Source: Sodiomyces alkalinus F11 | Lineage: Eukaryota > Ascomycota > Sordariomycetes > Glomerellales > Plectosphaerellaceae | Length of the DNA: 64,000 nt | Direction of reading: 5' to 3' | NCBI RefSeq assembly: GCF_003711515.1 | Contig: NW_021167087.1 | Coordinates: 1,856,799-1,920,798, forward strand | Position numbers and translations under genes: made by a program | The notes under the pieces: model-generated | The model's input: the letters and a program-made list of their open reading frames with translations, nothing else | The model's database searches: none | Told to the model about the DNA's origin: nothing | Shown: in pieces, positions 1 to 64,000 of the stretch | How positions within the stretch are numbered: the stretch's first letter is position 1 | Layout of the letters: the number at the start of each line of letters is the position of its first letter

Positions 1-972
1 TTTGGGACGACGATACCGAGACGGGGGTCGATTTTGAGATTCCCCAGCGTCTGATAATAACGGTTTCCGGAATCTGAGATTTCGGGGCCCAGGTTAGAGA
101 AACTACCTATGAGTGGTTGTTCACACGAGGTGTGTGTAATTCCCCCTTCTCTACCGTTGACCCTACCCCGGCGAGCCAGAGCCAAAGGGGAAGGATGATG
201 ACAGTTACTCACATTCGGGGAACACCAATTCGACACCTCCTTCGTCATTCCGCGCCACTCTCACAAAGCCAGGAGGTCCACCGCGATGGTTCGAATCCAT
301 CGAGTTCCCATCGGTGCTCGAGAGGAAGAAGAGATCCGCCTGCTTGATGACATTCACGGCGTCGTCGCTCAGCGGCAGTGTACGTTCCACCTTGCCAGGG
401 GTCGGCGTCCGCGGCGCCACCTCACGCTTATTGAGGTACTTGGGGCAGTTGCCCAAGCTCTCGTTGATAGCGAACGCCATCTGCAGCTCGCCGCTGCTGT
501 TTCCGGCGCCGCCGTCCTGCCGCTTCAAATCCGTCACAGCGCCTGCGATCATGTGTCCGCCCAACTTGACGCGGTCCCGGTGCGAGAGGTCAATGGACGC
601 ACCGGAGATCATCTTTCCCTGGCCGTCGTTAGGCCGCACCACGGCATTCAGCTCCACGCCACCGGTCTCGTCGAGTCCCCAAAGCGCCCTGAACACGGGG
701 TCGTTATCCACATCCACCTCGCCCCGTACGCCGAGGACGTTCTCGGCAATCGGCCGGGCGAATCCTCTCTCGCCGGCCCAGACCGTGGTCCAAGGTCGGC
801 CCTGGGCGTCGAGCGTACCAAGGGCTAGCATTGGTGATACTGAAACGCGAAGACCAAAGGGCCCCGACAGGCCCGGGAAGGTCGGGTTGTAAATGTCCGG
901 TACTTTGAGCATACGTTGCACTTCCAACTCGCCATGATGCCACCCGAAACCCGCACCACCGAGTGTCGCCAT
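1..972 (-). CDS. PNPOx-like FMN-binding flavoprotein, partial (runs off left edge)
   Basis: Exons read as 972..213 and 106..<1. The donor GTGAGT follows GAA-T at 213 and the acceptor CATAG ends at 107; the frame continues into GNRYYQTLGNLKIDP, a segment typical of the large fungal/bacterial proteins that start with a pyridoxamine-5'-phosphate-oxidase-like split barrel. The N-terminus FGWHHGELEVQRML and the following PWTTVWAG also fit that family. In related proteins this barrel precedes a ferredoxin-reductase-type FAD/NAD module, which would lie outside the window. The ATG at 972 (context AACATGG) was chosen because it begins the conserved part; an in-frame ATG at 1122 would add about 50 residues. 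Function is inferred as redox; the substrate is unknown. Confidence 0.7.
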
Positions 973-2214
973 GTTGAACGCTACGAATTGAGGTGGCAGC
1001 AACTGAGGATGATGAGCGGTTCCTATGACCGAGGTGAGGAGAGCAAAGGAAAGCGATAGGTCCCTCATGATGGTTAGGAGACGCCCCCAGCAGTTCCCCT
1101 CCCCTTTTTCTATCTTTTCCACCTACGGCATTGACTTATTTTTTTTCTCCCTTTTTTTTCTTCTTTTTCCGCAGGTAATTCTGTTGCTCCCATCTATTAA
1201 TACCCCGCGTTGGATCTTCCTCTAATTTGTCATTGGGTATTATCAAAGTCCGAGAATCCTCCAGGTGTCCACGACCCCTCCGTCCGTCCTGTACGCACTG
1301 TGCCTCCTTGTCAGTGTTGGTACATACCGGGTTGACGACAAGGCCCACTAATTTCTGTCTTCACCACCACCACCAGTCATCGAGGTTCGTATCCCCTGTT
1401 TTACCTGCCGCTTTGGCACTGTGCTTCCCGCGCCGGCCCCCACGTTTTGGTTACGCTCCCCCCACCGGTAGCGCCAACGCGCCATTTCTGCGGGGCACCT
1501 CGTCATTTCCTCGGCTTTCAATTCATTCCACCGAACTACCATCCCATATCCGAGTACATAGGGCAGCGGGAGTAGAAGTAGGGCCAGACGCTTAGCAGAG
1601 CCGGCTTCACTAATCAATCATAGCGTATGCTTAATAGAAACGAGATCGGCGCCTGAACCAAAATGTCGAGGTTCTGGACATATGTACGATCGAGCTCACT
1701 CACATTAACAAACACTCAAAGAAGCGCAGGGCCTGACTCCTGTAGACCATTGCCGATTGGTGGATCGTTTGGGACTAAGCCTACCTGTAGACGCGCCCTT
1801 CGCACTACAACACTGCTTAATTGCAGTGGATGTATAGCAAATTAGAACTAGGTAGTTGGGGGTTTCCTTACCATCATGACAAAGCAAAGTCATGCCGTAG
1901 AAGCGAGGTTCACCTGATGCCACATCAAGGGCGTGTCGTTCAAAGTATCGACCAACCAGAAATGTCTTGAATAAATAATGATCGAGGTTTGAGTCGGTCC
2001 TCGCATCTCTAAATGTGTCGCGTCGCAATCGGAAGCGCAACGGACATCACCAATCCAACTCCCATCATGACATGAAATGCGTATGTAGGCAAACGTGCCC
2101 CCTACGCCAGTAGGTAAGGGTATCCATCATGAAGTAATTACAAAAACGTTGGTATCTCGCGGGGTCATACATTGGTGTTCTCGGGTCTTACTTGAGGAGA
2201 AGGAGATACTGCTA
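973..2214. other. Intergenic, no gene seen
   Basis: About 1.2 kb between the flavoprotein start and the KCH1 stop. It holds a long pyrimidine tract around 1130-1170 (T/C-rich on the + strand, A/G-rich for the flavoprotein gene) that may be promoter sequence. Short open frames here are not supported by splice signals or recognisable motifs. Confidence 0.6.
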
Positions 2215-4279
2215 CTAGTAGTATCTTCGTTCCCTCTGCGACTCTAGGTCCGTATCGTACCTATCATAGCTATGTGCTCCGGGCCCGCGAGGACCCGGTT
2301 GTTGTTGGCCTTGTGGTGTTCCCGCACCATCAAAATAGTCAGAAAAGTCGAAATAGTCGTCCTCTTGCGGCGCCATTGGCGCCGTCATGTTTCGTTGTGG
2401 AACGTGGCGGGGCCCAGGTCCCGGTCTAATACCCGGCCCGCCTAAGGGCATGGGGCCCGTGGCACTCCGGACCGGGGGGCGCGGCTGGTAGCCGGGTCTC
2501 ATGCTTCCGGGAGGACCGGGGCGGAGTGCACGGGGTGCGGCTGATCGGTCCGAAAATGTTGATGGGGCCAGACTGGCACGGTCACTGGGGTATTGTGAAG
2601 AATCCACATAGCCGGGCCTGCCCTGCCCAGATGGCGCCCTGCCGTAACTGTGGAGTGACGGCGCTGTCGGAGATCTCACTGGGGGAGGGAAAGACGGCAT
2701 GGTTTCCGAAGAATAGGTGGCCGGACTCTCGGTCATGATGTTATGATGAAGCGTGGATGAAGAGGAAGAAAATGTCGAGGCGTGGTGCAAAGGGGGAGGG
2801 CCGTTTCGCAGTGAATGGGACGTATCCGAGCGCGCCGGTGGCCCATAATACTCGTCGCCTCTTCGTGAGGGCAACGAGCCGGCTAGTGATATCGGGGTGC
2901 TGTATCCCATTTCGGCGCTGTTGCTCGCAAGCGGAGCTTCGGGCGCATAGCTGTTGGACGACGTCGTTGTGGATGTGCCCCTCCTCGACGGCATCGGTCG
3001 TTTTCGGTCCATCGCGCCGAGTTCGATACTGCCAGGGGTCCCAGGTCGTGACGTATAAGGAGGCAAGGACGCATTCGTTGGTTTCCGATCGAGCTGGGGC
3101 ATCTCGGGAAGTTTGTCGGGTTCGCCCATGTCGGGAAGCGTCGGGAGGGTAGCTTGACGGGATAGCTTGGGGGGCTCGAAACCGTTCTTTAGGGCTTCTT
3201 TGGCTTCCGCCTTGAGTTTCTTCTGTTCTTCCCTAGCGAAAGCCTTTTCCACCTTTTCATGCACGATTTTGGTGAGAGACTTGTTCACTTTGCGTTCGCA
3301 GTAGGCCGAGAGACCTCCATCGGCCCGGGGGATCCAATGCCAGAGGAACAAGACGTAGAAGAGAACGGCGGCAAGGAGGAAAAGGGCGGAGAAGATCCAA
3401 ATGACGAGAGTGAAGAGCATGCCCGACAGGATGACCATCTGCTGTTGGTCTTCCATGGCCAATTGGCGAATCTTATCGAAGAAGCCCAAGATTTCCTGTC
3501 CTACATCGGAACCGCCGTCACTCGAGAGTTTGGCCACATAGACAGACCTCAAGGTCAGGGCGTTGATAACCTGACGGGGCCCAGAACACAGGATGACGCG
3601 AATCCACGCTGCAGGCAGGCTGTTAGCAAAAAAAAAAAAAGGAGTTCGTACACGAGGGCAGAGAGGCTAGGGAGGGGAAAGGGTCCGCGAACATTGAAAG
3701 CTAAAGTAGGTGAAGAGGGCAATGTACTCGGCGCCCTTTTTGCTCTTGGTAAGCTCGGCAAAGACGAGAAAGCGTTTGAAGCCCTGGCCTTTGCCAAAGC
3801 GGAGACTCTCGAGACGGACAGCGATGTTATCGAGATAGCACTCGGCGATGTTTCCTCGCTTCATGACGCGCATGGCTCTGAGCTGTTCAAAGGCAAGGTT
3901 GACAAAGGAGGCAATAATGCAGGCGGAAAAGATCCATTTCGAGATCTGGAAATCAATGGCGGGCTGAATGGCAGAGGACCATCGGTCAAAGGCGAGCAAG
4001 TTGATAGCGGTAAAGGTATCAACACCGTAAACGGCGATGGAGACGATAAGCATAAACCACAAGTAGACGTAGGCGAAAGGAGTGCCGCAGCCTTTAGACT
4101 TGAAGTCGTTGAGATTCTACGAGATGGGGGTTAGCGAACATGTGATCGGACGGGCAGTAGAAGAGTGGGATTGTTCGGGGGAGAAAAGGGGGGGGGAAGA
4201 TGGGCAAGCTTACGATGTAGTCCCATTTCTGCTCAGGCCGGCCCTCAACTGGTTTTCGGCGATGGGTGCAACAGCCCAT
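2215..4279 (-). CDS. KCH1: Kch1/Prm6-family potassium transport membrane protein
   Basis: Three exons: 4279..4214, 4116..3693, 3608..2215, giving 627 residues. Exon 1 encodes MGCC...QKWDYI and exon 2 continues NLNDFKSKGCGTPFAYVY, the hallmark start of fungal Kch1 proteins. Hydrophobic segments follow (LWFMLIVSIAVYGVDTF, WIFSACIIASFVNLAF, and in exon 3 MVILSGMLFTLVIWIFSALFLLAAV). The C-terminal half is a long Pro/Ser/Arg-rich, presumably cytosolic tail, much longer than in yeast Kch1. In yeast this family mediates K+ influx linked to Ca2+ signalling during pheromone response; here the role is inferred. The second donor (GTTCGC) is non-standard but joins FTYFSFQ to WIRVILCSGPRQVINAL in frame, as expected for the family. 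Confidence 0.88.
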
Positions 4280-7167
4280 ACTGAATCATGCGCGAAAATG
4301 ACCCGATCGATTGACTGTAAGGTTAGAAAACCAAAGGGGCCACCTGGCAGTCTAGGCGAACAAAGAACGAGTAGGGAGAGGGAATGAAAATCAATAGCGA
4401 CAGGACGAGGTCGTGGTGGTCGAGGACAACCATATCAGGTTGTCGATTGAACGAGAGGGTGTTCGGATTCGGGCCGGCCGTCAACACATGTCGTTCTTCG
4501 CCCGCGAAGTGACCGACTGTGTTTGTTGGAAGAGGTGGTAGTGGTGGCGGCGCCAGAGACTCCGATTGCAAGAGATTGTCCAAGTGACCAAGAGGATGTA
4601 AAAAAGGTACAGTAAAAGCAAAGAACAGAAGACGAAAAACGTCAAAAATGAAGGGATTGAAAACAAGGACCGGAAAGGAAAGGTGGTACGTTGTATGAGC
4701 TGGCGACCGCGACCGCCGACGGGTGAATAGGGTTCTGATTATGAAACGAGGCGACGTTGTGTCACAATCGAGCAGGCCGGAGGATGATGGGCTGCGGTTA
4801 AGGACGGGAAAGATGCCGACAGAGAAACTGGTCTCTTTTTTTCTCGGTGACGATCTTCTACTCTTGCCGCTGTTGCCCCTTGGACGTTTGATCGACCGCA
4901 CCAGGCGAGTGAAATGACGCGACACCAAAGAATGCAGTGTCGCCGACACAAACAATAGATAGGGTTTGTAAAGCCGCAGGCGCTCGGGGTCCTGCTACAC
5001 GTCGTGTGCCGTATGTCGAGTACAGGGTGGCAATGAATAAGAGCCGGGACGGCGAGTCGAAAGCGAAGGACGATAGGGAGTGGCGAGCAGCTTTCGGTTT
5101 ATCTTCTGACAAGAAATGAGCGGCGGCGTATAATGAGGGAAACACGCGAGAACATGAAATGCAAACAACTGAGCACCTTCCCTTGGGAATTGAGGGTTGA
5201 CGGTGTGGAATGGATATTACGCGGGGGGTTGGGGGGAACGGGAATTGAAGAGGAATGATGATGGGATGGAACGAAGGGGACGGGAGTGGGGAGGATAATT
5301 AGGACGATAACCAGGATCAACCACCAAACTACCCCGGAATCTGCATGGAGGGAGCCGGTCTCTGTTTTGTATGTGCGAAGTACCGTTGTACCTACATACA
5401 TTTACAAAACGGTAATTACAACGTACGTGGTAACAAGCAGGTGCGACGGGGGGGGGGCTCCTAAAGTTCTTTAAGGGCATGAAGTACGAAGTAGAGACGC
5501 GGGACGAGTGTAATAGGTAAGGTACCTTAGGGAATTAAGGTAGGGAAATAATGGCAATAATAACCCCACGATAGCAGAATAGGTACAACGTACGTACCAT
5601 CTCTGTAGAACAGTATGACGCGGAAAGAACAAAGGTCCCTGCCTATCATTTCACTAGGTTCGTGGGAGATGGAAGCGCGGGAGATAGAAACGCGGGAGGC
5701 AGGCGACGTTGAAGGTGAAATGGGGAGGAGTGGACGGGTTAAGAATGGGACGGTACGCTAGCACGAATAAACATGGTCAATAGGACTGAACCTTCGTCCC
5801 ATGAATGGAGAAGAAGGGACCTATCTGCGCAGTCCTCGACGCAGGTACCGCGCGCCACCACCTCTTGAAACGGATTAGTGGGTGACACCAGGACTGGGCA
5901 CGCGCCAGACCACGTCCCATTGGCTATTAACGGCTTTCTCAGCCAACAAGGAGCTTGCCCCTTGCTGAATCCCTGCTCCCTCACTTCATGTGTACAACGT
6001 AACTCACAACGTACAACGTACAACGTAATTACAGCGCTTCACCAAGACAAAAGTGGGATGGAGTTTGTCACGTGCGATGTACCCGATTCCTTTTGGATGT
6101 CTTCGGTCTGGGCGGGGCAAGTCAGCTGCTTCGTACGTACATACATAGTGATTGCGGTTGCAATCAATGCCAATCAACGACACATTGATCTTCATCTTGG
6201 TCCAACCCGGAACAGTCTCTTCGGCTCGGTTCTCGGTCGCACGAGGCTCACGGCGTCCTTGGTCCTATCACTCAACAGGTTCAACAGTGGCAGCGATCCT
6301 GGCGCCGAGCGACTCGATCTAGGTACATACTCAACGAAGCACGATCTACTCGTCCATAATGAAGCTCAGCCAGACCGGGCCAGCTTCCGCGGTCTTGTAA
6401 GTTAATCAAGTGAGGCTCCTGTATTTCTTCCCTTTCCTCTCGCTACGTCCTGAACAAAGGAACGCCATGCCAAGGCGAAAAAAGACGGCACGACAAAGGA
6501 CTATATCCGCATCCGGGTGGACACTAATTACGAGCTCACTCGCTCATTGTCTATTTACTTTGTTTGGCACAAAGCCTCGCTCCACTCTACCATTCCTCGA
6601 ATAGTGTATATGCACCCCCAATTCACCAACAAAGGAGAGGGGGTAAGGATCCGAGGAAAAAGGATGTCCATCGCCCTGCTTATCTTGAGCTCGAGCTCCC
6701 CGAGTCGTATTGTGCAGCAGGTCTTGAATGGAGGCCCTGGCTACTGGGCTAGTACGTCTTCTGGTGAAGTTGGAGGCATCAATAATGTGCATTTACGAAC
6801 ATTTACGAATTGCAACTCGACAGGTATCCCCCTTTTAGCATCCTGTACGCCGTATTGAACCTCGCTCGGCCCATCCGACAAAGAAACTCCTTGCCAAATA
6901 CGAGAACGATTCTTTGTTGTTGACCCCAGGGAGGTTGCTAAGATGAAGCCCGCCATGATATACATGCTTGAAATCCCCCCGGTGTCCCATCCTCCTATCA
7001 TTGATATTGAGGTTCCCAGTCAGTTCGATATTTCAGCTCTACTGCGGGACAGCTCAACACCGACACGTACAAGTATCCTCGTCAACTCCAACGTCTCTTG
7101 CTCATCTCAGAGACAGGATCCGAAGCCAATCAAAAAGAGTTGAAGAAAAGACCAGATACAGCGTAAA
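4280..7167. other. Intergenic, 2.9 kb between divergent genes
   Basis: Shared upstream region of KCH1 (leftward) and the kinase-like gene (rightward). It contains GTACCTTA/ACGTACGT-type words around 5390-5600 and a triplicated ACAACGTA near 5994-6027. Open frames here (for example 4323-4955 and 5878-6405) lack recognisable domains and splice structure. No convincing gene or RNA seen. Confidence 0.55.
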
Positions 7168-8663
7168 ATGGACCCAAAATCCCAGCAGTTTCAGCTTGTC
7201 AAGAAGCTCACAGATGAAATATGGCTGGCCACGAGACCCGAGAGTGGGGAGGAATTCCTAGCCAAGCGGATCGATGATTTCGACGAGTACTTCCGGTCTC
7301 GCTTCGAGGGATCAGGAAAGCAGCAGCGCCAGGCCAAGGGATTGATGGACCTCGTCTACGAGCACAACATCGGGCGCAACATCTCTCACGTCCTCAACCA
7401 CGAGAACCTTGTATCGCTAGCCGGCTATCTGCGCCAGAAGCCTCTCAATCCCAAACCCTTCGATACCAAGCAGGCTACGGATGACTATCTCGTATGGGAC
7501 AACTGCGATGCTGGGTTCCTCGAGCTCCTAGTGATCAACGGGGGTGGAAAGGGCCGGCGCAAGTCGTTCCTGCCCGAGTCACTCTGCTGGCATGTCCTCA
7601 CCTCGGTCATGCGCGCTCTTACCTGGCTCCACGACGGATATCGGCTGGGAACCAACTGGGACACGGGGGAGCAGAAGTGGATAAAGACCGACATGGACTG
7701 GATGCCCATCCTCCACCGTGACATCACAGCCACCAGCATCATGTTCCAGCACCCCCGTGGTGAGGAGACGTACGGTAGCTGCAAACTGGGCCGGTTCGCA
7801 AAGGCATTCGTCTCCGGACAGCCGGCCGACAGGCAGGGTGAAGAGACCGCGGATGGGCCTGCACTGCACAGCTCCAGTGGCCAGATACTTGCCCCCCACG
7901 CCAACTTACCCAAGGGGTTGAAGGCGCCACCGGACGCCAGCGCCGCGACGATGAAAAAGTTTTGGGCCGAGTATACCACGGGGAAAGCGCCTGTAAGTTT
8001 TTCCGCGTCCTCTTTATTCCAATCTCTTCGGCTCCGGTATGTTTACTGACATGAACTTTCTGCACCCGGCATAAGGACCAACGTCTTTATACGATCAGCG
8101 ACGAACACTGGTCCCTCGGCGCCGTCCTATGGCGCATGATGACGTCCACGAAGCTCCCGTCGCAGGACAGCTGCAGCCTCTGCGAGAGCAAGTGCCGCCA
8201 CATCACGGGCTGCGTGCAGCCGCTGTGCCTCATCGCCGAGGCGGAGGAGGAAGAGGGCTGCCGGTGCGTCTACGCCGGGTGCCAGCACATTCAGGCCCGG
8301 CTCGACGCCAGCCCCGAACTCCGGCCGGAGCACAGACGGAGGTGCGACCACCCCAAGTGGCGAGCGGCGGGCTGTGACTGTCCCCGCGGGTGTCCGCGGC
8401 CGGACGTCCACATCGACGACGTGCTCGCGCAGCTCGATTACTCCAAGTTCCTCGTCCGGGCGGTGCGAAAGCTGTTCGACTGGGACTGGGAGACCTCGCG
8501 ACGGGGCTCTGTGACGCTGTGCACTGAGATCAACGCTGCCTACCGACAGTGGAAGACGCAGACGAGCGAGGGTCGCGAATATGTTGATGTCTACGATGAT
8601 GCGTGGAAAAGGTACATGGTTCTGAATGGGAAGTTGGATGAACAGCAGAAGGGCGGCGCATAA
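7168..8663 (+). CDS. Protein kinase-like (probable pseudokinase) with Cys-rich insertion
   Basis: Two exons, 7168..7992 and 8076..8663 (470 residues); the intron has a GTAAGT donor and a TAAG acceptor. The kinase fold is suggested by EEFLAKRI (possible lysine, residue 33), hinge-like YLVWDNCDAGFLELLV, ILHRDITATSIMF (residues 181-193) and DEHWSLGAVLWRM, equivalent to the helix-F DxWSxG. Catalytic features look eroded: the loop Asn is replaced by Ser190, and the DFG position reads LGRF (207-210). After helix F, residues 308-381 carry twelve cysteines (CSLCESKC, CRCVYAGC, CDCPRGC), an unusual insertion that could bind metal. No known name; a fungal expanded kinase-like family is the best guess. 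Confidence 0.65.
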
Positions 8664-9619
8664 GGTACCTTGGTTGTATCGCATCACGGAGTAAATTCAC
8701 TGTCCACAAAGTCACTTTTCCATGGCGACTCGTATAGCCAGTGCCTTTAGACCTGCTTATGTACGGTTTCGCTTTCGGACGATCAGTTCAACCATCCCTG
8801 TCAGCCAGCGTGAAATACTCCAGTTGAGTTTTCATCGATACCGTCTCCTTTTCATTCCTCGAGCCTCGCCAACATTCGGCATGTCTAGTCGCAAGAGGAT
8901 CGACCTACAGCGGTGTCCGCAGAGTGGAGTGTACCTGTAGGCTTATCGAGGAACGCGAAGAGCACTGCATCCGTACCTTACCTTACCTACCTACTGTAGG
9001 TACCTTACCTTACTTTACTGTAAGTAAGGTACTCGTAATGTACCTATGAAGATAGAGGTACCTTATACGAACCCAAGGTAGTGGGAGCGCACGGACCATT
9101 GATACACACGTGATACTGCTACTCCGTATATTTGGAGGAATCAGAGACGTGCTCTTTCTGGCAGCGGGGCAGGCCAGCAAGAGCAACGATGCTGCTCTGA
9201 CATGTCAGCCTTCCTCCGCCCACCTTCTTGGACACCTGCTCCGTTCGTCCACATAATCCAGTGTCCGTCGTCTCGGCCGCCATCTAACTTTCTCAAAACA
9301 ACCCCGCCTTATCCAGGTTAAATAGGCGGATTTCTTATTGTTTAGACCATTTGGATGGTTTCTATGGGGAATTAGCAAAGCCAAAGCTCTTCCTGACGAC
9401 TCCCCTTGGCAGTGATTAAGAAGATAGGTACCACATCACGCCGACCTATCTACCCCACGACGGCTTGGACGACCCATCTCTCGCTGAGAACCCTCCTCTA
9501 CCCCGGTTCTATCTTTGTGGCATTTCATCCAAACCGTGCTGCAATTGAGAATTGAGCTGAATTGACGATATTCGAGAGCCGAAGACCTCCAGACCTCGAG
9601 TCGGACTGAGCACGACATC
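8664..9619. other. Intergenic with dense GGTACCTTA words
   Basis: The stretch 8974-9065 is built from repeated TACCTTAC / GTAGGTACC / GTAAGTAAGG words in both orientations, forming local palindromes. No gene seen. The last ~100 bases are presumably the leader of the following gene. Confidence 0.6.
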
Positions 9620-10582
9620 ATGTCCCTCAACACTCCGACCCCTCCCCTCCTACTCACAAAACGGCTCACGGCCTTCCTCAACGCCAATCTCTCTCCGACC
9701 CTCCACGCGGCCTTCATTACCACTGCATCCGGGAAGCTCCTCGCCCACGCCACGACCCCCTCCTTTGCCTCGTCCGGTTCATCTCCCGGGTCGCCCCCAC
9801 CGCCGGGAAATGGTGGTGCCGCTACCATTTCGAGTACGACAGCCTCCCCGTCCGCTTCTTCCGTCTCGCTCCCGACCGGATCCCGTCCCAGCGCCGTCTC
9901 CCTCCTCCGCACCCAGGCCACCGTAGCCGCCAGCCTCTTCGCCCTGCACTCCGCGTCCTCCACGTCCATACCCGGCGCCCTCCCAGGCTCCTCCGAGTCC
10001 CACCTCGACCATGACGTGCTGCCCGACACAACCCCTGCGTCACCGACGACCGCCGCAGGCGGGAAGAAGAAGAACTCCAATTCCTGCAAATTACCCCTCA
10101 CCATCACCGTCCAGCTCTCGAACGGCATCCTCGTCGTCCGCCGTCTGCGGTGCGGCCTGCTCTTCGTCTGCGTCGGCCCATTACCCGAACCAAGCGACGG
10201 CGCGTCTCACTCGCATCATCATCATCATCATCATCATCACACGGGCGGCAGCAGCAGCGCGCCGGGCGAAGGCGGCAGTAGTGCCGGCAGTGGTACCGGT
10301 GGCGGTCTCAGCGTGCCTGGCACTGCGACGCCGCGAGGTCAACAACACGGCAACGCGAGTCCCGCGCACATGCCCGCCTCGCCGTCCGAGGTGGATAGCG
10401 TCATGAGCGCCGGCGCGGCCACCACCGTTAGCGTTGCCAGCGCGGGGAGCAGTGTCGCCGGCAGCGTAGGGGCTGTGGCCGTCGTGTCGATGCGGAGACA
10501 CGCCGAGGACCTGGCGCGGTGGTTGGATGACAAACTCGGGAGCCTCCGGGTGCCACAGGACGGAGTTGGCGCCGTGGAATGA
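9620..10582 (+). CDS. Roadblock/LC7 protein, LAMTOR2 (Ragulator p14)-like
   Basis: Single exon, 320 residues, ATG in context ATCATGT. The conserved pieces match the order of a LAMTOR2-type Roadblock fold: LTKRLTAFLNANLSPTLHAAF, then TTASGKLLAHA (strand pair), TQATVAASLFALHSA (helix), LPLTITVQLSNGILVVRRL and LLFVCVGPLP (strands), and a final helix MRRHAEDLARWLDDKLGSL. Between them lie long Ser/Gly/Pro-rich insertions, including a run of nine histidines encoded by CAT/CAC at ~10216-10241. Animal LAMTOR2 is about 125 residues, so this protein is mostly insertion. By family, it would act on vacuolar membranes as a scaffold for Rag GTPases in TORC1 signalling; this is inference. Confidence 0.58.
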   Translation: MSLNTPTPPLLLTKRLTAFLNANLSPTLHAAFITTASGKLLAHATTPSFASSGSSPGSPPPPGNGGAATISSTTASPSASSVSLPTGSRPSAVSLLRTQATVAASLFALHSASSTSIPGALPGSSESHLDHDVLPDTTPASPTTAAGGKKKNSNSCKLPLTITVQLSNGILVVRRLRCGLLFVCVGPLPEPSDGASHSHHHHHHHHHTGGSSSAPGEGGSSAGSGTGGGLSVPGTATPRGQQHGNASPAHMPASPSEVDSVMSAGAATTVSVASAGSSVAGSVGAVAVVSMRRHAEDLARWLDDKLGSLRVPQDGVGAVE

Positions 10583-11211
10583 GCGGCAGTTTACTGAATT
10601 CTGTGCTTTGGGGCGTATCTACCTACCTGGACGGAGAGATGTCCGACCAGTAGTTGAGCGCATGGCACGGGACAGAGAAAGAGAGATAGGGAGACAGAGA
10701 GACATGTCATGGACCGGCGTTTAGGGGCGTTGGGAAGATACCATAGCGGAAATCCGACCTGCGACTTGGAGTCGCAATAATTGCAAGACATGCAAATTTA
10801 CTACTAGAATCTGGAAGGCAGACCAGCAAAAGCACACACGAAGAAAAAAAACCCCCCGAGAAATTGTCATCTTTGGCACGAGAGGAAACATCATAAGCTT
10901 TAACCGCAGGAGAGTAGTTATGTTGTCTTATTAAATCATGTGCTGCACTTGCCCACCCCGGTAAGTAGGCAAGTATGTATGTGTTTCGTCAGTAATGCTC
11001 TGCCCCGAGTATGCTTGGTGCCTGTGTAACGCCGAACAAACAACAAACGCCAAGTCGAAACCCCAAATGCTCTTCACATAAACGCTCAATCCTTGCGAGA
11101 TGATACCATGTCCATTGCACGCACCTTTCCTGTATCCCCCTTTTGTAGTCCCCGGAGCCCCGGGTAGTGTAATATCTTAAAAGTCCGTTAGCGGGGAGGC
11201 GACAGCGGCAT
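10583..11211. other. Intergenic between convergent genes
   Basis: About 630 bases separating two 3' ends. Nothing recognisable beyond a GA-rich tract at 10673-10702. Confidence 0.6.
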
Positions 11212-13387
11212 TCACTCGATGCTCATCCGCATCAAGCCGTCATGGGTGTCCGTCATGCCCTGAAGCCCTACCCGTCCCTTGTTACCGCCGAGGCGGTTGT
11301 TCAACGCCGCGCTATTATTATTCGTGGTCGTATTCCCGGGCGTCCCGGCGCCTAAGCTCGCGCTGCCACTGCCGGCCTCGCTCGGTGCACCACTCCCGCC
11401 GCCCCGATCCCCGCTGGTACTGCCGGCACGGGATCCCCACGGGGCCCCATCCCGCTGGAGGGGACTCTGTATGACGGGGGAGTTGTGGACGCTCATTCCC
11501 GGGCTGACGGCCCGGCGCTTGGAAATGTTAGGGTCGAAGTCGTCGTCGCGGCGCCGCTTGTTGTTGATGCGGCGCGTAATCTCCGCAGCACTCGGGGGCA
11601 CCTGCGAACCCGGCCCTTGTCCCGGTCCCCCGAACCATCCCCATCCTGACCCTTGCGACACCCCCTGGGAGGCCCCGGCGGCGGATACGTCGCCCTTGGC
11701 GGATTCACCGCTAGCACTGGCCATAACAAACCCTGCCGTGGCGCCGAGCGAAGGGGAATCCATATTCGTGTCTTCGCTCATGCCCGAGGAGGAGCCCCTT
11801 GGCATGAGCGCGGACGGCGGCGGCGGCGGCGTGGTACGGGTGCCTATGCTGCTGGATTCTGAAAAGGTGTCCCAGAACTTCGGACCCTTCGAGTTCTTCA
11901 AGGCCTGTTGCTTAAAGCTGCTCGAAAGTCCCGATTCGGCCATCATCTCGTCCCCAGGGACATCGTCGAGATTGTCCTGGTTGGCCAAGTTCGGGGACGA
12001 AAGAGCGGTAGGTATACGTGGCTCGAGGTCGACGTCGCTCTCGCGAACCTGACGAATGACCTCGGCTTCTCGGCGGACTTCGGCTTCGACGGGGGCGCAT
12101 TCCTCTAGAAGTGCGTGCTTTATTCGAGCAAAGTTTTTCGTCTTGGGCTGTCCGAATAATTACGTCAGTGATACTGAAGCAAGGGGGAACGAAGAAAGAG
12201 AGAGGATGACAGTTAAAGAAAGGGGGTGAAAAATGCCCCGGGAGCCTCTGGAGTCATACCATGAGATTACCCCGACGGGCAGCCACCTGCCGCATGATGG
12301 TATGTCTCTGTTTAAAGCCGTCATTGCCGGATCGTTCTTCCTCGCTACCAGATATGTGTAGCTGATTGGCCTGCCAGCTGATGCTTTCACGCCGCGGGTG
12401 CGACATGTCCTTGACAATGGGAGGTGATTTGGACAGCGCCGCCGCAGCTGCCGGTCCAAAGCCCAGACCTGGGAGTCCGCGAGTTTTCTTCTTCTTGGAT
12501 TGTTTCCTCGAGCGTTGGCGCTGCTGGAAGCTCAGGAGGCTGTTGATAGCCGGAGATCCGGAGACCCCAATTGGGCCGGTAGTCCTGTTGATCTGCGGGG
12601 TGGTAACAAAGGCATCGTCCATATCCTCATCCATCATATCGTCGTCCTCGGAAGAGGAACTTTCGGAGCCCAGGTGGTTGGCACTTCCGAGGGAGCTGGA
12701 GATGTTTGTTGTGCGGTCGTGATTGCCTATGACGGACCATAGCGAGTTGGATGACTGTTCGGCATTCCCATAGTCTTGGTTTGTTCGGGCCGGTATGTTC
12801 ATGGCACGGCCGGCACCGACGGTCGGGGATGAGTCGGCAGAGGATTGTTCGGCGAGAGTCGAGTGGTGCAGGCTGGTGGCAGCACGAGAAAAGTCCAGGC
12901 CGCGGGAGCGACGGGGCAGGATGTTTGTGGGGCTGGCATAAATGTGCGAATGGTCGAGCTTCGGGGAAAGGGGTGCGGGTTTGGTGAAAACGGCGGGGGC
13001 AGGAGACTGCAATGGCGTGGTAGAACCGTGCTCGGGTTGATGATCGGAGTGCTGATTTAAAGCGAGTGGTAAGGTGAGCCCGCGAGGGAGCTCGGGTCTT
13101 CTGGGTGTCACGGGCCCAGAGCCAGGGTTCCGGCTCAACGACGTGTCTCTAATATGATTATCGTCCTTGGACATTTTACTCCTAGCTTCCGAAGTAAACG
13201 GCGCCGGGGATGATTTCGCCGGCGTCCCACTCCCTCCACCTCCATCGGAGTAGGACCGTCCCCTGAAAACGGATGACGAGCCAATGTCTTGGTTTGATTG
13301 AACGGTCTGGTCTCTGCCTTGTGAATCATCCATCACCACTGCCTCGTCATAGTACCCGGGTTGAGTAAACTGAAACGGTCGGTCCAT
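11212..13387 (-). CDS. Ser-rich, largely disordered protein of unknown function
   Basis: Two exons, 13387..12260 and 12147..11212, 687 residues; the intron has donor GTATGA and acceptor GGACAG. Exon 2 opens with PKTKNFARIKHALLEECAPVEAE, a charged helical segment that is the most likely conserved core, followed by EVRREAEVIRQV. Most of the rest is low complexity (Ser, Pro, Gly, Asn), with an acidic patch SESSSSEDDDMMDEDMDDAF and basic patches RKQSKKKKTRG and NNKRRRDDDFDPNISKRRAV that look like nuclear localisation signals. Short SP and TP motifs are frequent, as in phosphoregulated nuclear proteins. No family was recognised and no function is proposed. Confidence 0.75.
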
Positions 13388-14793
13388 CTCATATAGTAGT
13401 CAATTCAGGTCGGTTGGTAGGTCGAATCCGCCGTGGATTTCGCACGATGGTACTGGGCTGGAGTGCCTTTCAAGTCATTGGTGTCGATATTCGGTGGGAT
13501 GGAGAGGTAGACATCGCCGAATTAGTCGAGGATATGAGCGTCGAGGTTGATGAGCCCAGGGGAGATCAAGTCTGGAGGATCGTGCTTTGTTTGGCAGGTA
13601 ATTGAAGGAGGAGAAAATGCGTATGCGTAAGCCCTTTCCCACGTTCTAGCGTTCCAACGTTGATGGGTTAGGTTTCTCGCGACTTCGTCATACTCTATTT
13701 GACGCGCCACGGGGACTAGACGGCGCAGCCCCACCTGCACCGTTAGGGTACGGATAATTAGTACATGTACATCATTGAATCGGTATCGTAGGTATTTTGG
13801 CCGCAACTACTTCGTAGACACTATTTCGCACTTTGGGACGTGTTCACCTGGATATTCCTCTCTTTCCCTCCCCCTCCTCCTTTTTTTCTTTTTCTTTTTT
13901 TCGTTTTGACTCGATTGCTATCAAAAATTGCCTTGAAAAAAGTGGAAGAAATGCATGCTGCTTGCGCGTGGGGTGTCCTCTGGAAGTAGAGAATCGAAAT
14001 TGTTAATCATTTCAAGCGCCTCATGTTCAGGGTCACATACCTTAGGTACCCTCTCTGAAATTGGCTTCAATGGTTTAATCGCCGGTCACCCAACGTAACG
14101 TGCCTTGCCTCCCAGTCTCCTACCACATATTCCTTGGTCCTACAAATAACTGGACAGGTCCTAACCACAACTAATTTCTCTTTCTTGTTCCGCCTCAATT
14201 CGCCACAGTGTCCCGGCGCCTCAAAAGTCCAACCGATGTTCGGCTGATCCCCGTGCGACGGATGCAAGCTATATGAATGGGGTTGTTCATGATGGTCTGC
14301 TTAAACCCACCCTATGCTCTGTACTCCGTAATCACACATAGGATGGATCATGGGTAGTACGGCAGATGAGGTCGCCTAGCCCCACTAGCCTCAATGCTGG
14401 GTTGTCTCTCCTCAGGCCTTCGTAATTCACCTTGCGTTGAGAACTGCGGGGCAGGATATATATGCAAGAATCACTCGACCCCGCCAATCACCACTCCACC
14501 AATCTCGACGAACTTGAACTTTTTTGCCCTCCTCTCCGAAGGAAAGCCGAACACCGATAAGACACGGGGCATTGACCGTCATATATGTACTCATTCCGTC
14601 CGTTGCAGAGAATCCGACAGATCCAAGCCCTCTTCATCACAAAACCAAACGCCAGTACAGGTCCGTCTACCCCGAAATTTCCGACTTCACGTCTGTGGCA
14701 CGAGAGAATGGAGAACCCAAGAGGAGAATCATAACAACACAGTGATACTGAACCTACACCGCACTAGCGCAATCCTACCGACATCACACGACC
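13388..14793. other. Intergenic between divergent genes
   Basis: About 1.4 kb, with a T-rich pyrimidine tract at 13855-13910 and a TACCTTAGGTACC palindrome at 14038-14050. Probably holds promoters for the Ser-rich protein (leftward) and glyoxalase I (rightward). Confidence 0.55.
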
Positions 14794-16173
14794 ATGGCGA
14801 CCACAACAGATACCAAGAAGTACAAACTCAATCACTCGATGTATGCCACCCCTGCCCTCTCGATCACCCCCAACCGATGTTACTTCTCAGGTCGACTCTC
14901 TGACTTTCAGCTTCCCAGGATCCGTGTGAAGGACCCGAAGGAGTCCGGTGCGCAATACCGTCTTCGACTCTTTTGTCCCCTCACGCGTCCAATTCCTAAC
15001 CAACACACTCTCGGACAGTCAAGTTCTACGAGCTCCTGGGCATGAAAGTGATCAAGATCATCCGCCAGCCCGAGGCCAAGTTCGACCTGTACTTCCTCGC
15101 ATACGACTCCCCCGGCGCCGTCTCGGCCGGCAACTCCACATTCGACCGCGAGGGCATCATCGAGCTGACCCACAACTACGGCACCGAGTCGGACCCGGAT
15201 TATAAGATCAACAACGGCAACGTGGAACCCCACCGCGGCTTCGGCCACATCTGCATCTCCGTCGACAACATTCAAGCCGCCTGCTCCCGTATCGAGGCCG
15301 CCGGATACACTTTCCAGAAGAAGCTCACGGACGGCCGCATGCGCCATATCGCCTTTGTCAAGGACCCAGATTCGTACTGGGTGGAAGTCATCTCCTGGAA
15401 TGACGTGAACAAGACAGAGGGCATCACCGAGACGGATGTCTCGACGTACAGAATGGTTCGTCTCTCGCGGTTCTTTTGGGCCCTATTGTTGCCATGTTGC
15501 TGGACCCCAAAGAACGAAGAAGTGGGCGGGCCTTGGGTAGAGACAAGAGAAGGAGACTTCATCAGTGCGGAGAGCTGACGTATGAATCCCCCCCCTCTGC
15601 AGAACCACACCATGCTCCGAGTCAAGGACGCAGAAAAGTCCCTCAAATTCTACCGGGATGTCTTGGGCATGTCGCTGTTCCGCACGAACGAGAACGCGGC
15701 AGCCGGCTTCACACTCTATTTCCTCGGCTACCCTGGAGCCAAGGGCCTCCCTGCGCAGGACGCGACCGGTGGCGCCGAGGGTCAGAACACGGCTGATCGT
15801 GAAGGTCTCCTGGAGCTCACATGGAACCATGGCACCGAGAAGGACGAGGACTTCAAATACCACAACGGAAACGACCAGCCCCAGGGCTTCGGTCATATTT
15901 GTGAGTTTGAAGCCCATGCCTCCCTTAGAGGGCCCTTTGCCAGAGAAGTCTCACCCTACGGAATGAAGCGAAGAACGGGAAGCTGACAGCGAACAAGGCG
16001 TCTCCGTCGACAACCTTGACGCGGCTTGCCAACGGCTCGAAGACCTAAAGGTGAATTGGAAGAAGAGGTTGACGGATGGACGGATGAAGAACGTGGCGTT
16101 CATCTTGGACCCCGACAACTACTGGATTGAAATTGTACAGAATGAGAGGTTTAGCGGAAAGGATAATTTTTAG
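14794..16173 (+). CDS. GLO1: Glyoxalase I (lactoylglutathione lyase), two-domain monomeric form
   Basis: Five exons: 14794..14840, 14919..14947, 15019..15455, 15603..15900, 15998..16173 (328 residues; yeast Glo1 is 326). It converts the methylglyoxal-glutathione hemithioacetal to S-lactoylglutathione in the cytosol. The duplicated fold is plain: YKLNHSMIRVKDPKESVKFY / NHTMLRVKDAEKSLKFY; GIIELTHNYGTE / GLLELTWNHGTE; GFGHICISVDN / GFGHICVSVDN; KKLTDGRMRHIAFVKDPD / KRLTDGRMKNVAFILDPD. The metal-binding His and Glu of the NH(S/T)M and LEL motifs are kept in both halves. Exon 2 is only 29 nt and splits the first VOC motif, so automatic models may miss it. Confidence 0.95.
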
Positions 16174-17402
16174 ACGGCCTGCCATGCCAGGAGCAGACCT
16201 GAGTGTGCGGCGTAGGGAGTACGGAGTGTGAATGTGCTGTGAACCACCCACACCCCCCCCACCCCCCCCGGGGGGGCGTTCAACGTTGGATAAGGTGGCG
16301 CACAGGGGCGATTGTTGGCTTGCTACCGTAGCGTGGCGTGACGCGAGAGAGTGGGAGAGCGGGGTGCCTTGAAAGATAGTGCTCCGTAAATCCTAGGTAC
16401 CTTATTACTCAGTACAGTATTCGTACTCCGTAGTGGCAGATCCAGTACCTTATGGATCATGGCCATCTCGTGTCCATGAGACTGTAAGGTACTCTGTACC
16501 TACGGTCGTCCCTCATCCACATGTACCCGTCACCCGACTTGCCGACTGTTACTTGCGTTGCCTTTGGTCGTCTGCTGGGCTTCCACCAAAAACGTTCGAG
16601 ATCCATACCTATGGTAGGTAAACACTGCCTTGACCATCTCATCGTCATGCATGTCCCACGGTTCCGGCCCAGTAAAAGTGCGGGGGGAATAGCAGGGTGG
16701 CAGCGCATTGCATTAGCCATTCGTGGGGGAAGCCTATCACAGGGGGCGCGACTTGTTTACTTGCAACCCTGACGCCGTCTCACCAAGCACTCCCTCTATG
16801 TCTTGACCAACATCATCCCCTTATAGGTCGGTGGCGTATGAACACTTTGTACCCCACGGTCTGCATCCGCCACTGAGTCCTGTCGATGAGTAAATACTAT
16901 TAGTAGCTAGGCCTTGCGTGCTTCTATCTGCGTCGTCTTACAGTCTCGGCAATGCGACTGAACCGGTATACCCTTACAGATATTATCCCGGTAACGTACT
17001 TCCGCCCCCGTGACCCTGACTTCGCTTGAAGACATATATTGCGGGGCAGGAGAGCAGGCCAAGGGTCATGAATTGCGCCTTCACTGGTTTGCGCGCCTGC
17101 ACCATCTACCTAGGTAGCTTCCAATTGGTTTTGGCAGTATCGAGGGACCATTTGACTTCCCCTCGTCTGTCAACGAAGAAGTTGCCCGTCCGAAAAGAGC
17201 TATAAGAACGGGCGGGGCGGGGACTCGTCCAGGTCTTCCTTTCGCAGGGATTATTTCTTTGTCCTCAAACTCTTTCTCTCAGTTTCAACGAGGGGAAAAC
17301 AACCTTCACCATCACCTCACCTGTCTGCAGAATTTCCTGAAACAACAGACGTGACACGCGAAGAAGCTAGCAGAGTGGTTACCATTATTTCTCATCGACA
17401 CC
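16174..17402. other. Intergenic; promoter region of the serine-biosynthesis gene
   Basis: About 1.2 kb. It contains a C/G homopolymer stretch at 16250-16277 that can fold back on itself and could be a weak termination signal for GLO1. A TATA-like CTATAAGAACG lies near 17200, followed by a pyrimidine-rich leader before the ATG at 17403. Confidence 0.5.
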
Positions 17403-19205
17403 ATGGCTCCATCGGCAATCGAAACCGTAACGTCGTCGGGGTCTTCGCTCGTATCTTCCGATAGGCCGCGCATCCTAGTGCCCGAAAAAGTTTCCCCTGA
17501 TGGCCTCGCCCTCTTCAAAGACAAGTACGATGTAGACATCCGGCTTGGTTTGACGGCGGACGAATTGATCGCCGAGATACCCCGATACCATGCCTTGATC
17601 GTCCGATCCGAGACCAAGGTCACTGCCAGCGTGTTGGCGGCCGGCAAGAAGCTGAGGGTCGTCGCACGAGCCGGGGTCGGCGTAGACAACATCGACGTCG
17701 ACGCCGCCACAGCCCAGGGCATCATCGTCGTCAACTCGCCCGCAGGGAACATAGTGGCGGCGGCGGAGCATACCATTGCCCTGCTGCTTGCCACGGCCCG
17801 CAACGTGGGGCGGGCTGACGCAGGCATGAAGGGCGACAAATGGGAGCGCGGGAAACTCGTCGGCGTCGAGGTTGGACAGAAGACTCTAGGCATCATTGGC
17901 CTTGGTAAGGTGGGGATGAAGGTCGCCCGAATGGCCATCGGACTCGGGATGAAAGTCAAGGCGGTCGATCCCTATGCTAGCAAGGACATTGCCGAACAAG
18001 CGCAGGTCGAACTCGTCTCCGATCTAAGCGCGCTGTTGCCCGAGGTCGACTTTCTGACCACCCACACGCCGCTGATGGCGACCACCCTAGGGCTCATCAA
18101 GGAGGCCGAGCTGCAAAAGATGAAGAGGACGGCCCGAGTCCTCAACGTAGCACGAGGAGGCGTGTATGACGAAGCGGCACTGATCAAGGGCCTCGACGAA
18201 GGATGGATCGCGGGCGCCGGTATCGACGTCTTCACATCTGAACCGCCGGCCGCCGACTCGACAGCCTCACGGCTGGCAAGACATCCGAAGGTAGTCGCGA
18301 CGCCGCATCTGGGCGCATCCACGGTCGAAGCCCAGGAGAACGTCTCGATGGACGTGTGTAGGCAGGTAGCCGAGATCCTGCGAGGGGGGCTTCCGTCGGC
18401 GGCCGTCAACGCGCCCCTGATTCTGCCGGAGGAGTACCGCAAGCTCCAGCCTTTCGTCCAGCTGGTGGAAAAGATGGGCGGGATCTATACGCAACATTTC
18501 GTGCGCAGCCAGGGCGGCATGGTGGGGGGCCGGAAATTCGAGCTGGTCTACCAGGGCGAGCTGTCGGGTCTGTCCAACACCCGGCCCTTGCTGGCGGCCC
18601 TGGTGAAGGGCCTCGTGTCGTCGATCAGCGACTCGGGAGGCCGAGATGTGAACATCGTCAACGCAGGACTGATCGCCAAGGAGAAAGGAATCCTGATCAG
18701 CGAGACACACAGCGGCGAGACCAATAATGTGATATACTCGAGCCTGGTGACGCTGCGGTCGTATGACGGGGATAGCCCGGGATCGGAGCGTTGTATCGCA
18801 GGCTACGTCTCGGGACGGAGCGTGTATATCTCCAAGTTGGGCCAATTCAGTGCCACATTCAGACCTGAAGGCACGCTGCTAGTGCTGCACAACTATGACG
18901 AGCCCGGAAAAATTGGCGGCGTGGGCATGGTGCTAGGCCGCCATGGGATCAACATCCGGTTCATGCAGGTCGCAAGCCTCGATGCCGAGGCGAGGGAGGA
19001 GAGGGCGAAGAGGGCTCTGAGTCAACTGGCCACGGGTGCCGGAGCAGAGAGCGACAACCCCGAAGCTTCGGAGGGCTCGTCGAATGGGAAGGAGGACAGG
19101 GAGGCGTTAATGATCCTCGGCGTCGACGATACGATGAGCGAAGAGGTGATCGAGGACCTGAAAAAGGCCGAGGGTATTCTCGATGTCAGCTTGGTCAGAT
19201 TATGA
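17403..19205 (+). CDS. D-3-phosphoglycerate dehydrogenase, long (ACT-domain) form
   Basis: Intronless, 600 residues, ATG in CACCATGG. It oxidises 3-phosphoglycerate with NAD+, the first step of serine synthesis. Visible: substrate-domain start RILVPEKVSPDGL, RAGVGVDNID, the Rossmann motif TLGIIGLGKVGMKVA (161-175) with VDP after strand 2, and catalytic Arg251 (ARGG), Glu280 (FTSEPP) and His302 (TPHLGAST). An intervening allosteric-type domain (about 320-490) and a C-terminal ACT domain follow, the latter beginning TLLVLHNYDEPGKIGGVGMVLG. The ACT domain is interrupted by a hydrophilic insert (roughly 530-570). The length resembles the bacterial/plant type more than the 469-residue yeast Ser3/Ser33, so the yeast symbol is not assigned. 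Confidence 0.93.
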   Translation: MAPSAIETVTSSGSSLVSSDRPRILVPEKVSPDGLALFKDKYDVDIRLGLTADELIAEIPRYHALIVRSETKVTASVLAAGKKLRVVARAGVGVDNIDVDAATAQGIIVVNSPAGNIVAAAEHTIALLLATARNVGRADAGMKGDKWERGKLVGVEVGQKTLGIIGLGKVGMKVARMAIGLGMKVKAVDPYASKDIAEQAQVELVSDLSALLPEVDFLTTHTPLMATTLGLIKEAELQKMKRTARVLNVARGGVYDEAALIKGLDEGWIAGAGIDVFTSEPPAADSTASRLARHPKVVATPHLGASTVEAQENVSMDVCRQVAEILRGGLPSAAVNAPLILPEEYRKLQPFVQLVEKMGGIYTQHFVRSQGGMVGGRKFELVYQGELSGLSNTRPLLAALVKGLVSSISDSGGRDVNIVNAGLIAKEKGILISETHSGETNNVIYSSLVTLRSYDGDSPGSERCIAGYVSGRSVYISKLGQFSATFRPEGTLLVLHNYDEPGKIGGVGMVLGRHGINIRFMQVASLDAEAREERAKRALSQLATGAGAESDNPEASEGSSNGKEDREALMILGVDDTMSEEVIEDLKKAEGILDVSLVRL

Positions 19206-20949
19206 TCAGGGAGAGTGTTTGGGCCTGACTATAATCCGTATTCTGTCTAGTATATAGAAGCTAGGGTGTAAAACGACGCTCTTGTTCGGTAATAAGGTTG
19301 TTGATTAATAGAAGAGAGCTCCCTAGATACCAGCTATAGTGGAGATACTATAAGCCCTAGTGGCTACCCCTATACGGGTTACGTAACCCGCCTATTAACC
19401 CTGCCCTTTTTAAATAACAGCTTAACCCTAAGCCTTAACGATAACTCTTTATAGTAATAAAATTATAGTAGAATCTTCTAGTAGTTTAGGTGTAATAAAG
19501 GGATAGTATTTTACTAGGCAAAATAACTATATATAAGTACTATAGATAAGTCCTACTTTGGATAAGCCTATAAACAGATTCCTACAATTAACACGATTCC
19601 TTATATAATCCTGCTAGGTTGATCTTATGTTTTCATATCTCTCCCCTTGCTTCAAGGTAACGGGCGGCGGTTTTTTCTTTCTTTTTTCTTTCTTTTTTAG
19701 TCCCTCGCCTGATGAAACAATGGCAATGCATATTGCTAGTACTGTTCCTCCATTGGTTTCGTGACAAGTGACTCTGGATGCTGTGTAGCTACTTATGAAT
19801 CTCTGGAGCATTGTGGGCGTAAGTAAACTCTAGACGAAGACCTTTGTGAAAGAGGGTAAGAACGACATGGTTGAGATGGATAAATTCACCTACGGAACAT
19901 TTATGGACTATATCGTCGTCTCTCGGGTTGTTTGTGTGTATACCTCAAGTGATGGGTTTTGAACAGGTAAAATTAGAGATGACGATATGACGAGATGACG
20001 ATTCTTCGTGCAGTCCGAGTCAGTGTGGTGATGGACAGGTGATGTTTTGGTTGCAACTTGAAAATTAGGAGCTACGTCTGCATGTATCCGTGGTACTTCG
20101 TACAGGAAAGGGAGCTACATAAGGTAAGGTACGTCCGATAGGTACATGTACGGAGAAGCTGCCAAGTAGCGCTATCACGTTCTTCCAATCAGCACACCGC
20201 AACCGGTCACAAGGAGTCAAAATGTGGACCCCATTGTACCCTAAGATTCGCGTAGAACTGAAGCTGTGTCTAAGGTAATGTGGCGTCATCCGGGAAGATT
20301 AAGTACTGAGCAAGGATCTCGGTACCGCTACCGAGCAAATGACCGTGGAGCAAGCAGCATAAGGTAAGGCCCAGACTCATCACTCCGGGACTCGCAGCGT
20401 CCATGCGTCGTCCATCCGTAACTTACAGGTACGTAAGGTACGTTGTATTAGGTTACCTCCCCCCCAATTACGCCCATTACGCCCTCCAAGCTTCTTCGCC
20501 CCTCCCCCAAAAAGAACTGCTTTTTATTGTCGACGAACACGTTTTCCACCGGATCCGACTCAATGGCACAACAATCCATCTCGAGAAGAGGCCGTTTAGC
20601 CGTCCGTATTTACTAGTGGAGTGTTTTACACTCGTCTCCTCTCGAATTCTCGGCACATATCTTCTCACTTTGCGGCCGGTGTGCTCGTCCATTACGCGAC
20701 GAACGACGACGACCGTCAAACTTCCAAGTCGAGCCGCGCCGGATCATATTTTGGTCATCCGGTCAACCCGTACCCATATAGATAACTTCGATTCTTATCT
20801 TCCATCGGCTCTCGACGAACATACTGCTAGTTATCATGCCTTGCTGAGTCTCGCACCGCCATCGACTTCACGACATCGGCAAACCAGTCTCGCCACGACC
20901 ACACTATCCCCGTCACTTCGTTGCCCATCGAACCGAGCACAATACAAAC
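19206..20949. other. Intergenic with AT-rich, RIP-like relic (about 19240-19620)
   Basis: From about 19240 to 19620 the composition changes sharply: TA dinucleotides are frequent (ATAGTAATAAAATTATAGTAG and similar) and CA/TG are comparatively few. This is the usual look of fungal repeat DNA decayed by repeat-induced point mutation. No coding frame survives. The rest, to 20949, holds GGTAC-type words and the leader of the MAM3-like gene; an open frame at 20403-21254 overlaps the true first exon in another frame and is not used. Confidence 0.5.
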
Positions 20950-23515
20950 ATGGTTGCAAGATACGCGCCGCGGCCCGGAAACTCGGCAGGTGCCTTTGGC
21001 ATCGTGCGGTCCAGCGTTCTAGGCCTAGGCCGTGCCCTGACCCTGGGGCTCTCCTCCGTCGTCGCCGCCCCGTTGGGCGCAAACAGTCATTACGACGAGG
21101 GGCCCGAGGAAACCGGTGCCGCTCGCTGGGTCTTGTTCGTATTGGCAATGGTCCTTGTCATCTCCGGCGGGGCCTTCGCCGGCTTGACCATCGCGTATGT
21201 TGCTCCACTCTCCGAACCTTTGGCTTTCCACTCATCATCAATTCAAGCTGCTAACATAACGTGAAGCCTAATGGGCCAAGACAACATCTATCTCCAAGTT
21301 CTGTCCGGCGATCCGAGCGAACCGCAGTGTAACAATGCGAGACGTGTACACAACTTGCTCAACCGGGGGAAACATTGGGTTCTTGTCACTTTGCTCCTGG
21401 CCAATGTTGTTGTCAACGAATCTCTGCCTGTTGTGCTGGACCGATGCCTGGGAGGTGGTGTTGCTGCCATTGTAGGCAGTACCGTCTTAATCGGTATGTC
21501 TCTGCTCTTTTATGCCTTCCACCCGCTCTCTCGTCTCCTTTCCTTCGTTGTTGTTCTAATCGTAGCCCGCAGTCATCTTTGGTGAAGTTGTCCCCCAGTC
21601 GATCTGCGTCCGCTATGGTCTGCAGATCGGAGGTATCATGGCCAAACCAGTCCTCGTCATGATGTGGCTGTTGGCCCCTATCGCCTGGCCTATCGCCAAG
21701 CTCCTCGACTGGGCTCTCGGTGAGGACCACGGTACCGTCTACAAGAAGAGCGGTCTGAAGACGCTTGTTACCCTGCACAAATCGCTAGGAGATGTGGGTG
21801 AACGGCTCAACCAAGACGAGGTCACCATCATCAGTGCCGTGCTCGACTTGAAGGACAAGCCTGTTTCTAGCGTCATGACGCCCATGGAGGACGTTTTTGT
21901 CATGGCCGAAGATACAGTACTCGATGAGAAGACCATGGACAAGATACTCTCCGCTGGATATTCCAGGATTCCCATCCACGCCCCTGGCAAACCCAGAGAC
22001 TTTGTCGGCATGCTCCTGGTCAAGATACTCATCACCTACGACCCTGAGGATTCCTGCCAGGTAAAGGATTTTCCTCTAGCTACTCTTCCGGAAACTCGCC
22101 CAGAGACAAGCTGCCTGGATATTGTCAACTTCTTTCAGGAAGGCAAGTCGCACATGGTCCTCGTCTCTGAGTATCCTGGAGAGGATCGCGGGGTGCTCGG
22201 AGTTGTCACGCTGGAGGATGTGATTGAGGAGCTAATTGGGGAGTAAGTGTCCCACTGCCCCCCCCGCCCCCCTCCTTTTTTTTCTTCTTTTTTTTCTTTG
22301 CCGCCCATCGCAGAACACAAAAACTAATTATTTCCAAGGGAAATTATTGATGAATCGGACGTGTATATCGATGTGCACAAGGCGATTCGCAGATTAACGC
22401 CCGCGCCCAAAGCTCGGCCTCACAAGAAAGACGCCGAGAGTTCAGCTAGCCATGTAAGCGAAAACGGTAAGCTCATCGATGTGGACGAGGTTGCCGAGCC
22501 TCAGGCAAGTTCCGAGGCCTCCGGCGCTCTGCCAGATGGAACGTTGATTCTGTCGAGCAGCCCTGGTCAGCACACGGCGACTTTTCTTATGCGGAGAAGC
22601 TCGGCCGGACCGGATGGACGTCTGCAAGAATCAATGGTCCCTGTCAAAGCCAATCTCGAAGAACTCAAGAACCAGTTAAAGCATCTGGGACCCTCAAACC
22701 GCAACACGCACCCCCTGGATACCAGGTCGACTACGGTCAAGATCAAATCTATAGTGGGATTGACGCCGAGTCATACGATGAGCCCATCGGGTCTTCGCCC
22801 GGCGTCCCTGGCGAGCGAACGACTTGACCCCAACCTGGAAGCCATCCAGAGAGAAGACGAAAGCACGCCGCTCATCCAGCCGACTGTCTCTGGAAAGGGC
22901 GGCGCGCAAGCCGTGCGTAGGAGCTACGGCGGCGCCGGTATGAGTGAGGCGCAAACGAGACTCGCGGTTCAACATACGGATGATCTAGCATCCCCCACGA
23001 GCACTCTCGAACTGCAAATGCCCACAATTTGGCCCGAGGGGGGCAGTACCAAGACCGCCAACGGCAAGAGCCCCGGTTCTACCTCTGGCGCCACTGGCAG
23101 AGAGCGGAGGAAACCCGGTAGTAGCGGGACCAGCACCAACAGCGGCGTCAGCGAAGGGAACCTGACGCCCAAGCAACACATCGCCCGCAGCGGAAGCATC
23201 AGCGAGAACGTGGTGGAAACGAGCTCGGGGGTGCACAAGATCATCATCCAGGCGTCCAGCGCCGAGGTGGAATACCTGTCAAACGCCCTTGGCGGGTGGG
23301 GGGGGCCCGGCAACAAGCACGCGCGGGAGGAGCTGCAGGTCGCAGTAGAGGAAGCATCGGAAGAAGACGAGAATGCGAGCGAGTTGACGTCGTCGGGTGG
23401 CCCGTCTTCGTCGGTTCCATCCGCATCGAATGATGACGGGAATGGGAATCAGACAAGCGGCAACAGCGAAAAGAAGAACAAGAAGAAGAAGAAGAAGAAG
23501 AAGGGCAAGTCCTAG
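20950..23515 (+). CDS. MAM3: CNNM/MAM3-type DUF21-CBS membrane protein
   Basis: Four exons: 20950..21194, 21267..21493, 21573..22242, 22339..23515 (772 residues). The N-terminal DUF21 transmembrane block ([22 protein letters not shown], then [19 protein letters not shown] and [16 protein letters not shown]) is followed by a CBS pair ([15 protein letters not shown] ... SRIPIHAPG ... MVLVSEY ... [16 protein letters not shown]). The C-terminal ~400 residues are low complexity and end in a lysine run. Yeast Mam3 is a vacuolar membrane protein affecting Mn2+/Mg2+ homeostasis; related CNNMs transport or sense Mg2+. The fourth exon joins ...ELIGE to [11 protein letters not shown], the expected end of the second CBS motif. 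Confidence 0.9.
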
Positions 23516-23956
23516 CTTGGCTGGTCGCAAGGGAGCCAGCACCATGTTCTGCTGGAGGGCGGAGCATCATCGACGGAAAGAAAAGGGGAACACTGTGATA
23601 AGACAGGATTGCGAATGTATGCGTGCGTGTTACGCACCGCCTGTACTATGGTATCTTTTAATTCCAAAGCAGTTCATGTTTTAGCCTCATCTATCCATGT
23701 GCCATCTTGGATTCCTCTTTTATCCTTGTTTTTTTTTTTTTCCCACTTTCCAACTGCCTGTCATATGCGGTTTCTTGGCGGGTGGGGATGGATACAAGAT
23801 GAGTCGTGCCACGGACGGCGCCTTGGTGAATATATCCAAGTCTTGTCGGCCCTTTCCTTTTCTTTTTTTCTTTATTTTTTTTATTTTTTGCCGTTCCTTT
23901 ACTTTTTCGTTTCGTCTTTTTCTTCTCTTCTCTTCCTTTTTTTTTCTCGCTCCCGC
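23516..23956. other. Intergenic between convergent genes
   Basis: About 440 bases with T-rich runs at 23728-23742 and 23860-23945; probably the two 3' untranslated regions. No gene seen. Confidence 0.6.
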
Positions 23957-25289
23957 CTAATCGTACCAGATGGCATTCATACCAAATCCGGGTTCGGGGA
24001 TCCTCAGACGTGCCACGCGGGCGAGGAATTCATCTTGCCAGCGGTAAACCTCGATCCAACCCTCCTGGTCGTCCGTGATGGCGACCCACTCGTCGCTCCA
24101 ATCGCAAGGGGCTACGGCGTTGCTGTGGCCGCCACTAGTCGGGGTAGGGTTCAGGCAGATCTGCTTCTCAATGTCGCCGTTGTCAGCCAGGCGGAAGGCG
24201 GCGATGTAGCCCGTCAGGTCGAAACTGTTGGCGCGGCTGGTGGCGAAGAGGTAGCGGCCCGAGTGGGACAGCTCGCAGACGTCGGCGCGGTACATGGTCC
24301 AGCGGTCGGGGATGCCGGGGGGGATGAGCGGGTAGGAGCGGTGGGTGTAGACGGGCAGCTTGGAGATGGGGTCGACGAGGTAGAGGCACAGGCGGTTGCC
24401 GGCCTCCATCAGGGCGTAGAGGTAGTTGCCGGACGGGTGCATGGCGACCCAGCGGGGGTGGTCGCGGGGGTCGGGGGCGTCGACGGAGCCTACGAGCTCG
24501 AGGGCGCCGGTGGTGGGGTCCTTGCGGTGCGTCCAGAGCTTGTTGGCGCGGAGGTCGGCGGAGTACAGGTACGTCTCGGTCGGGTCGAAGACGGAACCGT
24601 GGATACCAGAGTGGGGGTCGAGGGAAAAGTGTTGGACGGGCTCGGGGGCGAGGGCGCCAGTCTCGGTCACGGGGAAGACGGTGCCGGCGCCTGCATGGTT
24701 ATAGAAGGGGTTCGCGTAGACGGCGTAAGGGGGTTGGCGGGCGGCGAGGAGGAAGATGGCGCGCGTGTTCGTCTCGGAGGAGGACGCCCGGGCTACAAAA
24801 GGGATTTCACGATTAGGTCTAGCGCAATTCATCCAAGGCGTCTCGGGTATGTCCTTCCAAGCAAGGTAGGCGGTAGGCGCTGGAGGCCGTGAGAAATGGG
24901 CGGAGACGTACGATCATGGGTCATAGGATGAGAGGCTTCGTGGACAATCTCAGTCGGGCTCCTGACAGCGTAGCTTGACCATTTCTTCATGGCGGCGCCG
25001 TAGATGTTCTTCTTGGCATGCTGTTTGTTGTGTTCCATGTTAACAACTTCGACCGACTGACTGCTTAAGACTGCACTAGCTGGGGAAGAGGGCGAGGGTC
25101 GGAAGACAGTAATAAGAAAGGCAAGGGGGGCCAAGGGCATACGTCAAAGCTCATCCAGGATATGGCTTCGTCGTGAGCTATCTCAGTACGCTTGACGAGG
25201 GTCAGAGTAAGCTTCTCATCGTCGAAGGCAACGGTGAAGATAGCCCCTGGAGGTGTCCAGGTGCCAACCATAAGGTGGTGTACGGGCAT
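23957..25289 (-). CDS. 3-carboxy-cis,cis-muconate cyclase (lactonizing enzyme)
   Basis: Three exons: 25289..25143, 25020..24912, 24792..23957 (363 residues). It is a seven-bladed propeller enzyme of the beta-ketoadipate pathway that cyclises 3-carboxymuconate, derived from protocatechuate, to carboxymuconolactone. The sequence follows the Neurospora enzyme closely: HHLMVGTWTPPGAIFTV, AKKNIYGAAMKKWSS, NTRAIFLLAARQPPYAVYAN, PTETYLYSADLRANKLWTHR, DHPRWVAMHPSGNYLYAL, SGGHSNAVAPCDWSDEW and the terminal EPGFGMNAIWYD. The ATG at 25289 gives the usual cytosolic length. An in-frame ATG at 25433 would add 48 residues rich in Arg/Ser/Leu and ending RPLHTSSSVK, resembling a mitochondrial presequence. Confidence 0.93.
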
Positions 25290-27234
25290 CTTGACACTCG
25301 ACGAGGTGTGAAGGGGTCGTAATATCGGCGATGGACGATGTGATGATGATGACGCCGGCCAGGACGAGCCGAGTAAGCGACTAGGACAGCCGGAGGTTAG
25401 GATGTTTCGTAAAGTCGGGCGAAGTAAGGGCATGCGTGGCCAGGCCCGAAATTGTCCAACTGTTCAGTTCTATCACGAGGGAACCTCTCGGAGAGGGGAG
25501 AGGGGAGAGGGAAGAGGGGAGAGGGAAGAGGGAAGAGGGAAGAGAGGAGGGATAATGGCACGAGGGAGTATGAGACGAGTGTGTGAACAGGAGGTGTTCC
25601 AAGTCCGGAGTAGCTAAGTAGCTAAGCTTGCTACCTTACAAGACCCTATCGGTAGCAATTAGCGGGTGCGGCGCACACCGGCAAGGCATCGGGGCTCATT
25701 CCAGTGTCTGTCAACATGCGGAGGGCCCAATTGATTCCAAGTCCAGATCTCAAGAGTGGATAGGTCCGATGTCCCATGGGGGGAGGGGTGGAAAACGAAA
25801 AGACGGCATTGGAGTCGGGAGCGTGGGGTTGTGTTGTGTTGAGTAGGTACCATGTACCCATGTACAGGGGGTTCTTGCGATTACCTAAGGTACCTATCTG
25901 CGATTATCTATAGGGGCATATGATTGGTAGCTGGGATGGGAGAATGATGTGAGCTCGCTGGATTCTCCCCCGAAAGATTCCAGAACACCACTGCGACAAG
26001 CTGCACTACCCCGCCAAGTGGGGTTGTTCTAAGACGAGGAGCTCTGAAAAGGTAGGAGGGGCTCATTTAGCTCTCGGGAATTACGGCGGCAAATGTATAT
26101 TCGTGTCATTGTCTTCGTCCTTCCGCTCTATTTCTTTTCTTTTTTTCTTATTTCCTTCGGCTACACTACCGGCATCTTTTTTCTCGATATCTAATCAAAA
26201 TAACAACATAATCATGAGACGATATCACACAATATTGACCGATATGCACCGACAAAACTTTCAGAGCCAGACTGGGATTCAGTAATGGGGGCATCCCTAT
26301 CCCCCACGCAAGTTCGATTTTTTTTTTAAAAAAAATAAGAAAAAAAAATCGGGGAAGAATATTCATCCCTTCGGTGTGGTTCCACCACAGTTTTGAGAGA
26401 TTCTTCTCCCTTGTCATACAAATGCAATGTACCTTGCTTGGGGAAAATGCGGGACATGTTACAAAGTTCCACGTGTGCAATATCAAAGCGACGACATCTA
26501 CGGGGTATGATCTTCAAGGCCAGTTGACAGGTTTGGCCTTGCAGACATCTACACAGTGGAGTATTACGGAGTAGGTACTTTTACTCAAACAGCTCGCCAC
26601 GCTACGTTGTACATGAATCTCTTTCCATCTCGTCCGTGTCAGTGATGGTGAGTGGTCAACAGGAGCCGTCCACCAGAGCCGTGTCGGAGTTCCGACATGC
26701 CGTAAAAAGGTGGGTCCCTGGCTTTATGCGGGGTATTTCCTCCCACTCTCTCCATGAGACGCTACGACTCCGTACGTACTCCGTATTTCGTACACGCCAC
26801 AAAGCGGCCTTGCCCTTCGGCATCGGCTCCCAAGTCGGTCGATCCCCCTAGTACAGATCAGTCATGGAGTCGGTCATGGAGCTGGGGTGGTTGAATTTGA
26901 CACTAACCTAACAGCAGAAACCAGAGAAGCAGGCCATATTCTCGCCTCCCGGGGCCTGGGAATATGGGGGAATGGGGGGGCGGCATGTGTTCTTTGTTTT
27001 TCCCTCCTGTACTTAAGGATCTTCATCTCCGTCCCTGACTTTCCAATCCTACCACCCTCATTTTCTTTCTCTCTCTCCTTATCCGCCTTTGGTCCTTTTT
27101 TCAAGAGCGAGCTTCGAACTTCAGCAAAAAAGCACCTCGAATTTCGGGATTTTGACCTGACCTAGAAATAGGGTTTCAGAACGTCCTGTTCCGGGGATTT
27201 CCTTCTCGTCCTTCCTCACAACCGTTCAGACACC
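25290..27234. other. Shared upstream region of the aromatic-catabolism pair
   Basis: About 1.9 kb between two divergent starts. Visible: a GAGAGGG/GAAGAGG purine tract at 25491-25552, CATGTACCCATGTACAG near 25851-25866, GGTACCT words, and a poly-A/T region at 26319-26349. No gene is supported. Co-regulation of the pair from here is plausible but no specific operator could be identified. Confidence 0.5.
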
Positions 27235-27536
27235 ATGGCTCCCTCCACCAACGGCCAGAACGGCGCCAGCCAGCCCCAGAAGGCGGAGCGTTTCGACCCG
27301 ACCTTTACCCAGCACGTCATCGACACCATGGGTCCCAACGTGACGCCCAGGAACCGACAGCTTTTCACCGCCCTCTTCAAGCACCTGCACGACTTTGCTA
27401 GGGAAGTCGAGCTTTCCGTCGACGAGTGGATGGCCGCCGTCCATTTCGTCAACTCGATCGGCCAGATCTCCACCCCGCAGCGGAATGAGGCCCACCGTGT
27501 CTCTGATATTCTCGGTCTCGAGTCGTACGTCGCGGT

Positions 27537-27567
<31 letters not shown>

Positions 27568-28418
27568 GTGACGTTGTTGTTAGTCTGGCCTATTGGATTA
27601 ATCGCTAACATTTCCTCTTCTCTCTTCTCAGGCTCGTTGACGAGATCGCCAACAAGATCGTGGCCGATGGCGACCTCGACCCCACGTCCTCCTCCATTCT
27701 CGGACCCTTCTGGTCCCCCAACGCCCCCTTCCGCGAGCTCGGCGACACCATCATCCAGAACCCCTGCGAGGGCGGCCGCGTCTGCAAGATGTTCGGCACC
27801 ATCACCGACCTGACCACCGGCAAGGGTATCCCCAACGCCGTCTTCGACATCTGGCAGGCCTCCGCCAACGGCAAATACGACTTCCAGGACCCGGACAACC
27901 AGACGCCCAACAACCTCCGTGGCAAGTTCCGCGCCGACGAGCAGGGCCGCTACTACTTCTACTGCTACCACCCTACCGCCTACAGCCTGCCGAGGGACGG
28001 TCCCAGCTGGAAGCTTCTCAACCTCATGGACCGCCACCCCATGCGCCCTGCCCACATCCACATTATGGTGAGTTTTCCCTTATTTCCCCATCCCTTTTTT
28101 TTTTCTTTTTTAAATCTTTTGGACGGAAGGAGAGGAATCGGAGCCAGATCAAGAGAGAGAACACTAATGCTGACCAAATTTTCTTTTCCCCAATGACAGG
28201 TCACCCACCCCGAGTACAAGGGCTGCACCACGCAGCTGTATCCCAAGGATGACCCCTGGCTGGAGACTGACACCGTCTTCGCCGTCAAGAACGATCTGCT
28301 CTGCGACTTCAAACCCCTGGAGAACGACCCCAAGGCCGAGCTGCAGCTCGAGTACAACGTCTTCCTCGCGCCCAAGGACTACAAGGGCATCTTCGCCAAC
28401 GCCAAGGGGAAGCTGTAG
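27235..28418 (+). CDS. Intradiol ring-cleavage dioxygenase (hydroxyquinol/catechol/protocatechuate type)
   Basis: Three exons: 27235..27524, 27632..28067, 28200..28418 (314 residues). A dioxygenase N-terminal domain (about 20-120) precedes the catalytic domain. Fe(III)-ligand candidates are the Tyr of NGKYDFQDP, a Tyr of [15 protein letters not shown], and the two His of RPAHIHIMV. The string [25 protein letters not shown] resembles hydroxyquinol 1,2-dioxygenases. However, the adjacent divergent gene makes carboxymuconolactone, which would fit a fungal protocatechuate 3,4-dioxygenase of this same fold. Substrate is therefore left open. Intron 1 contains a run of about 29 T (27539-27567). Confidence 0.88.
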
Positions 28419-29930
28419 ATTTAGGATTGGAAAAAAAGGTGAAGGAGCAGCGACGATAGTGGATGGGCGATTTTTTCGTTTTTATTTTTACATTTCTCTA
28501 TTCCATCAGGGTGGGAGGATGATGTGAGTGCTTTTATGCGTCACGACGTGATACCTGTACCGGCTCCATTTCTCTGTTATATATATTTTGCATATACACT
28601 ACTATCTAGAGCGCTTTAAAACTCCGGCTTAGGGGGTTGGATATCTTCAAACGACCATTATATCGGGGGAATCTAGTCGTTACACCTAAACCTACACTTA
28701 CATGCACATTTCTCAGTGATTGCCTTATTTTGGGATAATCAAGGGCTTTCATCATGTCCGTCGTTTTGCGGCCAGCTTGTAATTAGTCGATTGGCCTTCG
28801 CGAACACCCCTACCCCTTCGACGCGTTGTGTTTTCTGTCAAAGGGGTGCACTTAGTTAGCTTGGGACCCGAGTATAATACATTCGTTTATTCCATTGGCG
28901 AGGTACGACGCTACAAAATGGTGGACAGGTAAGTGACGATAATAGCGAAAGCCTTTTTACTTCTGATGTTTTTGAGGCAGAGACGAAGAAGGATACTAAT
29001 TTTCCGAGACAGCAACGACTGCAGAATTCATGCGACGAGAAGACGATAAACGGTTGTTAAGGCGGTGTGATGGTGGGGGGAAAGCGTGGAAAGGGGGGAT
29101 GGGGTTTCATAGACTTATTATCGTCCAAGAAATCACATGAAAAAAGACTAGGTATCTATCCCGTTTCCTTCTCCGCATTAATACCTACTACGTCCCGTAC
29201 GTTTGTTTCTACACGTGTACTGACCCAGAATCAGGGGGAGATCCCGCAAAGATCGGTTGGCGCATACATGTTCACAGTCACCTTCCAAAATAAGGGGGAA
29301 GAGCCGGGGGGTGTTCTCCATACATGTCTATATACATACAAGCGCTGACCGTGACCATGGCGAAGACGGGAAAGCTGAGTACAGGTAGGTAGACTCTCAT
29401 AGGTACGTACTTTGTAATGTACAAAGTACCTAACATGAACCCCAGACCTTTCCCGATTCGGCGCGTGGCAAGGAAAACGTGCCAGGCACTGCGGCATCTA
29501 ACAGGACAGTTGATAACCACCCCTGGTCCGCTTCCTCACCCTTTATCTCCCGTGCCAACTCTCCCCCTCGACGAATCCTTTCGCTTCTTTCAACTCCCTC
29601 GCCCAGAAGCGCATCTGATGGCCTTCTCTCCTCGGACATGGCCGTTGGTGACAAGATCCAATCGGTCCCCTGAGATTGACTTTTGGGGACCATTTCTTCC
29701 AGATGGACGGACGAATACAAGTAGAACCTGCATTAAAGCATGCATGTGGGACGGAGCTCCCCTGCAAAAGATCCTCAGCAGGGCCCTTGAAGGAATAGGA
29801 TGAACGAGCCTACAAATAGGTTGTCGTACCCGACGGGCCAGCTGAAATGGTCCCTTCTAGGTTGGACCTCAATTGGGCTTTTCCGTATCGACTTCCAATT
29901 GACCTGGCCTGATCAACGACCGACGCCAAT
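28419..29930. other. Intergenic, no gene seen
   Basis: About 1.5 kb. AT-rich just after the dioxygenase (28575-28700). Several open frames at 29231-29803 overlap one another on both strands without domain content. Confidence 0.55.
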
Positions 29931-32103
29931 ATGAAGGTCCCTGTCGTTCTCTCGTCCCTTGTCGCCGTTGCCTCAGCTGTCACTGTCGCTGAGATCAACG
30001 GCAACCGCTTCCTATCCCCGCTCCAGGACCAGAATGTCACCGCAGTCGAGGGTCTCGTCCTCGCAAAGGGACCCAACGGCATCTGGATCCGCTCCACCCA
30101 GCCTGACGACGATGATCTGACATCCGAGGCCGTCTACGTCTTCGATCGCAACGTCGGCAGCAGCCTTGCTGTGGGTGATATTATCCAGCTTGACGGCACC
30201 ATCCTTGAATACAGGTGCGAGGCTTTTACTTGCAGGAGAGGCTGTGGGGCTTGCTCAATGGTGTCTCTTTCACCGTAAATGCTAGACTAGACTGACACGA
30301 ACATACAACAAAAGGTCGACCGACACTCACATGTTCCTCACGGAGATCAGCAGACCCCGTAATGTCCAAATCATCTCCCGCAACAGCCCGGTTGTCGCCT
30401 ACGTTGTCGGCGAGGACACCCTGAACCCTCCGACTGAGCAATTCACCGGCTTGGACAACGGTGATGTGTTTGCCGTCCCCAACGACGTTGCTAGACTTTC
30501 TGCTGTAAATCCCGTCCTCGACCCGTCCCAGTATGCCATGGATTTCTGGGAGGCCCTCTGCGGCGAGCTCGTCACCATCAAGAGCCCCGTTGGTGTGACC
30601 CGTCCTAATCAGTACGGTGACACCTGGGTCCTGGGCACTTGGCCTGCAACTGGTCGCAACGAGCATGGTGGTCTCACCATGACCGACAAGGGTGAGTCCC
30701 TACAATCTTCCATGTTTGTGGTCGGATGCGGGATTCTCAGAGGTCCGTCTTGCTGACTAGTAGTCGAAACGTACAAGATGGCAACCCTGAGGCCGTCGTC
30801 ATCGGCACCCCGCTAGATGGCACCCGCAATCCCGAGACCAAGATGGGAGACCAGTTCGCCGACATCACCGGCGTCGTAACCTACGCTTTTGGCTTCTACC
30901 GCATCCTACCCCTGACCGCCATCACCGTCGAGACGCCTGCCTCCAGCGACGCGGAACCCACCACCCTCGAAAGCCGTGGCGACTGCCGTGCCATCACCGT
31001 CGGCTCGTACAACGTTGAGAACCTCTGGACCCAATCAGCCCACCTGTCCGACATCGCCGCCAACATTATCCAGTACATGAAGACTCCCGACCTGATTTTC
31101 GTCCAGGAGGTCCAGGACAACAACGGCCCAACCAACGACGACGTCGCCAGCGCCAACCTCACCCTCGCTGCCCTCACCGCCTCCATCGAGGAACAGAGCG
31201 GCATCCTGTACGACTTCGTCGAGGTCGAGCCCGTCCGTAACCAGGATGGCGGCCAGCCCGGCGGCAACATCCGCAACGCCTACCTCTACCGCCGCGACGT
31301 CATCGAGCTGTATCAGCCCAACCAGGGCGGCAGCACCGATGAAGCTGTCGTCGTCGAGGGTCCCGCCCTCAACTTCAACCCCGGTCGCATCGATATCGGG
31401 AATCCCGCTTGGGACGCCAGCCGCAAACCCCTCGTCGCCGCCTGGCGGGCCATTCGCGGGCCTACGAACAAGCCCTTCTTCACTGTCAACGTGCACAATG
31501 GCTCCAAGGGCGGTTCGTCCCCCTTGCACGGCGATCCTCGCCCTCCCGTCAACAACGGTGTCGACAAGCGCGGAGAGCAAGTCGAGAGCATCGGGGTAAG
31601 TTTGACAGAAGAAAACAAGAAGAAAAGAAGGAAAAAAAGGAAAAAAAGAAGAAGAAAAAAGCCCCTCCTCTGTTTTATCCTGCCATCCTTGTCAGGCTGT
31701 ATTGGCAGAATGCCACACCGTGATCATATTGCTAATTCCTTTCTTTCTCCCCCGATCTGTGTGGCGACAGACCTTCATTGAATCGATCCTCTCTCAAGAC
31801 CCCAAGGCCCGCATCATCGCCGCCGGCGACTTCAACGAGTTCGACTTTGTCCGGCCCCAGGTCCTCCTCCGCGAAAAGTACAACATGACCCATCTCAGCA
31901 CCCACAGCCTGCCCGAGACGGAGCGCTACAGCTACGTTTTCGACATGAACTCGCAGCAGCTCGACCACATCTACGTCAGTCCCGCTCTGGTGAATGAGCA
32001 GGCCAAGATCGAACACATCCACCTGGCTGCGTGGCTCGCTTATCCCGACCTGGTCAGCGACCATGACCCCTTGGTCGCCGTCCTGAACGTGTGCGGCTGC
32101 TAG
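29931..32103 (+). CDS. Secreted endonuclease/exonuclease/phosphatase-family (extracellular nuclease-like) protein
   Basis: Four exons: 29931..30214, 30315..30691, 30778..31595, 31771..32103 (603 residues). An N-terminal signal peptide is evident (MKVPVVLSSLVAVASA). The first ~300 residues resemble the OB-like domain of ExeM-type extracellular nucleases (NVTAVEGLVLAKGPNGIWI). The EEP catalytic domain follows with VGSYNVENLW, FVQEVQDNNG (metal-binding Glu), VNVHNGSKGG, GDFNEFDFV, LDHIYVS and YPDLVSDHDPLVAV (Asp-His pair), all typical of the DNase I/EEP superfamily. Probable role: extracellular DNA or phosphoester hydrolysis for nutrient acquisition (inference). Confidence 0.88.
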
Positions 32104-32429
32104 GGCGGGTGACGGATGTTTGGTGTATGCAGTGTAAACTAATGTAATGGATGTGATGCGACTGGAAGTTGTTGCTGTAGATGAGCCATGGGAACGGATA
32201 CGGCCGGTCATGAGGCAGCAAATACAACGAGCAAGTTGCATGTCCACACATGTTTCCGAAACCTTTTATTCCCCTGTTATATTCTTGTGGTTTCTCCTTG
32301 AAAAAAGCAAAGGCCTCCGCATCCAAGGGCGTGAAAAACAACGTGGACTGATCCAACAGACGCTGGTGTTGAACAAACTCGTAAAAAAGAAGAAAAAAAG
32401 AAGAAGAAAAGGGCAGGGGGGACCCTTTG
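32104..32429. other. Intergenic between convergent genes
   Basis: 326 bases, probably overlapping 3' untranslated regions, with an AAG-rich run at 32383-32410. Nothing else seen. Confidence 0.6.
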
Positions 32430-34168
32430 TCAAAAGTCGTCTTCGTCTTCTTCCTCGCCAGCGTTTCCATCCCCTTCCCCTGAGTCACTACTTTCGTCAT
32501 CCTCTTCTTCAGAATCAGGCATGACTATCCGATTCAAAAAAGTAATCTAGTACGAACGTGTAAGCCCTTGTATGTTCCAGATTGTCCGCATAGTTTCCCC
32601 TTGCATGAGGTAGGACGGGGGACGGCAGAAGACGAGATGGGTGGAGCGCGACAGAAGGAGAAAAGGGGGAACAGAAATTCAAACCCCAAAAAGGGGAGGG
32701 GAAGGGAAGAGGAATGCGGAAAGAAAGGAGAAAAAGACTCACGAAGGGAACCATGGCTTGAATTATTGCAGCCAACCGATCCTGCCCATCATCCCTGGTG
32801 AAAATGTCGTCTTCAACCTTGACCCCGACCGTAAAATTCCGCAGCTTGAGAAGTTCAACGTCACGATGATCGGCAAGGTAGCCCTATCAAAGGCCTTGGT
32901 CAGTCACAACGCAAAGGCAAGAGGGGAGGCAGAGAAGAGGGCGGAAAAAATAAGAAGAAGAAAAGGGGGCAGAACTGCATCAAAATGCCAAACAGACCTT
33001 CGGCTTCGTCTTGAGCGCATTGCTCTGGTTCCCCGCAGCAAAAGCTTTCAGAGCGGCCTCCTGGTCGTCCTCATGCTCGTCGCTCCTCCCCCACCCGCCG
33101 CCACCAGCCTTCGTCGCCTTTGATTTCTGCTTCTGCTTCTGCTTTTGTTTCTGTTTCGGCTTCCCACCCATCCGTTGCGCGAAGAAAGTCCGCTTGAACC
33201 GCTCATCGTTCAGCACCCTGCGCCACCGCCGTGGCCTCTCGTCGATGCTGGCACGGAGAGCCTGCACCTGCGAGGCCGGAGGGTGCCACAGCCCGCCGCC
33301 CATGAAGCAGTTCCCGCCCGGCTCGACGTGGAGGTAGTAACACGCATACGGGCCTTTGCGCCCTGTGCGGGACCAGGCGGCCGAGAAGTGCGGCTGTGGA
33401 GTGAATTCAGCGCACGGAGCAGAGAGTAGATTACCCGAGACAGGATTTTCCCCGGTGATGCCATGATATTTATGGTCTCAAAAGGATCCGCAGCATATCT
33501 TTACACACCTTATACGGAGTGGGATCCTTGGTAAAGCGAATATCGCGATAAATGCGGAAAATGACGTCCCTGGGCGGCAGTTCCGGGATGGTCTCGTCCG
33601 CCTCGATGACCTTGGTCGTGAAAGTCTCAACGAAAGACTCCCAGTCCTTCAAGGCGCGGCGGAACTCGCCATTGTGACCTAAGGGTCGTAATTCATGCGT
33701 TCTTGTCAGCTAAAATAAACGGACACTTTTTTTTCTTCTTCACGTCAGGAGAAAAAGCCCAAGGTTATGGGGTATCGGGACGGATTCACTCTTCAACCAC
33801 ACCCTCCTGTTATTTTCTTTCAGATCTCGAAGGAACAACAAGGTATTTTTATGCAGCCTCGTGTCCTCGTACTCAACCCCGTCAAGCTCGCGGAGTTTCT
33901 CCAAGGGCAACACAATCACTCGTGGCCGTTCGTCTTCGTTTTGGTCCTCGAGCTGTTCTTCCTCGCCGTCATACTCCTCGTCTGCGCCCCTCACCGCATC
34001 CTTCTCTCCCTCGCTGGCCCCTTCATTAGCATAATCGTCATCTTGCTGCCCTTCTAGATCGTCGTTATCTTCAAAGTACACGCTTTTCTTGGGTGTGCTT
34101 GAGATGCGCCGAGAACGTCGTCGGGGTGTTTCATCGACAACCGAAGATGCCGCGCGCTTCCGTGGCAT
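32430..34168 (-). CDS. DUF2461-family protein
   Basis: Five exons: 34168..33790, 33678..33509, 33393..32998, 32883..32743, 32546..32430 (400 residues). The basic/acidic N-terminus (PRRRSRRISS, EDNDDLEGQQDDDYANEGAS) looks nuclear. The conserved module runs from TLLFLRDLKENNRRVWLKSH through NGEFRRALKDWESF, FRIYRDIRFTKDPTPYKPHF, SAAWSRTGRKGPYACYYLHV, GGNCFMGGGLWHP, ALKTKPKGYLADHRDVELL and RNFTV, in the order expected for DUF2461/TIGR02453. Exon 3 contains a K/Q tract (KPKQKQKQKQKQKSK) not usual in the family. The C-terminus is acidic. The function of the family is unknown. Confidence 0.88.
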
Positions 34169-34830
34169 TATGGCGTTCTTGGGGGTGGCACCGAAAGGAA
34201 AGTGAAATAATGTTTTGAAATACTGCCAGTTAATTTCTTAGTATCTCGTGGAGGCGGGTCGAATACATGGGCTGAGCACTCGAGCCTCAAATGCGTGACG
34301 GTGATGTGATTGCGTCATGATCCAACGCGGGTAATCACCAAAGGACGCGAGAGGCAATGGTAGGATAACGCGAGTAACACGTAATCACGTGATGTTAACC
34401 TTGCGTTCATTATTAATCATGACGTTTCTGCCGATCGGAATATCTAAGGTACCTTAGGTAATGCTTGATTGAGTACACCGGAGAAGGTACCCGCCCATCA
34501 TCGTCGTCCAGAGAGGCACGGTGCTCGCTGTCGAGCGGTTCCTTTACCATGTTTCTTCTCCATCAGTGTATTTAATATCAGTTAAGCAAAGGGTTTTCGT
34601 GCCTATTGAACTGGGTATCCTCCTATCCTCCTTTTAAGACGCCGTTGGATAATTTGCAGAGAGCAACCATTCTGGTGACTCTGGCAAGTGACATGTCGAG
34701 ACAACCCAACCACAGAATTCGACTGGCACCACAAACCAACACCGTCCCAATTTTTTTATTTTTTTTTAAACCCCCCCAATTCACCACTGCCCTTTTCAAG
34801 CCATCGTTGAGGATCAAACATGACCCATCA
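34169..34830. other. Intergenic, no gene seen
   Basis: About 660 bases upstream of the DUF2461 gene and downstream of the C2H2 regulator. It includes CTAAGGTACCTTAGG at about 34444-34458, one of the window's recurrent palindromes. Confidence 0.6.
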
Positions 34831-37800
34831 TCAACCAAGAACGACCTGAGGCGCCATCCGTCCCAGGGGCGTCCTGTCTCTCGGTTTCTCGATAAGGTTC
34901 GCATACCCGTCTAAACTTGACCCCATCACCCGGACCATGTCGAATATATGTGAGCCTTTGAACGTCTCCGCCCAGAGACGAATCACGGCCGCTGCGAGTT
35001 GCCTCAGCCTCGTGCTGTCCCCGGCAATGGCTTCCATGCTAGGCGGTTGTCCCGCCGTTGGGCCGCCCAGCGATGGGTCGATGGGCACAGCGAATTCCGT
35101 CTCGTCAAGCATGCGTCGCACCATTTCCAGCAGGTTCTTTTCTTCGGGAGATACCGGCGGTTCGTTCGGCCCAATCGAAGAGAGCGTCAATAGCCATTTG
35201 GATAATAGTACGGCACATTCAAAGTTGCACACTTTTTGGATTCGTTGTCAGTCAAAACATGCCACGGGGGAGGGGAAGAAGAAAAACAACAAAGAGTCAC
35301 CTACGAGAGTGCTGGATGCTCCATTCTAGTGACTTCGTCCTAGCCACGTAATTAACGCCGGCCTTGACCAGTATCGAGAGGGCATGGATCGCCTGGAAGA
35401 CAGCTCTGTGGAGACGCAAGCTGCGAATCAGAAGCGGCGTGTTGGTGAGAGATGACGCGATCAGCATGTGGTCGCGCGTCTCCAGGGCCCGGTTCGGCGG
35501 AATGTCGGCATACAGCCGGATGTAGGCAAGTCGGAGAAGAGCCGTCGCGTTGAAAGCCACGGGCCCGCCAGGGAAAGAGTCGCCCGTGCCCACCGGCTCG
35601 GCGGCTCGCAACTGGTGTCGGTGCTCGAAGCTGCTTTGCCAGACTCGCAGCGCCTGTGTCACATCCTCGACATCGTCTGGTTTGAGTCCCCTCTGCGGCT
35701 CAAAGGGCGGAGTCAGCGCGAAAGAAGTCTGCTTAAGGAGGTAAATGTGCTGCATGAGGGCGTGGATCAAGACGTAGTGGCCAAGCGCCGAGATGTGTGG
35801 AGGGAGAGCCTGCGGTGATCTGCTGAACAGCCTGGCGAATGCATCGTGCACAGTGATATCTACCGGTGGGAACGCTTGCCGCGCTTCCTGCCATTGCCAC
35901 GCTGTTTCCGCCCTCCACATGCGAGACGGATAAGGCAGGAATAGGTTGACATCGGACGTCAAGAGGAGCGGCGGCATGTTGTACGCTATGCTGCATAGAT
36001 TGAAGAAGCAGAAGGCTATCAGCTTCGTGCGCGAGGCGCCTTCTAGCCGTACCCATGTCTCCCAGTCAGGCGCAGCCCCGGGGCTAGATTCAGCTGCCAG
36101 GCCCTCTTCACGAACTAAGATGGCGATGTGGCTCTGCAGCGAGAGCGCTTCGTGCAGGATGGCATTGGCGCCCCAAAGTCCTACGGCGAAGAGGAGCAAC
36201 ACGGCCTGGATGGTCTCTAACCTAGCTTGGGGAGTATTCGGCGAGCTGAATTAAGCCGGGTCGCGGGTCAGCAGGCTAGAAGCTCCCTGCGGGGGGGGGG
36301 CGCGGTACGGAAATGGGGAAGAAGGGAGGGCGCATAAAGAGAAAAGAAAACTCACAATGGCTCCCGATGTGTATCTTGCGTCATGGGTCGTTCTTGCTGT
36401 GCCGAGGGAAACGTGTGTCGAAAACCGGCACTAGGGGATGGCCTCGTCGAGTGCGGGCTGTACGCAGCTGGGGTGGGGAGAAGTGCATGAACTTCATGGC
36501 TATGCCTGCGCCGGATCTGTTCCAGAGCAACTGCCTTGGCGGCATACCAGAGGGCATGTCCGCGATGACTCTCAAATCGATACTGGGCGCCGACGGCAAG
36601 AATGGCAAGAAGAAGTTCGGGGGCCATCTCTGCAGGCGTGAGACTTGGGAGGTGGAGGAAGGGGAGATATTCGTGAAACCCGCCGATGTATCCTTCAAGA
36701 AACCGGGTCAAAGTGTGGCGAGAGGGGAAGACGAAGTCGTTGGGGAGGACGGAGGAGAACTCTTCCAACCTGTTTTTTATGACGGTATGGTCGGCAGCGG
36801 AAATTCGGAGTGGAGGAGCACGTGGTTCATCTCCGCTTCTCGGAGGTCCTTCTGGGCCCTCGCGGCCGTCGGGCTGAACGGAGGGGAACCGTGAGGGATA
36901 TTGCGACCCTGGTTTCGATGGACCCCGTTGACCCAAATCTCCAGGCTGCCTCGGCCACATGCCGCCGGTTTGCTGGTCGGGCTCAAACGGTGGCGGAAGA
37001 AAATGGGACGAACTGCCGAACTCGTCGAGGAAGAGATTATAGTCGTCGTACGGCGGAGGTGCCGGCTGTGGTGCGAAGGCAGGCGCCAGGGCCGGAGGCT
37101 CTTCGCGCGGGCGTTCGGAGTATCCAACCGGCTCTCCGTACGACTTGATTCTCGCATGCGACGTCTGGGGCTGCCCCATATCGGCCATCATGGGTTGCAT
37201 AGGAGAGACTTCGCTGGCAAGGGCGGCATCCGAGAGAAGATCCAAATTGCAGGCCGCAGCCCGAGACTGCTGGAGGCGGGGATCTTGCGGGTGTGTCGAT
37301 GGCCCAGCGGTGGTCATGGAATCCTGGCGATACTGCTGGGGCTGATGAGGGGACGGCTGAGGGGGTTGTTGGTGAGGATGAAGAGGCTGGGGAGGTTGCT
37401 GAGGGGTATGTGTCGCCGCAAGGTGGATTTGTCGTGGAGGTTGAACGGGAGTTCGCTGAAGATTAAGCATCTCATGGTCCCCATGGTTCTCGGAGGACGG
37501 GAGCTGGTGGCCCCCGGCACCTGACGACTTTCTCAACCGATTGGCATCTCTATTACTGCTTCCTTCGTTGAGGTGGACGAGTTTCTCGTGCCGTACCAAG
37601 AGGTCGCTGATGTCCATATAAGCTCTTGTCTCTCAAGCGACGCAGCTAGCAGAGTTCGTAGAACAGGGGCAGTGCAGGTAGGAATGAGGCACAGGGGAGA
37701 GAAGTCGAAGATATCTTAGAGTAACTGAAATAGCAAACGGCAAAATGAAAAATAAAAACCGAAAGGGAAAGGGAAAAAAGGGAAGATGAAAAAAAAAAAT

Positions 37801-38251
37801 TTGAAAAAAAAAGAGAACCATCCGCGTACAGGGCGTGGAAGGGACGAGGTGATGAGGCGACGAGAACAATTCAGAGACTCGAGAACTATAACGACTCACC
37901 GACGTCCGAAGGTTTTCCCGCAACGAGCCCAACCGCACGAGAATGGTTTCTCTTTAGTGTGAGTGCGCTCATGCCTCTGCACGTGCTCTACGCGCCTAGA
38001 GTGAAGAAGCAATGTAAGTCAATGAACCGGGAAAAGGCGGGGGGCGGGGGGGGGGAATACACCCCCCAGGGGGTGGCCAAGACAAGGAACGTCGTTTACC
38101 TGAAGCGTTTGCTGCAGTACTTGCAGGGCAGCGTCTTGGGTTTCTGTTGCTTCTCGGCGGTTTCCCCAAGGGGTGCGGAGGCGGTGCTAGGAGCATTCAT
38201 AGCCGAACTAAGGTGAGGAGGCTGGGCCTCGATAGACTGGACTGGCATCAT
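34831..38251 (-). CDS. C2H2 zinc-finger / fungal-specific transcription factor
   Basis: Five exons: 38251..38100, 37995..37900, 37606..36356, 36245..35305, 35231..34831 (946 residues). Two C2H2 fingers are split over the first three exons: LPCKYCSKRFR-RVEHVQRHERTH, then FSCGWARCGKTFGR-RDLLVRHEKLVH. A long Gln/Pro-rich linker follows (His/Gln/Pro around residues 120-170), then the fungal-specific regulator domain, with EYLPFLHLPSLTPAEMAPELLL and AVGLWGANAILHEALSLQ as landmarks. The ATG at 38251 (MMPVQSIEAQ) is used; 38201 is an alternative. The exon 4 donor GTAGGT rather than the adjacent GTGACT was chosen because only it keeps exon 5 open. The target pathway is unknown; architecture resembles ADR1/AmdX-type regulators. 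Confidence 0.85.
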
Positions 38252-41200
38252 GTTTTGGAGAATCCAACACGGCCCAGTTGCACACGCGGGGCGGCACGCG
38301 GTAATGAGGATTGTGCGGATTCCACAGCACCAGATGAAGTGGGGGAACCGGAGAAGGAGTGAACAAAGGTAGCCGAAGCCGAAGGGAGAGGTAGAGAAGG
38401 AGAGAAAGAGGACCTGGTCCACGTGGATAGAGGACCAGGGGCGCGGGCGCGGGGGGGACAGAAGAAGTCCCTGTCCGGGGAAAGAATCCCGTCTTTTCAC
38501 GCGAAGCCAGGAAGCGTTGGCCAAGGTATGATGTCCGTTGCGTATTATTCGGAGTGGCCTCGTCGCGCAAGAAGACCCAAACAAGGGTTCATGCCTCTCT
38601 CTCTTTCTCTGCGTTTGTCCCCGTTCGTTTGTCTCTGCTCGAGAGCAAGTGGGGTGGGGGGGAAAGGCGGCACAGGCCCCTTTCGCGGAACTCCTAGGAA
38701 CAGTGATATTTCGGGTGATTCTTGGGAGTTGCTAATAAAAGAGGCTCTCGGTATTCCCTAGGTCATGCCCTTCTTTGGGGTGGTTGGGGAAATAGATAGA
38801 CAAGCAGGCAAGCGATGGGACGCCCACGGAGGGAGTCGACCAGGCGCTAGAAAGGGAAAAGTCGGAGCCGCGTTTGCCTCAGGTGCGAAGCAAACGTGGG
38901 AGTGAAGTGGGCGCGAAGTGATGAGGCAGCGTTGGTGAGTGATGCAGTGATGCAGTGATGCAGACGACGCGGGTCTGGATCGCTAGTTGGGCTGGGGTAG
39001 CGTTTGGTTGGTGTCGTGGTCAGGGTGCTCGCGTGATGAAGCAAGCATGTACCCGAAACGGAGGGCCTAGGTACGTTGTATGAGACGTGGAGTCCCAACT
39101 TGGATAAAATGGAAGATATATGGCGAATGATGAGAAGGGGAAGGCGCGAGAATGAGAAAAGGCGGGGAAGATGGAGAATGGGGGCCAGCGGTGAGGAGAT
39201 GGGACGGAAGGACAAGCGACGACGAGCGGAGTTGATAGATGAGGAGATGGATCGCTTGAAAAAAAAAAAATTGTACGACGTATTCGTACGGTGTGACTTG
39301 ACGGAAACAATTAGAAACAAAACAACCGACTTGTCCAGGAGGACTCGTATTCTCAGTATGTGTTTCGCAGTTCAGGCTCAGGTCGTTGTCGCCGTTGCCT
39401 TCGTCGTTTATCGTCAACCCCTGGTTTGGCCGTTCGTAGACACGCGTTGAGTTGTCAGAATCGTAAGGCGGTCGTGGAAAAGGATAGGCCCAGCTAGGGC
39501 ACGCGCCAGGATGGAGATTCGGTAAATATGAGCTATCGGTTTGCGTTTCGTGGAGAACAAGTGAAGACGGGGAAATGGTGAGAAACAGAAGAAGAAAGAG
39601 GGGAAACAGCCTCACACTAGCTGGGGGGGCAGCTAGCTACCTAGGTAGTAGATCCGGTAAGGTGTAGCTTATCAAGGTAAAAGAGGTGACGGGAAGTGGG
39701 TGGAAGTGGGCGGTTGAAGACTTCGGGGAGCCAGACAGGCGGGGGAAGCTCTGTCAGATCCTAAGGTACCTTGGGCATGGGGCGCAGGGGAGGGCAAGGC
39801 GGGGGCTGTACGACTTAATTACAGTACAGTGCAGTAAGAGGAGGAAAGTGTGGGGGAGGGGAAAGAGGAGGGGCGGGAACTGGCATACGACACAAGACAT
39901 CATCATACCTAATAAGGTACGGAGTAGAGTGTAGGGAGTACAAGTACGGATACGTGGTCGGGGATTTGCAGCTGCTGGAGTATTGTCAATGTCACTGGGC
40001 CTTTGGGTTTCCTAGGTTCTGACCGGGCGACGTTGGGAATGGATGTACGAAGAACGAATAGATACATACTAGGTACTAACTACCTTACTCCGTACCACAG
40101 TCCGCAGCGCCGTCATGTCGCCAGTGGTGTGCTCGCCTTTGCTGAGTACCAAACTAAGGTAGCGAAGTAAATATATTCATTCATATACATGTACATGTAG
40201 TTAAGATAGGTAGTTATTTGTATAAGTCATGGGAGGCTACGTGTTAGATAAAGTATAGTGTGGAAGATAGAGCAGTGAACTTAAACCCGAACCAGACGTT
40301 GATGGCGGAGCAGTGAATGAATCCTATAATCTGGGGTCGGGGGATAATGTGCCATCTGGGGTCTCGACTCCGCATTGGAGAAGGTGGTGCACCTGCCTCC
40401 ACCAGTACGGATACGTTGTAATTAAGGTCAGTGATAGTGGAGTGATGACGGGCTGGGATTGCCTCGGCTCTTAGGCGGAGTAGGATGTACACTTCGTACT
40501 TCGAACGTCCATACGGACGGTATTAAGTTGTATATCAGATATTATCACAACATCGTCATGCCACGTAGCAGGACTCCGTACGGATTGATAGTTCTTAGTG
40601 CAGAAGGTTCTTATCCAGCAGACACGTACAATCTGAGAGTGGAAACAAAAAAAAATAGGTATGATGTCTCTGTTCCCCGTCTTGAAGAATAGTTTGAGAA
40701 GCATCTCGTCTTCCCCAACTTGCTGCCCAACAACTTTGGTGGGATATATGATTACCTACAACGTACCTACCTTAGGGAATTCTACAATGGTAGTAATTAC
40801 TCTGCAGAGCCCTGGAATCTTTGGGCTAGTTTGGGAAACCCACTTTGCCTACCTTGCCCAAGAGAGCACCACTAACGGTCATTAGCCTATTCCACGCTAC
40901 GCACGAAGGTGTTGTGTTGTACAGTGGGGGGGGAAACAGGAGGGGGAGAGAAACTTGGGGTCAGGGGGTCTTCAAAAGGTACCTAAGCTCGAGGTACCCC
41001 CAAACGCACTGACATTAGTGTAGAGCCTGGGGCCCAAAGTGTGGGGGCGGTTGGGGTTGATTCACTACCTATGTATCTCGTCTTAGTGAAGTACAGGCTT
41101 GGTTTAGGTATCATGGTATGAAACTCATGTACCCTGGTAATATTTGGCGCACAGCACATATTCCCTCGTGTCTTGGTTATTGGTCACATGGGACACAGAA

Positions 41201-42258
41201 TTCCCAGCCCCTCACCCCCTACCAACCGGGAAGCCAACCACCATAACCAGCCAGCCTGTACTACACGTGTACTTACTTGTACGGATGCTACGACGTATGT
41301 ACTGAGTACGAGCGCGTATACGAATATTCAGACAATCAGCACTCGGGCTTCTTCTATCGGCGGTGTGTGTAAGGTAGGTATGCTTGTTCTTGTCACGCCT
41401 TAAGCCTCATTGGTGCGTTTGTCGGCGTTTGTCTCCTGTTTCGGTTTCGGGTGGTTCCGATGTCGATTTCAATGCGAGATTCAAGATACCTCCCGTCCCA
41501 TTATTAGCATCACACCTCCATTAACAGGACACACACTTTTGAGGTCGGGTACCTAAGTGTACTTCGTAAATGTTGGAGGTGGAGATTTCCCCCCCTGTGT
41601 CACCTTGGAATCTTGAAATACCACCTTCATGGCTATACCTCGATTCCCCTCATCTACTCGACGGTGCTGGTTGCGCGTTGTACGTCTTTGTTTCTTCTTG
41701 CCGTTTCACTGACATCTGACCCCACTGACTACCTACCTACCTACGGAGTAGCACGGATATTGTTCTCCTAGTCGAGGCAGGTTGCCTTCTATCCGTACGA
41801 AGTAGAGGCTTGTGTCCTGGAAGAACGGATCCTACCTAGAATGAGACCCCAAATCTTATAATCCTATGTATATAGATAGGTAGATAAATCGCTAGCGATA
41901 CGATACAATATCTAATTGTACACTCATGGGAGATGCAGAGACATAGTATCCTTGTCTTAATCCTGATCTAGCCTGACCGCGGTGATGGTGTAATAAACCT
42001 GGAAAGAGAAGAAGAGAGGCTCTGTGTCAAATTGCCTGCGTGCTCTAGGGATGCTGTGTTTTGCAGCCACAGTACTTTAGCATGATGGTCTTAGACGATG
42101 GATCGAATACTTGGATCAGGTCTGCATCGAGGCAAAGCCGCAATGTGGCAACCCAAATGCTAGCACAACAATAGAACAGGCACGTATCCCAGACTAAGAA
42201 GCGCGTCAACTAACCTAAACTGACAATTCAACATGAGGTTACTCGTAAAACAGTTCTC
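38252..42258. other. Four-kilobase gene-poor stretch
   Basis: No gene supported on either strand. GGTAC/TACGGAGTA-like words recur (39762-39772, 39914-39960, 40079-40095, 40979-40996, 41738-41752), with a short GTACATGTAC repeat at ~40190. Overlapping frames at 38423-38761 and 38847-39615 come from purine-rich tracts. It could include a long leader for the zinc-finger gene or decayed repeats; neither can be shown from the sequence alone. Confidence 0.5.
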
Positions 42259-43404
42259 TCATCCAAACCGCTGCCTCGCCAATTCCTTGAGCCCCTTCAT
42301 AGTCCCCTCCTCCCGCTCCCGCCACAAGCGCACCCTTTCCTCCCGCTCGGCCTCCTTCGCCCGCGCAATCTCCTCCCGCCGCAGCTCCCGCTCCGTCTTG
42401 CGCCGCTCCTCCCGCGCCTTCTCCCTCCGCAGCTCGTCCAGCCCACCACCTTCCCCCATGAGCTCGCCATCCCCCACCGCCGCGTCCCCGCCAGGCGACC
42501 CCTCCCGGAACCCGCGCATCTTCTCGTTCACCGCAGCCCGTTTCTCCAGTCGTCTTTCCCGCGTCCCCGGGTCCGCGCGCGGCACCAGCTCTTCCAGCCG
42601 CTCCTTCTGCTCCTTCCGGTCCCTCGCGCGGGCCGCCCGGATGTCCTCTATGCCCTTTTCTCGCCCCGCCTGCGCTTCGGACACACGCTCATCGCGTTGC
42701 GCGGCGAGGTCATCCAAGGTTGGGATCTTGGGGCCGGGACGGCCTGAACCGGAACGTATCGTCGGGGGTAGCGGGGGAACCATGTCGTCGTCGTCCTCGT
42801 CCTCGTCGTCATCTTCATCGCCACTAACCCTGCCGTAGCCCTTGTCGTCCTTTGTGCGGCAATCGCCCCTAGAGCCCTCACGTTCCCAACTCTCGTCCCC
42901 GCGCCGACGATCCCTGTCCCCACCACGCCTATCTGCAGGCCCCGATGGCTGACGTGCCACCGTATCGTCTCGGGACGCAGTATCCGGAGAAAGAAGTTCG
43001 GCCGCCCTCTCCTCAGCCGTTGCGAACATATCCGGATCATACCACCCTTCCCTCAACTCCCCGCGGTTCCACTTCCCCACGAAGCTCTTCCACCGCCCCC
43101 TGGCCTCCCGCTCATCCATGCGCGCCAGGGACTTGCCCTTCTGGAGGTCAAGGTAGTACGCAAAGAGGGCACGGAAAGCGCCAAAGTCAGACTTGGTCAG
43201 CGTCCGGGCGTCGAAAGGAAGGGAAGCGGGCGTCGTGCCGCCGCCGTGTGGAGTGGACGAGCCGTGTCGTCTATGGCGGCGGTCGCGCGATCTTTGCGGC
43301 GATCTGGATCTGGACCTTGACGCATACTGCCGCTTACGTCTCCCGTCTGGAGACCGAGACCGGGTCCGAGAGTGCCTCCCCATATAGCGATCACTCCCCG
43401 GCAT
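42259..43404 (-). CDS. RS-rich, HEL117-like nuclear protein
   Basis: Single exon, 381 residues. The N-terminus is an Arg/Ser domain (RSRSPDGRRKRQYASRSRSR), pointing to mRNA processing. A compact conserved block follows: FRALFAYYLDLQKGKSLA and RGRWKSFVGKWNRGELREGW, ending YDPDMF; from memory this block is shared by fungal proteins annotated as HEL117-like. An acidic stretch (DEDDDEDEDDDDM) and a long charged C-terminal helix (EKAREERRKTERELRREE and EREERVRLWREREEG) complete it. No helicase motifs are present, so the usual annotation as an RNA helicase would be misleading. Likely a spliceosome-associated protein (inference). Confidence 0.7.
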   Translation of the reverse strand: MPGSDRYMGRHSRTRSRSPDGRRKRQYASRSRSRSPQRSRDRRHRRHGSSTPHGGGTTPASLPFDARTLTKSDFGAFRALFAYYLDLQKGKSLARMDEREARGRWKSFVGKWNRGELREGWYDPDMFATAEERAAELLSPDTASRDDTVARQPSGPADRRGGDRDRRRGDESWEREGSRGDCRTKDDKGYGRVSGDEDDDEDEDDDDMVPPLPPTIRSGSGRPGPKIPTLDDLAAQRDERVSEAQAGREKGIEDIRAARARDRKEQKERLEELVPRADPGTRERRLEKRAAVNEKMRGFREGSPGGDAAVGDGELMGEGGGLDELRREKAREERRKTERELRREEIARAKEAEREERVRLWREREEGTMKGLKELARQRFG

Positions 43405-43858
43405 CGCGTGGCTGGGTTACGTGTAAAAGTAAGGCAATAATGGTAGCTGTAATATCTGCCCTCGGAGAGGGTATATTCTTTGGCCCCGGACACCCAGACG
43501 AGCCGCTGCGATGTAGACGGACGAGTAAGAAATCGAGTTGATGGCGGATAGACTGAAATTTCCCAGAGAGAGTGATGCAATGGTCGACAGCAACGGTAAT
43601 CGATTTGTGAGAGGGGTGGGTTTTGTGAGGCAAGCTGTTAAGCTGCGTAGAGACGCCTGTATTAAGGTTGGAAGGAGTTGTCCAACGAAGGATGAAGATG
43701 CGCCGCGCCGGTTGAGTTTGAGATTAAGGTACGTAAGGTACTTCCACGAGCCACCCTGGTAGATGCTTATGTGCAAATTTGCATATACGCATGTGAGACA
43801 ATCGAGCGTATCGTATTAGCGAATTTGAATCTAAGCGACATAGCCACTGGCTTCCAAG
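43405..43858. other. Host DNA between the RS-protein gene and the transposon
   Basis: 454 bases, presumably the RS-protein promoter. Contains GTGCAAATTTGCATATACGC (GCAAATTTGC palindrome) at 43771-43790. The transposon begins abruptly at 43859. Confidence 0.6.
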
Positions 43859-43884
43859 CCGGGTTTGGGGGTGTAGGACAGAGC
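43859..43884 (+). repeat. Left terminal inverted repeat
   Basis: 26 bases, CCGGGTTTGGGGG followed by TGTAGGACAGAGC, matching the complement of 56355-56382 with one 2-nt indel. A GACAG word sits at its inner end. Confidence 0.88.
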
Positions 43885-44210
43885 CCTGACAGAGCTAAAT
43901 CTGTCAGCACTCTGTTGACAGAGTGGCCAGGTAGACAGAATGTAGACATAGTGTCGACATTATGTCAATTTGGTCACTTGACAAGCCTAGCCATAATAGT
44001 ACGTGCATAATCTGTACATGCTGGTCACTTGGCCTGCGCGTGGTCACTATGCTAACCGGTTTTCTGTCCAATAGAACAGAGGGCCAAGGGGCCATTATGA
44101 TAGCCAGGTATTCTGATAACCCTTGTCATAATAAAATGCTAGTAAACTGTCGTGGGTTAGGACATATTACTAAAATAACAGATGTTCAATTCGTAATAAT
44201 GACAGTGTAG
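43885..44210. repeat. Left subterminal GACAG repeat zone
   Basis: Repeated words CTGACAGAG, TTGACAGAG, TAGACAGA, CTGTCAG, and three copies of TGGTCACT (43971, 44019, 44040). This spacing of short direct and inverted motifs inside the TIR is typical of EnSpm/CACTA ends, where the element's own DNA-binding protein attaches. Confidence 0.65.
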
Positions 44211-44843
44211 ACATTAAGTTATTGATTTAGCCATATGCCCGTTCGGTGAAAGATGGCCAGGAGGGATATATGTTAAACTACACCAGATTTTCACGATCAG
44301 TAATATGTCGGTAGCATCGTAATCTGTCTACGGTTTGTTATATATCTCGATGGTAAGATGACCAGCTTACCAGATGGCGAAGGTAAATGGAAATTGGAAG
44401 GTCTACTGCTATTACTACCTTACCTTATTTAACGACCGTTGTTATTTTCATGGAGGTTACGGTATATTCTGGATGCATAGAGGCAATGATATGAACCGTG
44501 AGTACCTTAGTGAACCAGGGAATGAATTTGACCCTTCACGCTTGGTGTAATGGTAAATATTACCTTATCCACTGACCCGAGAGTCTCCCCATGCCTAAGG
44601 TAAATCCTTATTATCCCGCCCATTTGAACCTGTCCAGCAACCCACTTGGTGATAATTCCCTGTGATAGACTCCTCCCGGCTCCCTCAAGACCTCAACCCG
44701 GCAAATTAGCAATGTTCCTTTGGTGAAGTTGAAGAAGAAATGGCAAATTATCCTGCCTGTGATCCTGTGAACGGCGAACCTAGCAAGTAAGATCGTCAAA
44801 ATCAACGTGTAGATAGCAAGTAAATGATGCTAGACTGTGAAAT
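44211..44843. other. Non-coding left arm of the transposon
   Basis: AT-rich, with GGTAAATATTACC-like words near 44550-44563. No gene seen; probably the 3' flank of the leftmost element gene. Confidence 0.5.
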
Positions 44844-45710
44844 CTAGATGTCGCTGGTGGACTCAGCATTATTGGCATTGCCAGCGTTATTGGCTGCGAG
44901 CTCGCGAAAATGATCCTCCTCAGACTGATCGTCACGACGAAGTGGACTATATGCCTCTTGAACTCGTTGGTAAAGCGGTTCACGGCTCGGATTCACAACA
45001 GATTGATAGGGAATACACCCATATATGTTCGTATAGTAAGCATTTGGCGCGGTGGTGAAAGCAGAGACTGCAGAGGGCTCACGGGTCATAGTCAGACCAG
45101 GAGGGGAGGGATAGGTCATGATGAACGCAGAGCGGTCCTGAGCCATGCTTCCAACTCTGCCAGTGTTCTTGGTGACCTTGTCCTTACTGACTTTGGTTAA
45201 ATTGCCAGTGCTCTTCGACATCTTGCTGGCCTTCGTGGCATTGCCGGCCTTCTTGGCCTTGGTTAAATTGCCAGTGGTCTCGCTGGCCTTAGTGGTCTCG
45301 GTCTCGGTGGTCTTGGCCTTGTTTGCTTTGTTAAGCGCGCGTTTTCCGGAAGCATGGGGATTATGGCCTTTTTTGTCGGTGTTCAGCTTCGTGATGCTGA
45401 TAGCGAGAACCTGTTTCCATTCGTCAATGCCTCGGACGTCGGGTTCACCAGGAGGGCCGGGAACAGGGAAGCCGGCTTCGTAAGCAGCATCTCGCCACTC
45501 CGCCACCTTGACAGCATTGTTCTCGCTGGCGGCGGCAAACTTTACGATCTTCTCTCGCATAGCACGAGGGAAGTTGGTTTCACCATTGTATGGGACAATG
45601 GCTGCCAGGTAGAGGCCACAGCGAGGGCGATCGTTAGAATCTTCACGAAAGCTGTCGGCAAAGCGGCGGTAGGCAAGCACCTGGGACTTGACAACTTCGG
45701 AGCGAACCAT
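44844..45710 (-). CDS. Transposon-carried Lys/Thr-repeat protein, unknown
   Basis: 288 residues from the ATG at 45710. The N-terminal ~115 residues (VVKSQVLAYRRFADSF, RPRCGLYLAAIVPYNG, AEWRDAAYEAGFPVPGPPGE) look globular. Residues ~125-190 are a degenerate repeat of K-A-x-K-T and TGNLTK units. The tail is Asn/Ser-rich. A probable 5' intron (GTAAGG donor near 45793, CATAG acceptor at ~45735) precedes the ATG; if upstream sequence is translated, the frame would continue through VAQSNILPSPREN, but no upstream ATG was found. No family recognised; it could be cargo or an accessory transposition factor. Confidence 0.55.
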   Translation of the reverse strand: MVRSEVVKSQVLAYRRFADSFREDSNDRPRCGLYLAAIVPYNGETNFPRAMREKIVKFAAASENNAVKVAEWRDAAYEAGFPVPGPPGEPDVRGIDEWKQVLAISITKLNTDKKGHNPHASGKRALNKANKAKTTETETTKASETTGNLTKAKKAGNATKASKMSKSTGNLTKVSKDKVTKNTGRVGSMAQDRSAFIMTYPSPPGLTMTREPSAVSAFTTAPNAYYTNIYGCIPYQSVVNPSREPLYQRVQEAYSPLRRDDQSEEDHFRELAANNAGNANNAESTSDI

Positions 45711-46548
45711 GTTACCGTCGTGTTCGTGTGGCAGCTATGAGAACTGGACTGTTAGTATTATCCCAGGAAAAGGTGAACTATGAAATCCTTACATTTTCTC
45801 TGGGAGATGGTAATATATTGCTCTGGGCAACTCGGGGGAGGATCTGAAGTTGATTAGTTGGTGTCGTGATCTCGTGATGGGAAAAAAGCTGGAGATATAT
45901 GGCCAGGGGCAAGTTCTTGAAGAGGGAAAAGACGATAGAGATCTTGGAGGTAGACCAGGAGGATCAAGGTCTTATATTTCTAGAGAAGAAGTAAGTCAAG
46001 AAATCAAAAATGAAACCTGGGAGTTTGGAGGCAGGCAATATCGGTCAGTAGAGGCAAGATTGCTCTGGGATATTATCGTAGAGAAAGAAAGATCGTATAT
46101 GCTTGCTGTTGTTACTAGAGAAGGAAGCTGATTGCTGTTATTGTAAGAAGGAAGCTGAAGATGATTGCTCTATCGGGAGGGGGAGATAATTACTATCACC
46201 ATAACCTGTAAGGAAACTTAGAAGATAATATCAATCTAGCTGATTATAATTGTGAGCAAATAGGTATGATATCTGACTGCCTACCGAACTCCTGACCCAT
46301 AGCCGTTATGTCCCTGATAAAACAAATGTTAGAAGTTGTTGGTAAAATGGGTAGTCCGAATCTTGGAAACCATAAGAAGGTATGTCGTGAACCCCAGCGC
46401 CTAACATCCCCCATACCTAAAAGTAGAAAACACCATATCATATCTCTGCAAGGTAGGTTAACCGTTCATCGCCATAACCGAGTCCCCTAACGCCGCCATT
46501 TACAACCCGAAAAAAGAAGTGCAGGAAAAAGAAACAGCAAGGCAAACA
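45711..46548. other. Transposon spacer
   Basis: Upstream region of the Lys/Thr-repeat gene and downstream of the next leftward gene. A + strand frame from the ATG at 45880 to 46131 (84 codons) reads moderately protein-like, but it overlaps the presumed leader of the leftward gene and has no recognised motif. GGTATGAT/CATATCAT words recur. Confidence 0.4.
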
Positions 46549-48141
46549 TTACTGCATACCAGCGACATCGGGAATAGCATCGTCGCTGTCCTGGGCACCC
46601 TCTCCCGATGCATTACCCTGATTAGTCGATGGTAAAATCATCGAATGGGTCTCGAAGTCGCGGTCCCGTGGCCTGAATGCGAATTCATCCTCATCAAAGT
46701 CCAGGAAGTCTTCCTTCTCCATCGACGACCGAGGGAGTTCCGATCTTTTCACCGATTTAACAAGGGTGATATCATCGACGACGTAGTGTTGACTCTGTTC
46801 CGCATGTCGGATTTTGCTAAATCGCATAAGACACCACCGCCAGTCCATTGTGCGTGTGTCAGTAGGGACTCCCGAGGCGATGTCTCGTTTCCACATAAGG
46901 TGGCGTTTGATTGTCATGCACAATTCGACATATATATCTATATGCTAAGGTTAGTAAACTCTTTGGAGTATTGGTTAAAGGCCGGAGATCCTAACTTACA
47001 GAGGCACCAGCGTCGGACTCTTATGTCACTTCCCGCGATGGTAATCCAGCCCCTACAAAAGACAAAAAGGACTTCGAATGTGTCGGGATTAAAGGACTTG
47101 TTCAGGAAATCTTGTAAATTCCTGATGTCCTTCTCTCTTCCGAACATGACAGGAGAGTCTCGCTCCAGCTTGAGGACGTGGGCCTGAACAATTAGTTTAA
47201 CGATGCCAGATGCATTGCCGATGAAGCTTACTTTGAGACTGTACATCGTGCGCGACTTCCATGTGTTGCAGTTCGTCTGGAAGCGTTTTCGAGCAAGGTC
47301 TCGAATCCATTCATTCTCAGGACCCTGGGAATTTCTGAGGTAGAGGCCCACGGTATTTCCCATCCAGGATTTATTGAGGGTGAGCAAGAACACCTTCCTT
47401 GTTGATTGCTCTAGTCCACGGAAAATAGGGCGCAGTTCTTCGGCCCAGTTAGTACTCTCCTTCGTAACATAATGCCGCCTGGCACGCTGGGGGGGGGTTC
47501 GGAGCGTTGGGTGGCTTGGTAAAAATCAGTATATTATAATCATATAAGAAGCATCGAGTAAAAGATATATGGATTTGGCTTACAATGTGTCGCTGAATGT
47601 AGCTCGTAAGCTCGTCCTCCCGGACAGGACCAAGCTTAGTCGTCGAATCATCTGGCTGAGACTCGGGAGCATCGTATCCATCAGGGTTTACATACTCCTC
47701 ATGATTGCCATCATCATGATTGCTATCCAGTATGTGCTCGTCATCTTCGTCGAAAAGATCTGGGTCGATAGGTGTTGTCTCTTGGTGAACTGTTTGAGAG
47801 GTGGAAGTAGAGTTGATTTGACTGTTTTCCAGTTGGTGAAGTCTTTGGGGGTTGATGCCACGTCTAGCCTGATTCTGGTTCTGGCTCTGTGTGGATCGTT
47901 GAGGAGGCCTTACCGGCTTCTGGACTCTATACTGCGGGTTGGGGTTGACGGAGGTCGTACGATGCTGTGGGCGCGATAATCCTATCGTCGTAGCTGCGAC
48001 AGACACCGGACAGACCCTGGACAGACCATGGACAGATGTACAGTCTGACAGATGGATAGATGGACAGAGTGTTGCTTCGACAATTGAAATTCCAGGGTCG
48101 TGTCCTTGAACTTCAAAGGGATTTTACCAACAGAGTGCCAT
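46549..48141 (-). CDS. Transposon-encoded protein of unknown family, divergent from the transposase
   Basis: Five exons: 48141..48128, 48016..47584, 47486..47232, 47183..47000, 46937..46549 (424 residues). The open frame at 48006 begins with GTG, so the start is placed on a 14-nt exon (ATG GCA CTC TGT TG) whose donor GTAAAA and acceptor GTCCAG restore the frame. The first ~145 residues are Gln/Asn/Pro-rich then acidic. A globular part follows: NWAEELRPIFRGLEQSTRKV, LLTLNKSWMGNTVGLYLR, EWIRDLARKRFQTNCNTWKS, GREKDIRNLQDFLNKSFNPD and EVLFVFCRGWITIAGS. The tail is acidic. The four main exons are strongly supported. By position it could be the TnpA-like DNA-binding partner of the transposase, but no DNA-binding motif is evident. 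Confidence 0.72.
48005..48075. promoter_or_regulatory. Phased GGACAGA cluster in the central divergent promoter
   Basis: GGACAGA occurs at 48008, 48019 and 48030 (11-bp steps, one helical turn) and again at 48062, with TGACAGATGG between. The same GACAGA word fills the subterminal zones of the transposon. The cluster overlaps the first intron of the leftward gene and lies 470-520 bp upstream of the transposase ATG. Confidence 0.55.
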
Positions 48142-48531
48142 GAAATAGAGAGATGGTGAAACGAGAAAATCAGAGATGGTGAAAAGGGAAAATCAGAGAT
48201 GGTGAAGATGAGGGAGGTTTGAGGTATTTACCCTACCTCCCGCTAATATAATGTATGGTAAGGTAAGGTACCTTAGATCGTGGAAGGAGTAACCGAAGGC
48301 GGGCAGGTATAACTTTAAAATAACGGGCGCGTGATTCATGATATCACGCGTTTTAGCTCCAGGTTCTATGTCGATTTTTTTTTGGGGGGGACGGCTTAGG
48401 TAAGGTCTATCAGGCGAGGTGGTGAACTTCCGAATACCCTATACGATATACCTTACCACGAAAAACTTCATGAGGTGCTTTACTGATTCTTCAGATAAGT
48501 GTAGTCTGCCTCTTTTTTTCTTTCTATTAAG
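48142..48531. promoter_or_regulatory. Bidirectional promoter region of the transposon
   Basis: 390 bases between the two divergent ATGs. It contains 2.7 tandem copies of a 23-nt unit (AGAGATGGTGAAACGAGAAAATC, 48149 to about 48212), a GGTAAGGTAAGGTACCTTA word at about 48255-48273, and a perfect inverted repeat CGCGTGAT / ATCACGCG with a 7-nt loop at 48328-48350. Confidence 0.5.
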
Positions 48532-51500
48532 ATGTATTCCTCTGGTGGGAGGAATATCTTGCCCCGGCGGCCGCCTCCTGGGGCAACACGACCACCTCGA
48601 TTTTCACCATATGCCCTTCAACTTCCCAGAGAAGAAGAACTTGTACCGCCGGGTCAAGATGCCTCTACTCGCCGCCAGCGTCGTCGTCAACAGCTCAGAG
48701 ATGCTCGTGCTATTAAGAATAGCGAGATCGTTGACTGGTTAAATAATGACGACTTCGGGGTAGCTGGGGATGTTACCGTTGAGCGCCCTGAGCCTGAGCC
48801 TGAGGTAGATATTCATATGGAATTGGTCCCGACACCAATGATCGTTCACCAGATCATGCCGATGCTAGTGAACTCCTGGGCGCTGATGCTCTCGACACTA
48901 TCGAAAGGATACTCGACCATGCAAGGGCTGGTGAAATCAACGAAGATCCGGAGTCTGATACGTCGTCAATATCAGGACAACATCTGCCCGAACAGCCCGA
49001 CGAGGAAACTCCTATCGCACCTGCGCCGGTTCTCGAGGACAACATTAACAATGAGTCGGAAGAGGAACTGGAAGAGCGATCTGCCTCAGCTACCCTTGAT
49101 TTTACGGAATCAACGACCCTGGATTTTACAGAATCAGTCACTCTCGATGCCTCAGAGTCACATACTGCAGAGAATTCCGCGCCCAGTTCACATTATCATT
49201 TACCAGTGGACACCACAGAGGAGGTTCGCCACACGCCATTGGATTTCACTATGTCTGTGACGGCTTTCAAGATGGCCTTGCTAGTCACAGACGCGAGTTT
49301 TTCACGATCCACCTGGACTGCCCTTGTCGAGATTTTACGGACGTCCCCCATTGAAGAACTTCGAGCTTTACCGAAGGAAAAGGACAGCCTTGTCAAGCAG
49401 CTCAAGTCCCAGATACCGTTATGCACCATTCGTAAAAAGGTTGTCACTCTCGATGCATCTAAACTACCGAACCGGGCTCTTCACGTCGAAGATTTACTTG
49501 CCTTTGACTTGAAGCATATGCTGGAGACAATGCTTAGTTCGTCAAGCATTCGCAAACTGACATATCAGGGTATGTTTTCTTTCCCTGCCTACCTTCCAGG
49601 TTATGGTATCAGGCTAATTAACCGACTTTTACTAAGGAATGGCTCGTTTTAACCCCTCAGGGAGAGAAATGTGGGATTCCAGGGTTTGGGGTGAATCACT
49701 TCGCACGACATCCGGTCAATTTCACCGATATACCGATAAAACGCCTATCTTCCCGTCTGACTTCGTGAAACACCGCTGCTACGACAAGCGCTGTTGTCCC
49801 GATAACGCCGCGCCTAGACATACTGGACGAGTTACCTGGGCAGGGTTGGACTATTCTGACGACGCGAGAAAACGAGGCACTGTTGGGGATCCTATCGTTT
49901 TCATCGAGCCGCTATTTACGCCCCAGACACTGCCCCCAGATAGCAGAGAAGCCTTTACGCAACTCCCTGCTTTTACGCCAAGCGCTGCGTTTCAGCGTGA
50001 AGTTATCCTCGGTGAAAAAATGGCGGTAAGGCTACCCGCCAGTACTGTCGTTGAAAGGGTCGAGCCTTTTCTTTTTTACGACTTTGATCCAAAGAGACCC
50101 GATACACACTCCCCTCCGCCGACCGCGTATAACGTGATCCGATATATCCTGGATGGAGACACTCGACAGTTTAGGGCTTTGATAATTTCAAACCCACACC
50201 GCGGTGAACTCGAGATTCAGACATACGGGCGCGACTGGTTTGTTAACCAGTTCGATGGTCAGCGTCAGCCAGTCCTATCACTGCCATGGAAGCTTTTCTG
50301 TGATGCGTTTGGGGTTTACCGAAATATGTACAGGTCAATCCTCGGCATCTACGGTCTTCCTGCATTCCTGCCGGATAGTATAGGCACCCGGCGTGCCCAC
50401 GTTTTACCAATCACACTCGTTCCTTTTGGCGCAGACCATGTCGAGGCCCTCCAGAGTTTAACGCAGCTAGGCCAGTTAGATCAGGGATGCCGTCTTACGA
50501 TCGCCGGAAAAGACCAGTTCGTGTGCGCCTTTCCCCTCTGCTTTCTCGGAGATATGGTTCAGCAACAGGAACTCTCTGGTTGCCTGTCATGGCGAGCATC
50601 AGTCCCTTGTCGTGAATGCCTTATTACGACAGCGCAACGATCAAACCTTGACTTCGATGTCATCAAGAATGGCCGGTTTTACCATCATATGCAACGTACT
50701 CGTAAGGAATCCGAGGTTATTCCTCAGGTCAAGGCAAGACGCGAAGCATTCAGAGCAGTGGGACTACGAGAGGAAGATGATTTACAGCGTGCAGTCGCCT
50801 TATGGACCCCAGCCCTTGATCCGTTTAGGACAAGGGTACCAGATGCAGCACACTCTGAATTAACAAGCCTGGTGAAAACAGTACATCGTATTCTCCTAGC
50901 CCATATTATCAGGTCGCAATACCACGAGGACTATTTACGATGGTTTCAACAGTTCCGACTCCCACCAGGGTATAAGCGTATTCAATCACCTCTTACACAC
51001 GCTGAATCTTGGCGGATTATGGAATGCAGCATGGCTTCTATTATTGTACCGGTGATACTACGACATTTTCTCTCGCCTCATCATATCCACCCAGATTTCA
51101 CCGCCGCTATTGTATCAGAAGCACCGAATTTCTTCCCTGACGCCTCTAATCCAGGATCTGCGTCTTCCATCGTCGTCAAGTGCTTCTGGAACATTGCCAA
51201 GTCTAACTTGCAGGTCTGCGGGCGACACCCCCCACCACTTACACGTACCGAGTTTCTGCGTGTTGTTATGTCTGGCCGCAAGTCTTTCCAACTGCTAGTA
51301 CAGGCTGCCGCGAAAAGCATCCGTTCACAAAATCCGAGAGGGAGGCAAAAGACACAGCAAGGTTAGTTGGTGAATCTTCTCTTATTTGACTACCAAATTA
51401 AATGCCGATACTAATATCTATTTACGATATTAGTTCAAATTCCCGACAACCTGACTCAAGCAAGCCAAATCACAACTGCGACCGGCTTCACGAACATAGG

Positions 51501-52611
51501 CTCAATAAATGGAGATACCCTGGATCCTGAGAAGTTGACCGGATCCAAGAAAGCGCTAGCCTATTACCGTATGAAGGGTTTACTAAACGTTCATGTCGGT
51601 TTACATCTTTGGGATATTTCCTATACATATGGGATGTGTCGCAATGCCTTTACTCTTCTGGGCGAGGATAAGCATCGGTATGTCGTACTAATGGAATTTG
51701 CCTGGGTAGCCCTGCTGTTTACTGCGCTGACATAAAATCTTCTATCGTCCAGGGAATATAAGAGGGATATCACCAAGACAAACCATCGAAACGCAGCTTC
51801 CACTCTAATTTTTCGCGAAAGAATCAGAAAAGCGATGCAATTCGGTCTCGCTGGTTCGTACGAGACTTCCTATCCCGATATTCACAACGCCTTTTGTCAT
51901 TTCCGTCGGGATTGTAAAACTCTGTCAATCAGAATTGAGAATCAGATGCAGGTCGGCTCGATCGAGGAGGATGCAGAATTAGAGCCTCTAGCCTGGGCTA
52001 TTAGAATCAAGGATGATCCAGAACATCGAAGGCCTAGACAGAGTCGACTTCTAAAACAGACAGCTATACAACAGCAGGATGATCCGCTTCTACGTGTTCT
52101 TCAACCGTCCAAGGAACCCGAGGATGGTGAATTTTACCAACTGCTTCAGAAAGCATACAGGGACGACTATAACATGACAAACATACCCGTCGTAAAAGGA
52201 GACACTCCACGATGGAGTGGCAGGATTGCTTTCACGAGAAGGTTCGCTTATTTTACCTTATTATATATTTCTCTGCAGGTTAACTAACTTATATTCTATC
52301 TTAGCAAGAATGAAGATATCTGTTTTAGCTGCGGCGACTTTGTTTGGACAGGAAGTCCTCGCCGCCTTGCCCGTATCGACGGTGTTTTCGGGCATAAAAT
52401 CTCCTCGTCCTACCGAATCTTCTTCGTGCTCACTTTCACCAACTCCAACACGACAGAACTACCTCCAGATGAAATCCTTGGATGCCCAGTCTATAAGTTA
52501 ACAGACTTCCGCCATATTGCTGGGCTTCCGGCCATTCACCCGGACCGTGAATGGATTGTGCCAAGGGAGGATAGGACGCTGCTAATCCGCCTTTTGATAT
52601 CTATATTGTAG
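48532..52611 (+). CDS. tnp2/CACTA-like DDE transposase
   Basis: Exons read as 48532..48804(?), 48954(?)..49569, 49637..51361, 51434..51677, 51753..52241, 52305..52611, about 1,217 residues. Catalytic-region landmarks: LPWKLFCDAFGVYRNMYRS (Asp at ~50302), then RRAHVLPITLVPFGAD, then FPLCFLGDMVQQQELSGC (Asp at ~50551) followed by SVPCREC (CxxC, ~50608), the pattern of Transposase_21 (xxDGxxPY..., NDFPAYxxLSG...CPxC). A Glu in HAESWRIMECSM is a candidate third acid. Upstream, SGREMWDSRVWGESLRTTSG and PIFPSDFVKHRCYDKRC, and downstream the C-terminal SYRIFFVLTFTN...GCPVYKLTDFRHIAGLPA block, recall large ascomycete transposon proteins. The first intron is uncertain because the frame must change somewhere between 48803 and 49260. 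Confidence 0.75.
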
Positions 52612-53214
52612 ACAGAGGGCAGTGCGGTAGTTTGCAGACTAGGAGTAAGAAACAGAGGACGGAATTTTAACCGTTTTACCACTACCTAATAAACGCCTTA
52701 TACCAGATCTCTATATAACCAGCTGGGTACCTTGCCTTGCATATTAATTCTGTTCTATCTTATGTGCTATTCTTGCCTGCAACGACCTTAATCTCACCGT
52801 GCCTTCACGAAGTTATGGCAGGAAGGAGCACCAATTAGGTACCCGTAAGAGCACCTTCCACATCGTGTATACGCGTGATCGATATTTTACTACACCTACT
52901 GTTGTTCTTTTACGGATTCTTTTCTCTCAACCTCTCCATCTTCCCATCCGTCAAGTTTCCGGGTCTCCCACCGCGTTCAAGATCCACGTTTTCACAGAAG
53001 AAGAGTAAGATATAGTTATATTTCACTACGGCCGTCACTGATTAGGATTCATTTAACCATCCTCTTTCTAGCACACCACATTCCTCTCCAAAGAGAAAGC
53101 CAATATCCAAAGCATCAAGGTTCAAACATCTGATCAATGTGAGTTGCTATCTCCCGTATATTAACCATCTTCGACGCAATATTTACGAAGGCTCTGATAT
53201 TAACTATAACCAGC
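52612..53214. other. Transposon spacer with probable 5' UTR intron
   Basis: No clear gene. A GTGAGT...ATAACCAG pair (53139 to ~53213) immediately before the next ATG looks like an intron in the leader of the small acidic gene. A 69-codon frame at 52799-53008 is weak. Confidence 0.45.
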
Positions 53215-53803
53215 ATGTCTTCAGCCGCAGAGAACAATGGAACAACCCATCACGATGAAGATGGAATGGTAAGAGTCCTTCTCCTGTACTGGTACTCTAT
53301 AAGGTATTATCTAACGAATAACTAAACAGGGAAACTCCCCTTCCATGGCCCAGAACGTTTTGGGTATCTCTGACGATGAGGATGATCTTATTCTCCTTGA
53401 CCGCGTCTTTGAAGCCATGAGACTTCACCATCGGGCCATTCACAAGGTCATTAATTGCATGAACCGCATGAATCAGGCTCTCGAGGACCATACCCGTGGC
53501 ATGAGTTCTAACAAAAATAACCTCAGGCTCTTCGCCGCCACAGTCCAGGCTATGGCTGAGGCTTTCGAGAAGACCGAGGAAGTTGTGCGTATGCGGGAGG
53601 ACCTCAGGGAAGATACTCGTCGTATAATGGGACTTGCGGGAATGCCTCTGCAGGACATCATTAACCATCCTGCCGCCACCAACCGTTCTGCGTTCACTAA
53701 CTCTCGTGGACAGACTGGCAGTGACGAGAATGAGGATGCCAACGCGGACATTACCATCCCGGACATTGAGGATGAGGATGACGAAAACAAGGAGAACCTG
53801 TAG
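53215..53803 (+). CDS. Small acidic helical protein of the transposon
   Basis: Two exons, 53215..53268 and 53330..53803 (175 residues); donor GTAAGA, acceptor AACAG. Exon 1 encodes MSSAAENNGTTHHDEDGM. The middle (ILLDRVFEAMRLHHRAIHKV, then MNRMNQALEDHTRGM and QAMAEAFEKTEEVVRMREDL) is strongly helical and probably forms a coiled coil. The C-terminus is acidic (DIEDEDDENKENL). It has no recognised family. Placed just after the transposase in the same direction, it may be an oligomerising partner or a cargo gene. Confidence 0.65.
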
Positions 53804-54536
53804 CCGGAGGTCTAAGGTAAGAGCTACCGGTATAGCTATTGTGAACTACGACGTGATAAGATAGCTACCTTACATACCACATGAATGTGCCAACAAGGGG
53901 ATTTTACAATTTTAATTCTAGTACTTATTTGCCGTGATGCGTCCTCTTCCAGTTATGGTAGTGGTGTAGAGTTGACGTCCAAATTCTATCACGTGACAAA
54001 CAAAACACGGTCACCCTTACCCCGCTCCAAGCGTGAAAAAACAACGCGTTATAGACCCGCCTAATCCTTTTCTGTAAACCACCACCCGCACTATCATCCT
54101 CCTCCATCAAACCATCACAACCAGAATCATCAACACTATCACTGGAAAGGCATAGACCTTGTCGATTATTACCTCTCTTCAGTCATACTACTGCTCTATG
54201 CCATTTACGATATATTTTCGTTGTACAGAATCACGAAGAATCTGCTGCCATTGTCTTGTTTCTTGGCGCCTTATGCAATCCGCCGTCGTCGGAAATGACC
54301 ATTTTTTGCATTCCTCCCATTTTTTGCATCTACTATTCTCTGCATACTAACCTGGAAGAATCTACTATCGTCTGGATGACAGGAACCCAGCCTCTCTTGC
54401 ATCATATCTTTTGCATATGCTATCTTTTTGCATATTATTTACCACATCTCGAGCCTGTTCACTAACCACGAGCTTCCTTCTAGATGCCTACATACCTTAT
54501 ACTATCTACTGGTGATGATCCCAACCTACCTTACTT
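53804..54536. other. Transposon spacer
   Basis: AT-rich, no gene supported. Contains a CACGTG hexamer near 53990 and TTTTGCAT repeats at 54301-54440 (TTTTTGCATTCCTCCCATTT and variants). Confidence 0.45.
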
Positions 54537-54891
54537 ATGCACCAAGCGATAGACAGCCATCAGTCATCATCTGTCCTGTGCTCTCTGACCAAATTCACTA
54601 ATCCTGATGCTAGGGCCTCCATAGTACCGAAGCGTGCCACACCATATAACGCTGCAGCGGTCGAATGCTCCTGGGTATGATATGAAGCCACTTCTGAGCC
54701 CGTGAAATGTAAATGTATAGTCGATGCATTCCGGTTCGCTGGCGTTGCGGTTCGACGACAGGAATTTATTGCCTCCAAGATTTCAGTATGGTATGTCAAG
54801 GGCTTTAACTTCTACTGCTCGTTTACTTACTAACCTCGGGGCGCATTACCTAGAAATTCAATTCTTCTATAACTGTCCGGGTAGGTGCTGA
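54537..54891 (+). CDS. Possible small spliced gene in the transposon
   Basis: Tentative three-exon model: 54537..54674, 54721..54790, 54854..54891 (81 residues). Both introns (46 and 63 nt) have GTATG donors and ATAG/CTAG acceptors, and the second has a TTACTAAC branch-like site. The joined frame reads through MHQAIDSHQSSSVLC, VPKRATPYNAAAVECSW, SMHSGSLALRFDDRN and YEIQFFYNCPG. Other joins in this area are also open: an exon-like frame runs from ~54854 to 55089 (SRVDFTVAVYAYYHLDSDF), and a third patch starts at the ATG at ~55253 (MDIDDSNIRHETKPVIY). The region may hold one longer gene or two overlapping transcripts. No family recognised. Confidence 0.3.
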
Positions 54892-55677
54892 AACTCCCAC
54901 GATGTTTTCCTGGAGGTTTGCTCACCGTTTTTACGACAACAGGAAGATCAATAATTCTACTTCGCGCGTCGATTTCACGGTTGCCGTCTATGCTTATTAT
55001 CATCTAGATTCCGATTTCCTGTCTTCTTTTCACTATAATCGTCCCTCGAACATCCTAATACTCATCCTCGAGGAGGCCTTGTCGTTCATCCAGGTATGTC
55101 AAACCCATACTAAATTTACCAACCGTGTACTAATTCAGTACACTCAGGATAATCAATCAGTTGTACCACCACACATTCCAGACAGGTAAGCATCGACCTG
55201 GATCTCTCCATCACTGCTAGACATTGCTAACATGCAAGGTATCACCAGATAAATGGATATCGATGACAGCAACATTCGCCACGAAACGAAACCCGTCATA
55301 TATACTGTGTACCTTCACGATCGAGACTCCCTGTACGTTGACGCGATTTTCCACTTCACTAAATCAACTATACTAATGCCGGGACCCTAGGTAGGTTCGA
55401 CTTGTTGACTTTACCTTATATTTAGGTAGGCAACGGTCGCCGTCTAGTCTTCTTCGAGCCACCTTCTGCATTTTGCCACCGACACAATCAGGATAACATG
55501 ATGCTTCCGATCGACAGGATCAGGACAACAAGATTGCTTTCGATCGACACGAGCATAACAACATGATGATTCCTATCGCTGTCAATTCAGGTAGGGTACA
55601 GCAACCTGGCGATAATAATCAGTGAACTGGCAACCTCAGGTTTGAAGCTGGGTGGGTGGTGCATCACCACTTATTTT
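54892..55677. other. Transposon region with exon-like patches
   Basis: Open patches at 54902-55089 and about 55253-55320, with intron-like pairs (GTATGT...TTCAG, GTAAGC...GCAAG), suggest transcription, but no continuous model could be built. Repeats of GATCGACA(G/C) with CATGATG occur at 55496-55565. Confidence 0.3.
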
Positions 55678-55815
55678 CACCAATGAGCATGTAGTATTGG
55701 ATCGCGTTTTTCCACCAATAGAAATCTTATTTTACTCACCAATCAAAAGCCCCAGTGTGTTTCGTATTTTCACCAATCAGAATTTATTAAGCAGAAAATT
55801 TGGACCAATCAGAAT
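55678..55815 (+). repeat. Array of CCAAT boxes in diverged ~33-bp repeats
   Basis: CCAAT at 55680, 55715, 55739, 55773 and 55805, with an inverted ATTGG at 55696. The shared core is TTTTCACCAATCAGAAT, repeated with steps of 24-35 bases. It is either a binding array for the CCAAT (HAP/AnCF-type) complex or a decaying tandem repeat at the right arm. Confidence 0.55.
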
Positions 55816-55879
55816 ATTATATCGTGTACCAGGTATACCGCCTGAGCCATATAATTTTGGACATCTTACTATCTCCGCC

Positions 55880-56354
55880 ATATGTCCAAGCTTAGTACAG
55901 CTGTCCTATCAAACATCTGTCGGGATGGACAGATGCCTAGGCGCCTGGTTATTTAGCAGCGTAGATTGCTGTTCACAACGATATCTGACTGACGTGGTCA
56001 ACTTTCACGATGGTCAGTTGGAGAGAGCAAAAGCTGACAGGGCTCATTATCTGTCCACGGGGCCACTCTGTCAGCTTATCCACTCTGTCAGGTTTATCAA
56101 GTGTCACTGATTAGACATCGTTACGTACCGGCCAAATGGCAGTGACTTAACCACCTGTCAAACGGAACAGTCTGATTATGCAGGTCAATGTGTTTCACTA
56201 AGCATATTACTAGAGCGCGTCACAATATCGCATTGAAATTATGTACACTTTTGTAAACTGTCCACTGCGACATATATCTACTTAGTCATGAAGTTCTAAG
56301 GATGACCACGCCGTAATCTGTCCACCCCTGTCATTCTATCGACACAATGGCCAT
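55880..56354. repeat. Right subterminal CTGTC repeat zone
   Basis: Words ATCTGTCGG, ATCTGTCCAC, CTCTGTCAGC, CTCTGTCAGG, CACCTGTCAAAC, ACTGTCCACTG, TCTGTCCACC and CCTGTCATTC, in opposite orientation to the GACAG words of the left arm. An open frame at 55652-56110 runs through this zone and is not considered coding. Confidence 0.65.
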
Positions 56355-56382
56355 GCTCTGTCCTACAAACCCCCAAACCCGG
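56355..56382 (-). repeat. Right terminal inverted repeat
   Basis: 28 bases, GCTCTGTCCTACAAA followed by CCCCCAAACCCGG, inverted copy of the left end with a 2-nt length difference inside. Confidence 0.88.
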
Positions 56383-56814
56383 GTAGGTTGTCACGGTCTA
56401 GCCCTATATGTTCTCTTCCCCTTCTCCTTATCCAGGAGTCCAGTTAATAGGGCCCGGTTGATATTCATCAACAGTGATCCAGGCGAAGGCGTAATACTCT
56501 AGGTACTATCAAACGAAACTCTGAAAACTTCCAGGTTGGTTAACACGTGCGTAAGATAGTGCAGATGGTCAACCTCTTGGTAAACTCCGTTCATCATGTC
56601 TATCTCTTCTTGTTTCTAACAGTCCATGATTAAAAAAGAAAAAAAGAAAAAAAAAAAAGCACACAAATGGCCTCCACGACGATCCGCAGGGGTATCAATG
56701 CGAGATTGAAAAAAGTCGCCGCTATATGGGACGGTACTACAGTGTTCCAACCCCACCCAAAGCATGAAGCGCGCAGCTGGTAAGAGAGAACAGGGTATCA
56801 ACTTCTCAACGTTT
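56383..56814. other. Host DNA between the transposon and the copper-fist gene 3' end
   Basis: 432 bases, including an A-rich run at 56631-56659. Probably holds the copper-fist gene's 3' untranslated region, so the insertion spares its coding sequence. Confidence 0.55.
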
Positions 56815-58613
56815 TCAACTGGGCTCCCCGTTGTGGTTGTGTATCTCACAGCCGATACACTGACAATCGTCCCCGCAAGGGCAAGACGCCGTTTCGCCCA
56901 AGCAAGACTCGAAGGGATACTCGACGAAGAAGAAGTCGTTCGCTGGCAGCTCCTCGTTGACACCCGAGGCGGCATCAGACGGGGTCTGCGGAGCTGATGG
57001 CGAGCCGCCTGCGTCTGCGGTTAGGCGGGCGTCTGATGTCAAGTCTAAGTTGAGATTTGCCAAGCCGTTCATGTTTTCCTGTACGGCAGGCGAGTTCTTC
57101 TCGCTGATAGCGCCGTTCGTATGGAAATAGGGGTCCTCCACGGTCATGCTCTGCCAAGCTGACCTTATGCAGTTCTGGGTGGCCTCGTTGTACGGGTGGG
57201 CGGCACAGCCGACACACTGGCAGCCATCACCGCATGAGCAGATATGGGATACACCCGCCGCCGCATTTGCCAGGTGAGAAGCAGGTCCCTCGTTCGGGTT
57301 GAAAGGCAGTGGCGTTGTCATTTCATAAGAAGATGGTTGATGTATGGGCTGGCCGAGTTGAAGGGCTTCCATCGCCTTCCTCCACTGTGCAGGTTGAAGC
57401 GGTGCCAAGTACGACCCGTACTGAGGCGGGTAGGTGAAGAGGGTGGGTTGCGGGAAGTATGAGGCATACATCGGCTGGCCAATATTCATTGGACTTTGGA
57501 ACGGGGTCATGGCGGCTCCATTGCCTGCGGGAACTCCGTTCCCAGGCGTCGTGTTCGGCTCTGCGGGTGACTGCACGTTCTTGGATGAGCAGCACCCGCC
57601 TGCTTGAGGCTTAGGGGCAATTCTAGGACTGGAAGCCGCACTGTCGGGAGGAGTATCTTTTATTTTCCCTGGAGGTGCGGCGCAACATGACCGAGCTCCT
57701 GTCGTCTTGACTGCGGTTGAAATTTCAGACACTTCTGCAATCCCGGAACCGACTACGGAAGACAATGCCGGTGCCTCTTGAGAATTGTGGGACACGAGGG
57801 GCGCCATGGGCGGCTGGTATAGAGGGTATGTCATCGGACTGTGGAGTGACCCGTTGGGGCTCAGAGGGACTCCCTGAGTGTAGTCCAGACTATGCCGGGG
57901 AGTCGGCGCCATCACAAAAGGGACGCTGCCATTCAACTGGGAAGGCACCGTTTGCGACATGTCGTAGGCGGGCAAGATGTTTGTTTGGCTTGGGTCCATA
58001 CGCTCGAAATTGGCGGCACTAAAAGACTGCTTGCGGCCGTTGGCTTTGGCATTCGGTTTCGAGACGCGATACGTGGAGCTAGTTGTCATAGGCTTCATGG
58101 TGGCTGGCGAGGCGGGCAGCGCCTCGCCAGCGGGCGACTCGACTTTAATGACGCCTGGGCCGTTGGAGTTCGAACCGTTGTTGCTGCTGGAAACGGCGCC
58201 GTTGGATCCACAGTTGCATTTTTGCTTCCTGGGGATGGCGGCTGTGACGCTGCCACATCCACAGCCGCGGGACGGCGGATGCGGGCATGAACTGAGCGGT
58301 CTTCCGGGTTTCCGGACGGGGATCATCAACCGTTCATTGGCGTGGGTACATTTGGTGGAACGATGGCCCCGAATGCATGGCTCGCTAGGTGACGGAGGAA
58401 AAAAAAACGAGTTAGTTTTGGTTTCGATACCATGCGCACTTGCGGGTTCGAGAGTAGCAGACTCCAAATAGGAAGGTTTTGAAAGGGTTCTGTTCGGGTG
58501 AATTGATCCAGCCGGAGCAGTAACCGCTAGAAAAAAGGGGTAAAAAAAAGAAAACACAGGTGAGAGGAAGGAGTGACTAACCAAGCCATCTTCTGGCCGT
58601 TGATGATTGGCAT
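56815..58613 (-). CDS. Copper-fist transcription factor (Mac1/Cuf1/GRISEA-type)
   Basis: Two exons, 58613..58582 and 58384..56815 (533 residues). Exon 1 gives MPIINGQKMA and the join completes MACEPCIRGHRSTKCTHANE, the Zn-binding copper fist (C-x2-C-x8-C-x-H), followed by the minor-groove GRP motif (RKPGRP). Two C-terminal cysteine motifs, CSCGDGCQCVGC (~57200-57250) and CPCGDDCQCIGC (~56835-56890), each followed by His, match copper-sensing repeats that silence Mac1/Cuf1/GRISEA when copper is bound. Extra CC pairs (CCAAP, CCSSK) lie in the middle. It probably activates copper uptake genes under starvation (family-based inference). The second exon is open upstream to 58584 in frame, but only the spliced start supplies the copper-fist N-terminus. 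Confidence 0.93.
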
Positions 58614-60317
58614 TATGGGCAGCCGAGGCCTAGGCCAGCGAGGGGCATCTAAGTGCGGATAAAGGAGATGGCGAAATGAATGTGCAGCGTCCTCCGCTCG
58701 TGCCGATGTAAAAGCTTGAGCGGTGCTACTGCGATAGAGGCTCCAGACACCCCGGAACAAAAGATGAAAGTTCCGCTCGTGTAGTTTCGTCGGTGGAAGA
58801 GTACGATTCAGAACGACAACCAGGCAGAGCGAAGACCGACGGTTTTGGGCTCACAAAAATGAGCACGTGCTAGAAGATTGGGAAAGAGGCGAGAAAAAGG
58901 CCGACAAGGGTTTAACGAAGGGCGACGGCGTTACATGTAGTAGTCATCGGCCGAAGAGAAGGCTGAATTTCGGTAGGAGGAAGGGGTACGTTGTATAAAG
59001 GCGAATGCGCCGCACCCAGAAAAACGCGCTGGGAAGTGCGGGGGAGGCTGATTGGGTTGCGCTTAGTTGGACGAACGCATGGACGAGCGTTCAGGGAACG
59101 TTGGATCGTTGGATGACGGCCTGGTAGGTAAGCGGCCAGGGTACCTACCGGTAGTACGTGTAGGAAAGGATGTGACACTCGTTGCGTGCGTTATGTGTCT
59201 CCGGGGAGCCCCAGGTCGCCAGGCGAAACCGGGTCGATCTCTGACGGCTCTGACCTTCCTTCGCGAGCCAAACAAATGGATGGAGTTTGGTCTGACCGCA
59301 GCTTACCGCGGCAAGGTAAGATGGCACTCAATGGCTCAACGAGTCAAAAGGATCTGTCCGTGGATAGCGTGGAGAGGCGTGGCATGGCGTGGCGTTCGGG
59401 GGAGAACCAGACTGGCTCTTTGCAACCGACGTCCTTCTCCAGGGAGTGTCTCGGGATGCCTGTAGCTAGCTGAAAGCGGGACGACTAAAGCAAGCCTCGT
59501 GGCTTTGGCGAGGGTTTGGGAAAAGTGATTAATGAGAGCAACGGCGCCGGATGGGCGTTGACCATGCTTAATTGATGCTGATGTGTGACGCCGCCTGCAA
59601 GTTGAGGAACAGCGAAAGGCGGCCGCGGTTGAGTGGTGGTTGACAGTGGTAAGTGACGGTATGAAGTAAGGTACGTGTAGTGTACACAGAGGAATCGGGA
59701 ATTCCTGTTGGTGGGGTCGATGGGCGGGAGTGGGGTCAGATTTCACATTTCAGAACTGTTTTTGAATCGTATCCACACGGTACTCGATAAGCCCCACCGC
59801 CTTGCGAGATGGCCGGTTCCTTATCTACCAATATGGGACTTTGCAAGTGGGTTCTGGGGAGCCACCGGCTTTCCCGTAAGTGGTTTAACCTGGTGTTGAG
59901 AAGATGGTCTTGCCTTGCCGGGGGGTGTTTATCGGGACCTAAGAGTGAGCAAGTTTTCGTGATCACTGGGACCAGGGCCCCCCAGTCGTGGCTTCCTTTG
60001 TCACTTGACGAAGCATGTATACACGTGTAGGACTACAAAGTCAGTAATCAGTAGTCATGCCAGGTTTGTACACCTTATGTACAGTTTGTGCATCAACGCA
60101 CTAGGTATTCAGTGGTGTCTCCCCGGTGCGTTTTGACTCCAGGTTTTCCTTCTTCAGAGTTCTTATCTCGTAAAACGATGAGAGTGAGTTATGTTTGGAA
60201 ATTTGCTTCCTACCCGAGTTGTTCGGACAATGCTTGACGGATGTCAAGACGTTTCTGCTCGCCGTATTTGCAGTATCATTTCATCAGTCTCTACCTAGGT
60301 AGTCCTGGGCCCCGCCA
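58614..60317. other. Upstream region of the copper-fist gene, no gene seen
   Basis: About 1.7 kb. Several overlapping short frames occur at 59063-59966 on both strands, without domains. A tandem GGCGTGGCATGGCGTGGCG word occurs at ~59374-59395. A copper- or iron-response element could not be identified with confidence. Confidence 0.5.
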
Positions 60318-62819
60318 TCATGTCCCATTATCCGTGTCTTCGGGTTCTGCGAACATGTCCACTGCCCTCATACGTCTCCGTGCCTGTGCCGCAGATTTGG
60401 GCGGAATTTGCGTAGCTGCAAACTTAATCGAGTTCTTATCCGTATTGGCATCTCCATCCCCGACGGGAGCAGAGGGCGGGGGTGCCGGTTCCTCCTTGCC
60501 GCCGTTCTGACTTGGCGGTCTCTTATCCGGATCACCGTCTTCCTCTAACGTCTCACCCAGAATGTCGTCCTCGTCCAGAGGTTCGCCTTCGACATCACTC
60601 TCTTCCATAGGCTCACCCTCGACGTCATCCTCATCCATAGGCTCCCCTTCGACATCATCTTCGTCCATTGGTTCTCCTTGAACGTCGTCGTCCGTGGCCC
60701 GTTCCACGGACCGTGGTCTCGCCGTCGACGTGGGTGCGTCGACAACTTTCCACCGACCCTTTTTCGCACGCTCGTCGTCACCCTGCTCCTCCTGAGCCTT
60801 CGTGGCAGGAGGATTGTTGAAGCTGTTCGTGAAGAGATCCTGGCTCTCGGCCGGAAACACGCACCAGCCTTCCCAGAGATGAAGGATCATGCCCACGCTT
60901 CGCTTCCATTTTTCCGCCCTCAGCCGGCCCCAGTTCAGTTTCTCCGCCATGAGGCCCAGCATCTCGAAGGTCTTGCGTTCCTTCAATGCCCCCTCGAATA
61001 TCTGTCTGAAACGCCACGCATGTCGCACACCGCTTGTCGAGGATGATGCGAGGATGTCGTTCACGACGTAGAGACTCACGAGACTCGCCCCGCTCGTATC
61101 TTGGGCAGTCTCCTTTTCTGCCTTGTCGTCGGGTCCAGCATCCATAGCCTCCGACTCGTCTCGGTGTCTGCTCTTCTCTCTGTCATTTCGTGATGATGAA
61201 TGCTCGGGGTTCAGACTCGTCAGTGCGAGGGGTTTCTCGATGTTGGAGACAATCATGTCGACGACTTCATCCGCACCTCGGCTGGCGTGCGTGAGTGCGA
61301 AGGCCGTCACTCGGGCGATATCGCCTTTCCTGATTCTCGAGAGCGTCGTGGGGAGGCGTGACAATAAGTGGGTAAGCTTGGCCTTGTCCAAAGGATTGAG
61401 AAACGTATTCTCGGCCTCCGTGTCCCCATTTTGTTCGCGGTTGCCGTCTCCGTCCAGATCCTCGTCGTCCGACGAGTTGTATTCCGAGTCGGATACAAAC
61501 TCGTCCACGCTCGTGGTGTATTCGAACGGGACCCCTTTCTCCGGCGCTTTCCAGGCATGGCTCCCGTCGAAGACAGGCAGATATTTCCCCTTGTTGCGCT
61601 GTAACGAGGCGCCCGTGACGATCTCCCACATCCTCCACCGGTACCAGATGCCTCCTTCGCTGCGGGCGTCCCAGATCCACGCCCACTTCTCCTCCCGTTG
61701 AACCTCGGGACGTGACATGAGCAGAGCCTCGAACTCAGGACCGTGTTCCAGCACCGACTCCAAGGTTTTGTTGATCAGCCGGAGCATCTTGATGTCATTG
61801 GGCGGCTTCACCGGAACGTGCAGAATGCTGTTGCGGTTCAGAGGCCCACCAGCGCTGGGCCCGTAGGCGGTGGGGGGCGCAAAGCCGCGATGGAAAGCGT
61901 GTTGCGTGTGCGCATTGCCTGGGGTCGATCTCTGGGCCACGGGCTTGGCGCCGAATGGCCGCGACCCGGCCGGTGTGACGCCCAAACTTGACGTCGATAT
62001 CGATGAGGCCACGGCCGAGGAAAGGTGCCGGTGAAGCGACAGATAGAAGCCGTAGCCCAGGTAGCGATTCTGCAGCGCACTGACGGCGGCATCGATGTCG
62101 CTAGCAGGTGTCTCCTGAGACAGTGTCACAATAGCCACCGTACATTTCCTGTCCGTAGATGGACCTGAAGGCGGCACAATTTTGACGTTCTCGACCGTCA
62201 GGTTGGACGGTATCAGAGCCTTAATGGCAGCGGGAGAGGTGCCTGGGGGAATCTGAGACAGCCTCAATGTCGGCTTTGCGACAGCCATCTCCTCATCTCT
62301 CGCGTCGGTCGACGCATCCTGTTCATCATCGCTGTTATTGAATACCTTGAGTACCGACTTGGACTCCCCCCGCTCGTCGAAGCCTGGCCGGCTGCTGCTA
62401 TTATCCCTGTCCCTCTCCTGCTTGTACGAATCGAACCCTCTCTTCTTGCCGTAAGAACTAGGAGGAGGTCCGAGGCTTCCGGGACCGCTCTTCGGACCTG
62501 GGGGAGGACCAAGACTGCCGGGGCCGCTTTTCAGGCTGGCGGCTCCGAAATGTCTCCTAGGGGCTGCCATGCCGCCGCCTAACGCGGGGCCCTTGGGCCC
62601 GAAGCCTTGACCTCCGCCATGTCGCGAGCCGCTGCTTCCCTGATCATCTTCGTGATCAAAACTCTTCTCAAATTCCCTAAGAGCCGCAGCCGTCTCAGCT
62701 TCTTCTCGGGCTCTCTTGGCTTCGGCTTCGGCGCGCTGTCGCTGGAAGGCGGACTGTTTGGTGGGCTTCTGGAGCTTCGCCTCCACGGCTGGGAATTCGG
62801 CGATCTTCTTGGACGACAT
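60318..62819 (-). CDS. SR140/U2SURP-like U2 snRNP-associated splicing factor
   Basis: Intronless, 833 residues. The N-terminal charged helix (RQRAEAEAKRAREEAETAA) is followed by a Gly/Pro-rich part with GPGSLGPPP repeats, an RRM-like segment (~181-265: LRLSQIPPGTSPAAIKALI ... RYLGYGFYLSLHRH), and a SURP-like module (about 345-405: IKMLRLINKTLESVLEHGPEFEALL). A CID-type helical domain comes next (about 475-660: KLTHLLSRLPTTLSRIRKGD ... VVNDILASSSTSGVRHAWRF), the order found in human U2SURP and related fungal proteins. The C-terminus has five consecutive acidic ten-residue repeats of the type DDVEGEPMDE. Role: pre-mRNA splicing in the nucleus (family-based). Confidence 0.85.
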   Translation of the reverse strand: MSSKKIAEFPAVEAKLQKPTKQSAFQRQRAEAEAKRAREEAETAAALREFEKSFDHEDDQGSSGSRHGGGQGFGPKGPALGGGMAAPRRHFGAASLKSGPGSLGPPPGPKSGPGSLGPPPSSYGKKRGFDSYKQERDRDNSSSRPGFDERGESKSVLKVFNNSDDEQDASTDARDEEMAVAKPTLRLSQIPPGTSPAAIKALIPSNLTVENVKIVPPSGPSTDRKCTVAIVTLSQETPASDIDAAVSALQNRYLGYGFYLSLHRHLSSAVASSISTSSLGVTPAGSRPFGAKPVAQRSTPGNAHTQHAFHRGFAPPTAYGPSAGGPLNRNSILHVPVKPPNDIKMLRLINKTLESVLEHGPEFEALLMSRPEVQREEKWAWIWDARSEGGIWYRWRMWEIVTGASLQRNKGKYLPVFDGSHAWKAPEKGVPFEYTTSVDEFVSDSEYNSSDDEDLDGDGNREQNGDTEAENTFLNPLDKAKLTHLLSRLPTTLSRIRKGDIARVTAFALTHASRGADEVVDMIVSNIEKPLALTSLNPEHSSSRNDREKSRHRDESEAMDAGPDDKAEKETAQDTSGASLVSLYVVNDILASSSTSGVRHAWRFRQIFEGALKERKTFEMLGLMAEKLNWGRLRAEKWKRSVGMILHLWEGWCVFPAESQDLFTNSFNNPPATKAQEEQGDDERAKKGRWKVVDAPTSTARPRSVERATDDDVQGEPMDEDDVEGEPMDEDDVEGEPMEESDVEGEPLDEDDILGETLEEDGDPDKRPPSQNGGKEEPAPPPSAPVGDGDANTDKNSIKFAATQIPPKSAAQARRRMRAVDMFAEPEDTDNGT

Positions 62820-64000
62820 GCTTATTCTAGTTTCCGCAGGTCATCTCGAAGTCGAAGAAAAGGGAAAATGTACGTCGGCACTCGGGAGGCGATTCGAGCT
62901 TCGAAGCTCGGGAGGAGGAAGCGGTTTGGCGGTAACTAAGGCAGGCTAACGTCCGTTCGTTCGGATGAGGCGTCGAAGCTACAGGGTGCTTCGGGTGTAA
63001 GAGGCGCTTTAGAAGCATACGTTGCAGTGTAGGGCTTCCTTCGATGGAGGTGATGGGAATGTAAACAAAGGAGCCCGATTAGTAGGATGGACGACGGATG
63101 TTCGTGAGTAGCTTTACAACGTACATTTACTTGGGAGGAAGGTGGGTAAGGTAGTTCTCAATTGGTCGCCTGCTGAGCGGGATCGGGATTCCCAACGGGT
63201 TAGTCAGCATCGCCCAGCTCCCTAGCTCCGTCACAGGATTTGGACCCCCACGGAACCCCCACTACAACCGAGACGACATCAGAGCCGTTACTCGAGAATA
63301 GGCAGCTGGTGATCTTTAAGCTCATGACAGACGTCCATGACGATGTCAAGTCATCAAAAACTTCCTCGACGCCTTGGCACTTACTTCATACCTATATTTT
63401 CCATGTTCGACGAACTAGGGCATTTTTCCCCGCATTTGTGAGACCTAGCGTACATAAGGTAATCATCACCACTTGATGACGGGAGGCTGAAATGCCCAAA
63501 TGGCGGGCTCCGCCAAGATATACCGAGTCGAGGTTTCGATTTCACTTCGTATAGAAGCTACTTCAGCAGAGCTTCTCAGGTGAAAAGCTAATAATCAACA
63601 GCCCTTACTCGAGGCAGACTATTCCCCGTTCTTTCAGACAGGAGGCTGAAGGATCGAGGGATGAGGGATGAGGGATGAGGGCGACTTCGGAGCCAAAGGG
63701 CGCACAGAAACAGTTGGCGCCGACTGGTTACGGGAACCACGATAAAATCGGGTCGACAAAGACGGATCAACCGAGGTGGAGAACAGTGAATTTCTAGGGC
63801 CATTTCTTATCGTGTCCCACTTCACGTTCGCCGACAGCTCCGAGCAAAGGAGATGCTCCGATGTGCGGGGCACTGCACTCGAGCCCAAGGGATGATTTGG
63901 GAGCCATGAAGGCGTTCCCTCTCTCTCTCTCGCACCCTTCTCGGCTTCGTTCAAGTCCATGCTAGTCTTTCTATCCTTCGGGGACCCGTTGTCCTTCGTT
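62820..64000. other. Right-end intergenic DNA
   Basis: About 1.2 kb upstream of the SR140-like gene. Contains GAGGGATGAGGGATGAGG at 63657-63678 and a CTCTCT run near 63920. Frames at 63240-63476 and 63634-63960 have no recognisable features. Confidence 0.5.

Follow-up and report, generated by a model that had tools for sequence, protein, structure and literature searches.

The interval at positions 43854-56387 of the 64,000-nucleotide stretch of Sodiomyces alkalinus F11 DNA that we analyzed (the window) is very probably a DNA transposon of the cut-and-paste type, in the CACTA/EnSpm-Mirage-Chapaev-Transib clade and nearest to Plavaka, that carries a DDE transposase together with accessory genes of its own family. 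This reading draws on its inverted ends, a 2-bp target duplication, the homology and motif order of the transposase, a gene set found again at other loci, related MITEs, and RIP-type mutation in the other copies examined. An earlier note on this DNA had proposed an undescribed system. The element is real and its lineage is new, but it sits within a known transposon clade.

Ends of the element and its transposase

The earlier note placed matching inverted ends about 12.5 kb apart, at 43859 and 56382. Both are present in the window sequence and resemble each other above chance (over the first 100 nt they align with a score of 45, and none of 200 shuffles scored above 22). Alignment with other copies moved the boundaries 5 bp outward on each side, from 43859 to 43854 and from 56382 to 56387, for a span of 12,534 bp. 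The left boundary reads CCAAGCCGGGTTTGGGGG and the right boundary, as reverse complement, CCTACCCGGGTTTGGGGG; the termini are CCTACC..GGTAGG. With the boundaries set in this way, the element is flanked by TT at 43852-43853 and TT at 56388-56389, a 2-bp target duplication. The right TIR, in its minus-strand reading, is CCTACCCGGGTTTGGGGGTTTGTAGGACAGAGC (56355-56387). The left TIR (plus strand, 43854-43885) is CCAAGCCGGGTTTGGGGGTGTAGGACAGAGCC and has two differences from CCTACCCGGG within the first 10 bases, a departure from the consensus that we count against the best explanation. CTGTC/GACAG motifs are clustered in the subterminal regions, with 8 in the left 450 bp (43854-44303) and 9 in the right 450 bp (55938-56387), versus a density of 1.35 per 450 bp inside the element. 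Four genes, the transposase gene and three others (g1, g2, and g4), are enclosed by the ends. The earlier description of a TIR-bounded, multigene DNA transposon with non-CACTA termini is therefore confirmed in its ends, its transposase, and its three other genes.

The body of the transposase gene lies on the plus strand at 48805-52611 (exons 48805-49569, 49637-51361, 51434-51677, 51753-52241, and 52305-52611). It contains the catalytic-type motifs in the order described for Plavaka: D in FCDAFGVYRN (50296-50325), D in FLGDMVQQ (50542-50565), CxxC in PCRECL (50605-50622), HxxxH in NVHVGLH (51586-51606), and E in LLGEDKHR (from 51655). Both D residues and the CxxC are invariant across a five-sequence transposase alignment, and the HxxxH and E are in the next exon. 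The transposase is 31 to 45% identical to five proteins, at 84 to 99% query coverage. One of the five, P0002, is 32% identical to it at 97% query coverage (E = 4.6e-80); the precomputed domain of P0002 is PF18759 (Plavaka), its own Pfam score being 24.3 bits, below the cut-off of 26.3. Another ascomycete, Claviceps, has related proteins. The main transposase exon had no Pfam match at E ≤ 1, which, like the sub-threshold score of P0002, counts against the best explanation. A PF18759 profile search of the genome returned no match, nor did its controls, and the transposase profile matched none of the PDB sequences. Judged from these sequence relationships, the transposase is Plavaka-like, within the CMC/CACTA clade, which refines the CACTA-like, tnp2-like assignment of the earlier note.

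That the transposase is full length, as had also been claimed, is doubtful. Exon 1 (plus strand, 48532-48822, with an ATG at 48532) is out of frame with the remainder; compared with a copy elsewhere in the genome (C3), the reading frame appears to change by one base after about codon 95, near 48.82 kb. No convincing splicing was found: for introns of 40 to 140 bases with a GT donor at 48600-48829, seven GT-AG pairs fit the frame, and each removes sequence that is coding in the C3 copy. The autonomy of the window copy is unproven because of this apparent change at the N terminus of the transposase, and the change counts against the best explanation. We propose that the transposase would bind the CCTACCCGGG ends and the adjacent internal CTGTC repeats, excise the element, and reinsert it at TA-like dinucleotides.

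Related MITEs and their target sites

A search of the genome for further copies with the same TIRs, as the earlier note had suggested, gave 24 matches to a 13-base TIR core, versus 2 for a reversed-pattern control. Longer TIR patterns, whether exact or with 3 mismatches, matched the ends of the window element and no others in the genome. Most of the remaining core matches are MITEs of ~160 bp. From 80 candidates (query included), 40 nearly full-length MITE places were scored, 24 of them at ≥95% identity. Over their first 33 nt, the MITEs share 91% identity with the right end of the window element. The likeness to this copy is confined to its ends, and simple internal deletion of the copy does not account for the MITEs.

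Target duplications were surveyed at 41 loci, 36 of which had a match of at least 120 bases and in 29 of which the end pattern was recognized on both sides. The flanking dinucleotides agree at all 29 (28 TA and 1 TG). Inspection by eye gave AA/AA for a variant copy (L005) and TA/TA for the C3 copy. The flanks of two MITE-like copies, likewise inspected by eye, are mismatched (TA/CA at L032 and AA/TA at L061), an observation counted against the best explanation. The dozens of small relatives with the same ends suggest that the family was recently active, and the MITEs may have been mobilized by machinery of the same lineage. A large MITE family thereby gains a plausible parent lineage.

Quite possibly, though on balance we doubt it, the window copy is a dead relic whose transposase was killed by the exon 1 frame change, the MITEs having been mobilized by a relative that is now lost or mutated. 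The frame change itself, the altered left terminus, and the restriction of MITE similarity to the ends all fit such a history. However, in the window copy the transposase body is open and without RIP signature, as are g1, g2, and g4, and the apparent frame change may be explained by misassembly, by a start codon farther downstream, or by atypical splicing.

Other large copies, RIP, and the accessory genes

The transposase exon has 18 other matches in the genome, at most 65% identical in protein sequence, which we grouped into 12 other loci. All 18 contain stop codons (221 TAG, 102 TAA, and 2 TGA), and the main transposase exon of the window copy contains none. On the evidence of codon content, this dominance of TAG and TAA is the RIP pattern. 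At −0.30, the composite RIP index of the window element lies below those of the C3, C5, and C7 copies (+0.98, +1.21, and +1.33, respectively). The flanks of the C3 copy are also RIP-like (index of +1.32), and the signal there extends past the element. Host RIP would have wrecked the other large copies, and we propose that the window copy has survived because the genome lacks a close second copy. The un-RIPed state does not demonstrate the youth suggested in the earlier note, because RIP spares a single copy however old it is. MITEs of ~160 bp fall below the RIP length requirement, and the finding of large copies that are RIPed together with MITEs that are almost identical is consistent with such a limit acting within one family. 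The window element provides a largely unmutated reference for a lineage otherwise known in the S. alkalinus genome as RIP wreckage.

Alternatively, the element could have arrived recently from another fungus in a single entry and never duplicated, hence its un-RIPed state. Its GC content of 46.8% (versus 54.6% and 55.4% in the flanks), combined with the lack of a RIP signature and of any close copy in the genome, is consistent with such an arrival. We nevertheless regard it as unlikely, given that the nearest relatives by sequence and by ends are RIPed copies in the same genome, and that a limited-sensitivity search of ~5.8 billion proteins revealed no donor.

The three other genes in the element were described earlier as at least three spliced genes. 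Three genes are indeed there, but not all are spliced. As modeled, g1 (minus strand, 44844-45710) has one exon and encodes a 288-amino-acid protein with a Lys/Thr-rich central stretch. Four exons make up g2 (minus strand, 46549-47994; exons 47994-47584, with an uncertain 5′ end, 47486-47232, 47183-47000, and 46937-46549), part of which is covered by the existing annotation SODALDRAFT_352585. Two exons make up g4 (plus strand, 53215-53803; exons 53215-53268 and 53330-53803), which encodes an acidic protein of 175 amino acids. Stretches beyond 53.8 kb are conserved in the C3 copy, but two candidate open reading frames there lack codon-position signal (P = 0.56 and 0.21), and we do not count them as further genes.

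At 6 of the 12 other transposase loci, g2 adjoins the transposase, and at 5 of those 6 g1 does as well. Wherever they occur at these loci, g1 and g2 point away from the transposase and g1 is the outer of the two; identity is roughly 25 to 60%. Relatives of g4 are clear in the C3 copy and weak in the C7 copy. Codon-position tests (uncorrected) gave significant P values of 0.004 for g1 and 0.0024 for g2 against C5, borderline values against C3 (0.09 for g1, 0.07 for g2, and 0.05 for g4), and a weak signal for g4 against C7 (0.03). Judged by this recurrence, g1 and g2 are accessory genes of the family itself, and g4 probably is too. The other 6 loci have neither g1 nor g2, and two further sites have g1, alone or with g2, but no transposase match; we count both findings against the best explanation.

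Searches of the ~5.8 billion proteins with g1 and g2, at limited sensitivity, returned the window's own products only. No PDB match was found for g2, and AlphaFold models were unusably poor (mean pLDDT of 42.0 for g2 and 38.7 for g1). Viral contigs and plasmid records had no match to the element. From the position of the genes, we infer that g1, g2, and g4 may assist the transposase in end binding, assembly, or regulation. In CACTA elements, TNPA acts beside TNPD, and we liken the putative helper role to this arrangement. As two recurrent proteins without relatives found outside the genome, the g1 and g2 products are candidate transposition helpers or anti-silencing factors. A stronger version, in which the element represents a separate ascomycete CMC lineage that needs lineage-specific helpers, one of them shielding it from RIP or silencing, with MITEs spreading under the RIP length limit, strikes us as very improbable.

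Least credible, and largely refuted, is the reading as a large transposon whose extra genes are cargo taken from the host (Starship-like or a gene-capturing CACTA), in line with the cargo-like label of the earlier note: although g1, g2, and g4 have no Pfam family above cut-off, and a g1 fragment (C18) and a g1-g2 pair (C5, at 1.57 Mb) lie apart from transposase matches, we dropped this reading because g1 and g2 recur next to other transposases in constant order and orientation; moreover, no intact host paralogue was found, every g1 or g2 match beyond the window bears stop codons, and the 10 pieces scanned contain no Pfam recombinase family.

Relation to described transposons

CACTA elements have subterminal repeat clusters, large size, and accessory protein genes, and the window element shares all three. 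Unlike CACTA/EnSpm elements, it lacks CACTA or CAC ends, has a 2-bp instead of a 3-bp target duplication, and gave no Pfam transposase match. Among the matches listed in the open-licence literature on Plavaka, Sodiomyces, CACTA/MITE/RIP, and the terminal sequence (titles and abstracts), no description of the element was found.

The account of ESTA in Kojima 2025 (PMC12730594) presents an EnSpm-like group with TA target duplications, reported from rust fungi (Pucciniomycotina) as a separate lineage. Going by this description, our element resembles ESTA in its preference for TA targets and in belonging to the same broad clade, and differs in that the ESTA lineage is reported from rust fungi (PMC12730594).

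Plavaka is characterized in the same account by the D, D, C(2)C, H(3-4)H, E order and a 2- or 3-bp target duplication (PMC12730594), and the window element agrees with it in transposase homology, in motif order, and in its 2-bp duplication. The Plavaka families reconstructed there come from Agaricomycotina and include some with TET/JBP genes (PMC12730594); our element carries g1, g2, and g4, and no TET/JBP match was obtained by Pfam in the 10 pieces scanned, with 53.8-56 kb covered solely by comparison with other copies. The termini given for PlavakaA and PlavakaB are TGT..ACA or CATCA..TGATG (PMC12730594). CCTACC..GGTAGG fits neither, and represents a terminus type beyond the two reported in that account.

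Termini and genomic setting of the element

The genome of Sodiomyces alkalinus, a soda-lake ascomycete, was searched across 43.4 Mb in 22 contigs, with the window located on contig C9. The inverted ends described in the earlier note are real, and the same terminal inverted repeats (TIRs) occur elsewhere in the genome: the TIR core CCGGGTTTGGGGG has 24 matches, compared with 2 for a reversed-pattern control. Two of the 24 are the ends of the window element itself, one is the left end of a large related copy on contig C5, and the remaining 21 were examined. A paired right end lies ~154 bp further on in 14 of these places, five (loci L005, L032, L034, L035, and L037) represent variant or incomplete copies or else other elements, and two (L033 and L040) look like chance matches. 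Because CCTAC directly precedes the core in 18 of the 21 places, we moved the limits of the element from 43859 and 56382 to 43854 and 56387. The left end reads CCAAGCCGGG, which differs at 2 positions from CCTACCCGGG. Searches of the genome with longer TIR patterns, either exact (allowing a variable gap) or tolerating as many as 3 mismatches, retrieved only the window's own ends. The element is flanked on one side by an open frame without a Pfam match (42259-43416, minus strand) and on the other by a gene with a Copper-fist domain (56815-58629, minus strand).

Transposase lineage and accessory genes

The body of the transposase is encoded on the plus strand by exons 48805-49569, 49637-51361, 51434-51677, 51753-52241, and 52305-52611, with splice sites placed manually on the basis of homology. 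In a protein search, the main exon (49637-51361) is 31-45% identical to five proteins, two of them from Claviceps; one of the five (P0002) carries a Plavaka domain whose score, 24.3 bits, is below the cut-off (26.3). When the main exon is aligned with four of the five relatives, the D in FCDAFG, the D in LGDM, and a CxxC are invariant; the next exon adds HxxxH (NVHVGLH) and E (LLGEDKH). The order D, D, CxxC, HxxxH, E matches that given for the clade in PMC12730594. Transversions strongly favor third codon positions in the transposase (P of 1e-10 or less, uncorrected). The termini, however, do not fit those of CACTA elements, nor those that the same paper lists for PlavakaA (TGT..ACA) and PlavakaB (CATCA..TGATG). 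We file the element as Plavaka-like, set apart by its termini from both Plavaka subgroups as described there. Among the titles and abstracts of the matches listed from the open-licence literature, we found no published description of it.

Three further genes accompany the transposase. To its left, on the minus strand, are g1, a single-exon gene encoding 288 aa, and g2, which has four exons and an uncertain 5′ end; on the right is g4, whose two exons encode 175 aa. The g2 protein matches SODALDRAFT_352585 of S. alkalinus F11. We grouped 18 further transposase-exon matches in the genome into 12 loci. Relatives of g2 are found near six of them (on C3, C5 at 1.01 Mb, C7 at 1.90 Mb, C1, C11, and C10 at 1.75 Mb), and g1 is near all of these except C10, at distances from the transposase of up to ~11 kb on C7 and C11. 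Each such locus repeats the arrangement of the window: the genes face outward from the transposase, and g1, if there, is the farther of the two; the other six loci have neither gene. Since g1 and g2 recur beside other transposases in the same order and orientation, the earlier view of them as cargo is not supported, although the six loci lacking both genes, and the C18 and C5 (1.57 Mb) sites described below, count on the other side. Relatives of g4 number one clear (C3) and one weak (C7, 31% identity over 71 aa). A third-position transversion bias is significant in comparison with C5 (g1, P = 0.004; g2, P = 0.0024) and weak otherwise (with C3: g1, 0.09; g2, 0.07; g4, 0.05; with C7: g4, 0.03; all uncorrected). 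The simplest reading of these sequence comparisons is that g1, g2, and probably g4 would be a helper set belonging to the transposon family, with functions that we infer; structure models of g1 and g2 were unusable for function.

Contig C18 carries a g1 fragment by itself. At 1.57 Mb on C5 (G000:C5:1570713-1573425), relatives of g1 and g2, both with stops, occur with no transposase match nearby; the site is either a deleted copy or a helpers-only derivative. In the C7 copy (G000:C7:1890165-1908522), ~8 kb separates the g2 and transposase matches, and this copy may contain a nested insertion. Stretches within window positions 54432-55027 are conserved in the C3 copy but show no clear sign of coding; they may be part of an untranslated or a regulatory region.

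Stop codons and reading frame

The window copy is the sole transposase match without stops. All 18 other matches carry them (summed: 221 TAG, 102 TAA, and 2 TGA), the pattern expected from C-to-T change at CpA, and every g1 or g2 match beyond the window is interrupted by stops as well. Composite RIP indices are −0.30 in the window element (flanks, −0.29 and −0.40) and +0.98, +1.21, and +1.33 in the C3, C5, and C7 copies, respectively, whose unseen ends were set approximately. The flanks are normal for C5 (−0.13) and C7 (−0.30); C3 shows a RIP-like signal in its flanks too (+1.32). The other transposase matches are at most 65% identical to the window copy at the protein level. We attribute the lack of stops in the window copy to its having no close second copy, and the youth proposed in the earlier note is not needed as an explanation.

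The first transposase exon (ATG at 48532) is out of frame relative to the remaining exons. In the C3 copy the frame is continuous save for RIP-type stops and an altered start codon, and the window copy appears to differ from it by one base near 48.82 kb. Seven GT-AG pairs could restore the frame by splicing within the limits tried, none of them convincing. Any of four sources may account for the offset: a mistake in the assembly, a start codon further downstream, splicing of an unusual kind, or real damage. We therefore hold the claim that the window copy is a largely intact representative of the lineage separate from the claim of an autonomous copy.

MITEs and target sites

A DNA search with one ~160-bp MITE as the query, in which 40 of 80 candidates were scored, gave at least 40 nearly full-length places, query included (24 at 95-100% identity, 3 at 88-92%, and 13 at 83-84%). 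The first 33 bases of the MITE are 91% identical to the right end of the window element, and its interior has no similarity to the element beyond short stretches. The two terminal 450-bp segments of the window element contain 8 and 9 CTGTC motifs, compared with 1.35 per 450 bp inside, and the MITE has 5. Alignment scores to the MITE left end (window, 52 and 51; C5, 48; C3, 44 and 39; C7, 39) slightly favor the window copy and single out no one parent. The high identity of the MITEs among themselves implies that they would have been mobilized recently by some transposase of the same lineage.

Among 41 loci with TIR or MITE places, 36 match the MITE over 120 or more bases; a pattern search located both ends in 29 of them. 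Flanking dinucleotides are identical in all 29 (28 TA/TA; one TG/TG, at L056). The seven loci left out had an end off-pattern; by eye, three are TA/TA (L063, L064, and L066), L005 is AA/AA, L061 has disagreeing flanks (AA/TA), and the ends of L039 and L062 are altered. Flanks also disagree at L032 (TA/CA), which is under the match threshold. The window element is flanked by TT/TT and the C3 copy by TA/TA. TA alone could belong to a longer inverted repeat, but the occurrence of TG, AA, and TT flanks argues for a 2-bp target duplication.

Many MITEs (e.g., L004, L038, and L053) lie within TACCTA/TAGGTA sequence similar to their own ends, suggesting that they may insert into or next to such motifs. 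At L035 (G000:C5:2807000-2816000), a TIR at 4265 on the minus strand, preceded by TG, starts with CCTACCCGGGTTTGGGGGG; beyond a match of only 19 nt it differs from the MITEs and the window element alike, and it is possibly a further family sharing the same ends.
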